Shown: positions 1 to 64,000 of the stretch, piece by piece
How the letters are laid out: the number at the start of each line of letters is the position of its first letter
Position numbering within the stretch: the first letter of the stretch is position 1
DNA from: Actinophytocola xanthii
Lineage (GTDB): Bacteria; Actinomycetota; Actinomycetes; Mycobacteriales; Pseudonocardiaceae
Direction of reading: 5' to 3'
Assembly (NCBI RefSeq): GCF_001921205.1
Contig: NZ_MSIE01000013.1
Coordinates: forward strand, 62,001-126,000
DNA: 64,000 nt
The notes under the pieces: model-generated
What the model saw: only the letters and a program-made list of their open reading frames with translations
Databases searched by the model: none
What the model was told of the DNA's origin: nothing
Program-made: the position numbers and the translations under genes

Positions 1-1197
1 GGCCGCGAGGACCTCGACGCGCTCGCCGGCGCGACGGTCGCCGGGCACGTCATCGAGTGCGGCGCGCAGGCCACCGGCGGCAACTTCGCCTTCTTCACCG
101 AGCTGGACGACCTCGACCGCCCCGGCTTCCCGATCGCCGAGATCGCCGCGGACGGGTCGGCGGTGGTCACCAAGCACGCGGGCACCGGCGGCGCGGTCAC
201 CGTGGAGACGGTCACCGCCCAGCTGCTCTACGAGATCGCCGGCCCGCGCTACCTCGGCCCGGACGTGACCGCCCGCTTCGACACGATCACCCTGACGCAG
301 CTGGGCAAGGACCGGGTCGGGATCGGCGGCGTGCGGGGGGAGGCGCCGCCGGAGACGGCCAAGGTCTGCGTGAACACCCTGGACGGGTTCCGCAACGGGA
401 TGACGTTCGTCCTGTGCGGACTGGACATCGAGGAGAAGGCCGCACTGGTGCGACGCCAGCTCACCGCCGCGGTCGGCGCCGAGGGTCTGCACTGGACACT
501 CGCCCGCACCGACCACTCGGACGCGGACACCGAGGAGGCGGCGAGCGCGCTGCTGCACGCGACGATCATGACCCCGGAGGCCGGGCGGGCCAAGGCGTTC
601 TCCCGTGCGGCGGTCGAGCTGGCGCTGGCCTCCTACCCCGGCGCCGCGTTCACCTCCCCGCCCGGCGACCCCACGCCCGTGGGGGTCTACCGCCCGGAGT
701 ACGTGCCGCAGCAAGTGGTCGAGCAGGTCGCCGTGCTGCCCAGCGGCGAGCGCCGGCCGATCGCGCCACCCACCGCCTTTGGCCCCACCGCCTTTGGCCC
801 CACCGCCTTTGGCCCCACCGCCGACGAGCCGCCGGCCGAGCGCTCCGGCGAGCGCCCGAACGGCCCGACCCGCCGGGTGCCGCTGGGCCGGGTCCTCGGA
901 GCCCGCTCCGGGGACAAGGGCGGCGACGCCAACCTCGGCGTCTGGGTCCGCGACCCCGCCGCCTACCCGTGGCTGATCGCGGAGCTGACCGTCGACCGCC
1001 TCCGCGAGCTGCTCCCCGAGGCGCGGGACCTGGAGATCACGCGGTACCCGCTGCCCAACCTCGGCGCGGTCAACTTCGTCCTGCGCGGGCTGCTCGGCCG
1101 CGGCGTGGCCGCCTCCACCCGGTTCGACCCCCAGGCCAAGTCGCTGGGCGAATGGCTGCGCTCCCGCCACGCCGACATCCCGGAGACCCTGCTGTGA
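1..1197 (+). CDS. AtuA-like acyclic terpene utilization protein (DUF1446), 5' truncated
   Basis: The reading frame is open from the first base, so the true start lies outside the window; 398 residues are visible. The N-terminal part carries the AtuA/DUF1446 hallmark GHVIECGAQATGGNF (visible residues 15-29). The C-terminal part, from about residue 297 (RVPLGRVLGARSGDKGGDANLG), is the small AtuA-like second domain. The family occurs next to citronellol/geraniol (atu) and leucine/isovalerate (liu) genes, but its biochemical activity is not settled. The downstream acyl-CoA dehydrogenases and biotin carboxylase subunits fit an acyclic terpenoid or branched-chain acyl-CoA pathway. The linker between the domains holds an in-frame TAFGP repeat. 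Confidence 0.85.
   Translation, partial: GREDLDALAGATVAGHVIECGAQATGGNFAFFTELDDLDRPGFPIAEIAADGSAVVTKHAGTGGAVTVETVTAQLLYEIAGPRYLGPDVTARFDTITLTQLGKDRVGIGGVRGEAPPETAKVCVNTLDGFRNGMTFVLCGLDIEEKAALVRRQLTAAVGAEGLHWTLARTDHSDADTEEAASALLHATIMTPEAGRAKAFSRAAVELALASYPGAAFTSPPGDPTPVGVYRPEYVPQQVVEQVAVLPSGERRPIAPPTAFGPTAFGPTAFGPTADEPPAERSGERPNGPTRRVPLGRVLGARSGDKGGDANLGVWVRDPAAYPWLIAELTVDRLRELLPEARDLEITRYPLPNLGAVNFVLRGLLGRGVAASTRFDPQAKSLGEWLRSRHADIPETLL
771..822 (+). repeat. 15-bp tandem repeat inside the AtuA-like gene
   Basis: Three full copies and a partial fourth of CACCGCCTTTGGCCC lie head to tail. They encode a TAFGP pentapeptide repeat in the linker between the two domains, in frame, so copy-number change would not disrupt the protein. 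Confidence 0.9.
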
Positions 1198-1327
1198 CAC
1201 ACGAAGGATCCACCTCCGCAACCGGCGCCTCAGGGGAACGCGACGCAACTCAGCCACAAGTACGTTCCCAGGCCGACCCCTCGGCTCCCAAGGTGACCAA
1301 CGGTTCGGATTCCGGGGTGGCGGAACT

Positions 1328-2485
1328 GTGAGCCCCGTGATGGACCCGTTCGCCACGCCGGAACGGTTGGCTCTGCGTGAGACCACTCGGCGGTTCGTGG
1401 AGCAGGAGGTGCTCGAGCACCTCGACGCGTGGGAGCGGGCCGGCGAGCTGCCCCTGGAGCTGCACCGCGCCGCCGGGGCCCTCGGGCTGCTCGGCGTGGC
1501 GTTCCCGGAGTCGGTTGGCGGTGGAGGTGGCGACCTGGTGGACGCGCTGACCGTCACCGAGGAGGTGCACCTCGCGGGCGGCTCGGGCGGGCTGGTGGCG
1601 GGGCTGTTCACCACCGGCATCGCGCTGCCGCACCTCGTCGCCGCCGGTGATCCCCGCCAGGTCGACCGCTGGGTGCGGCCGGCGCTCGCCGGCGAGCTCG
1701 TCTGCTCGCTCGCGGTCACCGAGCCCGACGGGGGCTCCGACGTCGCGAGCGCGCGCACGACGGCCCGGCGCGACGGGGACCACTTCGTCGTGAACGGCGC
1801 GAAGACCTTCATCACCTCCGGCAGCCGGGCGGAGTTCGTCACCACGCTCGTGCGCACCGGCGGTCCCGGCGCCGGCGGGCTGTCGCTGCTGGTCGTCGAG
1901 CGCGGCACACCCGGCTTCACCGTGGGCCGGCGGCTGGAGAAGATGGGCTGGCACTGCTCGGACACCGCCGAGCTGTCCTTCGCCGACGCGCGGGTCCCGG
2001 TGGAGAACCTGGTCGGCGAGCCCGGCAGCGGCTTCGCCCAGCTCGCCACCCACTTCGTCACCGAGCGGCTCGCGCTCGCCACGCAGGCCCACGCCACCGC
2101 CCAGCGGGCGCTGGACCTGACCGTGCGATGGTGCCGGCTGCGCGAGACGTTCGGCCGGCCGCTGATCTCCCGCCAGGTGGTGCGGCACACCCTCGCCGAG
2201 ATGGCCCGGCGCACCGACGTCGCCCGCACCTACACCCGCGCGGTCGCCGCCCGGCACGCCGCCGGCGAGGAGGTCCTCGCCCAGGCCTGCTTCGCCAAGA
2301 ACACCGCCGTGGAGGCTGGCGAGTGGGTGGTCGACCAGGCCGTCCAGCTGCACGGCGGGCTCGGCTACCTGCGGGAGTCCGAGGTGGAGCGGCACTACCG
2401 GGACATGCGGATACTGGGCATCGGCGGCGGCACGACCGAGATACTGACCGGCCTGGCGGCGAAAATGTTGGGGTACAGCGCATGA
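1328..2485 (+). CDS. acyl-CoA dehydrogenase (isovaleryl/citronellyl-CoA type)
   Basis: This 385-residue flavoenzyme would introduce a double bond into an acyl-CoA. The FAD-family signature AVTEPDGGSDVAS lies mid-protein and the C-terminal signature QLHGGLGYLRESEVERHYRD is present. At the usual medium-chain catalytic Glu position the sequence reads IGGGTTE, without Glu. The isovaleryl-CoA dehydrogenase branch also lacks Glu there and uses one in an earlier helix. GTG 1328 was chosen; GTG 1337 or ATG 1340 are possible. The next gene overlaps its stop by 4 bp. Substrate is inferred from context. Confidence 0.88.
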   Translation: MSPVMDPFATPERLALRETTRRFVEQEVLEHLDAWERAGELPLELHRAAGALGLLGVAFPESVGGGGGDLVDALTVTEEVHLAGGSGGLVAGLFTTGIALPHLVAAGDPRQVDRWVRPALAGELVCSLAVTEPDGGSDVASARTTARRDGDHFVVNGAKTFITSGSRAEFVTTLVRTGGPGAGGLSLLVVERGTPGFTVGRRLEKMGWHCSDTAELSFADARVPVENLVGEPGSGFAQLATHFVTERLALATQAHATAQRALDLTVRWCRLRETFGRPLISRQVVRHTLAEMARRTDVARTYTRAVAARHAAGEEVLAQACFAKNTAVEAGEWVVDQAVQLHGGLGYLRESEVERHYRDMRILGIGGGTTEILTGLAAKMLGYSA

Positions 2486-4080
2486 CGACCCTTCGGTCCA
2501 CCGTGGACACCGGTTCGGCCGAGTTCGGCGCGAACCGGGACGCGATGCTCGAGAAGCTCGCGGAGATCGAGGCCGAGCACGCCAAGGCCGTGGCCGGCGG
2601 CGGCGAGAAGTACGTCGAACGGCACCGCGGGCGGGGCAAGCTGCTGGTCCGCGAGCGGATCGAGCTGCTGCTCGACCCGGACTCGCCGTTCCTCGAGCTC
2701 TCCCCGCTCGCCGCCTGGGGCAGCGACTACCGCGTCGGCGCCAGCGTGGTCACCGGCATCGGCGTCGTCGAGGGCGTCGAGTGCCTCATCTGCGGCAGCG
2801 ACCCCACGGTCAAGGGCGGCGCGAGCAACCCGTGGACGGCGAAGAAGTCCTACCGCGCCGCCGACATCGCCGCCCAGAACCGACTGCCGACGATCAACCT
2901 CGTCGAGTCCGGCGGGGCGGACCTGCCGACGCAGAAGGAGATCTTCATCCCCGGCGGCCGGATCTTCCGCGACCTCACCCGGGCCTCGAAGGCCGGAACG
3001 CCGACCGTGGCGCTGGTGTTCGGCAACTCCACCGCCGGTGGTGCGTACCTGCCGGGCATGTCCGACTACGTGGTGATGGTGCGGGAACGGGCGAAGGTCT
3101 TCCTCGGCGGGCCGCCCCTGGTGAAGATGGCGACCGGCGAGGAGTCCGACGACGAGTCCCTCGGCGGCGCCGAGATGCACGCCCGCACCTCCGGCCTCGC
3201 CGACTACCTCGCCGTCGACGAGCGGGACGCGATCCGCATCGGCCGCCGGATCGTCTCCCGGCTGAACTGGCGCAAGCAGGGGACGCCGCCGGCGCCCGAC
3301 TACGCCGAGCCCCGGTACGACCCCGAGGACCTGCTCGGCATCGTGCCGGCCGACCTCAGGACGCCGTTCGACCCGCGCGAGGTGATCGCCCGGGTCGTCG
3401 ACGACTCCGACTTCGACGAGTTCAAGCCGCTCTACGGCACCAGCCTGGTCACCGGCTGGGCGCGGCTGCACGGCTACCCGGTCGGCGTGCTCGCCAACGC
3501 CCGCGGCGTACTGTTCAGCGAGGAGTCGCAGAAGGCGGCGCAGTTCATCCAGCTGGCCAACCAGGTGGACACCCCGCTGCTGTTCCTGCACAACACCACC
3601 GGCTACATGGTCGGGAAGTCCTACGAGCAGGGCGGGATCATCAAGCACGGCGCGATGATGATCAACGCGGTGTCCAACTCGACGGTCCCGCACATCTCGG
3701 TCCTGATGGGTGCCTCCTACGGCGCCGGCCACTACGGCATGTGCGGGCGCGCCTACGACCCGCGCTTCCTGTTCGCCTGGCCCAGCGCCAAGTCCGCGGT
3801 GATGGGCCCGCAGCAGCTCGCCGGGGTGCTCTCGATCGTGGCCAGGCAGGCCGCGGCGAGCCGGGGGCAGGAGTACAGCGAGGAGCACGACGCGGCCATG
3901 CGGGCCATGGTGGAGAACCAGATCGAGGCGGAGTCGCTGCCCATGTTCCTGTCCGGAATGCTCTACGACGACGGCATCATCGACCCGAGGGACACCAGGA
4001 CGGTGCTCGGGATCTGCCTGTCGACCATCCACAACGGACCGATCAGCGGCGCCGATGGCTTCGGCGTCTTCCGGATGTGA
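2482..4080 (+). CDS. acyl-CoA carboxylase beta subunit (carboxyltransferase)
   Basis: A 532-residue carboxyltransferase that would transfer CO2 from carboxybiotin to an acyl-CoA. The N half has the acyl-CoA site region (GNSTAGGAYLPGMSDY). The C half has the biotin-side motif (GASYGAGHYGMCGRAYDP). These features are closest to methylcrotonyl-CoA and geranyl-CoA carboxylase beta chains (LiuB/AtuC type). ATG 2482 overlaps the upstream stop (ATGA). The partner alpha subunit follows 4 bp downstream. With AtuA and two dehydrogenases beside it, a branched-chain enoyl-CoA is the likely substrate; geranyl-CoA and methylcrotonyl-CoA cannot be told apart here. Confidence 0.9.
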   Translation: MTTLRSTVDTGSAEFGANRDAMLEKLAEIEAEHAKAVAGGGEKYVERHRGRGKLLVRERIELLLDPDSPFLELSPLAAWGSDYRVGASVVTGIGVVEGVECLICGSDPTVKGGASNPWTAKKSYRAADIAAQNRLPTINLVESGGADLPTQKEIFIPGGRIFRDLTRASKAGTPTVALVFGNSTAGGAYLPGMSDYVVMVRERAKVFLGGPPLVKMATGEESDDESLGGAEMHARTSGLADYLAVDERDAIRIGRRIVSRLNWRKQGTPPAPDYAEPRYDPEDLLGIVPADLRTPFDPREVIARVVDDSDFDEFKPLYGTSLVTGWARLHGYPVGVLANARGVLFSEESQKAAQFIQLANQVDTPLLFLHNTTGYMVGKSYEQGGIIKHGAMMINAVSNSTVPHISVLMGASYGAGHYGMCGRAYDPRFLFAWPSAKSAVMGPQQLAGVLSIVARQAAASRGQEYSEEHDAAMRAMVENQIEAESLPMFLSGMLYDDGIIDPRDTRTVLGICLSTIHNGPISGADGFGVFRM

Positions 4081-4084
4081 CGCC

Positions 4085-6073
4085 GTGATCACCACGTTGT
4101 TGGTCGCCAACCGCGGCGAGATCGCCCGCCGGGTTTTCCGCACCTGCCGCACGCTCGGCATCGCCACCGTCGCCGTGTACTCCGACGCGGACGCCGACGC
4201 ACCCCACGTGCGGGAGGCCGACGCCGCGGTGCGCCTGCCCGGGAACAGCCCCGCCCAGACCTACCTGCGGGCCGACCTGGTCGTCGCGGCCGCGCGCTCG
4301 GCCGGCGCGGACGCGGTCCACCCCGGCTACGGCTTCCTGTCCGAGAACGCCGAGTTCGCCAGGGCCGTCATCGCCGCTGGCCTGACCTGGGTCGGTCCGC
4401 CACCCGATGCCATCGAACGGATGGGCTCGAAGGTCGGCGCCAAGCAGATGATGGCGGACGCGGGGGTGCCCGTGCTGCCCCGGCTGGACCCGGCGACGGT
4501 CACCGACGAGGACCTGCCGGTGCTGGTGAAGGCGTCCGCGGGCGGCGGCGGTCGCGGCATGCGGGTCGTGCGCTCGCTCGACGTGCTGGCCGACGAGGTG
4601 GACGCGGCCAGTGCCGAGGCGGCCTCGGCCTTCGGCGACGACACGGTGTTCGTCGAGCCCTACCTGGCCACCGGCCGGCACATCGAGGTGCAGGTGGTGT
4701 GCGACGAGCACGGCTCGGTGTGGGCGGTCGGGGAACGCGAGTGCTCGATCCAACGCCGGCACCAGAAGATCGTCGAGGAGTCACCGTCGCCGCTGGTCGA
4801 CCGGCGGCCGGAGATGCGCGAGGAGCTGTTCGACGCGGCCCGCGCGGCGGCCAGGGCGATCGGCTACACCGGCGCGGGGACCGTCGAGTTCCTCGCCGAC
4901 GAGACCGGCCGGTTCTACTTCCTGGAGATGAACACCCGGCTCCAGGTCGAGCACCCGGTCACCGAGTGCGTGACCGGGCTGGACCTCGTCGGCCTGCAGC
5001 TCGGGGTCGCGGAGGGCCGGCCGCTGCCGGCCGGTCCGCCGCCCTCGCTGGGGCACGCCATCGAGGTCCGGCTCTACGCGGAGGACCCCGCCGCTGGCTG
5101 GCGTCCGCACACCGGCACCCTGCACCGGTTCGAGGTGCCCGGCGTGTCCGCGGAGTTCACCGTCCCGCTCGGCACCGGGATCAGGCTGGACTCCGGGGTG
5201 GACGACGGGTCGGTGGTGAGCCCGCACTACGACGCGATGCTGGCCAAGGTGGTGTCCGTGGCACCCACCCGTGACGTGGCCGCGCGGGCGCTGGCCGCGT
5301 CGCTGCGCCAGGCCAGGATCCACGGCGTCACCACCAACCGCGACCTGCTCGTGCGCGTGCTGACCCACGACGCGTTCCTCGCCGGGGACACCGACACGGC
5401 GTTCTTCGAGCGGCACGACCTGGCCGCGCTCGCCGCGCCGCTGGCCGATCCGGACACGGTGGCGCTCGCGGTGCTCGCCGCCGCGCTGGCCGACGCCGCG
5501 GCGAACCGGGCGCGGGCGCGGGTCCAGGGCAGGATCCCCAGCGGGTGGCGCAACGTCGCGGCCCACCCGCAGCGCAAACGCTTCGCCCACGGCGAGACCG
5601 AGTACGAGGTGACCTACCGCCACACCCGCGACGGCCTCGCCGAGGTCGCGGTGAACGGGACCGAGCCGGCCGGGGTGGTGCTGGTGGCCGCGAATCCCGA
5701 CCACGTCCTGCTCGACGTCGAGGGTCTGCGCCGGCGGTTCGAGGTCTCCGTCCACCCCGGTCTGTCGGTCGTGGACTCCCCGCTCGGCTCGGTCTCGCTC
5801 GTGCCACTGGAGCGGTTCGCCGACCCCTCCTCGCAGGTGGCCGCGGGGTCGCTGCTCGCACCGATGCCCGGCACCGTGGTCCGGGTCGCCGTGGAACGGG
5901 GAGCGCGGGTCGAACAGGGGCAACCGCTGCTGTGGCTCGAGGCGATGAAGATGCAGCACCAGGTCGACGCCCCCGGCGCCGGGGTCGTCACGGAGCTGGC
6001 GGTGGCCGCCGGGGACCAGGTCGAGGTCGGCCGGGTGCTCGCGGTCGTCACGAGTGCGGAGGAGGAGTCGTGA
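4085..6073 (+). CDS. acyl-CoA carboxylase alpha subunit (biotin carboxylase plus biotin carrier)
   Basis: A 662-residue subunit that carboxylates biotin with ATP and bicarbonate. GTG 4085 was chosen because the family start (TLLVANRGEIARRVF) follows directly. The biotin carboxylase ATP-grasp domain covers about residues 1-445 (glycine-rich KASAGGGGRGMRVV; EMNTRLQVEHPVTE). The carrier domain ends the protein with the biotinylation motif EAMKM, Lys at about residue 622. It pairs with the beta subunit 4 bp upstream, and the next gene starts inside its stop codon. Confidence 0.92.
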   Translation: MITTLLVANRGEIARRVFRTCRTLGIATVAVYSDADADAPHVREADAAVRLPGNSPAQTYLRADLVVAAARSAGADAVHPGYGFLSENAEFARAVIAAGLTWVGPPPDAIERMGSKVGAKQMMADAGVPVLPRLDPATVTDEDLPVLVKASAGGGGRGMRVVRSLDVLADEVDAASAEAASAFGDDTVFVEPYLATGRHIEVQVVCDEHGSVWAVGERECSIQRRHQKIVEESPSPLVDRRPEMREELFDAARAAARAIGYTGAGTVEFLADETGRFYFLEMNTRLQVEHPVTECVTGLDLVGLQLGVAEGRPLPAGPPPSLGHAIEVRLYAEDPAAGWRPHTGTLHRFEVPGVSAEFTVPLGTGIRLDSGVDDGSVVSPHYDAMLAKVVSVAPTRDVAARALAASLRQARIHGVTTNRDLLVRVLTHDAFLAGDTDTAFFERHDLAALAAPLADPDTVALAVLAAALADAAANRARARVQGRIPSGWRNVAAHPQRKRFAHGETEYEVTYRHTRDGLAEVAVNGTEPAGVVLVAANPDHVLLDVEGLRRRFEVSVHPGLSVVDSPLGSVSLVPLERFADPSSQVAAGSLLAPMPGTVVRVAVERGARVEQGQPLLWLEAMKMQHQVDAPGAGVVTELAVAAGDQVEVGRVLAVVTSAEEES

Positions 6074-7230
6074 ACGCTTTCACCGAGTCCGAGGAGCGTC
6101 GGGCGCTGCGTGCGGCGGTGGCCGACCTCGGCCGGCGCTACGGGGGTACCTGGTTCCAGCGCAAGGCGCGGGCCGGGGAGAAGACCACGGAGCTGTGGAC
6201 CGAGGCGGGCAAGCTCGGCTACCTCGGGGTGAACGTGCCCGAGGAGTACGGCGGCGGCGGTGGCGGCATCGGCGACCTCGCCGCGGTCTGCGAGGAGCTG
6301 GCCGCCGCCGGGTGCGGGCTGCTGCTGATGGTCGTGTCGCCGGCGATCTGCGCCACGATCATCACGCGGTACGGCACCGAGGACCAGAAGCGTGCCTGGC
6401 TGCCCGGCTTCGCCGACGGCTCGGTGCGGATGGCCTTCGCGATCACCGAGCCCGACGCCGGGTCCAACGCACACAAGCTGACCACCACCGCCCGCCGCGA
6501 CGGCGACGGCTGGATCCTGGACGGGCGCAAGGTCTACATCTCCGGCATGGACGAGGCGCACGCGGTGCTGGTCGTCGGCCGCACCGAGGACGCGAGGACC
6601 GGGAAGCTGCGCCCGGCGCTGTTCATCGTGCCGACCGACTCGCCGGGCCTGGAGTACCAGCCGATCGAGATGGACCTCGTCTCGCCGGAGAAGCAGTTCA
6701 CGGTGTTCCTCGACGGGGTGCGGCTGCCGGGCGACGCGCTGGTCGGCTCGCAGGACGCCGCGCTGATGCAGCTGTTCGCCGGGCTCAACCCGGAACGGAT
6801 CATGGCCGCCTCCTTCGCCATCGGCATGGGCCGCTACGCCCTGGGCAAGGCCGTGGACTACGCGCGCGACCGGCAGGTGTGGAACACCCCGATCGGCGGG
6901 CACCAGGGCGTCGCGCACCCGCTCGCCGTGGCGAAGATCGAGCTGGAGCTGGCCGAGCTGATGACCCAGAAGGCCGCGGCGCTCTACGACGCCGGGGACG
7001 ACGCGGGGGCCGGCGAGGCGGCGAACATGGCCAAGTACGCCGCGGCGGAGGCCTCGATCAAGGCCGTCGACGCGGCCGTGCAGACCCACGGCGGGAACGG
7101 GCTGACCGCCGAGTACGGCGTCGGGGCGCTCGTGGCGGCCTCCCGGGTGAACCGGATCGCGCCGGTCAGCCGGGAGATGATCCTCAACTTCGTCGCGCAG
7201 AACACCCTCGGCCTGCCGAAGTCGTACTGA
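6070..7230 (+). CDS. acyl-CoA dehydrogenase, second copy
   Basis: A 386-residue acyl-CoA dehydrogenase with the signatures AFAITEPDAGSNAHKLTTTA and VQTHGGNGLTAEYGVG. GTG 6070 overlaps the upstream stop as GTGA, so translation is probably coupled. It is not a close copy of the enzyme at 1328-2485: the C-terminal segment reads RVNRIAPVSREMI where the first has RILGIGGGTTEIL. The two may act on successive or different acyl-CoAs of one pathway. The regulator overlaps its last base. Confidence 0.88.
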   Translation: MNAFTESEERRALRAAVADLGRRYGGTWFQRKARAGEKTTELWTEAGKLGYLGVNVPEEYGGGGGGIGDLAAVCEELAAAGCGLLLMVVSPAICATIITRYGTEDQKRAWLPGFADGSVRMAFAITEPDAGSNAHKLTTTARRDGDGWILDGRKVYISGMDEAHAVLVVGRTEDARTGKLRPALFIVPTDSPGLEYQPIEMDLVSPEKQFTVFLDGVRLPGDALVGSQDAALMQLFAGLNPERIMAASFAIGMGRYALGKAVDYARDRQVWNTPIGGHQGVAHPLAVAKIELELAELMTQKAAALYDAGDDAGAGEAANMAKYAAAEASIKAVDAAVQTHGGNGLTAEYGVGALVAASRVNRIAPVSREMILNFVAQNTLGLPKSY

Positions 7231-7859
7231 TGAGCGAGCCCGACCCGGGGCCCGGGTTGCGGGAGCCCCGGCAGGACCGCAGCCGGGCGACCCGGCGCCG
7301 GCTGCTGGAGGCCGCGATCGAGTGCCTGGCCGAGGTGGGGTGGTCGGGGAGCACGGTCGCGGTAGTCGCCGAGCGGGCCGGGGTGTCCCGCGGCGCCGCC
7401 CAGCACCACTTCCCGACCAGGGAGGACCTCGTCCTCTCGGCCGTCGAGTTCGTCTCCCAGGAGCGGCTCGCCCAGCTGCGCGAGCACGCCGCCGACCTGC
7501 CGACGGGCCCCGAGCGCATCCGCGCGGTGATCGACATGGTCGAGCACATGTACACCGGGCCGCTGTTCCGGGCCGCGATCCACCTCTGGGTCGCCGCCTC
7601 CTCCGACGAGCGGCTGCGTGAGCGCGTGCTCGTGCTCGAGGCCCAGGTCGGCCGGGAGACCCACCGGGTCGCGCTGGAGCTGCTCGGGGTCGACGAGTCG
7701 GTCGCCGGCGTGCGCGAGGCCGTGCAGGCGACGCTGGACCTGGCCCGCGGACTGGCCCTGGCGAACCTGCTCAGCGACGACAGCCGGCGGCGCGAGCGGG
7801 TGCTGCGGCAGTGGGCGTCCATGCTCGACGCGGCACTCGCCGAGGCGTCGAAGGCGTGA
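7230..7859 (+). CDS. TetR-family transcriptional regulator of the acyl-CoA operon
   Basis: A 209-residue regulator with a TetR helix-turn-helix at about residues 22-68 (LLEAAIECLAEVGW ... GVSRGAAQHHFPTREDLV). The C-terminal ligand domain has no recognisable signature. ATG 7230 overlaps the last base of the dehydrogenase stop, so it is the final gene of the operon and probably a local repressor responding to a pathway acyl-CoA. That role is inference. Confidence 0.85.
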   Translation: MSEPDPGPGLREPRQDRSRATRRRLLEAAIECLAEVGWSGSTVAVVAERAGVSRGAAQHHFPTREDLVLSAVEFVSQERLAQLREHAADLPTGPERIRAVIDMVEHMYTGPLFRAAIHLWVAASSDERLRERVLVLEAQVGRETHRVALELLGVDESVAGVREAVQATLDLARGLALANLLSDDSRRRERVLRQWASMLDAALAEASKA

Positions 7860-7868
7860 CTTGACATC

Positions 7869-7889
7869 CGAGCAATAATCAATTGCTCG
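7869..7889. promoter_or_regulatory. 8-bp perfect inverted repeat between tetR and helD
   Basis: CGAGCAAT, 5 bp, ATTGCTCG, in a stretch (7860-7950) much richer in A+T than its surroundings. No T-run follows, so an operator is more likely than a terminator. It could serve either the TetR beside it or helD, which starts 62 bp further on. A second pair, CTCGAC/GTCGAG, brackets 7886-7920. Confidence 0.5.
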
Positions 7890-7950
7890 ACTTATTCCGT
7901 ATTGCACGGGAATTGTCGAGTGAGGCGATTATACCGGATGAGGGACGGAT

Positions 7951-10194
7951 TTGTCAAAGGCAGCGAATTCGAAGGCGCGGTATGCCACGGAGTTGGCGGC
8001 GGAACGCGAGTACATCGCGTTCCTCTACCGGCGACTGGACGCGGAACGCGCGGCGGCCACCGGGGAGCTGGGCGGGGTACTGCGGGACGCCTCGACCGAG
8101 ACCACCGAGGACCTGTGGCAACGCGAGGTCGCAACCAGCGCGTTGTCGGCCAGGATTGGCCGGCTGCGGGTGGCCGACAGCGGGCTGTGCTTCGGCCGGC
8201 TCGACCGGGACTCCGGCGAGGTGCTCTATATCGGTCGAATCGGATTGTTCGACGAAGAGGATGACTACCGGCCGCTGCTGACGGATTGGCGCGCCCCGGT
8301 CGCACGGCCATTTTACACGGCGACCGCGGCGAACTCGGAAGGGGTCACCCGGCGACGCCATTTCCGCACGCGGCACCGGCGGGTGCTCGATTTCCACGAC
8401 GACGTTCTCGACCACGGCGTGGCCGACGGCGACGAGGTCCTGCTGGCCGCGCTGAACGCGCCGAGGGCGGACACGATGGGCGACATCGTGGCCACCATCC
8501 AGGCCGAGCAGGACGAGATCATCCGGCTGGGCCACACCGGCGTGGTGGTCATCGACGGCGGTCCGGGCACCGGCAAGACGGTCGTCGCGCTGCACCGGGT
8601 CGCCTACCTGCTCTACGCGCACCGCGAGCGGATGTCCCGGCGCGGCGTGCTGATCGTCGGGCCGAACACCGGCTTCCTGCGCTACATCGGCGACGTGCTG
8701 CCCTCGCTCGGCGAGACCGACGCGGTGTTCGCCACGCCCGGCGAGCTCCACCCCGGTCTGGAGACCTCGGCCGCCGACCCGCCCGACGCACGCCGGGTCA
8801 AGGGCGGCCTCGCGATGGTCGACGTGCTCACCGCGGCGGTGGCCGACCGCCAGGAGCTGCCCGAGACGCCGATCGAGATCGAGCTGGACGACGTCACGGT
8901 CACCATCGACGCCGAGGTCGCTGGGCGGGCCAGGGCGCGGGCGCGGGCCGCGGGCGTGCGGCACAACCAGGCCCGGCCGGTGTTCCGGGACTCGCTGATC
9001 CTGGAGCTGGCCGAGCAGGCGGTGGACCGGATCGGCGGCGACTGGCTCGACGCCCGCGAGGTGCCCGAGCTGGCCGGCGACCTGGCCGCCGACGTGCGCT
9101 CGGAGCTGTCCCGCAGCCGCACGCTGTCGGTCGCGGTGGACCGGCTCTGGCCCCGGCTGACCCCCTACGGCCTGCTGGTGGAGCTCTACGGCTCGCCCGA
9201 GCGGCTGGCCGCGGCCTGTGACGGCATCCTGACCCCGGCCGACCGGGACGCGCTGTACCGGGAGGCCGGGTCGGCCTGGACGGTCTCCGACGTTCCACTG
9301 CTCGACGAGGCGGTCGAGCTGATCGGCCCGCTGACCCCCGCCGACGGTGTCACCGAGCGGATGCGTCGCCGGGCCGAGCGGCGCTACGCCCGGGACGTGC
9401 TCACCATCCTGGACACCGACGAGGACCCCGACGGCGAGGTGCTGCGCGCGGTCGACCTGATCGACTCCGAGCGGCTGGCCGAGCGGCAGGAGGAGCGCGA
9501 CCACCGCACGCTGGCCGAACGCGCCGCCGCCGACCGGGAGTGGACCTACGGCCACGTCGTCGTGGACGAGGCCCAGGAGCTGTCCGAGATGGACTGGCGG
9601 GTGGTGATGCGGCGCTGCCCAAGCCGGTCGATGACGATCGTCGGCGACCTGGCCCAGCGCGAGTCGCCTGCCGGGGCGCGGACGTGGGCGTCGATGCTGG
9701 ACGCCTACGTCCCCGGGCGGTGGACCTACCGCCGGCTGACCATCAACTACCGGATGCCCGCGGAGATCATGGAGGTAGCCGGCCGAGTTCTGTCCACAAT
9801 GGACTCTACGCTGCCGGTGCCGCGCTCGGTCCGGCACGCGGGGGAGCTGCCGTGGGCCCGCGCCTGCGAGCCCGACGAGCTGTCCTCGGTCGTCGCCTCG
9901 CTCGCCGGCGCGGAGCGGCCGGAGGAGGGCACGTTGGCCGTGCTCGTCCCGGAGGGCCTCGAGCTGGACGTCGACCACCCGGTGCTGACCCCGCGCCAGG
10001 CCAAGGGACTCGAGTACGACGTGGTGATCATCGTCGAGCCGCAGCGCGTCCTGGCCGCCGAGCCGGCCGGGGTCGCCGACCTCTACGTCGCGCTCACCCG
10101 GGCCACCCAGCGGCTCGGCGTGGTGCACACCGAGCCGCTGCCGGCGGTGCTGGACGGGCTGCGCCGGCTCGACGCGGAGGTGGCGGTTCGCTGA
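7951..10194 (+). CDS. helD: HelD-like RNA polymerase-associated helicase (UvrD superfamily 1)
   Basis: A 747-residue superfamily-1 ATPase of HelD type. HelD proteins bind RNA polymerase, remove nucleic acid from stalled complexes, and in actinobacteria can protect against rifampicin. Visible features: a charged N-terminal region, Walker A GGPGTGKT (residues 203-210), motif II VVVDEAQELSEMDW, motif III TIVGDLAQRE, and the late motif YVALTRATQRLG. TTG 7951 is the start that gives the usual N-terminus (ATELAAEREYIAFLYRRLDAER). It is a single-gene unit. No 19-bp rifamycin-associated element was recognised upstream. Confidence 0.88.
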   Translation: MSKAANSKARYATELAAEREYIAFLYRRLDAERAAATGELGGVLRDASTETTEDLWQREVATSALSARIGRLRVADSGLCFGRLDRDSGEVLYIGRIGLFDEEDDYRPLLTDWRAPVARPFYTATAANSEGVTRRRHFRTRHRRVLDFHDDVLDHGVADGDEVLLAALNAPRADTMGDIVATIQAEQDEIIRLGHTGVVVIDGGPGTGKTVVALHRVAYLLYAHRERMSRRGVLIVGPNTGFLRYIGDVLPSLGETDAVFATPGELHPGLETSAADPPDARRVKGGLAMVDVLTAAVADRQELPETPIEIELDDVTVTIDAEVAGRARARARAAGVRHNQARPVFRDSLILELAEQAVDRIGGDWLDAREVPELAGDLAADVRSELSRSRTLSVAVDRLWPRLTPYGLLVELYGSPERLAAACDGILTPADRDALYREAGSAWTVSDVPLLDEAVELIGPLTPADGVTERMRRRAERRYARDVLTILDTDEDPDGEVLRAVDLIDSERLAERQEERDHRTLAERAAADREWTYGHVVVDEAQELSEMDWRVVMRRCPSRSMTIVGDLAQRESPAGARTWASMLDAYVPGRWTYRRLTINYRMPAEIMEVAGRVLSTMDSTLPVPRSVRHAGELPWARACEPDELSSVVASLAGAERPEEGTLAVLVPEGLELDVDHPVLTPRQAKGLEYDVVIIVEPQRVLAAEPAGVADLYVALTRATQRLGVVHTEPLPAVLDGLRRLDAEVAVR

Positions 10195-10221
10195 CGCCGG
10201 TCGCCCTCGCGCCCGGGCGAC

Positions 10222-11637
10222 TCAGCGCGGGCGCAGGGCGACCGGGAGGCCGTCACGCGGGACGGGGAGCGCGGTCGGGTCCCAGCGGACCTCGTAGTCG
10301 GCCGGCACCGACCACTCGAAGCGGCGGACCAGCTCGTGGACGAGGGTCTTCACCTCGTAGGTGCCGAAGTGCATGCCGATGCACTTGTGCACCCCACCGC
10401 CGAAGGGCATGTAGGCGAAGCGGTGGGACTTGTCCTCGCGGCGGTCCTCGCCGAAGCGGTCGGGGTCGAAGCGGTACGGGTCGGTCCAGTACTCGGGCAG
10501 CATGTGGTTGATCCACGACAGCGTGGTGACGAACACGCCGGCCGGCAGGTGGTGGCCGAGCAGCTCGGTGTCCCGGACGGTCTTGCGCATCATCCAGGGA
10601 ACCGGCGCCACCAGCCGCATCGACTCCTTGAGCACGAGGTCCAGGGTGGGCAGCTCGGCGAGCGCGTCGACGGTCAGCGGCGCCTCGCCCAGCGCCAGCG
10701 ACTCCTCGCGCACGCGGGCCTGCCAGTCCTGGTGCTTGCCGAGGTAGTAGACCACCGACGAGGTCGCGATCGTGGCCGTGTCGTGGGCCGCCATCATCAG
10801 GAAGATCATGTGGTTGACGACGTCGTCGTCGCTGAACACCTCGCCCTGGTCGGTCTTCGCGTGGCAGAGGGCGGCGAACAGGTCCTCGGAGTCCGAGGCG
10901 CGCTTGGCCGGCAGGCTGGCCCGGAAGTAGTCCTCGAGCATCCGCCGCCCGCGCAGGCCGGCTCCCCAGCGGCCACCCGGCACCGGCAGGCGGACCAGCG
11001 CGGTGCCCGCCCGCACGGTGGAGACGAACGCCCTGGTCAGTCGGTCGGCGTCGGCACCGGTCGAGGACGCCATGAAGATCTTCGTCGCGACGTCCAGGGT
11101 GAGCTGCTTGAGCGCCGGGTAGACCGGGAAGCCCTCGCGAACCGCCCACCGGCCCAGCCCGGCGCGGACGACCTCGCCGACCTGGCCCATGTACCCGGAG
11201 AGGCGCTCGGCGGTGAAGGCGAGCTGCATGAGCCGGCGGTGGTAGAGGTGCTCCTCGAAGTCCAGCAGCATCAGGCCGCGGTTGAAGAACGGGCCGATGA
11301 AGTACTCCCACCCCTTCTGGGAGTACGCCTTGTCCTTGTTCGCCAGGACGGCCTGGGTCGCGTCCGGGCCGGAGGCCGAGACCACGCGCACCCCGAACGC
11401 GTTCGCCCAGGACACCGGGCCGTGCGTGCGGTAGCGCTCCATCGCGTAGTCGATGCCCAGCCGCAGCATCTCCAGGCTGTGCCCGAGCAGGGGGAAGCCG
11501 CCGTCGCCGGGGACCGGCTTGAGCGTGCTGCTGGGCGGCGGGGCGGCCAGGGCCCGGCGCGGCCACTCGCGGCGCATCAGCCACTCGTCGAGCGGGTTCT
11601 TGTCGACGGTGTAGGGAGCGTTGAGCACGGCGGACAT
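10222..11637 (-). CDS. cyp136: cytochrome P450, CYP136 family
   Basis: A heme mono-oxygenase of about 471 residues. The heme loop FGGGVHKCIG, ExxR motif (KESMR) and I-helix AHDTAT are present. The segments LKPVPGDGGFPLLGH and GPFFNRGLMLLDFEEH agree with what I recall of mycobacterial CYP136. The natural substrate is unknown. ATG 11637 was preferred to GTG 11646, which lies only 3 nt from the AGGAAG motif. The gene lies directly behind a double TetR gene whose stop abuts it, so the pair is probably one transcript. No ferredoxin gene is adjacent. Confidence 0.88.
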   Translation of the reverse strand: MSAVLNAPYTVDKNPLDEWLMRREWPRRALAAPPPSSTLKPVPGDGGFPLLGHSLEMLRLGIDYAMERYRTHGPVSWANAFGVRVVSASGPDATQAVLANKDKAYSQKGWEYFIGPFFNRGLMLLDFEEHLYHRRLMQLAFTAERLSGYMGQVGEVVRAGLGRWAVREGFPVYPALKQLTLDVATKIFMASSTGADADRLTRAFVSTVRAGTALVRLPVPGGRWGAGLRGRRMLEDYFRASLPAKRASDSEDLFAALCHAKTDQGEVFSDDDVVNHMIFLMMAAHDTATIATSSVVYYLGKHQDWQARVREESLALGEAPLTVDALAELPTLDLVLKESMRLVAPVPWMMRKTVRDTELLGHHLPAGVFVTTLSWINHMLPEYWTDPYRFDPDRFGEDRREDKSHRFAYMPFGGGVHKCIGMHFGTYEVKTLVHELVRRFEWSVPADYEVRWDPTALPVPRDGLPVALRPR

Positions 11638-11646
11638 TCGCGGCAC

Positions 11647-12852
11647 CTACTTCCTGGCGGACAGCACGGTCACCGCGAGCGAGGTGAGCTCGGCGGCGAT
11701 CCGGGGGCGAGCGACGATACGGGGCGTGCGGGCGAGGTCGTTGACCACCGTCAGTGCGGCGTGCACGGTCGTCCTCGCGTCCGCCTCGGACAGCTCCGGC
11801 GACACGGCTCGGACCAGGCCGGTCCACCGGGCGACGTAGTTCCGCTGCACGCGGACCAGCTCCTTGCGGTCCCGGTCCGGCAGGTTGGCGAGCTCGCTGG
11901 CGAACGTGGCCATGATGTTGTCCGACCGCAGCACGGTATCCACATAGGACTCAGCGAGGCGGGCGAGGGCGTCGGCGGGGTCGACCGCGTCGCCGACCGC
12001 CGCCTCCGCGGTGCGGGCCAGCCGGTCGGCCATCCGGTAGCCGGCGGCGACCAGGATCGCCGCCTTGCCGGGGAAGTACCGGTAGATGCTCGGGCCGGCG
12101 ATGCCGGCCGCGGCGCCGATGTCCTCCATCGAGACCGCGTGGTAGCCCCGGTCGCGGAACAGTCGGGTGGCGGCGGTGAGCAGCTCCTCGCGCCGGGACG
12201 GGGAGACGCTGGGCAGCTGCCAGGACGCGAGCCGCGCAGGCTCCGGCGCGGCCGCCGTGTCGGGCACCGGCCAGTCCAGCACCGCCCGCGCGAGGGTGGC
12301 CAGCAACGCCTCGAGCCGGCGCCGGGGCAGGTTCACGTGGTGCAGCGAGACGCTCCCGAACACGCTGAGCGCCGCCCAGCAGAGCAGTTCGGCGTCGCGC
12401 GGCTCGAGATCCGGTCGAACGTCGCGCAGGACGGTGCCCCACCGCGCCATCAGCTCACCGCTCCGGTGGCGGATCTTCGTCTGGTCGGCGCGGTCGAGAT
12501 GGCGACCCTCCCAGCGCCACAGCGCGGTGACCTCGCGGCGGTCGACCGCCAACGCCGCGACCGCCTCCAGCAACGCGGTGAGCTGCTCCTCCGGGGTGCC
12601 AGGGCGGGCCAGTGCCTCCTCGGTGACCAGGCCGAACGCGTCCATGCTGGAGAGCAGGACGTGGGCCAGGATGTCCTGCTTGCTCCGGAAGTGCCGGTAG
12701 AGCGCGGGCCCGGTGACCCCCGCTGTCGCGGCGATGTCGGCGACGCCGACCTGGTGGTAGCCGTGCCGGCGGAACAACTCCGCGGCCGAGTCCGCGAGCT
12801 GCGCCTTCCGGTTGCGTGGCCGCCGGGCCGGTACGCGTTCTGTACCCGTCAC
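11647..12852 (-). CDS. tandem TetR regulator (two TetR domains in one chain)
   Basis: A 401-residue protein with two complete TetR units. The first helix-turn-helix is at about residues 17-62 (VTGPALYRHFRSKQDIL) and the second at 219-265 (IAGPSIYRYFPGKAAIL). Each is followed by its own C-terminal all-helical domain, so one chain could mimic a TetR dimer. GTG 12852 has GGAGG six nt upstream; longer upstream readings lack a ribosome site. It reads into the P450 gene and is divergent from fadA, with palindromes in the shared 208-bp region. Control of both units is inferred. Confidence 0.85.
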   Translation of the reverse strand: MTGTERVPARRPRNRKAQLADSAAELFRRHGYHQVGVADIAATAGVTGPALYRHFRSKQDILAHVLLSSMDAFGLVTEEALARPGTPEEQLTALLEAVAALAVDRREVTALWRWEGRHLDRADQTKIRHRSGELMARWGTVLRDVRPDLEPRDAELLCWAALSVFGSVSLHHVNLPRRRLEALLATLARAVLDWPVPDTAAAPEPARLASWQLPSVSPSRREELLTAATRLFRDRGYHAVSMEDIGAAAGIAGPSIYRYFPGKAAILVAAGYRMADRLARTAEAAVGDAVDPADALARLAESYVDTVLRSDNIMATFASELANLPDRDRKELVRVQRNYVARWTGLVRAVSPELSEADARTTVHAALTVVNDLARTPRIVARPRIAAELTSLAVTVLSARK

Positions 12853-12903
12853 GAGATCCTCCCGGCGTGAGCTGCACCAGCGACGGTAGACCAGCGCCAA
12901 CAC

Positions 12904-12920
12904 GTTGGCAATCAGCCAAC
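12904..12920. promoter_or_regulatory. inverted repeat in the tetR/fadA divergent region
   Basis: GTTGGC-AATCA-GCCAAC, a perfect 6-bp inverted repeat with 5-bp spacer, 52 bp upstream of the double TetR start. Size and place suit a TetR operator. A second dyad (CTGGTGC at 13011-13017, GCACCAG at 13038-13044) lies next to the fadA ribosome site. Confidence 0.5.
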
Positions 12921-12995
12921 TCGGCACAGGAAGTGAACGGGGATTCGCGTACTCGGTGTCGGCGTGGGATGCGCCACCATTTGGGGGATGGACCG

Positions 12996-13026
12996 TTGAC
13001 AACCGAAGAACTGGTGCCACGATGTT
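12996..13026 (+). promoter_or_regulatory. candidate fadA promoter
   Basis: TTGACA at 12996-13001 matches a -35 box. The best -10 is GATGTT at 13021-13026 with a 19-bp spacer, which is weak. The CTGGTGC/GCACCAG dyad overlaps the -10 and start region, so a repressor there could block it. Confidence 0.4.
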
Positions 13027-13060
13027 AACCAGGATTAGCACCAGGAGAGGACCGCCGAGC

Positions 13061-14275
13061 GTGCCTACCGAAGCCTTCGTCTACGACGCCATCCGAACCC
13101 CGCGCGGCCGGGGCAAGAACACCGGGTCGCTGCACGGAACCAAGCCGATCTCGCTTGTCGTGGGCCTGCTCGACGAGCTGCGCAAGCGCAACCCCACGCT
13201 GGACCTGGACCGGGTCTCCGACCTGCTCCTGGGCGTGGTCACCCCCGTCGGCGACCAGGGCAGCGACATCGCCAAGACCGCGGCCATCGCCGCCGGGCTC
13301 CCCGACACCGTGGGCGGCGTGCAGCTCAACCGGTTCTGCGCCTCGGGCCTGGAGGCGGTGAACATCGCCGCCCAGAAGGTGCGTGCCGGCTGGGACGAGG
13401 TGGTGATCGGCGGCGGCGTCGAGTCGATGTCGCGGGTGAAGATGGGCTCGGACGGCGGCGCATGGGCGATGGACCCGGTCACCGCCTACGACACCTACTT
13501 CGTCCCGCAGGGCATCGGCGCGGACCTCATCGCCACGATGGAGGGGTTCTCCCGCGAGGACGTCGACGCCTACGCGGTCTCCTCGCAGCAGCGGGCGGCC
13601 AAGGCCTGGGCCGGCGGCTACTTCGACCGGTCGGTGGTGCCGGTGGTCGACCAGAACGGCATCACGGTCCTCGACCGCGACGAGCACATGCGTCCGGAGT
13701 CGACGGTGGAGACCCTCGGCAAGCTCCCGCCGTCGTTCGCCGCGATCGGCGAGATGGGCGGGTTCGACGCGGTGGCGCTGCAGAAGTACCACCACGTCGA
13801 GGCGATCAACCACGTGCACTCGGCCGGCAACTCCTCCGGCATCGTCGACGGCGCGGCTCTGGTGCTGGTTGCCAGCGAGGAGGCCGGAACCGCGATGGGG
13901 CTGACCCCGCGGGCGCGGATCGTCGCCACCGCGACCTCCGGCGCCGACGCCACGATCATGCTCACCGGGCCGATTCCGGCCACGGAGAAGCTGCTCGCAC
14001 GCACCGGGCTCGGCGTCGAGGACATCGACCTGTTCGAGCTGAACGAGGCGTTCGCCTCGGTCGTGCTGAACTACCAGAAGAAGCTGAACATCCCCAGCGA
14101 GAAGCTCAACGTCAACGGCGGCGCGATCGCCATGGGCCACCCGCTCGGCGCCACCGGCGCCATGATCCTCGGCACGATGGTCGACGAGCTCGAGCGCCGC
14201 GACGCGCGCCGTGCGCTGGTCACCCTGTGCATCGGTGGCGGCATGGGCGTCGCGACCCTGATCGAGCGCGTCTGA
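13061..14275 (+). CDS. fadA: acetyl-CoA acyltransferase (thiolase)
   Basis: A 404-residue thiolase that would cleave 3-ketoacyl-CoA in beta-oxidation. Catalytic residues are visible: nucleophile Cys in [12 protein letters not shown], His in GHPLGATGA and the second Cys in CIGGGMG. GTG 13061 is preceded by AGGAGAGG. Length and gene order match FadA of the mycobacterial FadA-FadB trifunctional enzyme. The fadB partner begins 50 bp downstream on the same strand. Confidence 0.92.
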
Positions 14276-14325
14276 GACCCGGAACTCCCGAAGCGACACT
14301 CCCGAGCAACGAGGAAAGACACTCA

Positions 14326-16506
14326 ATGACCGAGACATCGACGGGGACCGACACCATCCGCTGGGAGAAGGACCCCGACGGCATCGTCGTGCTCACCCTG
14401 GACGACCCGAACCAGTCGGCCAACACGATGAACCGCGCCTACGTCGAGTCGATGGGCAGGGCGGTCGACCGGCTCGAGGCGGAGAAGGACGACATCACCG
14501 GTGTCGTCGTCACCTCGGCGAAGAAGACCTTCTTCGCCGGTGGCGACCTCAAGGAGATGATCCAGGCGACCCCCGAGGCCGCCCAGGAGATGTTCGACTA
14601 CATCACCACGATCAAGGCCCAGCTGCGCCGGCTGGAGACGCTGGGCCGGCCGGTCGTCGCGGCGATCAACGGCACCGCGCTCGGCGGCGGCCTGGAGATC
14701 GCGCTCGCCTGCCACCACCGGATCGCCGCCGACGTCAAGGGTTCGCAGATCGGACTGCCCGAGGTCACGCTCGGTCTGCTGCCCGGCGGTGGCGGCGTCA
14801 CCCGCACCGTGCGGCTGCTCGGCATCCAGACCGCGCTGCTGTCGGTGCTGCTGCAGGGCCAGCGGCACAAGGTGGCCGCGGCGAAGGACCTCGGCCTGCT
14901 GCACGACGTCGTGGCTACCGTGGACGAGCTGTTGCCGAAGGCCAAGGAGTGGATCAGGGCCAACCCGGACGCGGCGCAGCCGTGGGACGTGAAGGGCTTC
15001 AAGATCCCGGGCGGCACCCCCTCGCACCCCGCGTTCGCGGCCAACCTGCCCGCGTTCCCGGCGAACCTGCGCAAGCAGCTCAAGGGCGCGAACATGCCGG
15101 CGCCCAAGGCCATCCTGGCCGCCGCCATCGAGGGCGCCCAGGTGGACATCGACAACGCGCTGGTCATCGAGTCCCGCTACCTGATCGAGCTGCTCACCGG
15201 TCCGGTCGCGAAGAACATGATCAAGGCGTTCTTCTTCGACCTGCAGCACATCAACTCCGGCGGCTCGCGCCCGGAGGGCCACGAGAAGTACACCGCCCGC
15301 AAGGTCGGCGTGCTCGGCGCCGGCATGATGGGCGCGGGCATCGCCTACGTGTGCGCCCGGGGCGGGATGGAGGTCGTGCTCAAGGACGTCTCGCTCGAGG
15401 CCGCGGAGAAGGGCAGGAACTACTCGGTCGCGCTGTTCGACAAGGCGGTCTCCCGCGGGAGGACCACCCGGGAGAAGGCGGACGAGACGCTGGCCCGGAT
15501 CCACCCGACCGCGAGCCCCGAGGACCTCGCCGGCTGCGACCTGGTGATCGAGGCGGTGTTCGAGAGCCCCGAGCTCAAGCACAAGGTGTTCGCGGAGATC
15601 GAGGACATCGTCGCGCCGGACGCGCTGCTCGGCTCGAACACCTCGACGCTGCCGATCACCGGTCTCGCCGAGGGGGTGAAGCGGCAGGAGGACTTCATCG
15701 GCCTGCACTTCTTCTCACCGGTGGACAAGATGCCGCTGCTGGAGATCATCGTCGGCGAGCAAACCAGCGACGCCGCGCTGGCCAAGGCGTTCGACGTCGC
15801 GCAGCAGATCAAGAAGACCCCGATCGTCGTCAACGACAGCCGCGGATTCTTCACCAGCCGGGTCATCGGCACGTTCATGATCGAGGCGCTCTCGATGGTC
15901 GCCGAGGGGCTGCACCCCGCCTCGGTGGAGCAGGCCGGCGCGCAGGCCGGGTTCCCGTCCCCGCCGTTGCAGCTGCTCGACGAGCTGACGCTGACCCTGC
16001 CGCAGAAGATCATCCGGGAGACCAGGGCCGGCATCGAGGCCGAGGGCGGTACCTGGGTCGTGCCCGCGGCCGAGCCCCTGATCGACCGCATGGTGGACGA
16101 GTTCGACCGCCGGGGCCGCTCCTCGGGGGCCGGCTGCTACGACTACGGGCAGGACGGCAAGCGGACCACCCTCTGGCCGGGCCTGGTCGAGCACTTCACC
16201 AAGGACGGCGCCGAGATCCCGTTCGAGGACATGAAGGAGCGCATGCTCTTCGCCCCGGCGCTGGAGACGGTCAGGTGTCTCGACGAGGGCGTGCTGCGCT
16301 CGGTGCCGGACGCCAACATCGGCTCGATCATGGGCATCGGCTTCCCGCCGTGGACCGGCGGCGTGATCCAGTACATCAACAACTACCCGGGCGGCCCGGC
16401 CGGGTTCGTGGCCCGCGCCAACGAGTTGGCGCAGCGCTACGGCGACCAGTTCCGGCCGCCGGCCTCGCTGGTGGCGAAGGCGGAGAAGGGCGAGATCTTC
16501 GAGTAG
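14326..16506 (+). CDS. fadB: 3-hydroxyacyl-CoA dehydrogenase / enoyl-CoA hydratase
   Basis: A 726-residue two-enzyme chain. The N-terminal hydratase (about residues 1-300) carries the oxyanion-hole motifs KKTFFAGGDL and NGTALGGGLEIALACHHR. The dehydrogenase begins near residue 325 with the NAD fold GVLGAGMMGAGIAYVCARGG and has HFFSPVDKMPLLEI at the active site. ATG 14326 follows GAGGAAAG. With fadA it should form the alpha2beta2 trifunctional beta-oxidation complex. A 14-bp-stem hairpin follows the stop. Confidence 0.93.
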   Translation: MTETSTGTDTIRWEKDPDGIVVLTLDDPNQSANTMNRAYVESMGRAVDRLEAEKDDITGVVVTSAKKTFFAGGDLKEMIQATPEAAQEMFDYITTIKAQLRRLETLGRPVVAAINGTALGGGLEIALACHHRIAADVKGSQIGLPEVTLGLLPGGGGVTRTVRLLGIQTALLSVLLQGQRHKVAAAKDLGLLHDVVATVDELLPKAKEWIRANPDAAQPWDVKGFKIPGGTPSHPAFAANLPAFPANLRKQLKGANMPAPKAILAAAIEGAQVDIDNALVIESRYLIELLTGPVAKNMIKAFFFDLQHINSGGSRPEGHEKYTARKVGVLGAGMMGAGIAYVCARGGMEVVLKDVSLEAAEKGRNYSVALFDKAVSRGRTTREKADETLARIHPTASPEDLAGCDLVIEAVFESPELKHKVFAEIEDIVAPDALLGSNTSTLPITGLAEGVKRQEDFIGLHFFSPVDKMPLLEIIVGEQTSDAALAKAFDVAQQIKKTPIVVNDSRGFFTSRVIGTFMIEALSMVAEGLHPASVEQAGAQAGFPSPPLQLLDELTLTLPQKIIRETRAGIEAEGGTWVVPAAEPLIDRMVDEFDRRGRSSGAGCYDYGQDGKRTTLWPGLVEHFTKDGAEIPFEDMKERMLFAPALETVRCLDEGVLRSVPDANIGSIMGIGFPPWTGGVIQYINNYPGGPAGFVARANELAQRYGDQFRPPASLVAKAEKGEIFE

Positions 16507-16521
16507 CCCACCGCGCGACCC

Positions 16522-16573
16522 CGCCGCCGTGAACCGCCGCCGTGAACCGCCGCCGTGAACCGCCGCCGTGACC
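16522..16573 (+). repeat. 13-bp tandem repeat behind fadB
   Basis: Four copies of CGCCGCCGTGAAC (the last reads GACC) in direct series. The fourth copy is also the 5' arm of the terminator hairpin at 16561-16593, so the array looks like repeated duplication of a terminator arm. Confidence 0.85.
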
Positions 16574-16593
16574 CTGGCGGGGTCACGGCGGCG
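16561..16593 (+). terminator. fadAB hairpin terminator
   Basis: CGCCGCCGTGACCC pairs perfectly over 14 bp with 16580-16593 around a 5-nt loop. No T-run follows, as is usual for actinomycete terminators. It separates fadAB from the ATPase gene. Confidence 0.8.
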
Positions 16594-16607
16594 TCGTGTT
16601 CGGCACC

Positions 16608-16613
16608 TATACT
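16608..16613 (+). promoter_or_regulatory. -10 box TATACT upstream of the ATPase gene
   Basis: TATACT is a near-consensus -10 element 43 bp before the chosen ATG, directly behind the fadB terminator. No clear -35 lies at the right distance. Confidence 0.5.
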
Positions 16614-16655
16614 CGGCTCGTTTCGGTGTCTTCGCCGACGAGCGGAGTGGGCGTG

Positions 16656-17909
16656 ATGTGGGCGGAGTTCGGTCTCGCCGCGAACCCCTACGCCACCGAC
16701 CCGATCCCGCCGAGCGAGGAGGGCGACCAGCTCCTGGCCGGCCGGGACGCGGAGCTCGAGGAGCTGTTGGCGCGGGTCCGCGCCGCCGGCGCGCATCCCA
16801 CCGTGGAGGGGGACGACGGCGTCGGGAAGACCAGCCTGGTCTCGGTCGTCTGCCACCGGCTGCGCAGCGAGGTCGAGCAGGGGGCGAGCTCCCCGGTGTT
16901 CCTCCCGTTGCTGGGGGAGCCGGTCCAGCCGCGGGCCGGCCACTCGGTCGACCTGTTCGTCGAGCGGGTCTACCTGCGGGTCGCGACCACGATTCTCGGC
17001 GAGCGCGAGACCCTGCGCCGCCGCGGGCTGCGGGTGCCCGACGCCGCCGAGGTCCGGGACTGGCTGCGGTCGCCGATCGTCAGGGGCTGGGGGGCGGGTG
17101 TGAACACCTCGCCGGGGGACACCGTGGCCGGGCTCCTGGGGACCGTCGACCGGTGGCTCCACGAGCTGTTCCCCGGCCCGCGGTCCGGCGGCTTCGTCTG
17201 CGTGGCCGACAACCTGGCGGCGCTGGAGACGGCGCACGGCGCGAGAACCCTGCTCGAGGCGATCGGCGGCCCCCTGCTCGACCGGTGCGGCCTGCGCTGG
17301 GTCCTCTGTGGCGCGCGGGGGGGCCTGCGCGCGTCCGCACGGCTCCCCGCCCGCCTCGGCGCACCACTGGAGCTCGGGCCGCTTGCGGACGAGGACGTCG
17401 AGGCGGCGGTCGAGCGGCGGCTGCGCCGGTACCGGACGTCCGACGACGCCACCGCACCGATCGGCCCGTCCTCGTTCCGCACGCTCTACGAGGTGCTCGG
17501 CCGCGACCTCCGCGAGGCGTTCACCTACGCCGAGGCCTTCTCGATCTGGTTGTACAGCAGGGAGAAGACGGCCGGCACGCCCGGCGAGCTCGACGCCCTG
17601 TTCGAGGCCTGGCTTGCCGGCCGGGCCGACCTGCACCGCCGGGAGACCGAGCTGGGCAACCGGGCCTGGCAGGTGTTCGACCAGCTCGCTGCCCGCCGCG
17701 GCCGGTGCTCCACGGGCGACTTCGAGGACTTCGGCTTCCACACGCGGGACGCGATGCGTACCCACCTCGCCGCGCTCGAGACGCAGAACCTCGTCACCAC
17801 CTTGGACAACCACGAGAACGACAAGCGCCGCAGGACCATCGTGCTGACCCCGCGCGGCTGGCTCGTGCGCTACGCCAGAGGCGACCACCGGCCGCCGAGA
17901 TTGGTTTAG
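16656..17909 (+). CDS. P-loop ATPase of AAA/STAND type with C-terminal winged-helix region
   Basis: A protein of about 417 residues, not assigned to a named family. It has a Walker A GDDGVGKTS at residues 52-60, a hydrophobic sensor-like strand (GLRWVLCGA) and a helical lid region. Its basic C-terminus looks like a winged helix (NDKRRRTIVLTPRGW). The opening FGLAANPYATDPIPPSEEG resembles AAA/STAND starts that bind the effector by their N-edge. ATG 16656 has GGAG eight nt upstream; the longer GTG 16596 would begin in the terminator. Its stop overlaps the DasR-like box, so it may be a signalling ATPase linked to the sugar operon, or an unrelated neighbour. Confidence 0.65.
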   Translation: MWAEFGLAANPYATDPIPPSEEGDQLLAGRDAELEELLARVRAAGAHPTVEGDDGVGKTSLVSVVCHRLRSEVEQGASSPVFLPLLGEPVQPRAGHSVDLFVERVYLRVATTILGERETLRRRGLRVPDAAEVRDWLRSPIVRGWGAGVNTSPGDTVAGLLGTVDRWLHELFPGPRSGGFVCVADNLAALETAHGARTLLEAIGGPLLDRCGLRWVLCGARGGLRASARLPARLGAPLELGPLADEDVEAAVERRLRRYRTSDDATAPIGPSSFRTLYEVLGRDLREAFTYAEAFSIWLYSREKTAGTPGELDALFEAWLAGRADLHRRETELGNRAWQVFDQLAARRGRCSTGDFEDFGFHTRDAMRTHLAALETQNLVTTLDNHENDKRRRTIVLTPRGWLVRYARGDHRPPRLV

Positions 17910-17915
17910 ACCTTG
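17900..17915 (+). promoter_or_regulatory. DasR-like operator (dre) before the sugar ABC operon
   Basis: ATTGGTTTAGACCTTG matches 11 of 16 positions of the known DasR element ACTGGTCTAGACCACT, with the central core TGGT-TAGACC intact. It overlaps the stop codon of the ATPase gene and lies 64 bp before the binding-protein start. DasR is the GlcNAc-responsive GntR regulator; its gene is not in the window. Confidence 0.55.
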
Positions 17916-17921
17916 TGCGTT

Positions 17922-17974
17922 CCCCCGTCGCACCCCTAGCATCCGAGAGGCCGGTGCGGTTCGTGCGACGGGGG
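17922..17974 (+). promoter_or_regulatory. 12-bp inverted repeat covering the binding-protein ribosome site
   Basis: CCCCCGTCGCAC (17922-17933) is the exact reverse complement of GTGCGACGGGGG (17963-17974), 29 bp apart. The right arm contains the only ribosome-binding-like G-run before ATG 17979. In RNA the hairpin would cover it; in DNA it may be an operator. Confidence 0.5.
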
Positions 17975-17978
17975 TCCG

Positions 17979-19280
17979 ATGAGGTTCAGACGTGCGGTCG
18001 CCGCGGCGGTTCTCGGCTCGCTCGCCGGCGCCGCGCTCGGTTGCGCACCACCCCAGGCGAACAGCGGCGACCAGGGACAGCGCTCCGACCAGACCACCGG
18101 CGAGCTGCGTGTCTGGCTCTTCCAGGAAGCCAGCAACGAGCCGAAGGAGGCCGTCGTCGAGGAGGCGGTGGCCGAGTTCGAGGCCGCGCACGAGGGCGTC
18201 ACGGTCAACGTCGAGTACCTGCCGGTGGACGGTCGCGCCAGCCGCTTCAACGGCGCGTTCAACGACCCCGAGAGCGCCCCGGACGTTGCCGAGTTCGGCA
18301 ACACCGACCTCGCCGGCTACACCGCCTCCAACGGGTTCGCCGACCTCACCGACGACCTCGAACGGTGGCCGGACGGCGCCGACCTGGTGCCCGAGGTGCT
18401 CGACACGGCCAGGGTGGACGGACGGACCTACGGCGTCCCCTGGTTCACCGGCACCCGCGCGCTCTACTACCGCACCGACGTGTTCACCGAGCTGGGGCTC
18501 AAGCCGCCGACCACGCTCGCCGAGCTGACCGAGACGGCGCGCGCGATCCGCGCGGCGAGATCCGACCTGTACGGCATCTCGGTCGGCGGCAAGTACCTGT
18601 TCGCGTTGCTGCCGTTCATCTGGGCCCACGGCGGCGACATCGCCGAACGGAACGGCGAGACGTGGTCGGCCACCATCGACAGCCCGGCGGCGCGCACGGG
18701 CTTCGCCCGCTACACCGAGCTGATCGCCCCGGACATCTGCCCGCCCCAGCAGTGCGCGCAGCTCACCGGCAGCCAGTCGGTGGCCGCGTTCGCCGGCGGC
18801 AAGGCGGCGATGACGATCGGCGGCGACTTCAACCGTGCGGCGGTCACCGAGGGAGCGGTCGGGGACCGCTTCGCCGTCGTGCCGCTGCCGGGCACGGCGC
18901 CGGGCGAGATCGCCCCCGCGTTCGCCGGCGGCAACCTGCTCGGGGTGTTCGCCTCCACCGACCGCCGCACGCTGGCCTGGGAGTTCGTCCGCCTGCTCGG
19001 CGGCAAGGAGTACCAGCGCGCGCTGTACGACGCGATGGGCACGATGCCCACGTTCACCGACGTCCAGGACGCGGTCGCCGGCGCCGACCCGTTCCTGCGG
19101 CCGTTCATCGAGACGGTCCAGGCCGGGACCCGGTTCGTCCCGGCCACACCGGCATGGACGAGGATCGACGCCCAGGCGGTGCTGCCGACGGCCGTGCAGC
19201 AGGTGGCCACCGGTAGCCAGGACGTCGACACCGCGACCTCGGCCGCGGCCGCCGAGATGGACGCGGCCTTCGCCGGCTAG
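17979..19280 (+). CDS. extracellular solute-binding lipoprotein, das-like amino-sugar ABC importer
   Basis: A 433-residue family-1 sugar-binding protein. The lipoprotein signal ends with a lipobox ALGC (Cys at residue 22), so it would be anchored outside the membrane. The mature part has the expected pattern (LRVWLFQEASNEPKEAVVEEAV, AGGKAAMTIGGDF). Two permease genes and a GH20 hexosaminidase follow, the order of dasABC-dasD, so chitobiose or GlcNAc oligomers are the likely ligand. Like most actinomycete importers of this class it has no ATPase gene of its own and would share MsiK encoded elsewhere. Confidence 0.87.
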   Translation: MRFRRAVAAAVLGSLAGAALGCAPPQANSGDQGQRSDQTTGELRVWLFQEASNEPKEAVVEEAVAEFEAAHEGVTVNVEYLPVDGRASRFNGAFNDPESAPDVAEFGNTDLAGYTASNGFADLTDDLERWPDGADLVPEVLDTARVDGRTYGVPWFTGTRALYYRTDVFTELGLKPPTTLAELTETARAIRAARSDLYGISVGGKYLFALLPFIWAHGGDIAERNGETWSATIDSPAARTGFARYTELIAPDICPPQQCAQLTGSQSVAAFAGGKAAMTIGGDFNRAAVTEGAVGDRFAVVPLPGTAPGEIAPAFAGGNLLGVFASTDRRTLAWEFVRLLGGKEYQRALYDAMGTMPTFTDVQDAVAGADPFLRPFIETVQAGTRFVPATPAWTRIDAQAVLPTAVQQVATGSQDVDTATSAAAAEMDAAFAG

Positions 19281-19294
19281 GGAGCCACCCCCGG

Positions 19295-20245
19295 ATGGCC
19301 CTGCCCCCAGTCACCCCTGCCGCGCCGGCCGACCGCACCCGATCGGCGCGGCAGGGGCCCCACCGGGACGACGGCCGGGCCGCGCTGCTCTACCTGGCCC
19401 CGGCCGCGGTCGTGCTGCTCGCGCTGATGGCCTACCCGATCTACCAGCTCGTGGTGATCTCGCTGCACGACTACGGGCAGGCGCAGGCCTCCGGCGCGGC
19501 ACCGCTGGTGTTCCTCGGCCTGGAGAACTACCGCACGCTGCTCGGCGACCCGCAGTTCTGGGACGTGCTGGCGGCGACGGTGGTGTTCGCCGCGGTCTGC
19601 GTGGTCGCCACGATGCTGGTCGGCACGGCGCTCGCGGTGCTGGCGAGCCGGGCCGGTCCGGTGCCCCGCACGCTGCTGTTCCTCGCCGCGCTCGGCGCCT
19701 GGGCCACCCCCACGATGGCGGGCTCCTACGTCTGGCTGTTCCTGTTCGACCAGGACTTCGGGCTGGTCAACGAGGTCCTGTCGAGCCTGGGGCTGCCGCT
19801 GTCCGGCCACTCCTGGACCTTCGAGCGGCTCTCCGCGTTCGGGCTGGTCGCGGCGGAGATCGTCTGGTGCTCGTTCCCGTTCGTCATGGTGACGGTGTAC
19901 GCGGGGATCACCGCGATCCCCCGGGAGGTGGTCGAGGCCGCGGCGCTGGACGGAGCCTCGGCCGTCCGCACCGCCACCTCGGTGGTCCTGCCGATCCTGC
20001 GGCCGCTGCTGGCCATCGCCACGATCCAGTCGATCATCTGGGACTTCAAGGTGTTCACCCAGATCTACGTGATGACCGGCGGCGGTGGCGTCGCCGGGCA
20101 GAACCTGGTGCTCAACGTCTTCGCCTACCAGAAGGCGTTCGCGGGTGAGCAGTACGGGCTCGGCGCGGCGATCGGGGTCGTGATGACCGTGCTGCTGCTC
20201 GCCGTGACCGGGTTGTACGTGCGAGCCCAGCGGTGGCGGCCGTGA
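19295..20245 (+). CDS. sugar ABC transporter permease (MalF/DasB type)
   Basis: A 316-residue inner-membrane permease with six predicted membrane spans (first LYLAPAAVVLLALMAYPIY). The EAA loop that contacts the ATPase reads EAAALDGASAVRTATSVVLP. ATG 19295 lies 14 bp behind the binding-protein gene with GGGAGCC ahead of it. The following permease overlaps its end. Confidence 0.9.
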   Translation: MALPPVTPAAPADRTRSARQGPHRDDGRAALLYLAPAAVVLLALMAYPIYQLVVISLHDYGQAQASGAAPLVFLGLENYRTLLGDPQFWDVLAATVVFAAVCVVATMLVGTALAVLASRAGPVPRTLLFLAALGAWATPTMAGSYVWLFLFDQDFGLVNEVLSSLGLPLSGHSWTFERLSAFGLVAAEIVWCSFPFVMVTVYAGITAIPREVVEAAALDGASAVRTATSVVLPILRPLLAIATIQSIIWDFKVFTQIYVMTGGGGVAGQNLVLNVFAYQKAFAGEQYGLGAAIGVVMTVLLLAVTGLYVRAQRWRP

Positions 20246-21075
20246 GGCGCCGTGCGGCCGACGTCGCCTGCCTGGCCGTCGCGCTCGTCGTCGCGTTCCC
20301 GCTCTACTGGATGGTTCTCTCGGCACTCCGGCCGGCCGGCGAGATCCAGGCCGCCGACCCGCGCCCGTGGACCCTCGCGCCCACTGTGGACAGCTTCCGC
20401 CGGGTGCTGACCGCGCAGGACTTCGGGCGCTACTTCCTCAACAGCCTCCTCGTCGCGGTCGTCGTGGTCGCCCTCTCGCTGGTGGCGTCGTTCCTCGCGG
20501 CGGTCGCGCTGACCAGGCTCCGCTTCCGCGGGCGGACCGTGCTGCTGGTGATGCTGCTGGTGGCGCAGATGGTCCCGGTCGAGGCCCTGACGATCCCGCT
20601 GTTCTTCCTGGTGCGTTTCTACGGCGACGTCGTACCCGCCGTCGGGCTCAACCAGCTCGGCTCGCTGGTGGTGGTGCACCTCGCGTTCAGCCTGCCGTTC
20701 GCGATCTGGATGCTGCGCGGGTTCACCGCCGCGGTCCCGGCGGAGCTGGAGGAGGCGGCCGCACTGGACGGCGCCTCCCGGTTCCGGTTCACCTGGCAGG
20801 TGTTGTTCCCACTGGTCGCCCCGGGCCTGGTGGCCGCGAGCGTGGTGTCGTTCGTGCACGCCTGGAACGACTTCCTGTTCGCCAAGACCTTCCTGATCTC
20901 CGGCACCGAAACCCGTACCCTTCCGCTCGGTCTGCTCGTATTCTTCAAACCGGAGGAACAGGACTGGGGGGCGATCATGGCAGGGGCGACGTTGATGACT
21001 ATTCCGGTGCTTGTCTTCTTCGTCGCGGTGCAGCGACACCTCGTCTCGGGACTGGGTGGCTCGGTGAAGGGATGA
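20233..21075 (+). CDS. sugar ABC transporter permease (MalG/DasC type)
   Basis: A permease of 277-280 residues with an EAA loop EEAAALDGASRFRFTWQVLFP and spans typical of MalG proteins. GTG 20233 gives the longest form; GTG 20242 overlaps the upstream stop as GTGA and is equally plausible. It forms the membrane channel with the preceding permease. ATG of the hexosaminidase overlaps its stop. Confidence 0.9.
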   Translation: MAAVRRRAADVACLAVALVVAFPLYWMVLSALRPAGEIQAADPRPWTLAPTVDSFRRVLTAQDFGRYFLNSLLVAVVVVALSLVASFLAAVALTRLRFRGRTVLLVMLLVAQMVPVEALTIPLFFLVRFYGDVVPAVGLNQLGSLVVVHLAFSLPFAIWMLRGFTAAVPAELEEAAALDGASRFRFTWQVLFPLVAPGLVAASVVSFVHAWNDFLFAKTFLISGTETRTLPLGLLVFFKPEEQDWGAIMAGATLMTIPVLVFFVAVQRHLVSGLGGSVKG

Positions 21076-22595
21076 CCGCGCTCGACGGTCTCCTGCCCCG
21101 TCCGGTGCGGGTCCGTCCCGCCACCGGCCACTACCGCATCGACGGCCCCGAGATCCCGGCCAGGGTCTCCACCGTCCTTCGGGTCGACCCGATCCGGGTG
21201 CCGAACCCGGAGGGGTTCCGGATCACGATCACCCCGACCGGGGTCACCACGCTGGCCGCCGACTCCGCCGGCGCCTACTACGCGGAGGCCGCGCTGCGCC
21301 AGCTGCTCGGCCCGGACGCCTTCCGCGCCGCGAACATCCACGGCGGGCCGTGGTTGCTGCCGTGCGGGCAGGTCGAGGACCACCCCAGGTTCTCCTGGCG
21401 CGGGTGCCTGCTGGACGTGGCCCGCCACTTCATGCCCAAGGCCGGGGTGTTCCGGTTCATCGACCTGATGGCCGTGCACCGGCTCAACATCCTGCACCTG
21501 CACCTCACCGACGACCAGGGCTGGCGCATCGAGGTGCCGGAGTTCCCGCGGCTCACCGAGGTCGGCTCCTGGCGGCAGGGCTCCTGGGTCGGCCGCCAGC
21601 CGGACGGCACCGCCGAGCACGACGGCCGCCCGCACGGCGGGTACTACACCACCGACGACCTGCGGGAGATCGTCGCCTACGCCCAGGACCGGCACATCAC
21701 GGTCGTGCCCGAGGTGGACGTGCCGGGCCACAGCCAGGCGGCCATCGCGTCCTATCCCGAGCTGGGCGTGACCGGCGCCGCCCTGCAGGTGCTGACCCGC
21801 TGGGGGATCAGCGACAACGTGCTCAACGTCTCCGACGAGACCATCGAGTTCTACCGGCGGGTGTTCACGCATGTGGCGGCGGTGTTCCCGGCGCCGGTGA
21901 TCTGCGTAGGCGGGGACGAGGTGCCGCTGACCCAGTGGGCGCACAGTCCGGCCGCCCGCCGGCGGATGGAGGAGCTCGGCCTGTCCAGCGCCGCGCAGCT
22001 GCCCGGCTGGTTCGTCGGCCGGATCACCGCGCACCTCGCCGCGCTGGGCCGCCGCGCCCTGGGCTGGGACGAACTGCTCGACAGCGGAGAGGTGCCGCAG
22101 GAGACCATCATCGCGAGCTGGCGCGGCGAGCAGCACGGCGTTCGTGCCGCCCTGGCCGGGCACGACGTCGTGATGTGCCCCGAGCAGGAGACCTACCTCG
22201 ACCACCGCCAGTCCGACCACACCGACGAGCCGATCCCGGTCGGCTTCCGCCGTACGCTGGCCGACGTCTACGCCTACGAGCCGATCCCGGCCGCGATGCC
22301 GGCGTCGGCCGTGCCCCGGGTGCTCGGGGCGCAGGCGCAGGTGTGGACCGAGCACCTGGACAACCCCAGGCGGGTGGACTACGCGGCGTTCCCCCGGCTC
22401 GCCGCGTTCGCCGAGGTCGTCTGGTCCGCGCCGGAGGGCCGTTCGCTCGAGGAGTTCGAACGCCGCCTCGAGCGCCACCACCTGCCGAGGCTGGACGCGC
22501 TCGGCGTGGAGTACCGCCCCCGCGGCGGTCCGCGGCCCTGGCAGACCAGGCCCGGGGTTCCCGGCCGCATCCGCGGCCTCAACGCCACGAGCTGA
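21072..22595 (+). CDS. beta-N-acetylhexosaminidase, GH20
   Basis: A 507-residue glycoside hydrolase family 20 enzyme that would release GlcNAc from chitobiose or similar sugars. The catalytic Asp-Glu pair is D282-E283 in VGGDEVPLTQW. HLHLTDDQGWRIE and VVPEVDVPGHSQA are typical GH20 barrel strands. No signal peptide is visible, so it is probably intracellular and acts on imported disaccharide. ATGA overlap with the permease ties it to the transporter operon, like dasD behind dasABC. Confidence 0.9.
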   Translation: MTALDGLLPRPVRVRPATGHYRIDGPEIPARVSTVLRVDPIRVPNPEGFRITITPTGVTTLAADSAGAYYAEAALRQLLGPDAFRAANIHGGPWLLPCGQVEDHPRFSWRGCLLDVARHFMPKAGVFRFIDLMAVHRLNILHLHLTDDQGWRIEVPEFPRLTEVGSWRQGSWVGRQPDGTAEHDGRPHGGYYTTDDLREIVAYAQDRHITVVPEVDVPGHSQAAIASYPELGVTGAALQVLTRWGISDNVLNVSDETIEFYRRVFTHVAAVFPAPVICVGGDEVPLTQWAHSPAARRRMEELGLSSAAQLPGWFVGRITAHLAALGRRALGWDELLDSGEVPQETIIASWRGEQHGVRAALAGHDVVMCPEQETYLDHRQSDHTDEPIPVGFRRTLADVYAYEPIPAAMPASAVPRVLGAQAQVWTEHLDNPRRVDYAAFPRLAAFAEVVWSAPEGRSLEEFERRLERHHLPRLDALGVEYRPRGGPRPWQTRPGVPGRIRGLNATS

Positions 22596-22630
22596 TCCCC
22601 GACCCCGGGACCGGCCCGCCGCGCGCGAGG

Positions 22631-23257
22631 TCAGCCCGCGCCGGCGACCGCCGCGACGAAGCCACGCGCACGTTCGGCGATGTCGGACAGGCGGGACTCG
22701 GCGGCCAGCGCGGGGGCGACCACGCCGCTGCCGGCGGTGACCGCGAGGGCTCCGCCGGCGAGGAAGTCGGCCGCGTTCTCCGTGGTGATCCCGCCGGTGG
22801 CCACCAGCGGCACGTCGGGGTACGGGCCGTGCAGGTCGCCGAAGTAGGCGGGGCCGAGCCGGGCGGCGGGGAACACCTTGACCGCGGTGGAGCCGAGGTC
22901 GACCGCGGCGGCCACCTCGGTGGGGGTCATCGCGCCCAGGACGAGCGGCACGTCGCGCTTGGCGGCCTCCGCGGCGACGTCCGGCCGCAGGCCGGGGGTG
23001 AGCAGGAACGAGGCGCCGGCGGCGATGGCGTCCCGCGCGTCCTGGGCCGACATCACCGTTCCCGCGCCCAGGATCAATCCGTCCACTGAGGACGCCTGTT
23101 CGATCAGGCGCGGAGCCTCCGGCGTGGTCAGCGCGAACTCGACGACGGGCAGCCCGGCCTCGACCAGCGTGCCGGCCAGCCCGACCGGGTCGGGGATGGC
23201 GGGAGCCCGGATGATGCACAGCGCACGGCGTACGGTGAGCTCGGCGAGCAGGTTCAC
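22631..23257 (-). CDS. eda: KDPG / 4-hydroxy-2-oxoglutarate aldolase
   Basis: A 208-residue class I aldolase that splits 2-keto-3-deoxy-6-phosphogluconate into pyruvate and glyceraldehyde 3-phosphate. The Schiff-base Lys lies in AVKVFPAARLGP, the catalytic Glu in VVEFALTTPEA, and LGAGTV is present. GTG 23257 has AGGAG seven nt upstream; the frame extends further but without a ribosome site. It is convergent with the hexosaminidase. A matching PfkB-type kinase lies 8.4 kb away (31704-32669), suggesting one dissected sugar-acid pathway. Confidence 0.9.
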   Translation of the reverse strand: MNLLAELTVRRALCIIRAPAIPDPVGLAGTLVEAGLPVVEFALTTPEAPRLIEQASSVDGLILGAGTVMSAQDARDAIAAGASFLLTPGLRPDVAAEAAKRDVPLVLGAMTPTEVAAAVDLGSTAVKVFPAARLGPAYFGDLHGPYPDVPLVATGGITTENAADFLAGGALAVTAGSGVVAPALAAESRLSDIAERARGFVAAVAGAG

Positions 23258-23308
23258 GGGCGGTCTCCTGGTGGCCTGGGGGGAGGGCGTTGTCACGGGG
23301 ACGGTATG

Positions 23309-23338
23309 CCACCGGGTCACGCGCCGCGCGTCGCCTCC
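23309..23338. repeat. 30-bp direct repeat, left copy (putative attachment site)
   Basis: It matches 24912-24941 at 29 of 30 positions in the same orientation, 1603 bp apart; the flanks on both sides differ. The right copy contains the last codons (EATRGA, stop) of the AAA+ gene, a common arrangement when an element integrates at the 3' end of a gene and restores it. Confidence 0.8.
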
Positions 23339-23378
23339 TCCCGGCCGAGAGCGACTGGTCAGGATGCGTACGCTCGAT

Positions 23379-23432
23379 GCGGGGGCAGCCATCTGATGGT
23401 CCGCAGGCCCAATCGACACTCGCTGCCCCCGC
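23379..23432 (-). terminator. inverted repeat behind the element regulator
   Basis: GCGGGGGCAG (23379-23388) pairs with CTGCCCCCGC (23423-23432). It lies 12 bp behind the regulator stop and could terminate its transcript. A smaller dyad CCTGAC-TCGAG-GTCAGG overlaps that stop. Confidence 0.45.
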
Positions 23433-23443
23433 CTGACTCGAGG

Positions 23444-24298
23444 TCAGGTCACGGGCTCGATCACGTCGGCAGCCCGATAGACCTCAAGCCCCTTGGACGT
23501 CCAGGGCTCCCACGGTTCGACGGCGAGACGCTCAACCCACCGCATCTGGGACGCGAAGTACTCCGTGTACGGGGTGTCCTGCCCGAAGATCAGGATCGGT
23601 CCATCTGTACCCCGCTTGCCGTGGCCGTAGAGCATCACGCGGTAGTGGTCGTCGATCTCCTCGATCGCGAACGAGCAGGGGAAGTTGTACAGCCACACCT
23701 GCAACCCGCCTCCCCGCTCGGTGAAGTCGGCTAGGCGCTCCTCGGCAGCCACCAACGGCCGAAGCACCTCCCGGAGGTAGCGATCCGGGTTCTCCATCGC
23801 TGCCTCGCCTGGCTCCAGGCGGTAGCGGTCTCGTCGTGAGTCGGTGGTCGGATCCATCATGTACATGCGGACCGGGATCGTGCGGGCTTTCGCTTCGATC
23901 ATCGGCAGCACGTGGTCTCGGGCGTAGAAGTTGCGGGTCAACCCGAACACGTTCACACGGTGTCGAGCGGATGCGATCCGGCCGAACAGGTCCCGCATGC
24001 TCTCATCGTCGGTGCGTGCGTAGATATCGGTCAGGCCGGCACGTTCCAGGTGGGTGATCTCAGGCACCGAGTGATCCTCTCCGTAGCCGAGCCGATCGGG
24101 CCTCGTCCGGTACACCCGGCACAGGTAGTCGATCCGCTCATCGTTCGGCCGGCGTTGGCCGTGTTCCCATCGCAGGATCTCAGGGTCGGTGAGGTTCGGC
24201 GGAGCTAGTCCGTCTTGCTCGTAGGCCGCATCGATCCGAGCGGACAGCTCTGACCGACTCCAACCATGCCCAACGCCAGGCGAGCAACGGATGGACAT
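23444..24298 (-). CDS. HTH regulator of the element, C-terminal main part (DUF5919-like)
   Basis: 284 residues are open in this frame. Residues 11-75 finish a helix-turn-helix domain (HGWSRSELSARIDAAYEQ ... LRWEHGQRRPNDERIDYLCRVY). The rest (RVNVFGLTRNFYARDHVLPMIEAKA) resembles the PLD-like effector part of HTH proteins from actinomycete plasmids and integrative elements. The first ten residues (MSIRCSPGVG) do not fit the family. The missing N-terminus is found in another frame just upstream, so the gene is probably frameshifted at about 24267. Base composition differs from the chromosomal genes around it. Confidence 0.6.
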   Translation of the reverse strand: MSIRCSPGVGHGWSRSELSARIDAAYEQDGLAPPNLTDPEILRWEHGQRRPNDERIDYLCRVYRTRPDRLGYGEDHSVPEITHLERAGLTDIYARTDDESMRDLFGRIASARHRVNVFGLTRNFYARDHVLPMIEAKARTIPVRMYMMDPTTDSRRDRYRLEPGEAAMENPDRYLREVLRPLVAAEERLADFTERGGGLQVWLYNFPCSFAIEEIDDHYRVMLYGHGKRGTDGPILIFGQDTPYTEYFASQMRWVERLAVEPWEPWTSKGLEVYRAADVIEPVT

Positions 24299-24422
24299 CG
24301 TCGAGACGTGCGATCCGGTCCGCGATGTCCTCTACGTGGGCACCCTCGCGAAGACCAGCCAACCTGATCTCTAGTGCTTCCCGCTGTCGGAGCTGTCTCA
24401 CAGATCGATCTACACGCGACAT
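24180..24422 (-). pseudogene. N-terminal piece of the frameshifted element regulator
   Basis: From ATG 24422 this frame reads MSRVDRSVRQLRQREALE, then DDVHPLLAWRWA, and leaves the family pattern at about 24267. The other frame (23444-24298) continues there with HGWSRSELSARI. Joined, they give the usual HTH start AWRWA-HGWSRSEL. A one-base change separates the frames. It is either true decay or an assembly error. Confidence 0.6.
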
Positions 24423-24514
24423 AACCCGCACGGTGCCGGGTTTGACGTGAGGCGTCAACTCGAGTGACGCGATAGGACGTCGAGCGCGTCAATATCTGGG
24501 ACGATGCTCGGTCC

Positions 24515-24643
24515 ATGGCTGGTCAACCGTGGTGGGTTTCGATGCTGTGGCTCGGCTCCATCGTCGTTGTCTCCGGTCTCCTGATCTTCGCAGCCGGGAG
24601 GGCCGACAAGCGGGATCGGAGCAACCAGCGGGGCAAACGATGA
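24515..24643 (+). CDS. small membrane protein of the element, 42 residues
   Basis: ATG 24515 opens a 42-residue protein with one membrane span (SMLWLGSIVVVSGLLIFAAG) and a basic tail (RADKRDRSNQRGKR). It starts the plus-strand gene chain opposite the regulator. The next ATG overlaps its stop (ATGA). Function unknown; small single-span proteins are common in such elements. Confidence 0.55.
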   Translation: MAGQPWWVSMLWLGSIVVVSGLLIFAAGRADKRDRSNQRGKR

Positions 24644-24834
24644 GCAGGTACAAACCGGACAGGGTCCGGGGAGCAACCATGCGGGCGTGGCTCAGTACGC
24701 CATGTCCCCCGGTGCCCGATCCGGTTCGAGTCCCACGTCGGTGCCGCTGCAAGTCCTGGGTGTTCGGGGTTGACGCTCGCGATGCCGATCGGCGGTTGCA
24801 GGAGCACAAAGAGAAGGAAGGGTGTTCGGGTTGA
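24640..24834 (+). CDS. small cysteine-containing protein of the element, 64 residues
   Basis: Starts at ATG 24640 inside the previous stop codon. It is a basic protein with a CRCKSW motif and charged C-terminus (DADRRLQEHKEKEGC). Unrecognised. The 4-bp overlap on its 5' side and TTGA overlap on its 3' side suggest a translationally coupled operon. Confidence 0.5.
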   Translation: MSRYKPDRVRGATMRAWLSTPCPPVPDPVRVPRRCRCKSWVFGVDARDADRRLQEHKEKEGCSG

Positions 24835-24911
24835 CTGTGCCTCGGGGGCCGCTACGCCTGCCGTGCAAGAAGTGTGAGGGCGACGGGCGCGAGCACTGCC
24901 AGGACAGTTCA
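24831..24911 (+). pseudogene. third small gene of the element, cut by the direct repeat
   Basis: TTG 24831 overlaps the previous stop (TTGA) and opens TVPRGPLRLPCKKCEGDGRE, a CxxC protein start. The frame then runs without a stop into the direct repeat and antisense to the AAA+ gene (to 25121). It therefore appears truncated by the event that joined the element end to this gene. Confidence 0.4.
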
Positions 24912-24941
24912 CCACCGGGTCACGCGCCGCGCGTTGCCTCC
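24912..24941. repeat. 30-bp direct repeat, right copy, at the 3' end of the AAA+ gene
   Basis: It differs from 23309-23338 only at 24935. On the minus strand it encodes the last residues EATRGA and the TGA of the AAA+ protein, followed by CCCGGTGG. Confidence 0.8.
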
Positions 24942-27145
24942 GTCATGCCGCGGTTGGTCCATTCGTCCGGGAGGTCCTCCGGCACGAGCAGCGTGAGGTC
25001 CTCGACCGTGGCGGTGGTCGACCGGGCGAGCCGGACGGCGTGCTCGGAGACCATGGTCTCGAACGTGCGGCGGGCGGTGCGGCCGTTGCCGAAGCTTCGT
25101 CCCCGCTCGAGGCTGTCGTAGTAGGCCAGCAGCTCGGTCCGGGTGGACTCGGCGAGGCGGTAGTCGTGCGCCGTGGCCTGCAGCTCGGTGATGCGGACGA
25201 GCTCGGAGGAGGTGTAGTCGGGGAACTCGATCGTGCGGCTGAAGCGGGACTCCAGGCCGGGGTTGGCGGCGACGAAGCGAGCCATCTCGGCGGTGTACCC
25301 CGCGACGATCACCACCACCTCGTCCCGGTGGTCCTCCATCAGCTTGACCAGCGTGTCGATCGCCTCCCGGCCGAAGTCGGCGCCCCCGTGGTCGGGTGTG
25401 AGCGCGTATGCCTCGTCGATGAACAGCACGCCGCCCCTGGCCCGGTCGAACTGCTTCTTGGTCCTGGGAGCGGTGTGGCCGACGTAGGAGCCGACCAGGT
25501 CCACCCGGGACACCTCGACCAGGTGCCCGGCCTCGAGCAGGCCGAGCGCGGCCAGGATCCGCCCGTACAGCCGCCCCACGGTGGTCTTGCCCGTCCCCGG
25601 GTTGCCGGTGAACACGAGGTGCCGGCTCAACGGCGGGGTCCGCAGCCCGGCCTCGGCCCGGCGCTGACCCACCATGATGAGATCGACCAGCGTCCGGACC
25701 TCCTCCTTGACCTCGGCGAGCCCGATCAGCGCGTCGAGCTCGCCGAGGAGCTCGGCGACCGAGGCGGGGCCGGCGGGCGCGGACGGCTCGCCCGCCCCCG
25801 CCGCGTCCCCCGTGCCCGGCGGGAGGCCGACCTGGTCGTCCTCCCCGTTGCGGTAGGAGGAGCAGGCCTGGACCGACGGGCTGCCGGCCAGCTCGAAACC
25901 GGTGTACCCGTTGTCGAACGCGCGGCACCTGGTCAGCGTCGCCCGGTCGCCGTGGATGTCGAAGCCGTGTCGGCTCGCGCCGCTGACCACACAGTCCTCG
26001 AACGTCGAGGTCGACTCGGAAAAGGCCACCACGCCGTGGTCGTCGACGTCGCTGACCCGGCAGCGGACGAACTTGGCGTCGCCGCCGTAGAGGGTGATCC
26101 CGGTGTCCGACGCCTTCTCGATCACGCAGTCCTCGGCGGCCAGCGTGGTTCCCCGGTCGGCCACGCTGAACCCGTTCCCCGACACGTCCTGGATCCGCGT
26201 GTGCGCGACCGTCGCACGGGCCCCGCTGCCCATCGACACCGCGGGGTAGCCACCGCCGCCGGTGATCTCGGTTCTGAGCAGCGACGCGGCGGAGTTCCGA
26301 CCGGTCACCTCGACCGCGCCCATGTCGATGTCGACGAAGCGGCAGTCCATGATGGACGCCGAGCCGGCGGACACAGCGCACCCGGAGCCGGAGCTCTCGG
26401 CGATCGTGCACCCGCTCAGCTCGGCGACCGCGTCCCGCCCGTCCAGCCAGACGCCGTTGCCGCCGGTGCCGCGAACGGTGGTCCCGGTCAGCACCGCCTT
26501 GGCACCGCGTTCCAGGTAGACCCCGGCGAGGTCGGTGTCCAGGATCTCGCTGTCGCGCAGGACGACGACCGCTCCCCGTCCGCGGACCTCCACCCCGTAC
26601 CCGCTCGGGCCGCTCAGCCGGCACGCGGTGAGCGTCGGCGTGGCGCCCCCGTCCACCTCGAGCGCCGCCATGCCGGCGTCGAGGACCGCGCACCGCTCGA
26701 AGGTCCCGCCCGCACCGTCGACCTTGATGCCCGCCCCGTTCTCGTTGGTGACGTGGCAGTCCCGCACCAGCGGCGTCGCGCGCTCGGCCACGCTGATCCC
26801 GCTGTCCCCGGTGCCGGTGACCGAGCAGCCATCGAGGACCGGGGTGATCCCGTCGCCGGTGATCACCACGGTGCCCGTCCAGCAGCCCTCGCCGCGCAGC
26901 TCCAGGCCGCGCACCGTCGCGGACGCGGTCAGGGTCAGGGCGGCGTGGTCGGTGTTGCCGACGAGGCACACCCCGCCCGGTCCGTTCTGGGCACGGAGCT
27001 CGATCTCCTTGTCGACCACGACCGGACCCGGGTAGGTCCCGGCCGCGACCTCCACGACATCCCCCGGTCTGGCGTCGCGCACGGCCGAGCCGATGTCCCG
27101 ATAGCCGGGCCCGAAGCCCGCGACCCGCAGCAGTCTTGCGTTCAC
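24920..27145 (-). CDS. right-handed beta-helix / AAA+ ATPase (CbxX-EccA type) fusion
   Basis: A 741-residue protein. The N half (about residues 20-420) is a run of parallel beta-helix coils, with many repeats of the kind A-x-x-x-x-G-G-x-V-x-D-C. The C half is an AAA+ module of the CbxX/CfqX (EccA) family. Its Walker A is TGNPGTGKTTVGR, Walker B GGVLFIDEAYAL, and a late motif is NGRTARRTFETMV. EccA-type modules act in type VII secretion and Rubisco activation; this fusion has no assigned role. GTG 27145 has no good ribosome site, so the mRNA may be leaderless. Its 3' end is the likely integration target of the neighbouring element. Confidence 0.82.
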   Translation of the reverse strand: MNARLLRVAGFGPGYRDIGSAVRDARPGDVVEVAAGTYPGPVVVDKEIELRAQNGPGGVCLVGNTDHAALTLTASATVRGLELRGEGCWTGTVVITGDGITPVLDGCSVTGTGDSGISVAERATPLVRDCHVTNENGAGIKVDGAGGTFERCAVLDAGMAALEVDGGATPTLTACRLSGPSGYGVEVRGRGAVVVLRDSEILDTDLAGVYLERGAKAVLTGTTVRGTGGNGVWLDGRDAVAELSGCTIAESSGSGCAVSAGSASIMDCRFVDIDMGAVEVTGRNSAASLLRTEITGGGGYPAVSMGSGARATVAHTRIQDVSGNGFSVADRGTTLAAEDCVIEKASDTGITLYGGDAKFVRCRVSDVDDHGVVAFSESTSTFEDCVVSGASRHGFDIHGDRATLTRCRAFDNGYTGFELAGSPSVQACSSYRNGEDDQVGLPPGTGDAAGAGEPSAPAGPASVAELLGELDALIGLAEVKEEVRTLVDLIMVGQRRAEAGLRTPPLSRHLVFTGNPGTGKTTVGRLYGRILAALGLLEAGHLVEVSRVDLVGSYVGHTAPRTKKQFDRARGGVLFIDEAYALTPDHGGADFGREAIDTLVKLMEDHRDEVVVIVAGYTAEMARFVAANPGLESRFSRTIEFPDYTSSELVRITELQATAHDYRLAESTRTELLAYYDSLERGRSFGNGRTARRTFETMVSEHAVRLARSTTATVEDLTLLVPEDLPDEWTNRGMTEATRGA

Positions 27146-27214
27146 CCCGCACAGGTTAGGGCTTTCCCGAGGCGCGCCGAGGGGAGTTCGACCACTTGGG
27201 CCGGATCCGAGGTG

Positions 27215-27877
27215 TCAGGCGGGGACCAGGCCGGCCTCGTAGGCGAAGATCGTGAGCTGGACCCGGTTGCTGACGTCGACCTTGGCGAACGAGCGGGTGA
27301 TGTGGGTCTTGACGGTCGCCTCGCTGAGGAACAGGGCCGCGGCGATCTCCGCGTTGGACCGTCCGCGTGCGACCTCCCGGACCACCTCGCGCTCCCGTTC
27401 GCTCAGCCCGGCGAGCCGGGTCCTCGCCCGCTCCCGCCGCGGGTCGAGCCGCCCGGCCACGAAGTGTCCGATGAGCGTTGTCGTGGTGCGCGGCGACAAC
27501 ATCATCTCGCCGCCGGCGACGACCCGGACCGCCTCGATGATCTCCCGCGGCGAGCCCTCCTTGAGCAGGAAGCCGCTGGCGCCGGCGGTGAGCGCGTCGA
27601 ACACGTACTCGTCCAGGTCGAACGTGGTGAGCACGAGGACCTTGGGCGGGCGGGGGAGCGTCATCACCGCCGCCGTCGCGGCCAGCCCGCTCATCCGCCG
27701 CATCCGGATGTCCATGATCACGACGTCCGGGGCGTGCGCGGCCACCGCCGGGAGCACCTCGTCCCCGTCGCCCGCCTCCCCGACCACCACGATGTCCTCG
27801 GCACTGCCGAGGATCATGGACAGCCCGGTGCGGACGAGCGGATCGTCGTCGACCAGCAACACCCGGACCTGGACCAC
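27215..27877 (-). CDS. NarL/LuxR-family response regulator
   Basis: A 220-residue regulator with a receiver domain (LLVDDDPLVRTGLSMIL; phospho-acceptor Asp in VVIMDIRMRRMSG; switch Lys in LLKEGSP). The C-terminal LuxR HTH reads SEREREVVREVARGRSNAEIAAALFLSEATVKTHI, with the motif split by usual spacing. It is transcribed behind its histidine kinase gene with a 97-bp gap. The target is unknown; the divergent MmpS-like gene is one candidate. Confidence 0.92.
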   Translation of the reverse strand: MVQVRVLLVDDDPLVRTGLSMILGSAEDIVVVGEAGDGDEVLPAVAAHAPDVVIMDIRMRRMSGLAATAAVMTLPRPPKVLVLTTFDLDEYVFDALTAGASGFLLKEGSPREIIEAVRVVAGGEMMLSPRTTTTLIGHFVAGRLDPRRERARTRLAGLSEREREVVREVARGRSNAEIAAALFLSEATVKTHITRSFAKVDVSNRVQLTIFAYEAGLVPA

Positions 27878-27974
27878 CGGGACATGCTAGGGCACGTCTG
27901 GTGGATCTCCGGCCGCGCGGTCCGCGCCCGGGCGGCCTGGCCGCGTTGTCGCACCAGGAGTCGATGCGGTTCCC

Positions 27975-29168
27975 TCAGGGCTCGTCCGGTGACTCCCACG
28001 GCAGCCAGGCCCGGACCACGAACGTTCCCCGGTCGGTCGGCCCCGCGCTCACGTGTCCGCCCAGGACGGCGGCCCGTTCGGTCATCCCGGCGAGCCCGGA
28101 GCGCGAGCCGGGCGATGGTTCCGCCGCGTCGGACAGCGGGTTGCTGACCTCGATCGCCACCCCGGTGCCCGGGCCGCCGCGCACGACCAGCTCGGCCGCG
28201 CTGCCCGGGGCGTGCCGCACGACGTTGGTCAGCGACTCCTGCACGATCCGGTAGACGGCGGTGCCCAGCGCCCCCGGCGCCTGCCCGGGACGGTCCACCA
28301 TGATCGTGGCGGTCACCGGCGCACCGGCCGCGCGGGTGCGTCCCACCAGGTCCGGCAGGTCGCCGAGGGTCGTGCTCGGACTCTCGGCCGCGTTGTCGTC
28401 CCGCAGCGGTATCGCGCGCCCGTCCCGCAGCATGCCGATCACCTGCCGGAGGTCCTCGAGGGACTGTTTCGCCGAGGTGCGGACGTTGCGCGCCGCCTCT
28501 CCCACCGCGGCGTCCTCGCTCACCTCGAGCGCGCCCGCCTGCAACGACAGCAGCGACAACCGGTGCCCCAGCACGTCGTGCATCTCGTGGGCGATGCGGG
28601 ACCGCTCCTCGCGCCGCGCCATCTCCTCGCGCAACACCCGTTCTCGCGCGGCCTGCCCGGCGAGCGCTTGGCGGGTGCGCCGGATGATGCCGAACACGAC
28701 GGGGATCGCGGTCAGCACGGCGGCGATCACCAGGACACCGACCACCCGCACCGCGGTGTTCTCGGCGTCGATGAGCCGGCCGGCGATCGTGATGTCCTGG
28801 TTGTACCCGGTGTCCCGCCACACCGCGAGCGCGGTCACCCCGAACACCAGCGTCGTCGCGGCCCGCACGAGGTGTCCCTGGCGGCCGGCGGCCAGCGCGG
28901 CGAGCGCGGCGAGCGCGGCGAACGAGTCCGCTCCCAGCAGCGGCGGGACGAGCGCGATGATCGTGACCAGCTCGGGTCTGCGGTGCCGCCAGCAGAGCAT
29001 GACCGCCGCGCCGAGCGCGGCGAGCAGGGCGAACCAGGCCAGCGCGCTCATCCGGGTCATCGTCTGGCCCGGTACGTAGCCCTCCGCGCCGACCGCGTAG
29101 AGGCTGCTCACCACGCTCGCCGTCACAACGCAGACGGTCGTCACGACCTCGCGCACTGCTCGCCCCAT
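27975..29168 (-). CDS. NarL-type sensor histidine kinase
   Basis: A 397-residue membrane kinase. Several N-terminal membrane segments (to about residue 165) are followed by the HisKA_3 phospho-acceptor region ERSRIAHEMHDVLGHRLS and a HATPase domain (VQESLTNVVRHAPG; GSRSGLAGMTERAAVLGG). ATG 29168 (MGRAVREVV) was chosen since the longer frame reads through the divergent promoter region. The regulator gene follows. The ligand is not evident; there is no extracytoplasmic sensor domain, so it may sense the membrane. Confidence 0.9.
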   Translation of the reverse strand: MGRAVREVVTTVCVVTASVVSSLYAVGAEGYVPGQTMTRMSALAWFALLAALGAAVMLCWRHRRPELVTIIALVPPLLGADSFAALAALAALAAGRQGHLVRAATTLVFGVTALAVWRDTGYNQDITIAGRLIDAENTAVRVVGVLVIAAVLTAIPVVFGIIRRTRQALAGQAARERVLREEMARREERSRIAHEMHDVLGHRLSLLSLQAGALEVSEDAAVGEAARNVRTSAKQSLEDLRQVIGMLRDGRAIPLRDDNAAESPSTTLGDLPDLVGRTRAAGAPVTATIMVDRPGQAPGALGTAVYRIVQESLTNVVRHAPGSAAELVVRGGPGTGVAIEVSNPLSDAAEPSPGSRSGLAGMTERAAVLGGHVSAGPTDRGTFVVRAWLPWESPDEP

Positions 29169-29332
29169 GGCCGCAGAGCGTACGGGCAGACGCCCCGACC
29201 GCGGGTCGCATCCTTTCGGCCGGGATTGACGACTTTCGGTTGACCCCAGGCGATCTGTTCGGGCGACGTGCGGAGGCGGTTGCCGTTGCTTGTATTCCGC
29301 CGCATCGACAACGACCTGAAAGGACACGTTCC

Positions 29333-29914
29333 GTGAACCAGCTCGCTCCCACCGAACAGCGCAACGGCCTCGGCACCGCCGGTTTCGTGCTCGGCCTGGT
29401 CGGCCTCCTTATCGCGTTGATCCCCCTGCTGGGGGTTCTCGCCTGGCCCCTGGTGGTGCTGGGCGTGATCTTCTCCGCTGTCGGCATCGCGCGGGTCCGC
29501 CGCGGGGCCGCGTCGAACAAGGGCCTCGCCATCGCCGGCCTGGTCGTGTCGATCGTGGGCCTCGGGGCGTGCGTGCTCTGGAGCTTCGTGATCAACACGG
29601 CCGACAACACCCTCGAGGAGGAGGCCGCCCGGGAGGTCGAGATCACCTACGAGGTCACCGGCGACACCGCCACCGCCGACATCGAGTACAGCACCTACAG
29701 CGACGACGGCGTCGAGAGCCACGCGGAGAACGGCGCCAAGGTCCCCTGGACCAAGAAGGTCACCGCGAAGGGCCTGCTCAAGGGCGGCTCCCTGCTGGCA
29801 ACGACCGGCGAGTCCGGCGGCAAGATCACCTGCCGCGTCCTGGTGGACGGCAAGGAGACCGAGACCGGCACCGCGTCCGGCCCCTTCGCCATGGCCACCT
29901 GCACCGGCTTCTGA
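29333..29914 (+). CDS. DUF4190 membrane protein with MmpS-like C-terminal domain
   Basis: A 193-residue protein. Two membrane spans of DUF4190 type (GTAGFVLGLVGLLIALIPL; KGLAIAGLVVSIVGLGAC) precede an external domain that reads like MmpS (EITYEVTGDTATADIEYSTYS ... CRVLVDGKE). GTG 29333 has GAAAGGAC eight nt upstream. It is divergent from the histidine kinase, 164 bp apart. MmpS proteins assist MmpL export, but no MmpL gene is here, so the role is open. Confidence 0.75.
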   Translation: MNQLAPTEQRNGLGTAGFVLGLVGLLIALIPLLGVLAWPLVVLGVIFSAVGIARVRRGAASNKGLAIAGLVVSIVGLGACVLWSFVINTADNTLEEEAAREVEITYEVTGDTATADIEYSTYSDDGVESHAENGAKVPWTKKVTAKGLLKGGSLLATTGESGGKITCRVLVDGKETETGTASGPFAMATCTGF

Positions 29915-29930
29915 CCGCCGACCGGACCCG

Positions 29931-30191
29931 TCACCTCGGTGGCCGGTGCTGTCCGGGCGCGTCCGTGAGCCCCGGCAGCTCGGTCTCGGGGTTGTCGGGC
30001 ACGGGCACCGCCAGCAACTCGATGGCGATCTCCACCAGCCGCGCCAGAGCGGGACGGGCGATGAGGATGTTCAGCTCGTCGGTCGGCTGTCCGATCATCA
30101 CATGGACGTCCATGTCGCCGGTGAACGTGGCCCGCAGCTGGCAGCTGCCGGGGATGTCGAGCCAGACCGCCGCATGCGGCTCACCGGCCAT
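29931..30191 (-). CDS. hypothetical protein, 86 residues
   Basis: A short acidic protein (MAGEPHAAVWLDIPGSCQLRATF ...) without a recognised domain; the two halves look like beta strands then a helix (RLVEIAIELLAV). It is divergent from the XRE-type regulator gene at 30352, 160 bp apart, a common arrangement of a regulator and a small partner in actinomycetes. No function is proposed. Confidence 0.5.
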   Translation of the reverse strand: MAGEPHAAVWLDIPGSCQLRATFTGDMDVHVMIGQPTDELNILIARPALARLVEIAIELLAVPVPDNPETELPGLTDAPGQHRPPR

Positions 30192-30351
30192 CTCGTGTCA
30201 GTCCTTCGTTCTGCATGGTTGGTCTCCCGCTGTGTCTGGGGTGTGGCGGGACCAGGAGACCTCGGCACCGCCAGGGTGCGAAACCGGGTGGGTGCGCTTC
30301 CCACATCGGTTGTCACCTGGCGCCCTGTGCGGAAACGGCGACAATGGGAGT

Positions 30352-31759
30352 GTGCGGCAGACGGCCGGGGAACCCCCGGAGATCCTCGAGTTCCAGCGGG
30401 TACTGGGGGAACGGCTGGCGACGTTCCGCAAGGCGGCCGAGGTCACACAAGCACGGCTCGCCTCGAGCGCCTATCTCGACCGCACTACCGTTTCCCACAT
30501 CGAGCGAGGCCGGGCGCGGGGCGGTGAGGCGTTCTGGCGGACGGCGGACGATCTCGCCGGCGCCGGGGGCCAACTCCTCGACGCGTTCCACCGGCTCGAG
30601 GCCGCCAGGCGCGAGTACGAGGCGGATGTCCGCTCGCACGAGCTCGCCGCGGCGCGAGCCGAGGTGGACGGTCTGCGCGGTGCGCCGCTGACCGGTCGGG
30701 GCACCCGCGCACAGGGGCAGGACGACGAGCTGGCGGCCGTCGAACTGGCCCGCCGGGTTGCCGCTAGGGAGCGTCCTCAAAGCCAGAGGGTGAGGGTGGC
30801 TAGCGACGTCGGTGACGAGACGCTGACCCGGCTGGAGCTGGCCTTCGACGAGCTGGCGATGGCCTACCCGGTGACGCCGCCGGCGGAGTTGCTGGAGCGG
30901 TTGCGGACCCACCTGTCCTACGTCGAGGCGCTGGTCGACTCGCGGATGACGCTGGGGGAGCGGAGGCGGTTGATCGTGGTGGGTGCGTGGCTGTCGCTGC
31001 TCGCGGCGACGGTGCACGTCGATCTCAAGCAAACGGCGGCCGCCACCGCGCGGCTGCGGACGGCAGCAGGGCTCGCGCGGCAGGCCGGGCACGACGAGAT
31101 CCGCGCCTGGTGCTTCGAAGACCGAGGCCTGGCGGGTGCTGACCGACGGCGACTACCGGCGCGCCGTCGAGCTGGCCCGTGCCGCGCAGGAGCTCGCGCC
31201 GGCAGGCAGCTCGGTCGCGGTCCAGGCCACCGCGCAGGAGGGGCGTGGCTGGGCGCGGCTTCGCGAAACCCGGGAGACCTACCGGGTGCTCGGCCAGGTC
31301 GAGCGCCTCGTCTCGCCCCTGGCACGGCCGGAACGACCCGAGCACCACTACCGCTACGACCCCGACAAGTCCCTCGCCTACCTCGCCACGACGTTGGCGT
31401 GGGTGGGCGATCCGGCGGCGGAGGGCTGCGCGCGGGAGGTCATCGCCCGGCTCGCCCCGGCCGAGCGCGGCGACGGCTGGACGCGTCGGGTTGCCGTGGC
31501 AAACCTCGACCTCGCGTTGGCGCTGCTGGTGACCGGACGGCTGGACGAGGCGTGTGCGGCGGCGTACCGCGCCATCGGGTCCGGTCGCGTGGTGCCGTCC
31601 AACCACTGGCGGGCCGCCGAGGTGGTCGAGGCCGTGGCGGCACGCGGGTTGCCCGAGGGGAGGGACCTCCGTGAGGCCTACGAGCGGCTCAGGGGCGGCG
31701 CGTTCAGCGGAGGTGCGCCGCCGCCCACTCGTCGTCGTCGGCCTCGGTCAGGCGGGTGA
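30352..31759 (+). pseudogene. XRE-family regulator with TPR-like domain, single frameshift
   Basis: GTG 30352 opens an HTH domain (GERLATFRKAAEVTQARLAS ... DRTTVSHIERGRARGG) and a helical repeat region up to GHDEIRAWCFE. At about 31117-31121 the family sequence moves to the next frame (TEAWRVLTDGDYRRAVELARAAQ). It continues there to VVPSNHWRAAEVVEAV and LREAYERLR, ending at 31759. One extra G in CGAAGACC would explain it. As written the first frame gives a scrambled tail to 31674. Its 3' end overlaps the convergent kinase gene by 56 bp. A sequencing error is as likely as decay. Confidence 0.7.
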
Positions 31760-32669
31760 CCAGGTCGGCGGGGAGCGGGGGGCAGACGTCCTCGGTGGTG
31801 CGCAGGACGGCTGCGGCCTGCAGGTGGCCGGCGCGAAGCCGGCGTCGGGGCGGTGCGCCGGCCAGGGTCGCGGCGAGGAAGCCCGCGGCGAACGCGTCCC
31901 CCGCGCCGACCGGCTCGACCACGTCCACCCGCAGCGCGGGCTGGACCACCGGGGGCCGGTCACGCCCGGTGTCGGGGTCGCGCTCGACCAGCGTCGCGCC
32001 CTGTTCGGCCTGCTTGACCACGAGCGTGCCCGGCTCGGGCAGCAGCTCGCGGATCGCGGCCGGACCGTCCGCGTCCCAGACGGCCAACGCCTCGTCCGCG
32101 CCGACCAGCACGATGTCGGCGGCGGCGGCCAGCTCACGGAGCACCGCGGGATCGCGGTCGCGCCAGAGCGCCGGACGCCAGTTCAGGTCGAAGGAGAGCA
32201 GGTGGGTCCGCCTCGGCGCGGCGACCAGCTCACGCACCAGGGCCAGGCAGCTGTCCGACAGCGCGGGCGTGATCCCGCTCGTGTGGACGATCCGCACCTG
32301 GTCCAGCGGCAGCTCCGCGACCAGCTCCGGCCCCATCGCCGAGGCGGCCGACCCGCGCCGGTAGTACCGCACCGGGCTGCCGCCGGCGTCGCTCTCCTTG
32401 ACGTACAGACCGGTCGGGCGGGACGGGTCCACCCGCACCCGCGAGACGTCCACACCGAACCCCGCCACGAAGTCGGCGACCGCCCGGCCGAACGCGTCGT
32501 CGCCCACCGCGCTCACCCAGGCCGCGGCGACGCCCATTCCGGCCAGATGGCACGCCACATTGGACTCCGCGCCGCCGACGGTCCTGGTCCACATGCGCAC
32601 CCGCTCCGGCGGCCCCGCCTCGGTCGGGACGAACAGCGCCATCGACTCCCCGAGGCAGAGGACGTCCAC
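31704..32669 (-). CDS. PfkB-family sugar kinase (2-keto-3-deoxygluconate kinase-like)
   Basis: A 321-residue ribokinase-fold kinase. The PfkB signature GGAESNVACHLAGMG is near the N-terminus and the anion-hole motif VEPVGAGDAFAAGF near the C-terminus. GTG 32669 has GGAGG five nt upstream; GTG 32675 or 32681 are alternatives. Together with the KDPG aldolase at 22631-23257 it could take 2-keto-3-deoxygluconate to pyruvate and triose phosphate. Sub-family is inferred. It is divergent from the D-amino-acid enzyme gene. Confidence 0.8.
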   Translation of the reverse strand: MDVLCLGESMALFVPTEAGPPERVRMWTRTVGGAESNVACHLAGMGVAAAWVSAVGDDAFGRAVADFVAGFGVDVSRVRVDPSRPTGLYVKESDAGGSPVRYYRRGSAASAMGPELVAELPLDQVRIVHTSGITPALSDSCLALVRELVAAPRRTHLLSFDLNWRPALWRDRDPAVLRELAAAADIVLVGADEALAVWDADGPAAIRELLPEPGTLVVKQAEQGATLVERDPDTGRDRPPVVQPALRVDVVEPVGAGDAFAAGFLAATLAGAPPRRRLRAGHLQAAAVLRTTEDVCPPLPADLVTRLTEADDDEWAAAHLR

Positions 32670-32707
32670 CGGCACCTCCACGCGAGGAGTCCTATCCGGA
32701 CTCACGT

Positions 32708-32736
32708 TTGACTGGTCGGGCAGCGGGATGCTACAC
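32708..32736 (+). promoter_or_regulatory. candidate promoter of the D-amino-acid enzyme gene
   Basis: TTGACT (32708-32713), 17 bp, CTACAC (32731-32736). The spacer begins with GGTC; together ACTGGTC (32711-32717) is a perfect half of the DasR element, but the other half is absent. Confidence 0.4.
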
Positions 32737-32771
32737 ACCGGTGCGTTGCCCACAGCGCGGTAGGAGGGCCA

Positions 32772-34061
32772 TTGGCCGGGCGGGTTGACCGGGACGCCGT
32801 CGCCGCGATCCGGGAGGAACGCGTCGACTGGCGGTTCAAGGGCCTACCGGCCTCCGTCGCCGGCATGACGATCGCCGAGGTGGCGGACGCGGGCCTGAAC
32901 CTGTTCGAGGACGGCTTCACCCCGCCGGTGATGACCATCGACGCCGCCGCCCTCGAGCACAACCTCGCGACGATGGCCGACTGGTGCCGGGCGCGAGGTC
33001 TCGCCCACGCGCCGCACGGCAAGACCACGATGGCACCGCAGCTCTACGCCCGGCAGTTCGACCATGGCGCATGGGGGCAGACCTGCGCCAACGCGGCGCA
33101 GCTGCGGGTCTACCGCGCGTTCGGCGTCAGCCCGGTGCTGCTCGCCAACCAGCTGGTGGACCCGGCCGCCCTGCGCTGGCTGGCCGCCGAGCTGGACCGC
33201 GACCCGACGTTCGAGTTCGCCTGCTGGGTGGACTCCGTACGCGGCGTCGAGCTGATGACCGCCGCCCTGGCCGACGCCCGACGGCCGGTGGACGTGCTGG
33301 TGGAGCTGGGGGTCGCCGGGGGACGGACCGGGGTCCGCGACCGCACGGCCGCGCTCGAGGTGGCCGCCGCGGTGGCCGCGAGCTCGGCGCTGCGGCTGGT
33401 CGGCGTCAGCGGCTACGAGGGCGCGGTCAGCCACGAGACCGACCCGGCGGCGCTGACCGCGGTGCGCGACTACCTGGTCGAGCTGCGGGCGCTGGCGGTC
33501 GAGCTGGCCGAGGGCGGGCACTTCGACGGGCTGGACAGGGTGATCGTCACCGCCGGCGGGAGCGCCTACTTCGACCTGGTAGCCGAGGTCCTCGGCGAGC
33601 CGTGGCCCGCGGGCCCGGCAGTGCTGCCGGTGGTGCGCGGCGGCGCCTACGCCACCCACGACTCCGGCATCTACGCCTACCAGTCACCGCTCGGCACGCA
33701 CCCTCGGCTGGCCGACGCGCCGCCGCTGCGGCCGGCGCTGCGGGCATGGGCACAGGTCACGTCCTGCCCCGAGCCGGGGCTCGCGCTGCTCACCGCCGGG
33801 CGGCGCGACCTGCCGTACGACAACGGGCTGCCGGTGCCCGAGGTGGTGCGGCGGGACGGCGTCGCGGTGCCGTTCACCGCCAGCGTGTCGGCGATGAACG
33901 ACCAGCACGCGTTCGTACGGTACGAGGGGGCAGAGGGGCTCGGGGTCGGTGACTGGGTCGGCCTCGGCGTCTCCCACCCGTGCACCACGTTCGACAAGTG
34001 GCAGTTGATCCCCATCGTGGCGGACGAGACCGTCGTAGACCTGGTGCGAACGTACTTCTGA
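32772..34061 (+). CDS. D-threonine aldolase / D-serine dehydratase-like PLP enzyme (amino acid deaminase)
   Basis: A 429-residue fold-III PLP enzyme with an alanine-racemase-type barrel. The PLP Lys lies in PHGKTTMAPQ. The C-terminal zinc-binding pair of the D-serine dehydratase branch fits GVSHPCTTFDKW. TTG 32772 follows GGAGG five nt upstream. Such enzymes are found beside PfkB kinases, KDPG aldolases and hexosaminidases in streptomycetes, so a role in amino-sugar or D-amino-acid breakdown is likely. The exact substrate is not known. Confidence 0.82.
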   Translation: MAGRVDRDAVAAIREERVDWRFKGLPASVAGMTIAEVADAGLNLFEDGFTPPVMTIDAAALEHNLATMADWCRARGLAHAPHGKTTMAPQLYARQFDHGAWGQTCANAAQLRVYRAFGVSPVLLANQLVDPAALRWLAAELDRDPTFEFACWVDSVRGVELMTAALADARRPVDVLVELGVAGGRTGVRDRTAALEVAAAVAASSALRLVGVSGYEGAVSHETDPAALTAVRDYLVELRALAVELAEGGHFDGLDRVIVTAGGSAYFDLVAEVLGEPWPAGPAVLPVVRGGAYATHDSGIYAYQSPLGTHPRLADAPPLRPALRAWAQVTSCPEPGLALLTAGRRDLPYDNGLPVPEVVRRDGVAVPFTASVSAMNDQHAFVRYEGAEGLGVGDWVGLGVSHPCTTFDKWQLIPIVADETVVDLVRTYF

Positions 34062-34205
34062 ACTTGATGGCTGCTCCCGCTCCTGAGTTGGGTGGTGCTG
34101 TTGGGTTCGCGGCCTTGCGGGGGGTTTATCGCCGTTGTTGGGTCGCCACCCCCGGTTCACGTGACCCCGAAGGTCCCGCGCTGTATCTGATGGTCGCGGA
34201 CGCGA

Positions 34206-34295
34206 CTGCGCTAAGACACCGTCTTCCCTCGTCGCGTCCTCGGCGCTGGCGCGCCTGCGGGCGCTCCTCAGTCCAGACGGTGTCCGCTCCGTCGC
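34206..34295 (+). repeat. 90-bp inverted repeat, left copy
   Basis: About 93% identical to the reverse complement of 36836-36925. Each copy carries its own dyad: GACACCGTCT (34215-34224) and AGACGGTGTC (34275-34284). The two copies enclose the cellulase gene with its promoter and operators. Upstream, 34062-34205 holds nothing I recognise. Confidence 0.8.
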
Positions 34296-34317
34296 GTCCG
34301 CTCCCGGGGGCCGAATC

Positions 34318-34331
34318 TGGGAGCGCTCCCA
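34318..34331. promoter_or_regulatory. CebR operator 1
   Basis: TGGGAGCGCTCCCA, an exact match to the 14-bp palindrome bound by CebR/CelR, the cellobiose-sensing LacI-type repressor of actinomycete cellulase genes. It lies 62 bp upstream of the -35 box. Confidence 0.85.
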
Positions 34332-34379
34332 GAATACCCCTCTGTTGCCCCGGAATGCCAGGGTGAATTCCCGGGCTGC

Positions 34380-34409
34380 TTGACAAGTTCGCAGCCGAGC
34401 GCCCACTAT
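34380..34409 (+). promoter_or_regulatory. cellulase promoter
   Basis: TTGACA (34380-34385), an 18-bp spacer and CACTAT (34404-34409). The start of transcription would fall near 34416, just ahead of CebR operator 2. Confidence 0.6.
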
Positions 34410-34423
34410 CTGTAGCTGAAATC

Positions 34424-34437
34424 TGGGAGCGCTCCCA
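34424..34437. promoter_or_regulatory. CebR operator 2
   Basis: A second exact TGGGAGCGCTCCCA, 93 bp from the first and immediately behind the predicted transcription start. Two sites 106 bp apart centre to centre would allow looping; a bound repressor here would block the promoter. Confidence 0.85.
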
Positions 34438-34487
34438 ATGTTCCGGCCTCGTGGGCGTCATCGTCGCCACCACGGAAAGGATCTGCC

Positions 34488-36746
34488 GTGCCTCGCCAGC
34501 CCCACCGCCGCTCGACGTCGTTCGTCGCGGCGGGCGCCGCGGCGCTTGTCACCGCCGCCGTGCTCACTCCGACAGCCGCAGCCCAACCACAGGAGCTGAT
34601 CACCAACGGCACCTTCGACACCACCACCGCGCCGTGGTGGTGGACCGAGAACGCGCCCGCTGCCGTGGTCGACGGCCAACTGTGCGCCGAGATCCCCGGC
34701 GGGACCGCGAACCCCTGGGACGCGATCATCGGCCAGAACGACCTCCCGCTGCAGGCGGGCGAGAGCTACGAGCTCTCCTTCGACGCGTCGGCGTCGATCC
34801 CGGTGGGCGTGCTCGCCAAGATCCAGGAGCAGGTTGAGCCCTGGACCGAGCAGCTGTCCGAACCCACGATCCTCGGTCCCGAGCTCCAGCACTTCTCGTA
34901 CACCTTCACCTCCGAGGTCGACAGCACCGCCCAGCAGGTCGCGTTCCAGGTCGGCGGGAGCGCGGAGCCGTGGACGTTCTGCCTGGACAACGTCTCGCTC
35001 ACCGGCGGCGTCGAGCCCCCCGACTACGAGCCGGACACCGGGCCGCGGGTCCGGGTGAACCAGGTCGGCTACCTGCCGGACGGACCGAAGAACGCGACCG
35101 TCGTGACCGAGGCGACCGAGCCGTTCGAGTGGACGCTCGCCGACGAGTCCGGCACCGTCGTCGCCGAGGGACAATCCACCCCGCGCGGTGTGGACCCGTC
35201 CTCGCAGCAGAACGTGCACACGATCGACTTCTCCTCGGTCACCGCGGAGGGCAGCGGCTTCACGCTGACCGCCGACGGGGAGACCAGCTACCCGTTCACC
35301 ATCGGCAACCTCTACGGCGGGCTGCGCTCGGACTCGCTGCAGTTCTTCTACCTGCAGCGCAGCGGCATCGAGATCGACGGCGACCTGGTGGGCGAGGAGT
35401 ACGCGCGCCCGGCGGGGCACCTGAACGTGCCGCCGAACCAGGGTGACATCGACGTCCCGTGCCAGGCCGGGGTCTGCGACTACCGGCTCGACGTGCGCGG
35501 CGGCTGGTACGACGCGGGCGACCACGGCAAGTACGTGGTCAACGGCGGCATCGCCACCGCCCAGCTGCTCAGCACCTACGAGCGCACCCTGACCGCACCC
35601 AGCGCGACCCCCGGCGCCCTCGGCGACAGCACGCTGCGGCTGCCCGAGCGCGGCAACGGCGTGCCCGACGTGCTCGACGAGGCGCGCTGGGAGTTGGAGT
35701 TCCTGCTGCGGATGCGGGTTCCCGCCGGTCAGCCGCTGGCCGGGATGGCGCACCACAAGATCCACGACCGGAACTGGACCGGCCTGCCGCTGCTGCCCCA
35801 CGAGGACCCGGAGCCGCGCGAGCTGCACCCGCCGACCACCGCGGCCACGCTGAACCTGGCGGCCACCGCCGCGCAGTGCGGCCGGCTCTACGCCCCCTAC
35901 GACGCGGACTTCGCCGCGACCTGCCTCGAGGCGGCCCGCGAGGCCTACGCGGCGGCCGAGGCGAACCCGAACCTGCTGGCCGACCCGAACGACGCCACCG
36001 GCGGCGGCGCCTACAACGACGACGACGTCAGCGACGAGTTCTACTGGGCGGCGGTGGAGCTGTACCTGACCACCGGCGAGCAGGGCTACCTCGACGACCT
36101 GATGGCCTCGCCGCACCACTGGAGCGAGGAGGCCCTCGGCACCACCGCGTTCTCCTGGCCCGAGACCGCGGGACTCGCCCGGCTCAACCTCGCCACCGTG
36201 CCCAGCGACCTGCCCCAGCACGAGCTGGACTGGGTGCGCGGCTCGGTGCGCAGTGCCGCCGACCGGTACCTGGCGACGCTCAACGCCGAGGCGTACGGCC
36301 TGCCGATGCCGGGCGAAGCGGAGAACTACGTCTGGGGCGGCAACAGCAACATCATCAACAACGTGATCGTGATCGCGACCGCCTTCGACCTCACCGGCGA
36401 CAAGCGGTACCGGGACGGCGCGCTGCAGGGGATGGACTACATCTTCGGCCGCAACGCGCTCAACCACTCCTACGTCACCGACTGGGGCACGGTCACCCCG
36501 CAGAACCAGCACAGCCGGATCTACGCCCGGCAGCTCGACCCGAACTCGCCCAACCCACCGTCGGGCTCCCTCGCCGGCGGGGCGAACAGCAACCTGCAGG
36601 ACCCGTTCGCCGCCGACCTGCTGGCCGGCTGCGCGCCCCAGTTCTGCTACGTCGACGACATCCAGTCCTACTCGACGAACGAGGTGGCGATCAACTGGAA
36701 CTCGGCACTCGCCTGGATCGCGTCGTTCCTGGCTGACCAGGAATGA
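34488..36746 (+). CDS. secreted GH9 cellulase with CBM4/9 and Ig-like domains
   Basis: A 752-residue secreted enzyme. A signal peptide (to about residue 32, PTAAAQ) precedes a CBM4_9-type domain (about 35-170, [17 protein letters not shown] to [11 protein letters not shown]). Next comes an Ig-like CelD N-domain (about 185-275, [20 protein letters not shown]) and the GH9 barrel. Catalytic residues: base D342/D345 in DAGDH and acid E732 in [14 protein letters not shown] 34488 follows GGAAAGG. The domain order is that of exo/endo-cellulases of the Cbh9 type. It is regulated by two CebR boxes and is alone between inverted repeats. Confidence 0.93.
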
Positions 36747-36795
36747 GCAGGTGGCCGGGCCGGTGGCAACGGAGCCACCGGCCCGGCCACCTCCC

Positions 36796-36840
36796 AGGAG
36801 CGGGAGCGCCAGGAGCGGGAGCGCCAGGAGCGGGAGCGAC
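36796..36840 (+). repeat. 15-bp tandem repeat behind the cellulase
   Basis: Three copies of AGGAGCGGGAGCGCC (the last ends in GAC). A fourth copy stands at 36924-36938 on the other side of the hairpin unit, so the 90-bp unit may have entered this array and be flanked by a 15-bp duplication. Confidence 0.75.
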
Positions 36841-36925
36841 GGAGCGGACACCGTCTGGACGTAGGAGCGCCCGCAGGCGCGTCAGCGCCGAGGACGTGAC
36901 GGAGGAAGACGGTGTCTTAGCGCAG
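36836..36925 (-). repeat. 90-bp inverted repeat, right copy
   Basis: The inverted partner of 34206-34295 (about six mismatches). It has the same internal arms, GACACCGTCT at 36847-36856 and AGACGGTGTC at 36907-36916, so it can fold alone. It lies between the cellulase stop and the purine operon promoter. Confidence 0.8.
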
Positions 36926-36950
36926 GAGCGGGAGCGACCAAAAAACACAG

Positions 36951-36956
36951 TACAGT
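36951..36956 (+). promoter_or_regulatory. purine operon -10 box, probably leaderless
   Basis: TACAGT ends 7 bp before ATG 36964, so transcription would begin at the start codon. The 36939-36960 stretch is the only A+T-rich part of the intergenic region. Confidence 0.5.
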
Positions 36957-36963
36957 TTCCAGG

Positions 36964-37473
36964 ATGTCCGATGATTCACCGCTCGACGAGCTCAACGGGG
37001 CCGAGCCGGAGCGGGCCGAGCGGGAGCTGCTGGCCTGCTGCGCTTCCGTGCGCTGGGCGCGTGAGCTGCTGGCCAGGCGCCCCTACCCCGACCTCCCCGG
37101 TCTGCGCCGCGTCTCGGCGGCGGTGCTCGAGGAGCTGGACTGGTCCGACGTCGAGCAGGCCCTCTCCGCCCATCCCCGCATCGGCGAGCGGCCCGCCGGC
37201 TCCGGGCGGGAGGCCGGCTGGTCCCGCGGCGAGCAGGCCGGCGCCGCCGACGCCGGGCCGGAGGTGCGCGAGGACCTCGCCGTCGGCAACCTCGCCTACG
37301 AGGAACGCTTCGGACACGCCTTCCTGATCTGTGCCACCGGGCTCTCCGCCGAGACCATGCTGACCCGGCTCCGCGAGCGCCTGGGCAACGACCCGGAGAC
37401 CGAGCGGGCGGTCGTGCGGACCGAGCTCGGCAAGATCGTCGACCTGCGGTTGGGGAAGGCGTTCGCTCCGTGA
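36964..37473 (+). CDS. uraD: OHCU decarboxylase
   Basis: A 169-residue enzyme that converts 2-oxo-4-hydroxy-4-carboxy-5-ureidoimidazoline to S-allantoin, the last step of urate oxidation. The family hallmark HPRIGERP with its catalytic His is at about residues 76-83, and NLAYEERFGHAFLICATG is the conserved C-terminal block. It is the first gene of a seven-gene purine operon; uraH overlaps its stop by 4 bp. Confidence 0.92.
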   Translation: MSDDSPLDELNGAEPERAERELLACCASVRWARELLARRPYPDLPGLRRVSAAVLEELDWSDVEQALSAHPRIGERPAGSGREAGWSRGEQAGAADAGPEVREDLAVGNLAYEERFGHAFLICATGLSAETMLTRLRERLGNDPETERAVVRTELGKIVDLRLGKAFAP

Positions 37474-37787
37474 GCCTGTCCACGCACGTCCTCGACACCA
37501 GCGTGGGGCGGCCGGCCCCCGACGTGCCCGTCCGCCTGGAGGCCCGCGGCGACGACGGCTGGGAGCCGCTCGCGCGGGGGCGGACCGACGCCGACGGGCG
37601 CCTCGCCGGCTGGGAGGTTCCCGCCGCGGGCGTCTACCGGCTGGTCTTCGACGTCGGCGACCACCTCGGCGCGGAGAGCTTCTACCCGGAGGTGGGTGTG
37701 GTCTTCCGGGTCGTGGAGCCGGCCGAGCACCACCACGTGCCCCTGCTGGTCAGCCCCTACGGCTACACGACCTACCGGGGGAGCTGA
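37470..37787 (+). CDS. uraH: 5-hydroxyisourate hydrolase (transthyretin-like)
   Basis: A 105-residue transthyretin-related enzyme that opens 5-hydroxyisourate. The N-terminal LSTHVLD and the C-terminal YRGS tetrapeptide are the family signatures. GTG 37470 overlaps the uraD stop. It works between uricase and UraD, both adjacent. Confidence 0.93.
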   Translation: MSLSTHVLDTSVGRPAPDVPVRLEARGDDGWEPLARGRTDADGRLAGWEVPAAGVYRLVFDVGDHLGAESFYPEVGVVFRVVEPAEHHHVPLLVSPYGYTTYRGS

Positions 37788-37788
37788 A

Positions 37789-38673
37789 GTGGCCATCCAC
37801 CTGGGCGGGAACCAGTACGGCAAGGCCGAGGTGCGCCTGGTCCGCGTGGACCGGGGCGCGGAGCGGCACGCCGTCACCGACCTCAACGTCACCACGACGC
37901 TGGCCGGCGACCTGGAGGCCACGCACCTCACCGGTGACAACAGCGGGGTGCTGCCCACCGACACGCAGAAGAACACCGTCTACGCGTTCGCCCGCGAGGG
38001 CGTCGGCGAGATCGAGGCGTTCGGCCTGCGCCTGGCCCGGCACTTCGTGGACACGACACCCACGATCACCCGGGCCCGGGTACGGCTCGAGCAGTACCGC
38101 TGGGAGCGGCTCACGGTCGACGGCCAGCCGGCGCACCACTCGTTCGCGCGGGCGGCCGGCACCCGGACGGCCACCGTCGCCTACGACGGCTCGACCGCCT
38201 GGGTGGTGTCCGGCGTCGCGGACCTCACCCTGCTCAACACCACCGGCTCGGAGTTCCACGGCTTCCACCGCGACCGGTTCACCACGCTTCCCGAGACCGA
38301 CGACCGCATCCTCGCCACCGCGGTCTCGGCGAGCTGGCGGCACGGGGGAGACCCGGCGGACCGGGCCGACGCCGCCTGGGCCGAGTCGTTCCGCCAGGCC
38401 CACCGGCACCTGCTCGAGGCGTTCGCCGACACCCACTCCCTGTCGCTGCAGCAGACCCTGCACGCCATGGGTGAGCGGGTGCTGCGGCACCGCGAGGAGC
38501 TGGTCGAGGTGCGCCTGGCGCTGCCGAACAAGCACCACTTCCTCGTCGACCTGGAGCCGTTCGGCCTGGACAACCCGGGCGAGGTCTTCTTCGCGGCCGA
38601 CCGCCCCTACGGCCTGATCGAGGGCACAGTCCTGCGCGACGGAGCGCCGGACCCCGGCCTGGCCTGGTGGTGA
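37789..38673 (+). CDS. uox: urate oxidase (uricase)
   Basis: A 294-residue cofactor-free oxidase that converts urate to 5-hydroxyisourate. The substrate-site Thr-Asp is in LPTDTQKNTVYA and the late motif in NKHHFLVDLEPFG. GTG 37789 lies one base behind the uraH stop. The Lys of the catalytic dyad is in the N-terminal GNQYGKAEVRLV. Confidence 0.93.
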   Translation: MAIHLGGNQYGKAEVRLVRVDRGAERHAVTDLNVTTTLAGDLEATHLTGDNSGVLPTDTQKNTVYAFAREGVGEIEAFGLRLARHFVDTTPTITRARVRLEQYRWERLTVDGQPAHHSFARAAGTRTATVAYDGSTAWVVSGVADLTLLNTTGSEFHGFHRDRFTTLPETDDRILATAVSASWRHGGDPADRADAAWAESFRQAHRHLLEAFADTHSLSLQQTLHAMGERVLRHREELVEVRLALPNKHHFLVDLEPFGLDNPGEVFFAADRPYGLIEGTVLRDGAPDPGLAWW

Positions 38674-38676
38674 GCC

Positions 38677-39534
38677 GTGGACTTCCTGAGGCCGGCCTCC
38701 CTGGCGGAGGCGTTGGCGGCGAAGGCCGAGAACCCGGCCGCGGTGCCGATCGCCGGCGGTACCGACGTCATGGTGGAGCTCAACTTCGACCGGCGCCGCC
38801 CGCCGGCGCTGCTCGACCTCGGGCGCGTCGCCGAGCTGGCGCGGTGGGGCGAGGAGAACGGCCACGTGCGGCTCGGTGCGACCGTGTCCTACACCCGGAT
38901 CGTGGAGGAGCTGGGGACGGTCCTGCCGGGGTTGGCCATGGCGGCACGCACGGTCGGCTCACCGCAGATCCGCAACCGGGCCGGCGTCGGCGGCAACCTC
39001 GGCTCGGCCTCGCCGGCGGGTGACGCGCACCCGCCGTTGCTGGCCGCCGGCGCCGAGGTCGAGCTGGCCTCGGTCCGCGGCACCAGGACCGTCCCGGTCG
39101 GCGAGTTCTTCCTGGGGCCCAAGCGGTCCGCGCTCGCCGAGGACGAGCTGATCACCGCTGTCCTGGTGCCGAGGGCCGCCGGCCCGCAGCAGTTCGCGAA
39201 GGTCGGCACGCGCAACGCGATGGTGATCGCGGTCTGTTCGTTCGGTCTCGCGCTGGACACGGCCGCCCGGTCGGTGGGCACCGGGATCGGCTCGGCCGGG
39301 CCGACTCCGCTGCGCGCGGCGGAGGCCGAGGAGTTCGCCGCCGCGGCGCTGCCCTGGGACGAGCCGGCGGCGCTGGACGAGGCGACCGCGCGGGAGTTCG
39401 GGGAGCTGGTCGCCGCGGCCGCACGGCCCATCGACGACGTGCGGGGCAGCGCCGCCTACCGGCGGCACGCGCTGGCCGTGCTCGCCCGGCGCACGCTGCG
39501 CTGGGCCTGGCAGGACGTGAGCGGAGGACGTTAG
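38677..39534 (+). CDS. xanthine dehydrogenase FAD-binding subunit
   Basis: A 285-residue medium subunit of the CoxM/XdhB family. FAD-binding motifs are IAGGTDVMVELN and NRAGVGGNLGSASPAGD. GTG 38677 is 3 bp behind the uricase stop. It passes electrons from the 2Fe-2S subunit to the acceptor. Confidence 0.92.
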   Translation: MDFLRPASLAEALAAKAENPAAVPIAGGTDVMVELNFDRRRPPALLDLGRVAELARWGEENGHVRLGATVSYTRIVEELGTVLPGLAMAARTVGSPQIRNRAGVGGNLGSASPAGDAHPPLLAAGAEVELASVRGTRTVPVGEFFLGPKRSALAEDELITAVLVPRAAGPQQFAKVGTRNAMVIAVCSFGLALDTAARSVGTGIGSAGPTPLRAAEAEEFAAAALPWDEPAALDEATAREFGELVAAAARPIDDVRGSAAYRRHALAVLARRTLRWAWQDVSGGR

Positions 39535-40011
39535 GTGCGGGTCAACCTCGAGATCAACGGCGAGCAGCACACCGCCGACGACGTGTGGCCGGGCGAGAGC
39601 CTGCTGTACGTGCTGCGGGAGCGGCTGGGCCTGCCCGGCGCGAAGAACGCCTGCGAGCAGGGCGAGTGCGGCTCGTGCACGGTCTACCTCGACGGCACGC
39701 CGGTGTGCGCCTGCCTGGTCGCCGCCGGCCAGGCGGAGGGCAGGTCGGTGCGCACGGTGGAGGGTCTGGGCGGGGAGGACCGGCTGGACCCGGTGCAGGA
39801 CGCGTTCGTCCGCACCGGCGCCGTGCAGTGCGGGTTCTGTACGCCCGGGCTGGTCATCGCCGCGCACGACCTGGTCCACCGCAACCCGCACGCGAGCGAC
39901 GCGGAGATCCGCGAGGCGCTGGCCGGGAACCTGTGCCGCTGCACGGGGTACGAGAAGATCCTGGACGCTGTTCGGCTCGCGGCGAGCACGGTCGCCGGGG
40001 AGCGCGCATGA
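39535..40011 (+). CDS. xanthine dehydrogenase 2Fe-2S subunit
   Basis: A 158-residue small subunit of the CoxS/XdhC type. The plant-type cluster is bound by CEQGECGSC plus a later Cys, the second cluster by CGFCTPG and CRCTGY. GTG 39535 follows the previous stop directly (GGAGG at 39523-39527). The deaminase gene overlaps its stop. Confidence 0.93.
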   Translation: MRVNLEINGEQHTADDVWPGESLLYVLRERLGLPGAKNACEQGECGSCTVYLDGTPVCACLVAAGQAEGRSVRTVEGLGGEDRLDPVQDAFVRTGAVQCGFCTPGLVIAAHDLVHRNPHASDAEIREALAGNLCRCTGYEKILDAVRLAASTVAGERA

Positions 40012-41363
40012 GGACCGTGATCGAGAACGCCGCGGTCGTCACGGTCAGCGGCGAGGAGTACGCCTCCGGGCACGTGGTCGTCGCGGACGGGCTCATCGAG
40101 GCGGTCGGGCCGGGCGCCGCGCCGCGCTCGGACAGCCCGGTCGACCGGCGCATCGACGGCACCGGCTGCCTGGTCACCCCGGGCCTGGTCAACACCCACC
40201 ACCACCTCTACCAGTGGGCGACCCGAGGCCTGGCCCAGGACTCGACGCTGTTCGGGTGGCTGGTCGAGCTGTACCCGATCTGGGCCGGGCTCGACGAGGA
40301 GGTCACCCGGGCAGCCGCGACGGCCGGTGTGCTGCGCCTGGCGCGCACGGGCTGCACCACGGTCGCTGACCACCACTACGTGCACCCGCGTGCCGGCGGC
40401 GATCTGACCGCGGCGGTCATCGACGCGGCGACCTCCGTCGGCGCCCGTGTTCACCTGGTCCGTGGGTCGATGGACCGGGGCGAGTCCCGGGGTGGGCTGC
40501 CGCCGGACTCGATTGTCGAGGACATCGACGCCGCGCTCGCCGGCTCCGCCGACGCCGTCGACCGCCACCACGACACCGCGCCCGACGCCGCCGTGCGGGT
40601 GGCGATCGGCCCGTGCTCGCCGTTCTCGGTGACCACCGACCTGATGCGCACCACCGCGGAGCTGGCCAGGGACAAGGGGGTTCGGCTGCACACCCACCTC
40701 GCGGAGACCCTCGACGAGGAGCGGCAGTGCCTCGAGGAGTTCGGGTGCACGCCGGTGGAGTACGCGGAGAAGACCGGCTGGCTCGGCGCCGACGTGTGGC
40801 TCGCCCACGGCGTGCACCTGTCCGACGACGCGGTGGCGCGGCTGGGCGCGACCCGCACCGGGGTGGCCCACTGCCCGACGTCCAACGGCCGCCTCGGCTC
40901 CGGCATCGCGCGGGTCGCCGACCTCGTCGCCGCGGGCGCGCCGGTCGGCCTCGGGGTGGACGGTGCGGCGTCCAACGAGGACGGAGGTCTGGGTGTCGAG
41001 CTGCGCCAGGCCACCTACCTCGCCCGGCTGCGGGGCGGGGCCGACGCGCTGACCGCACGGGACGCCCTGCGCCTGGCCACGCTCGGCGGCGCGCAGTGCC
41101 TCGGGCGGGCCGGCGAGCTCGGCAGCCTCGAGGTCGGCAAGCTCGCCGACCTCGCGGTCTGGCGGCTCGACGGCGTCGAGCACGCCGGCATCGCCGACCC
41201 GGTCGCGGCGCTGGTCTTCGGCGCCCTGCCTCCGCTGGCCGCGCTGCTGGTCGGCGGGCGGGTCGTGGTCGAGGACGGGGCCTGCGCCACCGTGTCCGAA
41301 GAGGACACCGCGGCCGCGCTGCGGCGGGAGAGCGCCCGACTGCTGGCGAAGGCCGGCCGATGA
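40008..41363 (+). CDS. 8-oxoguanine deaminase (amidohydrolase)
   Basis: A 451-residue metal-dependent amidohydrolase. Metal ligands are visible in NTHHHLYQ, HTHLAETLDE, LAHGVHL and GVDGAASNEDG. The HHHLYQ form is typical of the 8-oxoguanine/guanine-type deaminases of purine operons. It would convert 8-oxoguanine to urate, or guanine to xanthine. ATG 40008 overlaps the 2Fe-2S subunit stop, and the molybdenum subunit overlaps its own, so it lies inside the xanthine dehydrogenase set. Confidence 0.88.
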   Translation: MRTVIENAAVVTVSGEEYASGHVVVADGLIEAVGPGAAPRSDSPVDRRIDGTGCLVTPGLVNTHHHLYQWATRGLAQDSTLFGWLVELYPIWAGLDEEVTRAAATAGVLRLARTGCTTVADHHYVHPRAGGDLTAAVIDAATSVGARVHLVRGSMDRGESRGGLPPDSIVEDIDAALAGSADAVDRHHDTAPDAAVRVAIGPCSPFSVTTDLMRTTAELARDKGVRLHTHLAETLDEERQCLEEFGCTPVEYAEKTGWLGADVWLAHGVHLSDDAVARLGATRTGVAHCPTSNGRLGSGIARVADLVAAGAPVGLGVDGAASNEDGGLGVELRQATYLARLRGGADALTARDALRLATLGGAQCLGRAGELGSLEVGKLADLAVWRLDGVEHAGIADPVAALVFGALPPLAALLVGGRVVVEDGACATVSEEDTAAALRRESARLLAKAGR

Positions 41364-43648
41364 GCAGGACCGACACGAGAACGGAGTCGCTGACCTCGAC
41401 CGGCACCGGCGGGGTCGGCGAGAGCCCGCTGCGCCCGGACGGCACGCTGAAGGTGCGCGGGGAGTTCGCCTACTCCTCGGACCTGTGGCACGAGGACATG
41501 CTGTGGGGCGCGACCCTGCGCAGCCCGCACCCCTACGCCCGGATCCGGTCGATCGACGTCGGGCCGGCGTTGACCGTGCCCGGCGTGCACGTCGTGCTCA
41601 CCCACGAGGACGTCCCGGGGGAGAACCGCTACGGCCTCGAGCACGCCGACCAACCGGTGCTCGCCGTCGACGTCGTGCGCTACCAGGGCGAGCCGGTGGC
41701 GATCGTGGCGGCCGACGACCCGGAGACCGCCCGGCGCGCGGCGGCGCGGGTGCGGGTGGACTACGAGGTGCTGGAGCCGGTGACCGACGCGGAGGCGGCG
41801 CTCGCCGACGGAGCGCCGGTGCTGCACCCGGACCATCCGGGCGGGAACCTGGTGCGCCAGGTCAGGATTCGCTTCGGTGACCCGGCGCCGACCGCGCCGG
41901 TCGTGGTCTCCGGCGAGTACACGGTCGGCATGCAGGACCAGGCGTTCCTCGGTCCCGAGTCCGGAATGGCCGTCCCGGCCGAGGACGGCGGGATCGACCT
42001 CTACGTCGCCACCCAGTGGCTGCACGCCGACCAGCGCCAGGTCTGCCTGGCGCTGGGGCTCGCCCCGGACAAGGTGCGGTTGCACCTCGCCGGTGTCGGC
42101 GGCGCCTTCGGGGCGCGCGAGGACCTGTCGATGCAGGTCCACGCCAGCCTGCTGGCCCTGCGGACCGGGAAGCCGGTCAAGATCGTCTACGGGCGGGAGG
42201 AGTCGTTCTTCGGCCATGTGCACCGGCACCCGGCCGTGCTCCGCTACGAGCACGGCGCGACCCGCGACGGCGAGCTGGTCTACGTGCAGGCCGAGATCAT
42301 CCTCGACGGCGGGGCGTACGCCTCGACCACCGCCGCGGTCACCGGCAACGCGGCGACGCTCGGCGCCGGACCGTACCGGGTCCCCAATGTCCACATCGAC
42401 TGCACCGGTGTCTACACGAACAACCCGCCCTGCGGGGCGATGCGCGGGTTCGGCGCTGTCCAGGCGTGCTTCGCCTACGAGTCCCAGATGGACAAGCTGG
42501 CCGAGGCACTGGGGATCTCGCCGGTCGAGGTGCGGGTGCGCAACGCGCTCGAACAGGGGTCGGTCATGCCGACCGGGCAGGTGGTGGACTCCGCCGCGCC
42601 GGTCGCCGAGCTGCTCGAGCGGGTCCGGGACCGGCCGCTCCCGCCCGAGCGCGGCGGTCCGCTGGACCTGCGCGAGCTGCCCGGCGGGGTGTCGAACACG
42701 ACCCACGGCGAAGGCGTCGTGCGCGGCGTCGGGTACGGCGTCGGCGTGAAGAACGTGGGTTTCTCCGAGGGGTTCGACGACTACTCCACCGCGCGGGTGC
42801 GGCTGGAGGTGACCGCCGGGGAGCCGGTCGCGTCGGTGCACACCGCCGCCGCGGAGGTGGGCCAGGGGTTGGTCACGCTCCAGGCGCAGATCGCCAGGAC
42901 CGAGCTCGGCGTGGCGCGGGTGGTGATCCTGCCGGCGGACACGAGCGTCGGCAGCGCGGGGTCGACCTCGGCCTCGCGGCAGAGCTACGTCACCGGCGGT
43001 GCGGTCCGGGCGGCCTGCGAGGCGGTGCGCGAGGCGGTGCTGGCGCGGGTTCCGGGGGCCGCAGGGCTCGCCGGGGCGGCCGTGGTCTCGGCGTCCGGCG
43101 AGGTGCTCGCCGACCTGGTCGAGGTGCTCGGCGAGGACGTCGTGGAGCGGACCGTCGAGTGGCGCCACCGGCCCACCGAGGCGTTGGACCCGGCGACCGG
43201 CAGGGCTTTCGCGCACGTGCAGTACGCCTTCGCGGCCCACCGCGCGGTGGTCGACGTGGACACCGAGCTCGGCCTGGTCCGGGTCGTCGAGCTGGCCTGC
43301 GCCCAGGACGTCGGGCGGGCGATGAACCCGGACGCCGTGGTCGGCCAGATCCAGGGTGGTTCCGTGCAGGGGCTCGGGCTCGCGGTGATGGAGGAGATCC
43401 AGGTCGTCGACGGCGTGGTGCGCAATGCCTCGTTCACCGACTACCTGATCCCCACCGTGCTCGACACCCCGCCGATGCCGGTCGAGGTCCTCGAGTACGC
43501 CGACCCGCACGCGCCCTACGGCCTGCGCGGCGTCGGCGAGCCGCCGACCCTGTCCTCGACACCGGCCATCGTGGCCGCGATCCGGGCGGCGACGGGGAGG
43601 GCGTTGACCCGAGCCCCGGTCCGGCCGGAGCACATCGTCGATGGTTAA
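41360..43648 (+). CDS. xanthine dehydrogenase molybdopterin-binding subunit
   Basis: A 762-residue large subunit (XdhA/CoxL family) that hydroxylates hypoxanthine and xanthine. RGFGAVQACFAYE is a molybdopterin-site block and the catalytic Glu is in GVGEPPTLSSTPA near the C-terminus. ATG 41360 overlaps the deaminase stop. It is the last gene of the operon. No XdhC-type sulfuration factor is nearby. Confidence 0.93.
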   Translation: MSRTDTRTESLTSTGTGGVGESPLRPDGTLKVRGEFAYSSDLWHEDMLWGATLRSPHPYARIRSIDVGPALTVPGVHVVLTHEDVPGENRYGLEHADQPVLAVDVVRYQGEPVAIVAADDPETARRAAARVRVDYEVLEPVTDAEAALADGAPVLHPDHPGGNLVRQVRIRFGDPAPTAPVVVSGEYTVGMQDQAFLGPESGMAVPAEDGGIDLYVATQWLHADQRQVCLALGLAPDKVRLHLAGVGGAFGAREDLSMQVHASLLALRTGKPVKIVYGREESFFGHVHRHPAVLRYEHGATRDGELVYVQAEIILDGGAYASTTAAVTGNAATLGAGPYRVPNVHIDCTGVYTNNPPCGAMRGFGAVQACFAYESQMDKLAEALGISPVEVRVRNALEQGSVMPTGQVVDSAAPVAELLERVRDRPLPPERGGPLDLRELPGGVSNTTHGEGVVRGVGYGVGVKNVGFSEGFDDYSTARVRLEVTAGEPVASVHTAAAEVGQGLVTLQAQIARTELGVARVVILPADTSVGSAGSTSASRQSYVTGGAVRAACEAVREAVLARVPGAAGLAGAAVVSASGEVLADLVEVLGEDVVERTVEWRHRPTEALDPATGRAFAHVQYAFAAHRAVVDVDTELGLVRVVELACAQDVGRAMNPDAVVGQIQGGSVQGLGLAVMEEIQVVDGVVRNASFTDYLIPTVLDTPPMPVEVLEYADPHAPYGLRGVGEPPTLSSTPAIVAAIRAATGRALTRAPVRPEHIVDG

Positions 43649-43660
43649 CCCGTTCGTATT

Positions 43661-43677
43661 ATTGGCAGGGCGCCAAT
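43661..43677. promoter_or_regulatory. inverted repeat behind the purine operon
   Basis: ATTGGC-AGGGC-GCCAAT, 13 bp after the stop of the large subunit, at the left end of an A+T-rich gap (43649-43815). It could be an operator for the GGDEF gene or a weak terminator. Confidence 0.4.
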
Positions 43678-43828
43678 CGTCGGATGTCGCATACCGTGAC
43701 GACTTTTCTCTGGTTTCAGGCGGATACGAGACGGCCTAACCGAAAATAGTTCACTCTTTCGGGCTAGCGCTCAGCACCTAGGGTAGGTAACAAGTCGGGT
43801 GCCTAGCGCCCGTTTGGAGGCAGAACCC

Positions 43829-43996
43829 GTGACAAGTGCACTGGTAACGTCAACGCGCGACTCACGGCGAAGGACGACGAGAAACCCCGATGACTTGGCC
43901 TACGGATGGCTCCGGTGCGACGCGTTGAGCTGGTCACCCGGTGGGCGCGGGAACTGGACCAGGTCATCTACCTCGCGCGGTCCCGGGACGACATAG
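43829..43996 (+). other. GTG start with strong ribosome site in the wrong frame for the GGDEF gene
   Basis: GGAGG (43816-43820) stands 8 nt ahead of GTG 43829. It opens a 55-codon frame (TSALVTSTRDSRRRTTRNPDDLAYGW ...) that overlaps the GGDEF gene in another frame. It may be the true N-terminus of that protein joined by a frameshift near 43890-43930, or a leader peptide. Confidence 0.4.
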
Positions 43997-46005
43997 AACA
44001 CGCGCTGACCAGCGCGCTCGACGATGTCGTTCGTACGCTGACGGCCGACCCGTTCCGCCCGGAACGAGCCGCGGTCGTGGCGGAGCGGTTGGTGGAGCTG
44101 GGCCTGACCAGCTCCGAGAGTCTCGAGAGGTCGATCGAGGTACTGGGTAAGGGCATGCCACATCTGCCTGAGTTGGACGGCATCGACGCCGCCGCCGAGA
44201 AGCTCGTCCGCGTGCTGAGCACGATGGCGAGGGGTTTCAGCGACGGCATGCGCCAGCGGCTGTTCGACGAGCAGGAGGGGCTGACCCGCGCGCTCATCCA
44301 GGCGAGGGAGAACGCCGAGCGCGCGCTCTCGGACAGCGAGGCCCGGTTCGAGGAGATCTTCTCGACCTCGTCGGTCGGCATGGCGATCAGCGACCTGGAC
44401 GGCACGCTGCTGCGCACCAACCGCGCCCTCGCCGCGATCCTCGGCCACCGCGGTCCGCTCTCGGCGGCGCGGCTGGAGGACCTGTTCCACGCCGAGGACG
44501 CGGAGTACCTGCGGCTGCGGTACCAGGTGCTGCTGGAGGACGACTCGCTGCCGTTCCGTGAGCGTCGGCGGCTGCTGCGTGAGGACGGCGAGGAGGCCCT
44601 GGTCTTCCTCTCGGCGTCGGTGCTGCGCGACCCCGACGGCACCCCGCGCTACTTCGTCACCTCCGCGGAGGACGTCTCGGACAAGCACTTACTCGAGGGG
44701 CAGCTGCAGTTCCAGGCGACCCACGACGTGCTGACCGGGCTGGCGAACCGGTCCCGCTTCACCGGACGGCTGGAAGAGGCGTTACGCGGCAGCTGTTCCC
44801 ACGACGACGTGACGGTGTTCCACCTGGACCTGGACGGGTTCCGCACGGTCAACAACGGCCTCGGCCGGGATGCCGGCGACCGCCTGCTGCAGACCGTCGC
44901 CAGCCGGCTGCGCGAGGTCTTCGGCGAGGAGAGCGCGACGGTCGCCCGCTTCGACGGCGACGAGTTCGCGGTCCTGGTCGAGAACACCCCCGCCACCCCC
45001 AGCATCGCGAGTCTGGCCGCCCGGATCAACGACGAGCTCGCCGAGCCGGTCTACATCGGCGAGCACGGCGTCGCGGCCACCGCGACCATCGCCGTCATGC
45101 ACCGGCCCCCGCACGACGCGCTGCCCGCCGAGATCCTCCGGGCCACCGACCTCACCCTGCAGCGGCTCAAGACCACCGGCCGCCGCCAGTGGGGCGTGGT
45201 CGACGCCGAGGCCAACGAGCGTGACCGGGAGCTGTTCTCGCTGGCCAGCTCGATGCCCGGCGCCTGGGAGAACGGCGAGATCGCCCTGGAGTACCAGCCG
45301 CTGGTCTCCGCGGCGGACCGCCGGCCGGTCGCGCTGCAGGCGCTGCTGCGCTGGAACCACCCCGACTACGGCCGGCTCGACCACACCCGCTGCCTGGAAG
45401 CGCTCGCCGAGACCGGCCTCGCCATGCCGATCGGCCGCTGGATGCTCGACCAGGCCTGTACGCAGCTCAGCGGCTGGGCCGCACGCTCCGACGAGCCACT
45501 GCCGAAGCTGTACGTGGAGCTCAGCACCGAGCTCGCCGGCGACCCGGACCTGATCGCCACCGTGCACGGCGTGCTCACCGCCGCCCACCTCGAGCCCGAG
45601 CGGCTGCGCCTGGGCATGCCGGTCCAGGCGCTGTGCCGGGTCGACGGCCTGGCCGAGGACAACCTCGACGTGCTCACCGACCTCGGCATGGAGGTCGTGC
45701 TCTACGAGTTCGGCAACAGCCGCGGCGACCTGGCCTGCCTGGAGGACCTGCCCGTCCACGCGGTGAAGATGGCCGGCAAGGTCGTCAGCCGAGTGGCCCG
45801 CCAGGGCGACAACGCCCTGTTCACCAGGTCCATCCGCCAACTCGTCCCACTGATCCGCGACTCCGGCACCCCGGTCATCGTCGGCAACGTCGACAGTCAG
45901 GCCCAGTACGACTGGTGGCGCGCCATCGGCGTCGACGCCCTCCAGGGCGACTTCACCGGCACCACCGCCTCCTCCCACGACACCGAGCACCTCTTCGTCG
46001 CCTGA
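43906..46005 (+). CDS. PAS-GGDEF-EAL protein with degenerate c-di-GMP sites
   Basis: A protein of at least 699 residues. A helical N-terminal region (to about 140) precedes a PAS domain (about 145-265, ARFEEIFSTSSVGMAISDLDG). A GGDEF domain (about 275-430) follows, then an EAL domain (about 445-695). The GGDEF motif reads DGDEF (350-354). The EAL motif is QAL (478-480), and the other metal ligands are also changed: YEFGNS for DDFGTG, VELS for VNLS, and no late EGVE. Phosphodiesterase activity is therefore very unlikely. ATG 43906 has no ribosome site. It may be a c-di-GMP receptor or a weak cyclase. Confidence 0.82.
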   Translation: MAPVRRVELVTRWARELDQVIYLARSRDDIEHALTSALDDVVRTLTADPFRPERAAVVAERLVELGLTSSESLERSIEVLGKGMPHLPELDGIDAAAEKLVRVLSTMARGFSDGMRQRLFDEQEGLTRALIQARENAERALSDSEARFEEIFSTSSVGMAISDLDGTLLRTNRALAAILGHRGPLSAARLEDLFHAEDAEYLRLRYQVLLEDDSLPFRERRRLLREDGEEALVFLSASVLRDPDGTPRYFVTSAEDVSDKHLLEGQLQFQATHDVLTGLANRSRFTGRLEEALRGSCSHDDVTVFHLDLDGFRTVNNGLGRDAGDRLLQTVASRLREVFGEESATVARFDGDEFAVLVENTPATPSIASLAARINDELAEPVYIGEHGVAATATIAVMHRPPHDALPAEILRATDLTLQRLKTTGRRQWGVVDAEANERDRELFSLASSMPGAWENGEIALEYQPLVSAADRRPVALQALLRWNHPDYGRLDHTRCLEALAETGLAMPIGRWMLDQACTQLSGWAARSDEPLPKLYVELSTELAGDPDLIATVHGVLTAAHLEPERLRLGMPVQALCRVDGLAEDNLDVLTDLGMEVVLYEFGNSRGDLACLEDLPVHAVKMAGKVVSRVARQGDNALFTRSIRQLVPLIRDSGTPVIVGNVDSQAQYDWWRAIGVDALQGDFTGTTASSHDTEHLFVA

Positions 46006-46063
46006 GGCGGAGCATCCCGAGTAGCCTGACCACGTACCTCTTCACCGGGGACATGAGGTGGGC

Positions 46064-47281
46064 ATGGCTACTCCGGGTCCCGAGCTTCCTGTCGGACGCC
46101 GCATCGAGTGGTACCGCAGGCAGGCCGGCATGTCCCGCACGGTCGTCGCCGACCGGGTCGGTCGCTCGGCCAGTTGGCTCAAGGGGGTCGAGACGGGCCG
46201 TCTCCTGGTTCCGCGCCTCGACATGCTGCTACGGCTCGCGCAGGCGCTCGAGCTGGCCGACCTCGCCGCGCTGACCGGCAACGGCGAGGCTGTGCCGGTG
46301 CGTGTCTTCGCCGGTGAGCGGCACGCCGCGCTCGGGGCTGTGCGGGCCGCGCTCATGGACTACCAGCTGACGCCGACCGGGCAGACACCTCGTGCCGACC
46401 ACGTGGCGCGCCGGCTGGAGCAGGCGTGGCGAGTGCGGCACGCCAGCCCCGACCACCGGACCCAGTTGGGCGCGCTGCTGCCCGACCTCGTTCGTGACGC
46501 CCAGCACGCCGCCCGTGCCGCTGAGGACCGCCGCAACGCCCGCCGCGTGTTGTCCGGCGTGTACCAGCTCGCCGACTTCTACGTCGCCTATCAGCCCGCA
46601 CCGGAACTGGTGTGGCTGGTCGCCGACCGCGCGTTGACCGAGGGCCGGGAGGCGGACGATCCGTACGCGGTCGCCGGTGGAACCTGGGCCATGGTCGGCG
46701 CGCTCCGCGACGCCGGCCGCTGGGAGGAAGCGATCAGGCTCGCCACCGACGCCACGCAGCAGCTTCGGCCACACCTCGCCGATGCTCCGGACGACTGGCG
46801 GGGCATGCTCGGCGCACTCGAAGCGGAGATCGCTCTCGTCCACGCGCGCCGTGGACGGCATGGCGAGGCGTGGGCACACCTCGAACGAGCCGAGGCGGTC
46901 GCACGTCGGCTCGGGCTTGGGTACCGGCACGTGCAAACCTCGTTCTCGGTGCCGGTGATCGCGGCGCACGCGACCACGCTGGGGGTTGAGCTGCGGCGAG
47001 CGGGCGAGGCGCTGCGGGCCGCGGGATCGGTCGACGCCGACGCGATCGCGTCGGTGCCGCGACAGTCGCGACACCTGATCGAGGTGGCCCGAGCGCACCA
47101 CCAGCGCGACGAGCGCGACGCGGTGTGGGCGCTGCTCGACAGGGCGGAACGGACCGCGAGCGAAACGATCCGGTACAACGGCTTCGCCCGTGCGATGCTG
47201 CTCGAGCTGCGGGACCGGCCGCCGACCGGGTTGCGTGACGATGTCCGTGACCTGTGCGAACGGGTCGGGATCGCCGCTTAG
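46064..47281 (+). CDS. XRE-family regulator with TPR-like C-terminal domain
   Basis: A 405-residue regulator. The HTH (about residues 12-65, RIEWYRRQAGMSRTVVADRVGRSASWLKGVETGR) is followed by an all-helical region of TPR type used by actinomycete regulators of this class. ATG 46064 has GAGGTGG ahead; GTG 46058 is the other choice. Two small Cys-containing genes follow. It resembles the frameshifted regulator at 30352 in architecture, not in close sequence. Confidence 0.78.
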   Translation: MATPGPELPVGRRIEWYRRQAGMSRTVVADRVGRSASWLKGVETGRLLVPRLDMLLRLAQALELADLAALTGNGEAVPVRVFAGERHAALGAVRAALMDYQLTPTGQTPRADHVARRLEQAWRVRHASPDHRTQLGALLPDLVRDAQHAARAAEDRRNARRVLSGVYQLADFYVAYQPAPELVWLVADRALTEGREADDPYAVAGGTWAMVGALRDAGRWEEAIRLATDATQQLRPHLADAPDDWRGMLGALEAEIALVHARRGRHGEAWAHLERAEAVARRLGLGYRHVQTSFSVPVIAAHATTLGVELRRAGEALRAAGSVDADAIASVPRQSRHLIEVARAHHQRDERDAVWALLDRAERTASETIRYNGFARAMLLELRDRPPTGLRDDVRDLCERVGIAA

Positions 47282-47378
47282 CCAGTAGGTGCCCCACTCG
47301 AGTGAGGGCACAGTCTGTGCCCCGTGCTGGTCCGCCGCTCTCCTAACGTCCTCGCAGGACGGAGGGAGGAGCTTCCCC

Positions 47379-47567
47379 ATGCTGAAAGAGCTGCTCGTCA
47401 TCGGAGCACTCGGCGCGCTTGGTGGCCTGCTTGTCGGGCCGCCGCTGGGCTACTGGTCGGTGCGGTGGGAGGACGCGTTGGACCGGCACCGCCGGCACTG
47501 CCTGACCTGTCAGCAGCGGGCGCGGCGACGGGAAGCCCGAGCCGCGCGGAAGGCCCGCCGTGCGTGA
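47379..47567 (+). CDS. small membrane protein with CxxC, 62 residues
   Basis: ATG 47379 follows GGAGGGAGG by 9 nt, an unusually strong ribosome site. One membrane span (LLVIGALGALGGLLVGPPLGYW) precedes HCLTCQQ and a basic tail. Unrecognised. The next small gene overlaps its 3' end. Confidence 0.6.
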   Translation: MLKELLVIGALGALGGLLVGPPLGYWSVRWEDALDRHRRHCLTCQQRARRREARAARKARRA

Positions 47568-47739
47568 GCGCGTGGTGGAGCTGCTCGCCGAGGCGCGGTT
47601 GAAGCCGTGGCAGCAGCGCCGGGAGGGCGAGTCGCTCCGCGAGTGGGAGCAGCGGCTGCACCACACCTGCTACCGGTGCGGGCATGTCGAGGCGGACGCG
47701 ACCACGCTCGACGTCCACGAGAACACCCGCCACGCCTGA
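47560..47739 (+). CDS. small zinc-ribbon-like protein, 59 residues
   Basis: GTG 47560 lies within the end of the previous gene, so the two are probably translated together. The sequence is charged, with one CYRCGH motif (about residues 38-43). Only one CxxC is present, so a metal site would need a dimer or the partner protein. Function unknown. The stretch 47740-47908 behind it holds nothing recognised. Confidence 0.5.
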   Translation: MRERVVELLAEARLKPWQQRREGESLREWEQRLHHTCYRCGHVEADATTLDVHENTRHA

Positions 47740-47908
47740 CGCCGGCGCTGACCGTGCGGCTCGGCACGCCGGTGGCACGGACGTCGGGCTCGGGTTCGCC
47801 ATCCGCGCGGGTGGGCGGACCGCCGGCGCGGGCACGGTCGCCGCGCTGCTCGACTGGGCGAGGGGCGGCCTCCCCTCCCGGGGGCTGCGTCTCCGGCATG
47901 CTGGGCCG

Positions 47909-48289
47909 ATGGAGTTCCTGCGGAGTCGGATCATCGTGCGTCCCCGGGACCGGGACCGGTCGCTTGCCTTCTACCGGGACACCCTCGGTCTCGCGGTCTA
48001 CCGGGAGTTCCCCGGCGGGACCGTGTTCTTCCTCGGCAACGGCCTGCTGGAGGTGTCCGGACAGGGCGAGGCGGGACCGGGAGCCGACGTGGTGCTCTGG
48101 TTGCAGGTCCGGGACCTGGCCGCCACTGTTCGGGAGCTCGCCGAGCGCGGGGTGCCGCTGGTGCGGGAGCCACGCGAGGAGCCCTGGGGGCTGCTCGAGG
48201 GGTGGATCGCCGACCCGGACGGCCTGCGGATCGTGCTCGTCGAGATTCCTGAGAATCATCCACTGAGACTCGACCAGCGCTCCAGATAA
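47909..48289 (+). CDS. VOC-family (glyoxalase/bleomycin-resistance type) protein
   Basis: A 126-residue vicinal-oxygen-chelate fold protein with paired beta-alpha-beta units: RIIVRPRDRDRSLAFYRDTLGL at the start and WIADPDGLRIVLVEIP at the end. ATG 47909 was chosen because the VOC fold begins there. The members of this family are dioxygenases, isomerases or drug-binding proteins; no subfamily can be named. Confidence 0.8.
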   Translation: MEFLRSRIIVRPRDRDRSLAFYRDTLGLAVYREFPGGTVFFLGNGLLEVSGQGEAGPGADVVLWLQVRDLAATVRELAERGVPLVREPREEPWGLLEGWIADPDGLRIVLVEIPENHPLRLDQRSR

Positions 48290-48371
48290 AGTTCAACGGA
48301 GCGTGTACGAGACACTACTCGGACGCTACTCGGCTGCTACCGAACTGCTACCGAATTGGCAGTGAAACGAA

Positions 48372-48411
48372 AATGGGCGGCCATCCGGTTGAACCGGAAT
48401 GGCCGCCCATT
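48372..48411. terminator. bidirectional terminator
   Basis: A 13-bp stem, AATGGGCGGCCAT with its exact reverse complement at 48399-48411, enclosing a second short dyad CCGGTT/AACCGG. It lies between the convergent VOC gene and the 91-residue gene, with A-rich sequence on its left that would give a U-run in the leftward transcript. Confidence 0.8.
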
Positions 48412-48428
48412 CGGGACGGCGGGGAAGA

Positions 48429-48704
48429 TCAGGCAGCGGCGGCGACCGGCGCGATCGCGGCCTCTCCGGCGGCGGTGAGGCGGGCCGGGACGCGCTGGCC
48501 GATGGCACCGCGGGTCACCGGCTCGACCAGCCCGGCGTGCGCCAGCGTATGCGCGGTGTACTGGTCACAGCAGGGAACATCGTCGATGAACAGGTCCGGC
48601 TCGCTGCTGCAGCTGATCATCGCCCGACCGGCTACGACCGCGCGCAGCATGGAGAGGGCTCGGTGGTTCAGACCTTCAGACAGTGGCGCGATGCGGACGG
48701 ACAT
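48429..48704 (-). CDS. hypothetical protein, 91 residues
   Basis: A small protein without a named domain. Its helix pattern and late strand (LSMLRAVVAGRAMIS ... HTLAHAGLVEPVTRGAIGQRVPARLTAAGEAAI) suggest a winged-helix-like fold. A DVPCCDQYTAH segment has two adjacent Cys. ATG 48704. Upstream, 48705-48843 is A+T-rich with no clear promoter motif. Confidence 0.55.
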   Translation of the reverse strand: MSVRIAPLSEGLNHRALSMLRAVVAGRAMISCSSEPDLFIDDVPCCDQYTAHTLAHAGLVEPVTRGAIGQRVPARLTAAGEAAIAPVAAAA

Positions 48705-48843
48705 GATGTTCCTCGATACTGTGCGGTGCGGTTCGGGTTCGCTCTGACAATCGTCTGACGCTTACCGATGCTGACCGGTTTCATCGAACTTTTCCCGTTG
48801 ATTGTTACTAACAAGAGCGCCGAATGTCCACCCAGATACTCGC

Positions 48844-49269
48844 TCAGCGGTCGAGTTTCGCACGCAGCCATACGGGCCACCCCCGCGGGCGCCGGGCGAT
48901 CGAGCCGAGCAGCCGCAACCCGTCGAAGTGCGCCGTCCGCTCCGCGACCAGCCCGTCCCGCAGCACGATCTTGTCGACCGTGACCCACTCGATCGGCCGC
49001 CGACCGAAGGTCCCGGCCAACCTCAGCTCGACGAAGACCGTCTGCTCGTCCGCAGCCGCCCAGGAGACCACCTCGCCCCGCAGGTCGGGGATCGTCTGGA
49101 GCAACTCGTCGAAGAGGTTGGCCAGCCGGTCGTGACCGTGGGCCGGCGCGGCCAGCGGCTGGGTCAGCGTGGCGTCGGGCCGGGTGAGGGCCATCAGCCC
49201 CTCGACGGTGGGCGCCGACCACGCGTCGGCGAAGCGGCGGACGAACTCCGCCGGATCGGTCTGCACCAT
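48844..49269 (-). CDS. SnoaL-like / NTF2-fold protein
   Basis: A 141-residue protein of the NTF2 fold (AEFVRRFADAWSAPTVEGLMALTRPDATLTQPL; later DGLVAERTAHFDGLRLL). Members include polyketide cyclases and steroid isomerases as well as many orphans. ATG 49269 was preferred to the longer frame (49293), whose first residues do not fit. No partner genes are evident. Confidence 0.72.
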   Translation of the reverse strand: MVQTDPAEFVRRFADAWSAPTVEGLMALTRPDATLTQPLAAPAHGHDRLANLFDELLQTIPDLRGEVVSWAAADEQTVFVELRLAGTFGRRPIEWVTVDKIVLRDGLVAERTAHFDGLRLLGSIARRPRGWPVWLRAKLDR

Positions 49270-49356
49270 GGCGCAACACGCTAGCCGAGCCACTCACCAA
49301 AGCCGGAGAGCACCGCGGCTCGGGACCACCAAGACCCCGTCGAGCGCGAAACCAGC

Positions 49357-49998
49357 TCAGGCAGCTGCCGGAGAACGGTCCGCGGCGAGCCGGACGGCGA
49401 GCACGCCGAGCACCCCGCCCATCAGGTACCGCTGCACCCGCAGCCACAGCGGTCGCCTGGCCAGGAACCGGGCGAGCGACCCCGCCCCGAGCACGATCAA
49501 CGCGTTGACCACCAACGCCACCGCGATCTGAATCCCGCCCAGCACCAGGCTCTGCGCCGCCACCGACCCCCGCCCGTGGTCGATGAACTGGGGCAGCAGC
49601 GCCACGTAGAGCACGGCGATCTTCGGGTTCAGCAGGTTGGTCACCAGCCCCATCACGAACAACCGCCGCGGCCGCTCGACCGGCAGCTCGGCCGCCGCGA
49701 ACGCCGACCGGCCGCCGGGCCGCACCGCCTGCCACGCCAGCCACAACAGATACAGCGCCCCGCCGATCTTCAGCGCCGTGTAGGCGGCCGGCACGGCGAG
49801 CAGGACCGCCGTCACCCCGGCCGTCGCCGCCGCGAGGTAGACCAGGAACCCCACCGCCACGCCGAGCAGCGAGATCAGGCCCGCCCGGCGACCCTGGGTG
49901 ACCGACCGGGAGACCAGGTACATCATGTTCGGCCCCGGGGTCAGCACCAACCCCAGCGCCACCAGGGCGATTCCCGTCGCCGCAGCCGTGCTCACCAT
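49357..49998 (-). CDS. LysE/RhtB-family amino acid exporter
   Basis: A 213-residue inner-membrane exporter with six hydrophobic segments. The N-terminal family signature LTPGPNMMYLVSRSVTQGRRAG and the mid-protein NLLNPKIAVLYVALLPQF are present. A MITE copy begins 11 bp upstream of its ATG, so its promoter must lie in or beyond that element. Confidence 0.9.
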   Translation of the reverse strand: MVSTAAATGIALVALGLVLTPGPNMMYLVSRSVTQGRRAGLISLLGVAVGFLVYLAAATAGVTAVLLAVPAAYTALKIGGALYLLWLAWQAVRPGGRSAFAAAELPVERPRRLFVMGLVTNLLNPKIAVLYVALLPQFIDHGRGSVAAQSLVLGGIQIAVALVVNALIVLGAGSLARFLARRPLWLRVQRYLMGGVLGVLAVRLAADRSPAAA

Positions 49999-50009
49999 CG
50001 CCCCAGCCT

Positions 50010-50174
50010 AGGGCGCGTCCGCACAGTCCCGGTCGATGGGCTTCGTGATCCAGGTCGTCGCTGGCAAGGCGGAGGGCAGGCCTCGTACCGGGTTGTACTT
50101 GGCCTGTCCCGACAACGCGGTCAGCGGCGGGCTGGGCGCGAAGACCGCGATCGAGGGCTGTGCGGACGTGCCCT
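50010..50174. mobile_element. MITE-like element, copy A
   Basis: 165 bp with 17-bp terminal inverted repeats AGGGCGCGTCCGCACAG and (reverse complement of the right end) AGGGCACGTCCGCACAG, one mismatch. No coding sequence fits. The whole unit is about 95% identical to the reverse complement of 58472-58635. A CTAG stands at the left end. It lies between the LysE start and the GH13 3' end. Confidence 0.82.
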
Positions 50175-50208
50175 GGGGCGCTCGTCGATCACGTCCCACG
50201 ACGCGGGA

Positions 50209-51738
50209 TCAGTGGCGGTAGATCGCGTAACTGAACCGGTCCAGGACCAGCCGCCCGTTCTCCTGTCGCACGTCCCGGCCCAGGACCAGCTCTCCCGGCA
50301 CCGAAACGTCCACCGTCCTCGGCGCGAAGCTCGGGTTCACCGCCACCGTGAACTCCCCACCTCGCCGGTACACGAACGGATACCCCGGGTGCACGATCTC
50401 CACCGCGCCCCCCGCCCCCAACGACGGATGGGCCCGACGCAACGCGATCAGCTCACGGGTCAACGTCAGCAACGACCCCGGCTCCGCCCGCGCGTCGGCC
50501 ACGTTCGGCCGCTCGGCCGACGGGTGCGCGGGCAGGTACGTGACCTCCGGATCCCCGCCGTCCCACAGCATCGGGGTCCGCGACCCGGCCCGGTTGTACC
50601 CGGCACGCGGCGGTCCCAGCACGCTCCCCTCGACGTCGGGCAGCCCGGGCAGGTACGGCGTGCCCAACTCGTCGCCGTAGTAGATGGCCGGCAGGGTCTG
50701 CCAGGTCAGCAGGAACACCATCGCCGCCCGGGCCTGGTCGGCCGTGCGGCTGCCGGCGACCAGTCGGGGGAAGTCGTGGTTGGCGGTGGGCAGGATGATG
50801 TGCCCACTGTCGCCGATCACGCCGGTCGCGGTCGCCCACTCGGCGAGGAAGTCGGCGATCGAGCCGGCCCCGGACGGGTCGAAGTAGCACGGCCGGGTGC
50901 GCCAGGTGTCGTCGTAGACGGCGCCGTTGTGGAACAGCGAGCGGAACGCCTGGCTGGACCCGAAGTGCAGGAAGAAGTCGGCGTGGAACCCGGCCGGGAC
51001 CGACACCTGCGGCTGGGCCCACTCGCTGAGCAGCACCGCCTCGGGATGGGCGGTGTCGATCCAGCCGCGCAGCTCGCGCCACAGTTTCGCCGTCTCCACC
51101 TTGCCGGCGTCGTCCTTGACCAGCGACGAGGCCATGTCGACCCGGAAACCGGCGACGCCGGTCGCCAGCCAGTGGTCCATGATGTCGCGCAGCGCCTGCC
51201 GGTTGGCCCGGGGACCCTCGGCGTCGACCGGCTGCCGCCAGGGCTGCGACTCGTCCATCCGCCCGTAGCCGAAGTTCAGCGCGGGCTGCACGGGGAAGAA
51301 GTTCGGCAGGTAGAAGCCCTCCCGGCTGCCCGGCGAGGGCTGGAAACCCGGCTCCGGGCGGTCCGACCAGATGAAGCGGTGGTCGGTGGGGTCGTTCGCC
51401 GAGTGGACGAACCACGGGTGCTGGTTGGAGGTGTGGCCGGGGACGAGGTCGAGCAGCACCCGGATTCCGCGCCGGCCGGCGGAGTCGACCAGCTTGGCGA
51501 GGTCGTCGTTGCTGCCGTAGCGCGGGTCGATCCGGTAGTAGTCGGCGACGTCGTACCCGGCGTCGAGCATGGGCGAGACGAAGCAGGGGTTGAGCCAGAC
51601 CGTGTTCACCCCGAGCCAGGCCAGGTAGTCCAGTTTGGACTCGATGCCGTTGAGGTCGCCGATGCCGTCGCCGTCGCTGTCCGCGAAGCTCTGCGGGTAG
51701 ATCTGGTAGAGGACGGCGTCGGACAACCAGGCGGGCAT
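50209..51738 (-). CDS. GH13 alpha-glucosidase / alpha-amylase family enzyme
   Basis: A 509-residue retaining glycosidase of family 13, without a signal peptide and so cytoplasmic. Catalytic residues: nucleophile D201 (GFRVDMASS), acid/base E239 (LLSEWAQP), transition-state D322 (ANHDFPR). The opening LSDAVLYQIYPQSFADSDGDGIGDLNGI is that of oligo-1,6-glucosidase/trehalose synthase-like members. ATG 51738 follows GAGGAGC. It is divergent from the ABC exporter pair, 108 bp apart. Its substrate is an alpha-glucoside by family. Confidence 0.88.
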   Translation of the reverse strand: MPAWLSDAVLYQIYPQSFADSDGDGIGDLNGIESKLDYLAWLGVNTVWLNPCFVSPMLDAGYDVADYYRIDPRYGSNDDLAKLVDSAGRRGIRVLLDLVPGHTSNQHPWFVHSANDPTDHRFIWSDRPEPGFQPSPGSREGFYLPNFFPVQPALNFGYGRMDESQPWRQPVDAEGPRANRQALRDIMDHWLATGVAGFRVDMASSLVKDDAGKVETAKLWRELRGWIDTAHPEAVLLSEWAQPQVSVPAGFHADFFLHFGSSQAFRSLFHNGAVYDDTWRTRPCYFDPSGAGSIADFLAEWATATGVIGDSGHIILPTANHDFPRLVAGSRTADQARAAMVFLLTWQTLPAIYYGDELGTPYLPGLPDVEGSVLGPPRAGYNRAGSRTPMLWDGGDPEVTYLPAHPSAERPNVADARAEPGSLLTLTRELIALRRAHPSLGAGGAVEIVHPGYPFVYRRGGEFTVAVNPSFAPRTVDVSVPGELVLGRDVRQENGRLVLDRFSYAIYRH

Positions 51739-51846
51739 GCATGCTCCTCGTTCGTCGGCACCTGCCTTTCGGACGGTACTCGACGGCCCGCAGAATGTGC
51801 GGGGTCGAGCTGATCGGTCGGCCGGAACGGGCAGGAAGGGGACCTC

Positions 51847-53535
51847 GTGCGCGAGCTGACCGGTGGCCGTCTGCTGCGCAGGTCCCTGGCACGGCACCGG
51901 GGCCGCCTTCTCGGCGGCGCCGTGCTGGTGTGTGGGCACCAGGTCGCCGAGGCGCTGGTCCCGGTGATGATCGGGGTGATCATCGACCGGGCCGTGGGCA
52001 CCGGCGACCTGCCGGCCCTGGTCTGGTGGGTGCTGGCGTTGTGCGCGCTGTTCGGCGCGCTGACCGTGTGCTGGCGGGTCGGCACCCGCCACCTGGTCGT
52101 CGCCGAGCAGCGGGAGGCCCACCAGCTGCGCGTGGAGGTGGTGGAGCGGGTGCTCGACCCCCGCGGCCACCGCACCGGCATGCGGGCCGGTGAGGTGCTC
52201 CAGGTCGCGACGTCCGACGCGGAGCGCTCGGCGGAGGTGGTGCACGGGGTGTCGCTGGGGGCGGCCGCGCTGGTCGCCCTGGCCGTGTCGGCGACGGCGC
52301 TGCTCACCGTGGACGTGCCGCTCGGGCTGACCGTGGTCGTCGGCGTCCCCGTGCTGGTCGCCGGGCTCCAGCTGCTCAGCCCGCTGCTCACCCGCCGGTC
52401 CACCGCCGCGCAGGAGAGCGCCGGCGAGACCACGGCGCTCGCCACCGACCTGGTGCGGGGGGTGCGTGCGCTGCGCGGCATCGGCGCCCAGGACAACGCG
52501 GCGGAGACCTACCGCGCGTCCAGCCGGGGGACGCTGCGGGCGAGCCTGCGCGCGGCCACCACCAACGGCGTCTACCTCGGCATCACGACCGCGGCGAGCG
52601 GGTTGTTCCTGGCCGTCGTCGCCGGGTTCGCCGGGTGGATCGCGCTGGCCGGGCGGATCACGGTCGGCGAGCTGGTCGCCGTGGTCGGCCTGGCGCAGTT
52701 CGTCGCCGAGCCGGTGCGGTTGCTCGGCACGGCCGGCCAGCTGCTCGCCCGGGCCCGTGCCTCGGCCGCGCGGCTGGCCCGCGTGCTCACCGCGCCGGCC
52801 GTGCTCAGCCCGGGCACGCGCACCGAGGTGCTGGCCGCCGGCGTCGCGCTGCGCGGGGTCGGCTACCGCACGCTCGACGGCCTCGACCTGGAGCTGGGTC
52901 CCGGTGAGACGGTCGGTGTCGTCGCCTACGACCAGCGCGACAGCGACGCCCTGCTCGAGCTGCTGGCCGGTGCCGTACCCGCCACCGACCACACCGGACG
53001 GGTGGAGGTCGGCGGTGTGCCGGTTGGCGAGCTGGACCTGGACACGGTGCGCGCGGCGGTGCTCGTCGAACAGCACGACGTCGCGCTGTTCGAGGGGACG
53101 CTGCGGGACAACCTGCTCGCGGGGGCCGAGCGCCCGCCGGAGGCCGTCACCGCGGCCGTCGCGGCCGCGGCCGCCGACGACATCCTGGCCGCGCATCCCG
53201 ACGGGCTCGACCGCTCGGTGACCGACCGCGGCACCACGCTGTCCGGCGGGCAGCGCCAGCGCATCGGCCTCGCCCGGGCGCTGGCCGCCGACCCGTCGGT
53301 GCTCGTCCTGTACGAGCCGACGACTGCTGTCGACACCGTCACCGAGGAACGCATCGCCGAGGGCATCGCCCGGGTGCGGGCCCACGCCAGCACCCTGCTG
53401 GTCACCGCCAGCCCGGCGCTGCTCGCGGTGGCCGACCGGGTGCTGGTGCTCGACGGGGGCCGGGTGACCGCGTCCGGCACGCACGCCGACCTTGCCCAGT
53501 CCGACCCCCGCTACCGCGCGGCGGTCCTGCGATGA
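51847..53535 (+). CDS. ABC exporter half-transporter, degenerate ATP site subunit
   Basis: A 562-residue chain with an N-terminal six-span domain and a C-terminal nucleotide-binding domain. The Walker A is lost (AYDQRDSDAL, 360-369), the Walker B Asp is Tyr (VLYEPT, Y489) and the switch His is missing (VTASPALL). The signature LSGGQ (465-469) is intact. It must pair with the next subunit, whose defects are complementary. GTG 51847 is the start; the partner overlaps its stop (ATGA). Substrate unknown. Confidence 0.87.
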   Translation: MRELTGGRLLRRSLARHRGRLLGGAVLVCGHQVAEALVPVMIGVIIDRAVGTGDLPALVWWVLALCALFGALTVCWRVGTRHLVVAEQREAHQLRVEVVERVLDPRGHRTGMRAGEVLQVATSDAERSAEVVHGVSLGAAALVALAVSATALLTVDVPLGLTVVVGVPVLVAGLQLLSPLLTRRSTAAQESAGETTALATDLVRGVRALRGIGAQDNAAETYRASSRGTLRASLRAATTNGVYLGITTAASGLFLAVVAGFAGWIALAGRITVGELVAVVGLAQFVAEPVRLLGTAGQLLARARASAARLARVLTAPAVLSPGTRTEVLAAGVALRGVGYRTLDGLDLELGPGETVGVVAYDQRDSDALLELLAGAVPATDHTGRVEVGGVPVGELDLDTVRAAVLVEQHDVALFEGTLRDNLLAGAERPPEAVTAAVAAAAADDILAAHPDGLDRSVTDRGTTLSGGQRQRIGLARALAADPSVLVLYEPTTAVDTVTEERIAEGIARVRAHASTLLVTASPALLAVADRVLVLDGGRVTASGTHADLAQSDPRYRAAVLR

Positions 53536-55283
53536 GCGCGCGGGAGCTGTTGCCGATCGCGCCGCCGGGGCGGACCTGGGCGATGCTGTGGTCTGAGGTG
53601 CGGGTCACGCCCTGGCTCGGCGTCGCCACCGTGCTCACCGCGGTCGGCGCGAGCGCGGGCGGGCTGGTCGCCCCCTGGGTGCTCGGTGTCATGGTCGACG
53701 ACATCGCCGGCGGTGCCGGCCAGGACGCGGCCGTGCGTGCCGCGGTGGTGATCGGGGTGGTCGCGGTGGTCACCGGCGTGCTCACCGGGCTGTCCGCGGC
53801 GCTGCTCAGCCGGTTGGGGGAGACGGTGCTGGCCCGGCTGCGTGAGCGGGTGCTGGACCGCATCCTGCGCCTGCCGGCGCCTACCCTGGACCGGGTCGGC
53901 ACCGGGGACCTGCTCTCCCGCGTCGGTGACGACGTCTCGGTCGCGACGACGGCGCTGGTCACGACCGGGCCCCAGCTCGTCGGCGCGCTGCTGACGATCG
54001 TGCTGACCGCCGGCGGCATGCTCGCCCTGGACTGGCGGCTCGGCCTCGCCGGCCTCGTCGCCGCCCCGATGTACGTGCTGGCCGTGCGCTGGTACCTGCC
54101 CCGCTCCGGCCCCTTCTACGCGCGTGAGCGGGTGGCGGTCGGCGAGCGCGCGGAGGCCATGGTCAGCTCGTTGCAGAGCGTGGCGACCGTGCGGGCCTAC
54201 CGGCTCGAGGGCGCGCACACCGCTGCCGTGCGGGAGCGCTCGCTGGCCGCGGTCGACCTCTCGATCGGGGTGTTCCGGCTGGTCGCGCGGCTGGTGGGGC
54301 GGATGAACCGGGCCGAGCTGGTCGGCCTGGCCACGATCCTGGTGACCGGGTTCCTGCTGGTGAGGGCGGACGCGGTGACGGTCGGCGCGACGACCGCCGC
54401 CGCGCTCTACTTCCACCGACTGTTCAACCCGATCGGGGCGGTGATCTTCGAGTTCGACCAGGTCCAGGCGGCCGGGGCGAGCCTGGCGAGGCTGGTCGGC
54501 GTGGCCGAGCTGGACCGCCCGGGACCGGTGGGGGAGACCCGCGAGCCGGTCGACGGTCGGCTGGAGATCGAGGGCGTCACGCACCGCTACGGCGACGGGC
54601 CCCTGGTGCTCGACGGCGTCGGGGCCGTGATCGCGCCGGGTGAGCGGCTCGCGGTGGTCGGCTCGACCGGGGCGGGCAAGACGACGCTCGCGGCGATCGC
54701 CGCCGGGCTGCTCGACCCGGTGGCGGGCAGGGTCTGCCTCGGCGGGGTGCCGGTGGGCGAGCTGGACCGTGGCCGGCACATCGCGATGCTCAGCCAGGAG
54801 GTGCACGTGTTCTCCGGGTCGCTGGTCGCCGACCTGCGCCTGGCGCGGGCGGACGCGAGCGTCGAGCAGGTGCGGGAGGCGCTGGCGCTGGTGGGCGCGG
54901 CGGACTGGGTGCGTGCCCTGCCGGCCGGGATCGACACGGTTGTCGGGGAGAACGCCCACCGCCTCACCGCCGCGCAGGCCCAGCAGCTGGCGCTGGCCAG
55001 GCTGGTGCTGGCCGACCCGACGGTGGCGATCCTGGACGAGGCGACCGCGGAGGCGGGGAGCGCCGGAGCGCGGGAGCTGGAGCGAGCCGCGCTGGCGGCG
55101 ACCCGGGGGCGGACGACGTTGGTCGTCGCGCATCGGTTGACGCAGGCGGAGCTGGCCGACCGGGTGCTGGTCCTCGAGCACGGGCGGGTGGTGGAGACGG
55201 GGACGCACGCGGAGCTCGTCGCGGCCGGTGGGCGGTACGCCGAGCTGTGGCGGAGCTGGACGGGAAGCGGGAGCCGCGGGTAG
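53532..55283 (+). CDS. ABC exporter half-transporter, catalytic subunit
   Basis: A 583-residue chain with intact Walker A (GSTGAGKTT, 377-385), Walker B (AILDEATAE, D502-E503) and switch His (VVAHRLTQ). The signature is LTAAQ (478-482) instead of LSGGQ and the D-loop is altered (AEAG). With the upstream subunit one composite ATP site is complete and the other is dead. ATG 53532 overlaps the upstream stop. The LacI gene follows 34 bp later. Confidence 0.88.
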   Translation: MSARELLPIAPPGRTWAMLWSEVRVTPWLGVATVLTAVGASAGGLVAPWVLGVMVDDIAGGAGQDAAVRAAVVIGVVAVVTGVLTGLSAALLSRLGETVLARLRERVLDRILRLPAPTLDRVGTGDLLSRVGDDVSVATTALVTTGPQLVGALLTIVLTAGGMLALDWRLGLAGLVAAPMYVLAVRWYLPRSGPFYARERVAVGERAEAMVSSLQSVATVRAYRLEGAHTAAVRERSLAAVDLSIGVFRLVARLVGRMNRAELVGLATILVTGFLLVRADAVTVGATTAAALYFHRLFNPIGAVIFEFDQVQAAGASLARLVGVAELDRPGPVGETREPVDGRLEIEGVTHRYGDGPLVLDGVGAVIAPGERLAVVGSTGAGKTTLAAIAAGLLDPVAGRVCLGGVPVGELDRGRHIAMLSQEVHVFSGSLVADLRLARADASVEQVREALALVGAADWVRALPAGIDTVVGENAHRLTAAQAQQLALARLVLADPTVAILDEATAEAGSAGARELERAALAATRGRTTLVVAHRLTQAELADRVLVLEHGRVVETGTHAELVAAGGRYAELWRSWTGSGSRG

Positions 55284-55295
55284 CGTCGGCGCGGT

Positions 55296-55309
55296 TGAAT
55301 GCGCTTACA
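55296..55309. promoter_or_regulatory. LacI-type operator before lacI-family gene
   Basis: TGAATGCGCTTACA is close to the LacI-family pattern TGNAANCGNTTNCA (one departure). It sits 8 bp before the regulator ATG and next to its ribosome site, suggesting self-repression. Confidence 0.5.
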
Positions 55310-55317
55310 GGAGGCTT

Positions 55318-56361
55318 ATGGGCGCCCCGACGGTCTATGACGTGGCCGAGCGTGCGCAGGTGTCGATCGCCACCGTGTCGCGGGTGTACCGCAATCCTGG
55401 CACCGTCCGGCCGCAGACCCGGGAGCGGGTGCTCGCGGTGGCGCGTGAGCTGGGGTACGTGCCCAGCGGCAGCGCGCGCGGGCTCGCCAGCCGCGCCACC
55501 GGGGTGCTGGGCCTCTGCTTCCCGGACTACGCCGACCCGGAGGTGGACGGCGACGAGGGCAGCGACGACCCGGAGCACACCCTCTACGCCGACGAGATCA
55601 CCCGCGGCATGGAGCGCGCGGCCCGGCGCCATGGATACGCGCTGCTGATCGCCGCCTCCCTGGCCGGCGGGCCGGAGAGCCTGGTCGCCACGGTGGCCGG
55701 GCGGGTGGACGGCTTCGCCGTGCTGGCCCGGACCGTGCCGACCGAGGACCTGGAGATCATCTCCCGGCGCCTGCCGGTGGTGATGATCGCCGGCCCGCGG
55801 GAGATCGACCACCTCGACCACCTCGAGGTCGCGAACGACGAGGGCGAGTTCGCGATGACCACCCACCTGATCGCCGACCACGGTCTCACCCGGCTGGCGT
55901 TCCTCGACGGTGCCGCCGACTCCCCCGACGCGCGGGCCCGCTTCCGCGGCTACCGGCGCGCCCGCGCCGCGGCCGGCCTGCCCGCCCCCGACGAGCCCGA
56001 CGCCAGGGGCGACTTCACCCAGGCCGGCGGCCGGCTCGCGACCGAGCGCCTGCTGGCCGGGGTCGACCGGCCGCCGCAGGCCCTGATCTGCGCCAACGAC
56101 CAGATGGCGCTGGGCGCCCTGCAGACCCTGGAACGCCGGGGGATCCGCGTGCCGGACGAGGTCGCGGTCGTCGGGTTCGACGGGATCCCGCTCGGCCGGG
56201 TCGTGCGGCCCGCGCTCACCACCGTCACCCAACCCATGCGCAAACTCGGTGAGACTGCGGTGGACCTGCTGGTCGAACGCCTGCGCGAGCCCGACCGCGA
56301 GCCGCGCTCGGTGCTGCTGCCGGTCACCCAGACGCGCCGGGCCAGCTGCGGGTGCGGCTAG
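55318..56361 (+). CDS. LacI-family transcriptional regulator
   Basis: A 347-residue repressor. The HTH reads TVYDVAERAQVSIATVSRVYRNPGTVRPQTRERVLAVARELGY with the hinge ASRATGVLGL (split by the usual spacing), and a periplasmic-binding-type sugar domain follows. ATG 55318 has AGGAGG seven nt upstream. The neighbouring GH13 enzyme makes an alpha-glucoside signal likely. The C-terminus ends in SCGCG. Confidence 0.9.
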   Translation: MGAPTVYDVAERAQVSIATVSRVYRNPGTVRPQTRERVLAVARELGYVPSGSARGLASRATGVLGLCFPDYADPEVDGDEGSDDPEHTLYADEITRGMERAARRHGYALLIAASLAGGPESLVATVAGRVDGFAVLARTVPTEDLEIISRRLPVVMIAGPREIDHLDHLEVANDEGEFAMTTHLIADHGLTRLAFLDGAADSPDARARFRGYRRARAAAGLPAPDEPDARGDFTQAGGRLATERLLAGVDRPPQALICANDQMALGALQTLERRGIRVPDEVAVVGFDGIPLGRVVRPALTTVTQPMRKLGETAVDLLVERLREPDREPRSVLLPVTQTRRASCGCG

Positions 56362-56374
56362 GCGGTCGCGGCGC

Positions 56375-57238
56375 TCACACGTGCTCGGTGAGCTTGGCCA
56401 GGGCGTCCTGGCCGTGGCCAGCCTCGACGGCGCGGCGGAACAGGGCGAGCACCTCGCGCTGCACCCCCGCGCTCAGCCCGTTGGCCTCCGCTGTGGCCAC
56501 GATGTGCTCGAGCGTCGAGGTGGCCGAGACGATGTTCGCGTCGTCGCCGTCGAAGCGGGCGGCGTCCAGCCGGGCGGCGTGGTCCTCGACCATCATCGGC
56601 AGCAGCCGGCCGATGCCCGCGGCGAACGGGGCCAGCTCGCCGGCCTTCACGTCCTCCGCGGCCGCGAGCGCGAACGCGTGGGTCATGCCGGCGACCGAGG
56701 TCCAGAACAGGTCGAGCAGCGCGACGTCGTAGGCGGCCGCGCGGCCGGGGTCGGTGCCGAGGTAGGTCGCCGTCCCGCCCAGGGCGGCCAGGGTCCCCTC
56801 GTGGGCACGGTAGACCGGCTCGGCCCCGCTGAGGAGCAGGACCGCCTCCGCGGTGCCGATCGACGGGACCGGGGTCATGATCGCCCCGTCCAGGTAGTCG
56901 ACGCCGTGCCCCGCCGCCCAGGCCGCGGTGTCCCTGGCCGCCCGCGGGGTGTCCGCGGAGAGGTTGACCAGCGTCCGCCCGCGCAGTGTGTCGGCGACCG
57001 GATCGAGGATGGCGTGCACCGCCGCGTAGTTGATCACACAGGCGACCACGAGCTCGCTCGCGGCGAGGGCCTCGGCCGGGTCGCCTGCGGCCCTCGCCCC
57101 GCGCGCGAGGAGGTCGTCGGCCTTGCCGGGGGTGCGGTTCCAGACCGTCGTCCGGTGGCCGGCGGCGAGGAATGCGGAGGCCAGCGCGTGGCCCATCGGT
57201 CCGAGACCGAGCACGGTCACGGTTGTCGGGTTCGTCAT
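56375..57238 (-). CDS. imine-reductase-like NAD(P)-dependent oxidoreductase
   Basis: A 287-residue beta-hydroxyacid-dehydrogenase-fold enzyme. The NADP site GLGPMGHALASAFLAAGH followed by VWNRTPGKADDL, and AAYDVALLDLFWTSVAGMTHAFAL in the C-terminal helical domain, match the imine reductase group. ATG 57238 coincides with the predicted transcription start (leaderless). It is divergent from a MerR gene with an over-long promoter spacer between, so MerR control is likely. Natural substrate unknown. Confidence 0.82.
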   Translation of the reverse strand: MTNPTTVTVLGLGPMGHALASAFLAAGHRTTVWNRTPGKADDLLARGARAAGDPAEALAASELVVACVINYAAVHAILDPVADTLRGRTLVNLSADTPRAARDTAAWAAGHGVDYLDGAIMTPVPSIGTAEAVLLLSGAEPVYRAHEGTLAALGGTATYLGTDPGRAAAYDVALLDLFWTSVAGMTHAFALAAAEDVKAGELAPFAAGIGRLLPMMVEDHAARLDAARFDGDDANIVSATSTLEHIVATAEANGLSAGVQREVLALFRRAVEAGHGQDALAKLTEHV

Positions 57239-57244
57239 GCGGCT

Positions 57245-57276
57245 ACGCTAAAAGTTCACATCGGTGTCAGAGTCAA
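57245..57276 (-). promoter_or_regulatory. MerR-type promoter of the oxidoreductase gene
   Basis: On the minus strand TTGACT (57276-57271) is followed by TAGCGT (57250-57245) with a 20-bp spacer. MerR-family activators work on promoters with 19-20-bp spacing. Transcription would start at the ATG. Confidence 0.5.
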
Positions 57277-57285
57277 GGGAGAACG

Positions 57286-57678
57286 ATGCGCATCGGGGAG
57301 CTGGCGCGGCGGACCGGGGTGAGCGAGCGGTCGCTGCGGTACTACGAGGAGCAGGGCCTGCTGCACCCGCGGCGCCGGCCCAGCGGCTACCGCGTCTTCC
57401 AGGAGTCCGACGTGGACACCGTGCGGCACGTCCGGGTCCTGCTCTCCGCCGGGCTCGGCACCGCGACCATCGCCGAGGTGCTGCCGTGCATGGTCGACAC
57501 CGGCGACGGGCTCGCGCCGGGTTGCCCCGAGCTCGTGGCCGAGCTGAACCGGGAGCGGGAGCGGATCACCTCCGCCATCACCGGGCTGACCAGCGCGCGG
57601 ACCCTGCTCGACCAGGTCATCGCGGCCGCGCCGGCCGACGACGCGGCCTACGGGGAATGGGTCGCCGCGCACGCCTAG
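57286..57678 (+). CDS. MerR-family transcriptional regulator
   Basis: A 130-residue regulator with the MerR HTH (MRIGELARRTGVSERSLRYY, then EEQGLLHPRRRPSGYR) and a coiled dimer helix (LNRERERITSAITGLTSARTLL). The Cys in VLPCMVD and GCPEL are not in a metal-MerR pattern, so it is probably an organic-ligand or orphan type. Divergent from the imine-reductase-like gene by 47 bp. Confidence 0.87.
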   Translation: MRIGELARRTGVSERSLRYYEEQGLLHPRRRPSGYRVFQESDVDTVRHVRVLLSAGLGTATIAEVLPCMVDTGDGLAPGCPELVAELNRERERITSAITGLTSARTLLDQVIAAAPADDAAYGEWVAAHA

Positions 57679-57688
57679 TTGCGTATAA

Positions 57689-57714
57689 CCCCTTAAGGGG
57701 GTACATATAGGGGT
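57689..57714 (+). promoter_or_regulatory. palindromic operator before the ClpC2-like gene
   Basis: CCCCTTAAGGGG (57689-57700) is a perfect palindrome and GGGGTA recurs at 57697-57702 (as GGGGGTA) and 57711-57716. Repeated short half-sites are typical of ribbon-helix-helix proteins, which the downstream gene encodes. TACATA at 57702-57707 may be the -10. Confidence 0.6.
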
Positions 57715-58473
57715 ATGCCAAAGGTCAACGTGTACCTCCCCGACGAGCTCGCCGACAACGTCCGGGAGATGGGGCTGCCTGTCTCCGCCATCTGCCAGCG
57801 CGCGCTCGAGCAGTCGGTCAAGCGCGTCGGGGCGATCCGGGCGGCCGCGGTGGGCGATTTGAGCGGCCCCGATGCCACGGCCGCGCTCACCCTGTTCACC
57901 CAGCGCGCCAAGGACGTGATCATGTTGGCGGTCCGGCGGGCGCACGAGCGCGGCGCCGCCGAGATCGGCAGCCGCGACCTGCTGCACGGCATGATCAGCG
58001 AGGGCGGCAACCTCGCCCTGCACGTGCTCCGCTCGATCGAGGTAGACCCGGCGCAGGTGCTGCGCGAGGTCGAACGCCTCGAGACGGGGGACCCCGGCGG
58101 GCCGGCCGTCCGGATGAGCCGTGCCGCCGCCCACGCGCTCGAGCTGACCGTCGTGGAGGCCATCGTGCTCGGGCACAACTACGTGGGCTGTGAGCACCTG
58201 CTGCTCGGCCTGGTCGCCGAGCCCGAGGGCAGCGCCGGCGCGGTGCTGCGCCGACTGGGTGTCGACACCAAGACCGCCCGGCAGGCGGTCGCGGCCGCGC
58301 TCGCGGGTTACCTGCATCTCCAGGCCAACCAGGCCAACCAGGCCAACCAGGCCGCCGGCGCGACCTCGGTCGCCGCGGCGGTGAACACCGCGGTCACCCA
58401 GGCTCTCCAGCCCGTGCTCACCCGTCTGGACCGGCTGGAGGAGCGCGCCGGCCTCACCGGCGGCGACTCCTAG
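57715..58473 (+). CDS. clpC2: ClpC2-like protein: RHH-type N-terminus plus Clp N-domain
   Basis: A 252-residue protein, the same length as mycobacterial ClpC2. Residues 1-45 (MPKVNVYLPDELADNVREMG, then LPVSAICQRALEQSV) are of ribbon-helix-helix DNA-binding type. About 55-200 hold two Clp-N repeats (FTQRAKDVIMLAVRRAHERG; CEHLLLGLVAEPEGS). There is no AAA+ ATPase part. ClpC2 of mycobacteria binds ligands of the ClpC1 N-domain such as cyclomarin and represses its own gene. The palindrome directly upstream fits the same role. A QAN repeat and coiled helix end the chain. Confidence 0.82.
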   Translation: MPKVNVYLPDELADNVREMGLPVSAICQRALEQSVKRVGAIRAAAVGDLSGPDATAALTLFTQRAKDVIMLAVRRAHERGAAEIGSRDLLHGMISEGGNLALHVLRSIEVDPAQVLREVERLETGDPGGPAVRMSRAAAHALELTVVEAIVLGHNYVGCEHLLLGLVAEPEGSAGAVLRRLGVDTKTARQAVAAALAGYLHLQANQANQANQAAGATSVAAAVNTAVTQALQPVLTRLDRLEERAGLTGGDS

Positions 58474-58635
58474 GGCACGTCCGCACAGCCCTCGATCGCG
58501 GTCTTCGCGCCCAGCCCGCCGCTGGCGGCGTTGTCGGACAGGCCGAGTACAACCCGGTACGAGGCCCGCCCTCCGCCTTGCCAGCGACGACCTGGATCAC
58601 GAAGCCCATCGACCGGGACTGCGCGGACGCGCCCT
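58472..58635. mobile_element. MITE-like element, copy B
   Basis: 164 bp, the inverted counterpart of copy A (about 95% identity). Terminal repeats are at 58472-58488 and 58619-58635. CTAG flanks both ends. The TAG at its left end is the stop codon of the ClpC2-like gene, and the CTA at its right end is the stop of the convergent gene, so both neighbours end on the element boundary. Confidence 0.85.
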
Positions 58636-59137
58636 AGTCGTCCTCGACCTCGGCCTGGGGGCGTCCACCCGCGCAGCGTAGGCGGACCTCGATCTCCCGC
58701 TCCCCGGACCGGAACTTCACCGAGGGGTGGTCGTCGACCCGGCCGGTGTCATCGGAGTCCACCCGGAAGCCGAGCACCGGCGTCGCCTGGAGCACCTGCA
58801 CGCCGCCGGGGGCGCAGCGGGAGATGACCGTGCCGCCCGGTGTCGTGGTCGTCGTGCTCCTCGCGGACTCCCGCTGTTTCGGCGGGGAGGTCCGGCCGGG
58901 CGAGGCAGGGGGTCGGCTGGCCGAGGTCGTCGGCGGCGGCGATGTCGGCGGTGGCGTCGTGGTGTCGGCGCGGCGGCTGGCCAGCTGGGCGTCCACCTCG
59001 GACTCGCTGAGCGGGGTGCTGCCGCTGCCGAGGAGGTCGGTTCCGATGGCGCCGACGGCGGTCAGGCCCACGGCCGTGGCCGCCGCCGCGGCCACGAGCC
59101 ACAGCAGCACACCGGTCGTGATCCGTCCTCCTCGCAC
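58634..59137 (-). CDS. membrane-anchored extracytoplasmic protein, hypothetical
   Basis: A 167-residue protein: an N-terminal membrane anchor or signal (GVLLWLVAAAAATAVGLTAVGA), a Thr/Pro-rich linker (about 60-95, typical of exported actinomycete proteins) and a C-terminal beta-rich domain with two Cys (SRCAPGG, RLRCAGG). GTG 59137. The stop is formed by the MITE end. It is divergent from the OmpR-type regulator, so may belong to that regulon. Confidence 0.6.
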   Translation of the reverse strand: MRGGRITTGVLLWLVAAAAATAVGLTAVGAIGTDLLGSGSTPLSESEVDAQLASRRADTTTPPPTSPPPTTSASRPPASPGRTSPPKQRESARSTTTTTPGGTVISRCAPGGVQVLQATPVLGFRVDSDDTGRVDDHPSVKFRSGEREIEVRLRCAGGRPQAEVEDD

Positions 59138-59161
59138 GCCTCGAGTATGCCGGCGCCGATG

Positions 59162-59177
59162 GTTAAGAGGGTCCTAA
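59162..59177. promoter_or_regulatory. GTTAAG-N6-CTAA box upstream of the OmpR-type regulator
   Basis: GTTAAGAGGGTCCTAA. The same pattern occurs in the other orientation at 61180-61195 before the PepSY gene, so it is a candidate binding site of the regulator encoded between them. Confidence 0.45.
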
Positions 59178-59241
59178 CGCCGGCCTATCGGCCCGCTGTC
59201 GCGGCTGTGGCCGGGAGGCACCGGCACTAGTGTTCGACCAC

Positions 59242-59925
59242 ATGGCCCAGGTACTCGTCGTCGAGGACGACGCGACCATCCGCTCCTCGATCATCCGCGG
59301 GCTCACCGAGCGCGGGCACGCCGTGGTCTCCGCGCCGACCGCGATGGCCGGGCTGGAACAGGCGGTGAGCACGCGACCGGACGTCGTCGTGCTCGACCTC
59401 GGGCTGCCCGATCTCGACGGCACGGCCATGCTGCGCATGCTCCGCGGGGTCTCCGACGTGCCGGTTGTGGTGGCGACCGCGCGGGACGACGAGAACGAGA
59501 TCGTCACCGTGCTCGACGCCGGCGCCGACGACTACGTGGTCAAGCCGTTCGGGGTGGCCCAGCTCGACGCGAGGATCCGGGCGGTGCTGCGCCGCGGCAC
59601 CGAGGAGCCCGCCGACCGGACGGTCGGCGTGGGAGAGCTGCGGGTGGACCCCCGCTCCCGCCGGGCCTGGCTCGGCGAGCGTGCCCTGGAGCTCACCCCG
59701 CGCGAGTTCGACCTGCTGTACTACCTCGCCGCGCGCGCCGGCGAGGTGGTCAGCAAGCGGGAGCTGCTGACCGAGGTGTGGCAGCTGCCCTACGGCGGCG
59801 CGGACAAGACGGTCGACGTCCACCTGTCGTGGCTGCGCCGCAAGCTCGGTGAGACCGCGCAACAGGCCCGGTACCTGCACGCGGTGCGTGGCGTCGGCGT
59901 CCGGCTCGCCGCGCCGGGGGAGTGA
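59242..59925 (+). CDS. OmpR/PhoB-family response regulator
   Basis: A 227-residue regulator. The receiver (VLVVEDDATIRSSII; phospho-Asp in VVVLDLGLPDLDG; Lys in DDYVVKPF) is followed by a winged-helix DNA-binding domain (LELTPREFDLLYYLA; DVHLSWLRRKLG). TAGTGT at 59228-59233 as -10 makes ATG 59242 a leaderless start; GTG 59230 is possible. The kinase gene follows 6 bp later. Confidence 0.92.
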   Translation: MAQVLVVEDDATIRSSIIRGLTERGHAVVSAPTAMAGLEQAVSTRPDVVVLDLGLPDLDGTAMLRMLRGVSDVPVVVATARDDENEIVTVLDAGADDYVVKPFGVAQLDARIRAVLRRGTEEPADRTVGVGELRVDPRSRRAWLGERALELTPREFDLLYYLAARAGEVVSKRELLTEVWQLPYGGADKTVDVHLSWLRRKLGETAQQARYLHAVRGVGVRLAAPGE

Positions 59926-59931
59926 GCGCCG

Positions 59932-61194
59932 GTGCGCCGCCGGGTGCTGCTGCTCGTCGCGGCCACCACGACCCTCGTGCTCGTCGCGTTCCTCGCCCCG
60001 CTCGCGTTGCTGGTGCGCAACGTCGCCGTCGACCGTGCGGTGCAGGGCGCGACGGTCGAGGCGCAGGCGCTCACCTCGCTGGTGGCGACGACCGACCGGC
60101 AGACCCTCGAGCTGGCCGTCGACCAGGTCAACGCGACCTCCGACTACGAGGTGACCGTCTTCCTCGACGGCATCCAGCTCGGCTTTCCCGCCGAGCGGTC
60201 GCCGCTGGTCGCGTTGGCGGAGGGGGGCACCAGCGAGTCCGCCGAGGTGCCGGGCGGACGGGAGATCGTGTTCGCCGTCGACCGGCCGAGCGCCCCGGCG
60301 GTGATCCGCTCCTTCGTGCCCGACGCGGAGCTGTCCGCCGGCGTGCCGCGCGCGTGGTTGCTGCTCGGCGGGCTCGGCGTGGGGCTGCTGCTGGTCAGCC
60401 TGGTGGTGGCGGACCGGCTCGCCCGCACCTTCGTGCGGTCCACCGTGGACCTCGCGGCGGTCTCGCACCGGCTGGGCCGCGGCGAGCTGGAGGCCAGGGC
60501 CGACCTGTCCGCGCCCGGTGAGCTCGGTGTGGTCGCCGCCGCGTTGAACGGCCTCGCCAGCCGGATCGCCGAGGCGCTGCGTGAGGAGCGCGAGACGATC
60601 GCGGACCTGTCGCACCGGGTGCGGACGCCGCTGACGACGTTGCGGATGGAGGCCGAGTCACTGCCCGAACCGGACGCGGAGCGGATCGTCGCGGGCGTGG
60701 AGGCGGTGAACCGGGCGGTGACCGAGGTGATCCAGCAGGCCCGGCGCCGGGCCGGCGCGGAGCAGGCGGTGACCGACGCGGCGGCCGTGGTGCGCGCCCG
60801 GGTCGAGTTCTGGTCGGTCCTCGCCGAGGACACCGACCGGGAGCTGACCGTCCACATCCAACCCGGTCCGCTGCCGGTCGCCCTCGGCAGCGCGGACCTC
60901 GAGGCCTGTGTGGACGCGCTGCTGGGCAACGTGTTCGCGCACACCCCGCACGGAACCGCGTTCGCCGTGCGGCTGGCGGCGGTGCCCGGCGGCGTGGAGC
61001 TCGTGGTCGCCGACGCCGGTCCCGGCCTCCCAGCCGGCCCGGTGCTCGAACGCGGCGTCAGCGGGTCGGGCTCCAGCGGACTGGGCCTGGACATCGTGCG
61101 CCGGGCGGCCGAGCGCACCGGCGGGTCGGTGCGCCTGGGACCCGGGCCCGGCGGAGGGCTGGCCGTGGTCGTGACGTTCTTAGCGGCGCCTTAA
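59932..61194 (+). CDS. HAMP sensor histidine kinase
   Basis: A 420-residue membrane kinase: first span at residues 5-28, an external sensor region (about 30-135), second span (LLLGGLGVGLLLVSLVVADR), HAMP, and the His box ADLSHRVRTPLTTLRME. The ATP lid region reads GSGSSGLGLDIVRRAAER. GTG 59932. Partner of the preceding regulator. The ligand is unknown. The stop TAA lies inside the GTTAAG-type box. Confidence 0.92.
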   Translation: MRRRVLLLVAATTTLVLVAFLAPLALLVRNVAVDRAVQGATVEAQALTSLVATTDRQTLELAVDQVNATSDYEVTVFLDGIQLGFPAERSPLVALAEGGTSESAEVPGGREIVFAVDRPSAPAVIRSFVPDAELSAGVPRAWLLLGGLGVGLLLVSLVVADRLARTFVRSTVDLAAVSHRLGRGELEARADLSAPGELGVVAAALNGLASRIAEALREERETIADLSHRVRTPLTTLRMEAESLPEPDAERIVAGVEAVNRAVTEVIQQARRRAGAEQAVTDAAAVVRARVEFWSVLAEDTDRELTVHIQPGPLPVALGSADLEACVDALLGNVFAHTPHGTAFAVRLAAVPGGVELVVADAGPGLPAGPVLERGVSGSGSSGLGLDIVRRAAERTGGSVRLGPGPGGGLAVVVTFLAAP

Positions 61195-61195
61195 C
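61180..61195. promoter_or_regulatory. TTAG-N6-CTTAAC box before the PepSY gene
   Basis: The reverse complement of GTTAAG-N6-CTAA, overlapping the kinase stop codon and 75 bp upstream of the PepSY ATG. It matches the pattern at 59162-59177. Confidence 0.45.
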
Positions 61196-61269
61196 CGTCG
61201 GCCAGCGCGCCGCTAGGGCGCGGAGCGAGAACGTGGTGGGGACGGATTTCCACGAGGAAGGGAACCACC

Positions 61270-61890
61270 ATGAACCGCACGACACTCGCCGTCGCGGCGG
61301 CCGCCGGCGCTCTCGTCGTCTCCGGCGGCGCGGCCGTCGCCCCCGCTACCAACGACGGCACGCCCCCCACGGTCAGGGTCCAGCCCGCCGGCTCGACCAC
61401 CTCCGACTCCCCGACGTTCACGACCTCGCCGACGACCTCCGGGTCGAGCGCGGAGTCGACCTCCGGGTCCACCTCGGACAGCCCCACCCCGACCACGTCG
61501 GCGCCGGACGGCACGCGGCTCGGTGCCCAGGACGCGGCACGACTGGTGGTCGAACGACTCGGCGGCGGTCAGGTGCGGAAGGTGGAGCGCGAGGTCGAGC
61601 ACGGGCGCATCGAGTGGAAGGTCGAGGTCACCAAGGACGGCGTCACCTACGACATCCGGGTGGACGCCGAGACCGGGGACTTCACCAGGGTCGACACCGA
61701 CGGCGACCGCGGCGGCGACGATGACCGTGGCCGGGGCGGCGATGACCGTGGCCGGGGCGGCGGCGACGACCGCGGGCGCGGGGGTGACGACGACCGTGGC
61801 CGTGGGGGTGACGACGACCGTGGCCGTGGGGGCGACGACGGCGGGAACTCCGGCCGTGGCGGCGGTGACGACAAGGGCGGCGACCGTTGA
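61270..61890 (+). CDS. secreted PepSY-domain protein with Asp/Arg/Gly repeat tail
   Basis: A 206-residue protein with a signal peptide (TLAVAAAAGALVVSGGAAVAP), a Ser/Thr-rich linker and a PepSY domain (about 80-142, LGAQDAARLVVERLGGGQVRKVE to GVTYDIRVDAETGDFTRVD). Residues 143-206 are low-complexity repeats of GGDDDRGRG type. ATG 61270 has GAAGGGA ahead. PepSY proteins often lie beside two-component systems and sense or buffer the envelope. Confidence 0.85.
   Translation: MNRTTLAVAAAAGALVVSGGAAVAPATNDGTPPTVRVQPAGSTTSDSPTFTTSPTTSGSSAESTSGSTSDSPTPTTSAPDGTRLGAQDAARLVVERLGGGQVRKVEREVEHGRIEWKVEVTKDGVTYDIRVDAETGDFTRVDTDGDRGGDDDRGRGGDDRGRGGGDDRGRGGDDDRGRGGDDDRGRGGDDGGNSGRGGGDDKGGDR
61710..61882 (+). 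repeat. imperfect tandem repeat coding the PepSY tail
   Basis: Repeats of GGCGATGACCGTGGCCGG and variants, about 18-24 bp each, encoding GGDDRGRG or GGDDDRGRG. Frame is kept between copies, so length could vary between strains. Confidence 0.8.
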
Positions 61891-61904
61891 TCGTTCGCCG
61901 GCGT

Positions 61905-61910
61905 TAATCT
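61905..61910 (+). promoter_or_regulatory. -10 box of the GNAT gene, leaderless
   Basis: TAATCT ends 8 bp before GTG 61919; transcription would begin at or within two bases of the start codon. No good -35 at standard distance. Confidence 0.45.
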
Positions 61911-61918
61911 CGCTGTTT

Positions 61919-62476
61919 GTGCATCGAGGCATCACGGTCCGTCGCACGGACGCGATCCACCTCGCCCGCCACGCCACGCAGCTCGAAGCCCTGTACCGGC
62001 GCTGCTTCGCCGAGCCGCCCTGGCGGGAGACGGCCGAGCGGCTCGCCGGGTTCCGGGGACGCCTCACCGCGCACCTCGGGCGGGCCGGCTTCGTCGGCCT
62101 GGTGGCCGTCGAGGAGGCCGGCGGCGAACGGGTCAGCCTGGTCGGCGCGGTCTACGGCTGGCCGGCCGGCCCGGAGCTGGCCTCCGGCACCACCTTCGAC
62201 GACGCGCTGGCCGCCGCGGTGCCGTCCGCGGTGGCCGGCCGGCTCGTCGCCCCGGCGCTGATCGTCGCCGAGCTCATGGTCCGGCCGGACCGCCAGCGCC
62301 GGGGCATCGGGCGCGCGCTGCTGGCCCGGTTCACCGCCGGCTGGCCCTCGGCCTGGCTGTGCACCCACCCCGACGCCCCGGCCGCCGGGATGTACCGCCG
62401 GGACGGCTGGCGCGAGGAAGCCGCGTTCGTCGTCGAGGGGTGCCCGATGGTCCTGTTCACCTGGCGGGCCCGGTGA
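61919..62476 (+). CDS. GNAT-family N-acetyltransferase
   Basis: A 185-residue acetyltransferase. The acetyl-CoA binding motif A is VAELMVRPDRQRRGIGRALLARF, followed by the late strand AAGMYRRDGWREEAAFV. GTG 61919 was chosen since the family start (ITVRRTDAIHLARH) follows, and because of the leaderless -10. The substrate is not known. The 3' end overlaps the convergent AhpD-like gene by 20 bp. Confidence 0.82.
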   Translation: MHRGITVRRTDAIHLARHATQLEALYRRCFAEPPWRETAERLAGFRGRLTAHLGRAGFVGLVAVEEAGGERVSLVGAVYGWPAGPELASGTTFDDALAAAVPSAVAGRLVAPALIVAELMVRPDRQRRGIGRALLARFTAGWPSAWLCTHPDAPAAGMYRRDGWREEAAFVVEGCPMVLFTWRAR

Positions 62477-63032
62477 GGGGAGGGGCACCGTGCCAGGCGA
62501 ACGGGGCGAGCTGCTCGTCCAGCGGGGCCGCGGTCAGCCTGTTGGCCAGTGTGGACAGTGTGTAGGTGCCGATGCCGAGCACGACCTCCAGTGCCTGGCG
62601 GTGGGTGAAGCCGTTGGCCAGGAAGGCCTCCAACCGCTCGGCGTCCACGTCACCCGCGTGCTCGAGCACGTCGAGGGTGAACCGTCGCAGGGCCTCGAGC
62701 CGGGACTCGGGCAGCGCGGTGCCGGCACGCAGGGCGGCCACGAGGGCGGTGTCGGCGTCGAGCGCGGTCAGCTTCGCGGTGTGCATGGCCACGCAGACGT
62801 GGCAGCCGTTGCGGGTGGCGATCGTCATGATCAGCGTCTCGCGGGCCAGGGGGTCCAGCGTGGTGGCATCGAACAGGTCGCGCAGGCGCAGGAAGCCGTC
62901 GAGCAGCTCCGGTGCGGCGGCCATCCTGGCCACCGGCGCCGGCAGGTAACCCAGACGGCGGGCGGTGGCGGCCATGGCGCGGCGGGCGGCGGGAGGGGCG
63001 GTCTCGGGCGTGTGGTCCACGAACACGGGCAC
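62457..63032 (-). CDS. AhpD-like carboxymuconolactone decarboxylase-family protein
   Basis: A 191-residue all-helical protein with the redox motif GCHVCVAMHT (CxxC followed by His) of alkylhydroperoxidase AhpD-type members. LIMTIATRNG and TLSTLANRLTAAPLDEQLAPF are typical. A thiol peroxidase role is likely. It is divergent from a MarR gene, with a palindrome in the 30-bp gap, so it is probably repressed by that regulator. Confidence 0.82.
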   Translation of the reverse strand: MPVFVDHTPETAPPAARRAMAATARRLGYLPAPVARMAAAPELLDGFLRLRDLFDATTLDPLARETLIMTIATRNGCHVCVAMHTAKLTALDADTALVAALRAGTALPESRLEALRRFTLDVLEHAGDVDAERLEAFLANGFTHRQALEVVLGIGTYTLSTLANRLTAAPLDEQLAPFAWHGAPPLTGPAR

Positions 63033-63044
63033 TCCAGTAAGTTA

Positions 63045-63059
63045 GTCAACGTGGTTGAC
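63045..63059. promoter_or_regulatory. MarR-type operator
   Basis: GTCAAC-GTG-GTTGAC, a perfect dyad in the gap between the AhpD-like and MarR genes; GGTTGAC recurs at 63074-63080. TTGAC may also be part of both promoters. Confidence 0.6.
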
Positions 63060-63062
63060 GGA

Positions 63063-63542
63063 ATGGTAAACCAGGTTGACGACAATGCGCCAGGGTACGA
63101 GCTGCCCCTGCTCCTGTTCGCCGGTTTCCGCGCGCTCATCGACGGGCTGCACGCCGAGCTCGCCCGGCAGGGGCACACCGAGGCGCGGCCGGTGCACGGG
63201 TTCGCGTTGCAGGCCGTCGGCCCGGACGGGGCGACCGCGACGGAGGTCGCGCGTCGCCTGGGGGTGTCGAAGCAGGCGGCCGGGAAGACCGTGGACCGCC
63301 TCGAGCGGCTGGGGTACGTCGAGCGCGTCGAGGACCGCGGGGACGCCCGCCGCAAGCTCGTCCGGCTGACACCCCGCGGGATCGACCTGCTCGCCCGCTC
63401 GGCGGCGATCTTCGACGAGCTGCGCGGGGAGTGGGTGCGTGTGCTGGGCGCCGGGCGGGTCCGCGACCTCGAGCAGGCTCTGCGCCGGGTCGTCCCGCCC
63501 GCGGCGATGCGGCTGGACGCGGCGGGCTGGTTCGGTGCGTGA
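63063..63542 (+). CDS. MarR-family transcriptional regulator
   Basis: A 159-residue winged-helix regulator (GFALQAVGPDGATATEVARR, then LGVSKQAAGKTVDRLERLGYV and the wing DRGDARRKLVRLT). ATG 63063 was preferred to GTG 63051, which lies inside the operator. It is divergent from the AhpD-like gene and probably controls both. Confidence 0.85.
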   Translation: MVNQVDDNAPGYELPLLLFAGFRALIDGLHAELARQGHTEARPVHGFALQAVGPDGATATEVARRLGVSKQAAGKTVDRLERLGYVERVEDRGDARRKLVRLTPRGIDLLARSAAIFDELRGEWVRVLGAGRVRDLEQALRRVVPPAAMRLDAAGWFGA

Positions 63543-63605
63543 GGTGATGCCGGTGCGGCCCGCCGAAAGTTACGATGTGATCACGCGACGGCGGGGGTGC
63601 TCGCC

Positions 63606-64000
63606 GTGACGGCCGTCCCCGAGCGGATCCGGTGGGCGGTCGAGGTCGTCGATCCGCGGCCGGGGGACCGCGTGCTGGAAGTCGGCTGCGGCCCCGGGGT
63701 GGCGGCCGGTCTGGTGTGCCGGCGGTTGGTGACGGGCCGGCTGCTCGCGGTCGACCGGTCCGCCATCGCGATCGCCCGGACCGGCGCGCGGAACGCCGAG
63801 TACGTGTCGGCCGGCCTGCTCGAGGTTCGTCGCTGCACGGTGGAGGAGCTGCGCGTCTCCGGTATGGACCGCGCGTTCTCGGTCGACGTCAACGTCTTCT
63901 GGACCGGTCCCGCCGAACGCGCGTTGGCCGCGCTGCACCGCGCGTTGCGTCCTGGCGGCGAGTTGTTCGTGCTCTACGGCGCGGGACCGGGTGACCGCGA
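63606..64000 (+). CDS. SAM-dependent methyltransferase, 3' truncated
   Basis: A class I methyltransferase cut off by the window end; 131 codons are visible. The SAM site is motif I VLEVGCGPGVAAGLVCRRL, with the acidic end of strand 2 in LLAVDRSAIAIA, and motif post-I/II HRALRPGGELFVLY. GTG 63606 has GGGGG eight nt upstream (63593-63597); GTG 63597 is an alternative. TACGAT (63571-63576) may be its -10. Substrate cannot be told. Confidence 0.8.
   Translation, partial: MTAVPERIRWAVEVVDPRPGDRVLEVGCGPGVAAGLVCRRLVTGRLLAVDRSAIAIARTGARNAEYVSAGLLEVRRCTVEELRVSGMDRAFSVDVNVFWTGPAERALAALHRALRPGGELFVLYGAGPGDR

Follow-up and report, generated by a model that had tools for sequence, protein, structure and literature searches.

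The last 30 bp of a protein-coding gene of Actinophytocola xanthii have probably served as the insertion site of an integrative element that has since decayed, and this element most likely belonged to the AICE type. In the window, i.e., the whole stretch of 64,000 nucleotides submitted to the analysis, the putative remnant consists of a body of low G+C content with an apparently broken regulator and a few small genes, bounded by two direct repeats, one of which coincides with the end of a gene coding for a beta-helix/AAA+ protein (Table 1). The AICEs of the pSAM2/SLP1 type similarly possess direct-repeat attachment sites, one copy of which forms the 3' end of a gene, and a regulator divergent from small ORFs. 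The remnant differs from them by the lack of the int, xis, rep and tra genes and by its target, a protein gene where these elements use a tRNA gene. Since neither an integrase nor an empty site nor an intact relative is available, we infer the AICE membership rather than show it.

Table 1. Features of the putative remnant, its target gene and the loci discussed in the text (window coordinates unless a locus is named).
Feature	Position	Strand	Remarks
eda, KDPG/KHG aldolase	22631-23257	-	conserved neighbour, left flank
Left 30-bp direct repeat, putative attL	23309-23338		upstream of eda; AAA+ frame gives EATRGA*
Body of the putative element remnant	23339-24911		1573 bp, 64.3% G+C
Regulator, C-terminal part	23444-24298	-	rest of HTH_31-like domain and domain with PLD-like predicted fold
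Regulator, N-terminal part	24180-24422	-	ATG at 24422; other frame than C-terminal part
Putative operator palindrome	24442-24458		perfect, 17 bp, 6-bp arms and 5-bp spacer; divergent intergenic region
Small gene 1	24515-24643	+	42 aa; a single apparent transmembrane segment (by eye)
Small gene 2	24640-24834	+	64 aa; ATGA overlap with gene 1
Small gene 3	24822-24911	+	CxxCxGxG motif; frame continues into right repeat
Right 30-bp direct repeat, putative attR	24912-24941		last codons and stop of AAA+ gene
Target gene, right-handed beta-helix and CbbX/SpoVK-like AAA+ protein	24920-27145	-	741 aa
TIR and PLD-like domain fusion (G610)	L228:8020-9150	-	as in defence effectors

The two repeats were found as described in the initial annotation, with a spacing of 1603 and a single mismatch in 30 positions, and the translation bears out that the right copy corresponds to the end of the AAA+ gene, stop codon included. 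Read in the AAA+ frame, both copies give the same residues and the same stop, so that the mismatch is silent and the protein end remains the same whichever copy occurs at the end of the gene. According to a simple base-composition model, 3.5e-5 such repeat pairs are expected by chance per 64 kb, and, among the matches listed, the other exact repeats of at least 20 bp in the window are short-period tandem arrays. Such short arrays start at positions 769 (15-bp period), 16521 (13-bp period) and 36794 (15-bp period). The repeat was also searched, with up to three mismatches, in two overlapping sets, one of 60 genomes and one of 390 genomes of the family, and a single genome responded in each set, exclusively with the two copies of the window. 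As expected for attachment sites of the attL/attR type, the 30-bp repeat is thus peculiar to one locus of the genome, and one of its copies makes up the end of a gene. No intact element carrying the 30-bp attachment sequence occurs among the other 59 or the other 389 genomes of these overlapping sets. Relatives harbouring both copies without any insertion history, which would have spoken against an inserted element, were not encountered either, since no other searched genome carries the repeat. An exact 17-bp core of the repeat occurs in 15 viral contigs, which were taken as chance matches because only 18-21 of the 30 positions agree with the 30-mer. A transposon origin was discarded for lack of terminal inverted repeats at the ends of the insert (by eye), and a target duplication of 30 bp would be a long one.

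The composition of the body departs from that of its surroundings, as the initial annotation had claimed. Its G+C content amounts to 64.3%, vs 72.7% for the window, and none of 1249 windows of the same size (step 50) is lower, the minimum of the 1186 non-overlapping ones being 68.0%. In the same way, GC3 values of 80%, 74% and 69% for the HTH regulator, small gene 1 and small gene 2, respectively, contrast with those of the AAA+ gene (95%) and eda (94%). Among the ORFs located between the repeats, no match was found to an integrase of the tyrosine or serine type, to a replication initiator (RepSA or other), or to a TraB translocase of the FtsK/SpoIIIE type. What is left corresponds to the organization of a decayed AICE, namely some cargo between two direct repeats with the core genes lost. 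A scan for promoters and terminators detected nothing. A possible tRNA relic in small gene 2, pointed to by a B-box-like string at 24723-24739, was rejected, as neither ARAGORN, run on the window, nor cmscan detected a tRNA; the counts for the B-box-like pattern (1 match vs 0.63 expected, and 85 matches in the genome vs 47 for the backward control) carry little information because the pattern was derived from the site itself.

In the assembled sequence, the HTH regulator indeed appears broken, its N- and C-terminal parts occurring in different frames. The frame is lost near 24260-24290, beyond which the N-terminal ORF continues out of frame, and what remains of the HTH_31-like domain in the fragment 23444-24298 scores below the Pfam cut-off. 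Intact relatives exist, with 330 aa and 60% identity over the matched part in G080 (L033/L166), and 318 aa and 58% identity in G633 (L227). Matches to the regulator occur in 16 of 299 relatives (E<=1e-3), 7 of them strong including the own genome, and in 33 of 394 genomes of the class, with 3 strong ones again including the own genome. A three-sequence profile at E<=1e-25 retrieved 3 of 387 genomes of the order, i.e., the own genome, G080 and G115, the latter by its N-terminus only. The regulator is therefore patchily distributed in all three genome sets and is not a core gene, so that the outcome that would have contradicted an inserted element, enclosed genes conserved as ordinary core genes, was looked for and not seen. 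At another locus, the relative from G041 (L167) adjoins a gene of the inositol monophosphatase family. Repeated blocks of 25-39 bp, with a spacing of about 2.3-2.4 kb, are found on both sides of the regulator in G633 (L227:8000-11300) and apparently represent duplicated genes.

The small genes are transcribed divergently from the regulator. The initial annotation mentioned very small genes overlapping in a chain, which holds for genes 1 and 2 with their ATGA overlap, while the third ORF reads through the right repeat and is thus probably truncated there. None of the small ORFs matches a family of Pfam or NCBIfam, neither small gene 1 nor small gene 2 has a match in plasmids, and small gene 2 has none in phages. 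The best other match of small gene 2, in G023 (E 5e-7), adjoins an apparent XRE-type regulator (by eye), at a place devoid of any recognisable AICE. The palindrome occupying the divergent intergenic region is probably an autoregulatory operator, judging from its recurrence upstream of related genes. Allowing for one mismatch, the generalised pattern of this TTGNCG-N5-CGNCAA palindrome has 3 matches in the window vs 2.2 expected, of which only that at 24442-24458 is exact. Upstream of the G633 gene, the pattern occurs three times, twice exactly, and the whole L227 locus contains 5 matches vs 0.65 expected, a number reached in none of 200 shuffles. Upstream of the G080 gene (L166), it occurs once with one mismatch, a site that is weak when taken alone because the locus contains, at up to two mismatches, fewer matches (7) than expected (9.9). 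The pattern accordingly precedes all three HTH_31-type genes compared, those of the window, G633 and G080.

With respect to a relationship with AICEs, G007 possesses a protein whose C-terminal domain shares 57% identity with the corresponding domain of the window regulator. This relative is enclosed in an element delimited by a 52-bp repeat of tRNA-Met, the copies of which lie 15.7 kb apart, with an integrase, an HTH_17 (excisionase-like) protein, RepSA and FtsK/SpoIIIE all over the Pfam cut-offs. A close copy of the G007 relative in G052 adjoins rep and tra genes, so that 2 of the 8 loci examined associate regulator relatives with AICE genes. The queries for AICE integrase, rep and tra gave no match at the six other loci (G041, G193, G178, G080, G633 and G610; 10-19 kb each, some ending at contig ends), which include both full-length relatives, G080 and G633. 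Several AICE-like elements, with genes resembling RepSA and tra, occur in the genome itself, such as L224 (G000:C139), L222 (C119) and L219 (C125), and a further element of the genome, L220, shows an exact 43-bp repeat of tRNA-Pro with copies 11 kb apart. In L224, RepSA and an integrase score over the cut-offs and an FtsK-type protein below (20.7 vs 24 bits). A DUF5919 regulator stands at its head and is transcribed away from small ORFs, tra-like genes, RepSA, a short ORF resembling xis (by eye) and the integrase. No attachment site of L224 was found, and its 18 kb contain no tRNA. BLASTP did not connect the window regulator with this DUF5919 regulator, and hhalign related them distantly (probability 97.5%, E 5.4e-12). 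No paper dealing with DUF5919 was found in the literature searched. The remnant shows the same polarity, with the regulator on one side and the small genes directed toward the attachment site, at which xis and int would be expected. The layout of a regulator divergent from small ORFs is present, and the two of eight relatives accompanied by AICE genes, together with one distant DUF5919 relative, may relate the regulator to a class found in AICEs.

As for the target, the AAA+ gene has no close orthologue within the genomes searched. The best 80 loci of a scan of genome contigs reach 36-45% identity, and the best of the matches in 100 relatives, leaving aside the own protein, is found in G032 with 44% over residues 169-728. 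Within the same genome, a paralogue (G000:C57:113834-116782) combines in one open frame a beta-helix part and two AAA+ matches. Of the five congeners, four contain partial matches of 44-61% to the AAA+ protein and G005 none, and neither the insert nor the AAA+ gene was found at the locus in any of them, so that no single-copy empty site is available among these species. The aldolase gene eda is kept in all five with 78-86% identity, as is the gene pair at 31704-34061. The proposal that AAA+ loci elsewhere might bear a longer, integrase-bearing insertion found no support, as one AICE integrase query gave no match at the AAA+ loci analysed, with flanks of up to 10 kb for the 80 loci above and of only 1.5 kb for L003-L031, for which the negative result is therefore weak. 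The integrative nature assigned to the segment in the initial annotation is thus favoured by the gene-end repeat with its silent mismatch, the foreign composition, the divergent layout and the patchy regulator, but lacks the counterpart of an integrase-bearing AAA+ locus. The region 16596-34061 of the window is also rearranged. The 31704-34061 pair is inverted relative to eda when compared with all five congeners, transporter and hexosaminidase genes are inverted relative to eda when compared with the four congeners whose contigs reach them, and about 8.4 kb from eda to 31704, comprising the insert, the AAA+ gene, a response regulator, a kinase and others, were not found at the locus in the congeners.

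The sequence of events that would best account for these features starts with the integration of a circular element at the final 30 bp of the AAA+ gene by a site-specific recombinase, since lost. With the 30-bp copy brought by the element itself, the end of the gene would have been rebuilt and the protein left unchanged, and the original copy would have been pushed to the far side, near eda. In the resident element, the regulator may have bound the palindrome and repressed the divergent promoter, a repression that would have silenced the small genes together with downstream genes for transfer, replication and recombination. All that lay from small gene 3 up to the right attachment site might then have been lost by an internal deletion which, with the frameshift of the regulator, would have turned the element into an immobile scar. 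Directly observed are the repeats with their silent mismatch, the composition, the split regulator, the palindrome, the lack of an integrase and that of the insert in the congeners; we infer the recombinase, the order of decay and the function of the operator, as well as the AICE identity.

Other origins of the segment were considered. A complete non-autonomous mini-element, composed of the regulator and the small genes and mobilised in trans through an integrase encoded by another element, resident or visiting, would fit the neat bounding of the unit by both repeats and the occurrence in the whole genome of 14 PF00589 matches, 12 of them over the cut-off and all 14 on other contigs. That genes remaining between direct repeats may be mobilised at a later time has been suggested (PMC9513070). 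Nevertheless, small gene 3 entering the repeat and the frameshifted regulator are signs of decay, and the genome offers neither a second copy of the unit nor a third copy of the repeat that would mark the helper, so that such a mini-element seems unlikely. Tyrosine-integrase phages also use the 3' ends of genes, and a repressor with a divergent promoter has a phage-like appearance, which would agree with the relic of a prophage or phage satellite instead of a conjugative element. However, the regulator finds no match in 50,697 phage records, the sole pattern match in IMG/VR contigs is not a relative, and two relatives of its C-terminal domain sit with AICE genes, all of which makes a phage origin quite doubtful.

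The absence of a recombinase and the rearranged surroundings compared with the congeners would also suit an event of illegitimate recombination or repair in which, without any recombinase, 30 bp from the end of the gene were copied. Its beginning within the coding end, its stop codon and its purely silent difference nevertheless make the copy typical of site-specific integration, and illegitimate recombination or repair is considered improbable. Finally, an ordinary host regulator with small genes flanked by chance repeats might be advocated from the two full-length relatives, which are not visibly located in mobile elements, but the chance expectation for the repeats given above, the foreign composition and the absence from the locus of the congeners render this reading highly improbable.

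A decayed element of the AICE type inserted at the end of a protein gene, which is the reading we favour, would not be without precedent, and the idea that such a target represents a less usual integration site was overstated. In one Streptomyces population, the sites of integrative conjugative elements comprise 36 tRNA genes, 14 protein-coding genes and 1 intergenic site (PMC9513070). According to another work (PMC3218068), tRNA 3' ends are the target for the vast majority of AICEs with a tyrosine integrase, except for the pSLS sub-family, and a group of AICEs with a serine recombinase is located in protein-encoding genes. The pSLS sub-family thus illustrates a non-tRNA target for tyrosine-recombinase AICEs, but the window holds a remnant without integrase. 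A close parallel is offered by a glycosyltransferase gene with decayed AICE copies whose cargo is left between direct repeats (PMC9513070), and these copies share with the remnant the protein-coding target and the loss of the core genes. They differ in that truncated integrases and the empty or intact sites of sister strains reveal their history, neither of which occurs here. Published examples thus exist both of insertion sites in protein genes and of decayed AICEs flanked by direct repeats, and the present locus adds one more likely insertion site of this kind and one more decayed element to the described class. Such scars are recognisable from sequence alone by gene-end repeats with silent differences.

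The C-terminal domain of the regulator deserves separate consideration. In the window protein, as in those of G007, G080, G633 and G193, it scores below every Pfam cut-off. The AlphaFold model of the window fragment, built with nine sequences, has a mean pLDDT of 70 and a pTM of 0.72, and Foldseek against the PDB gave TrmBL2 and TrmB as best matches, with PLD-fold proteins among the best, at TM-scores of 0.30-0.36, normalised by query length, and identities of 10-12%; a sequence search of solved structures returned chance-level matches only. From this predicted fold, the domain may be a PLD-fold ligand sensor. The HKD motif of the enzymes of the PLD superfamily reads HxKxxxxD. This catalytic motif is not present in the domain, where an invariant H226 occurs in YGHG[KR]RGT, R replaces the lysine in L166 and the place of the D is taken by another residue. 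In TrmB-type regulators, the PLD-like fold has a sensor role. The window regulator resembles them by an HTH followed by a PLD-like domain and by its best Foldseek matches, but differs by an HTH_31-type DNA-binding domain, the low identity and TM-scores, and a model of moderate quality. It is a rather unlikely proposal that the regulator would act as a TrmB-like sensor-repressor whose PLD-fold domain would also be the sensing half of a TIR (CAP12-type) effector in G610; if true, derepression of the element and the defence effector would respond to one common small-molecule signal. Of greater use as a lead is the unnamed domain common to the regulator family and the TIR effector. In G610, the same domain is found downstream of a CAP12/Pycsar TIR domain (PF10137, E 1.3e-21; PADLOC TIR effector 9.4e-32).
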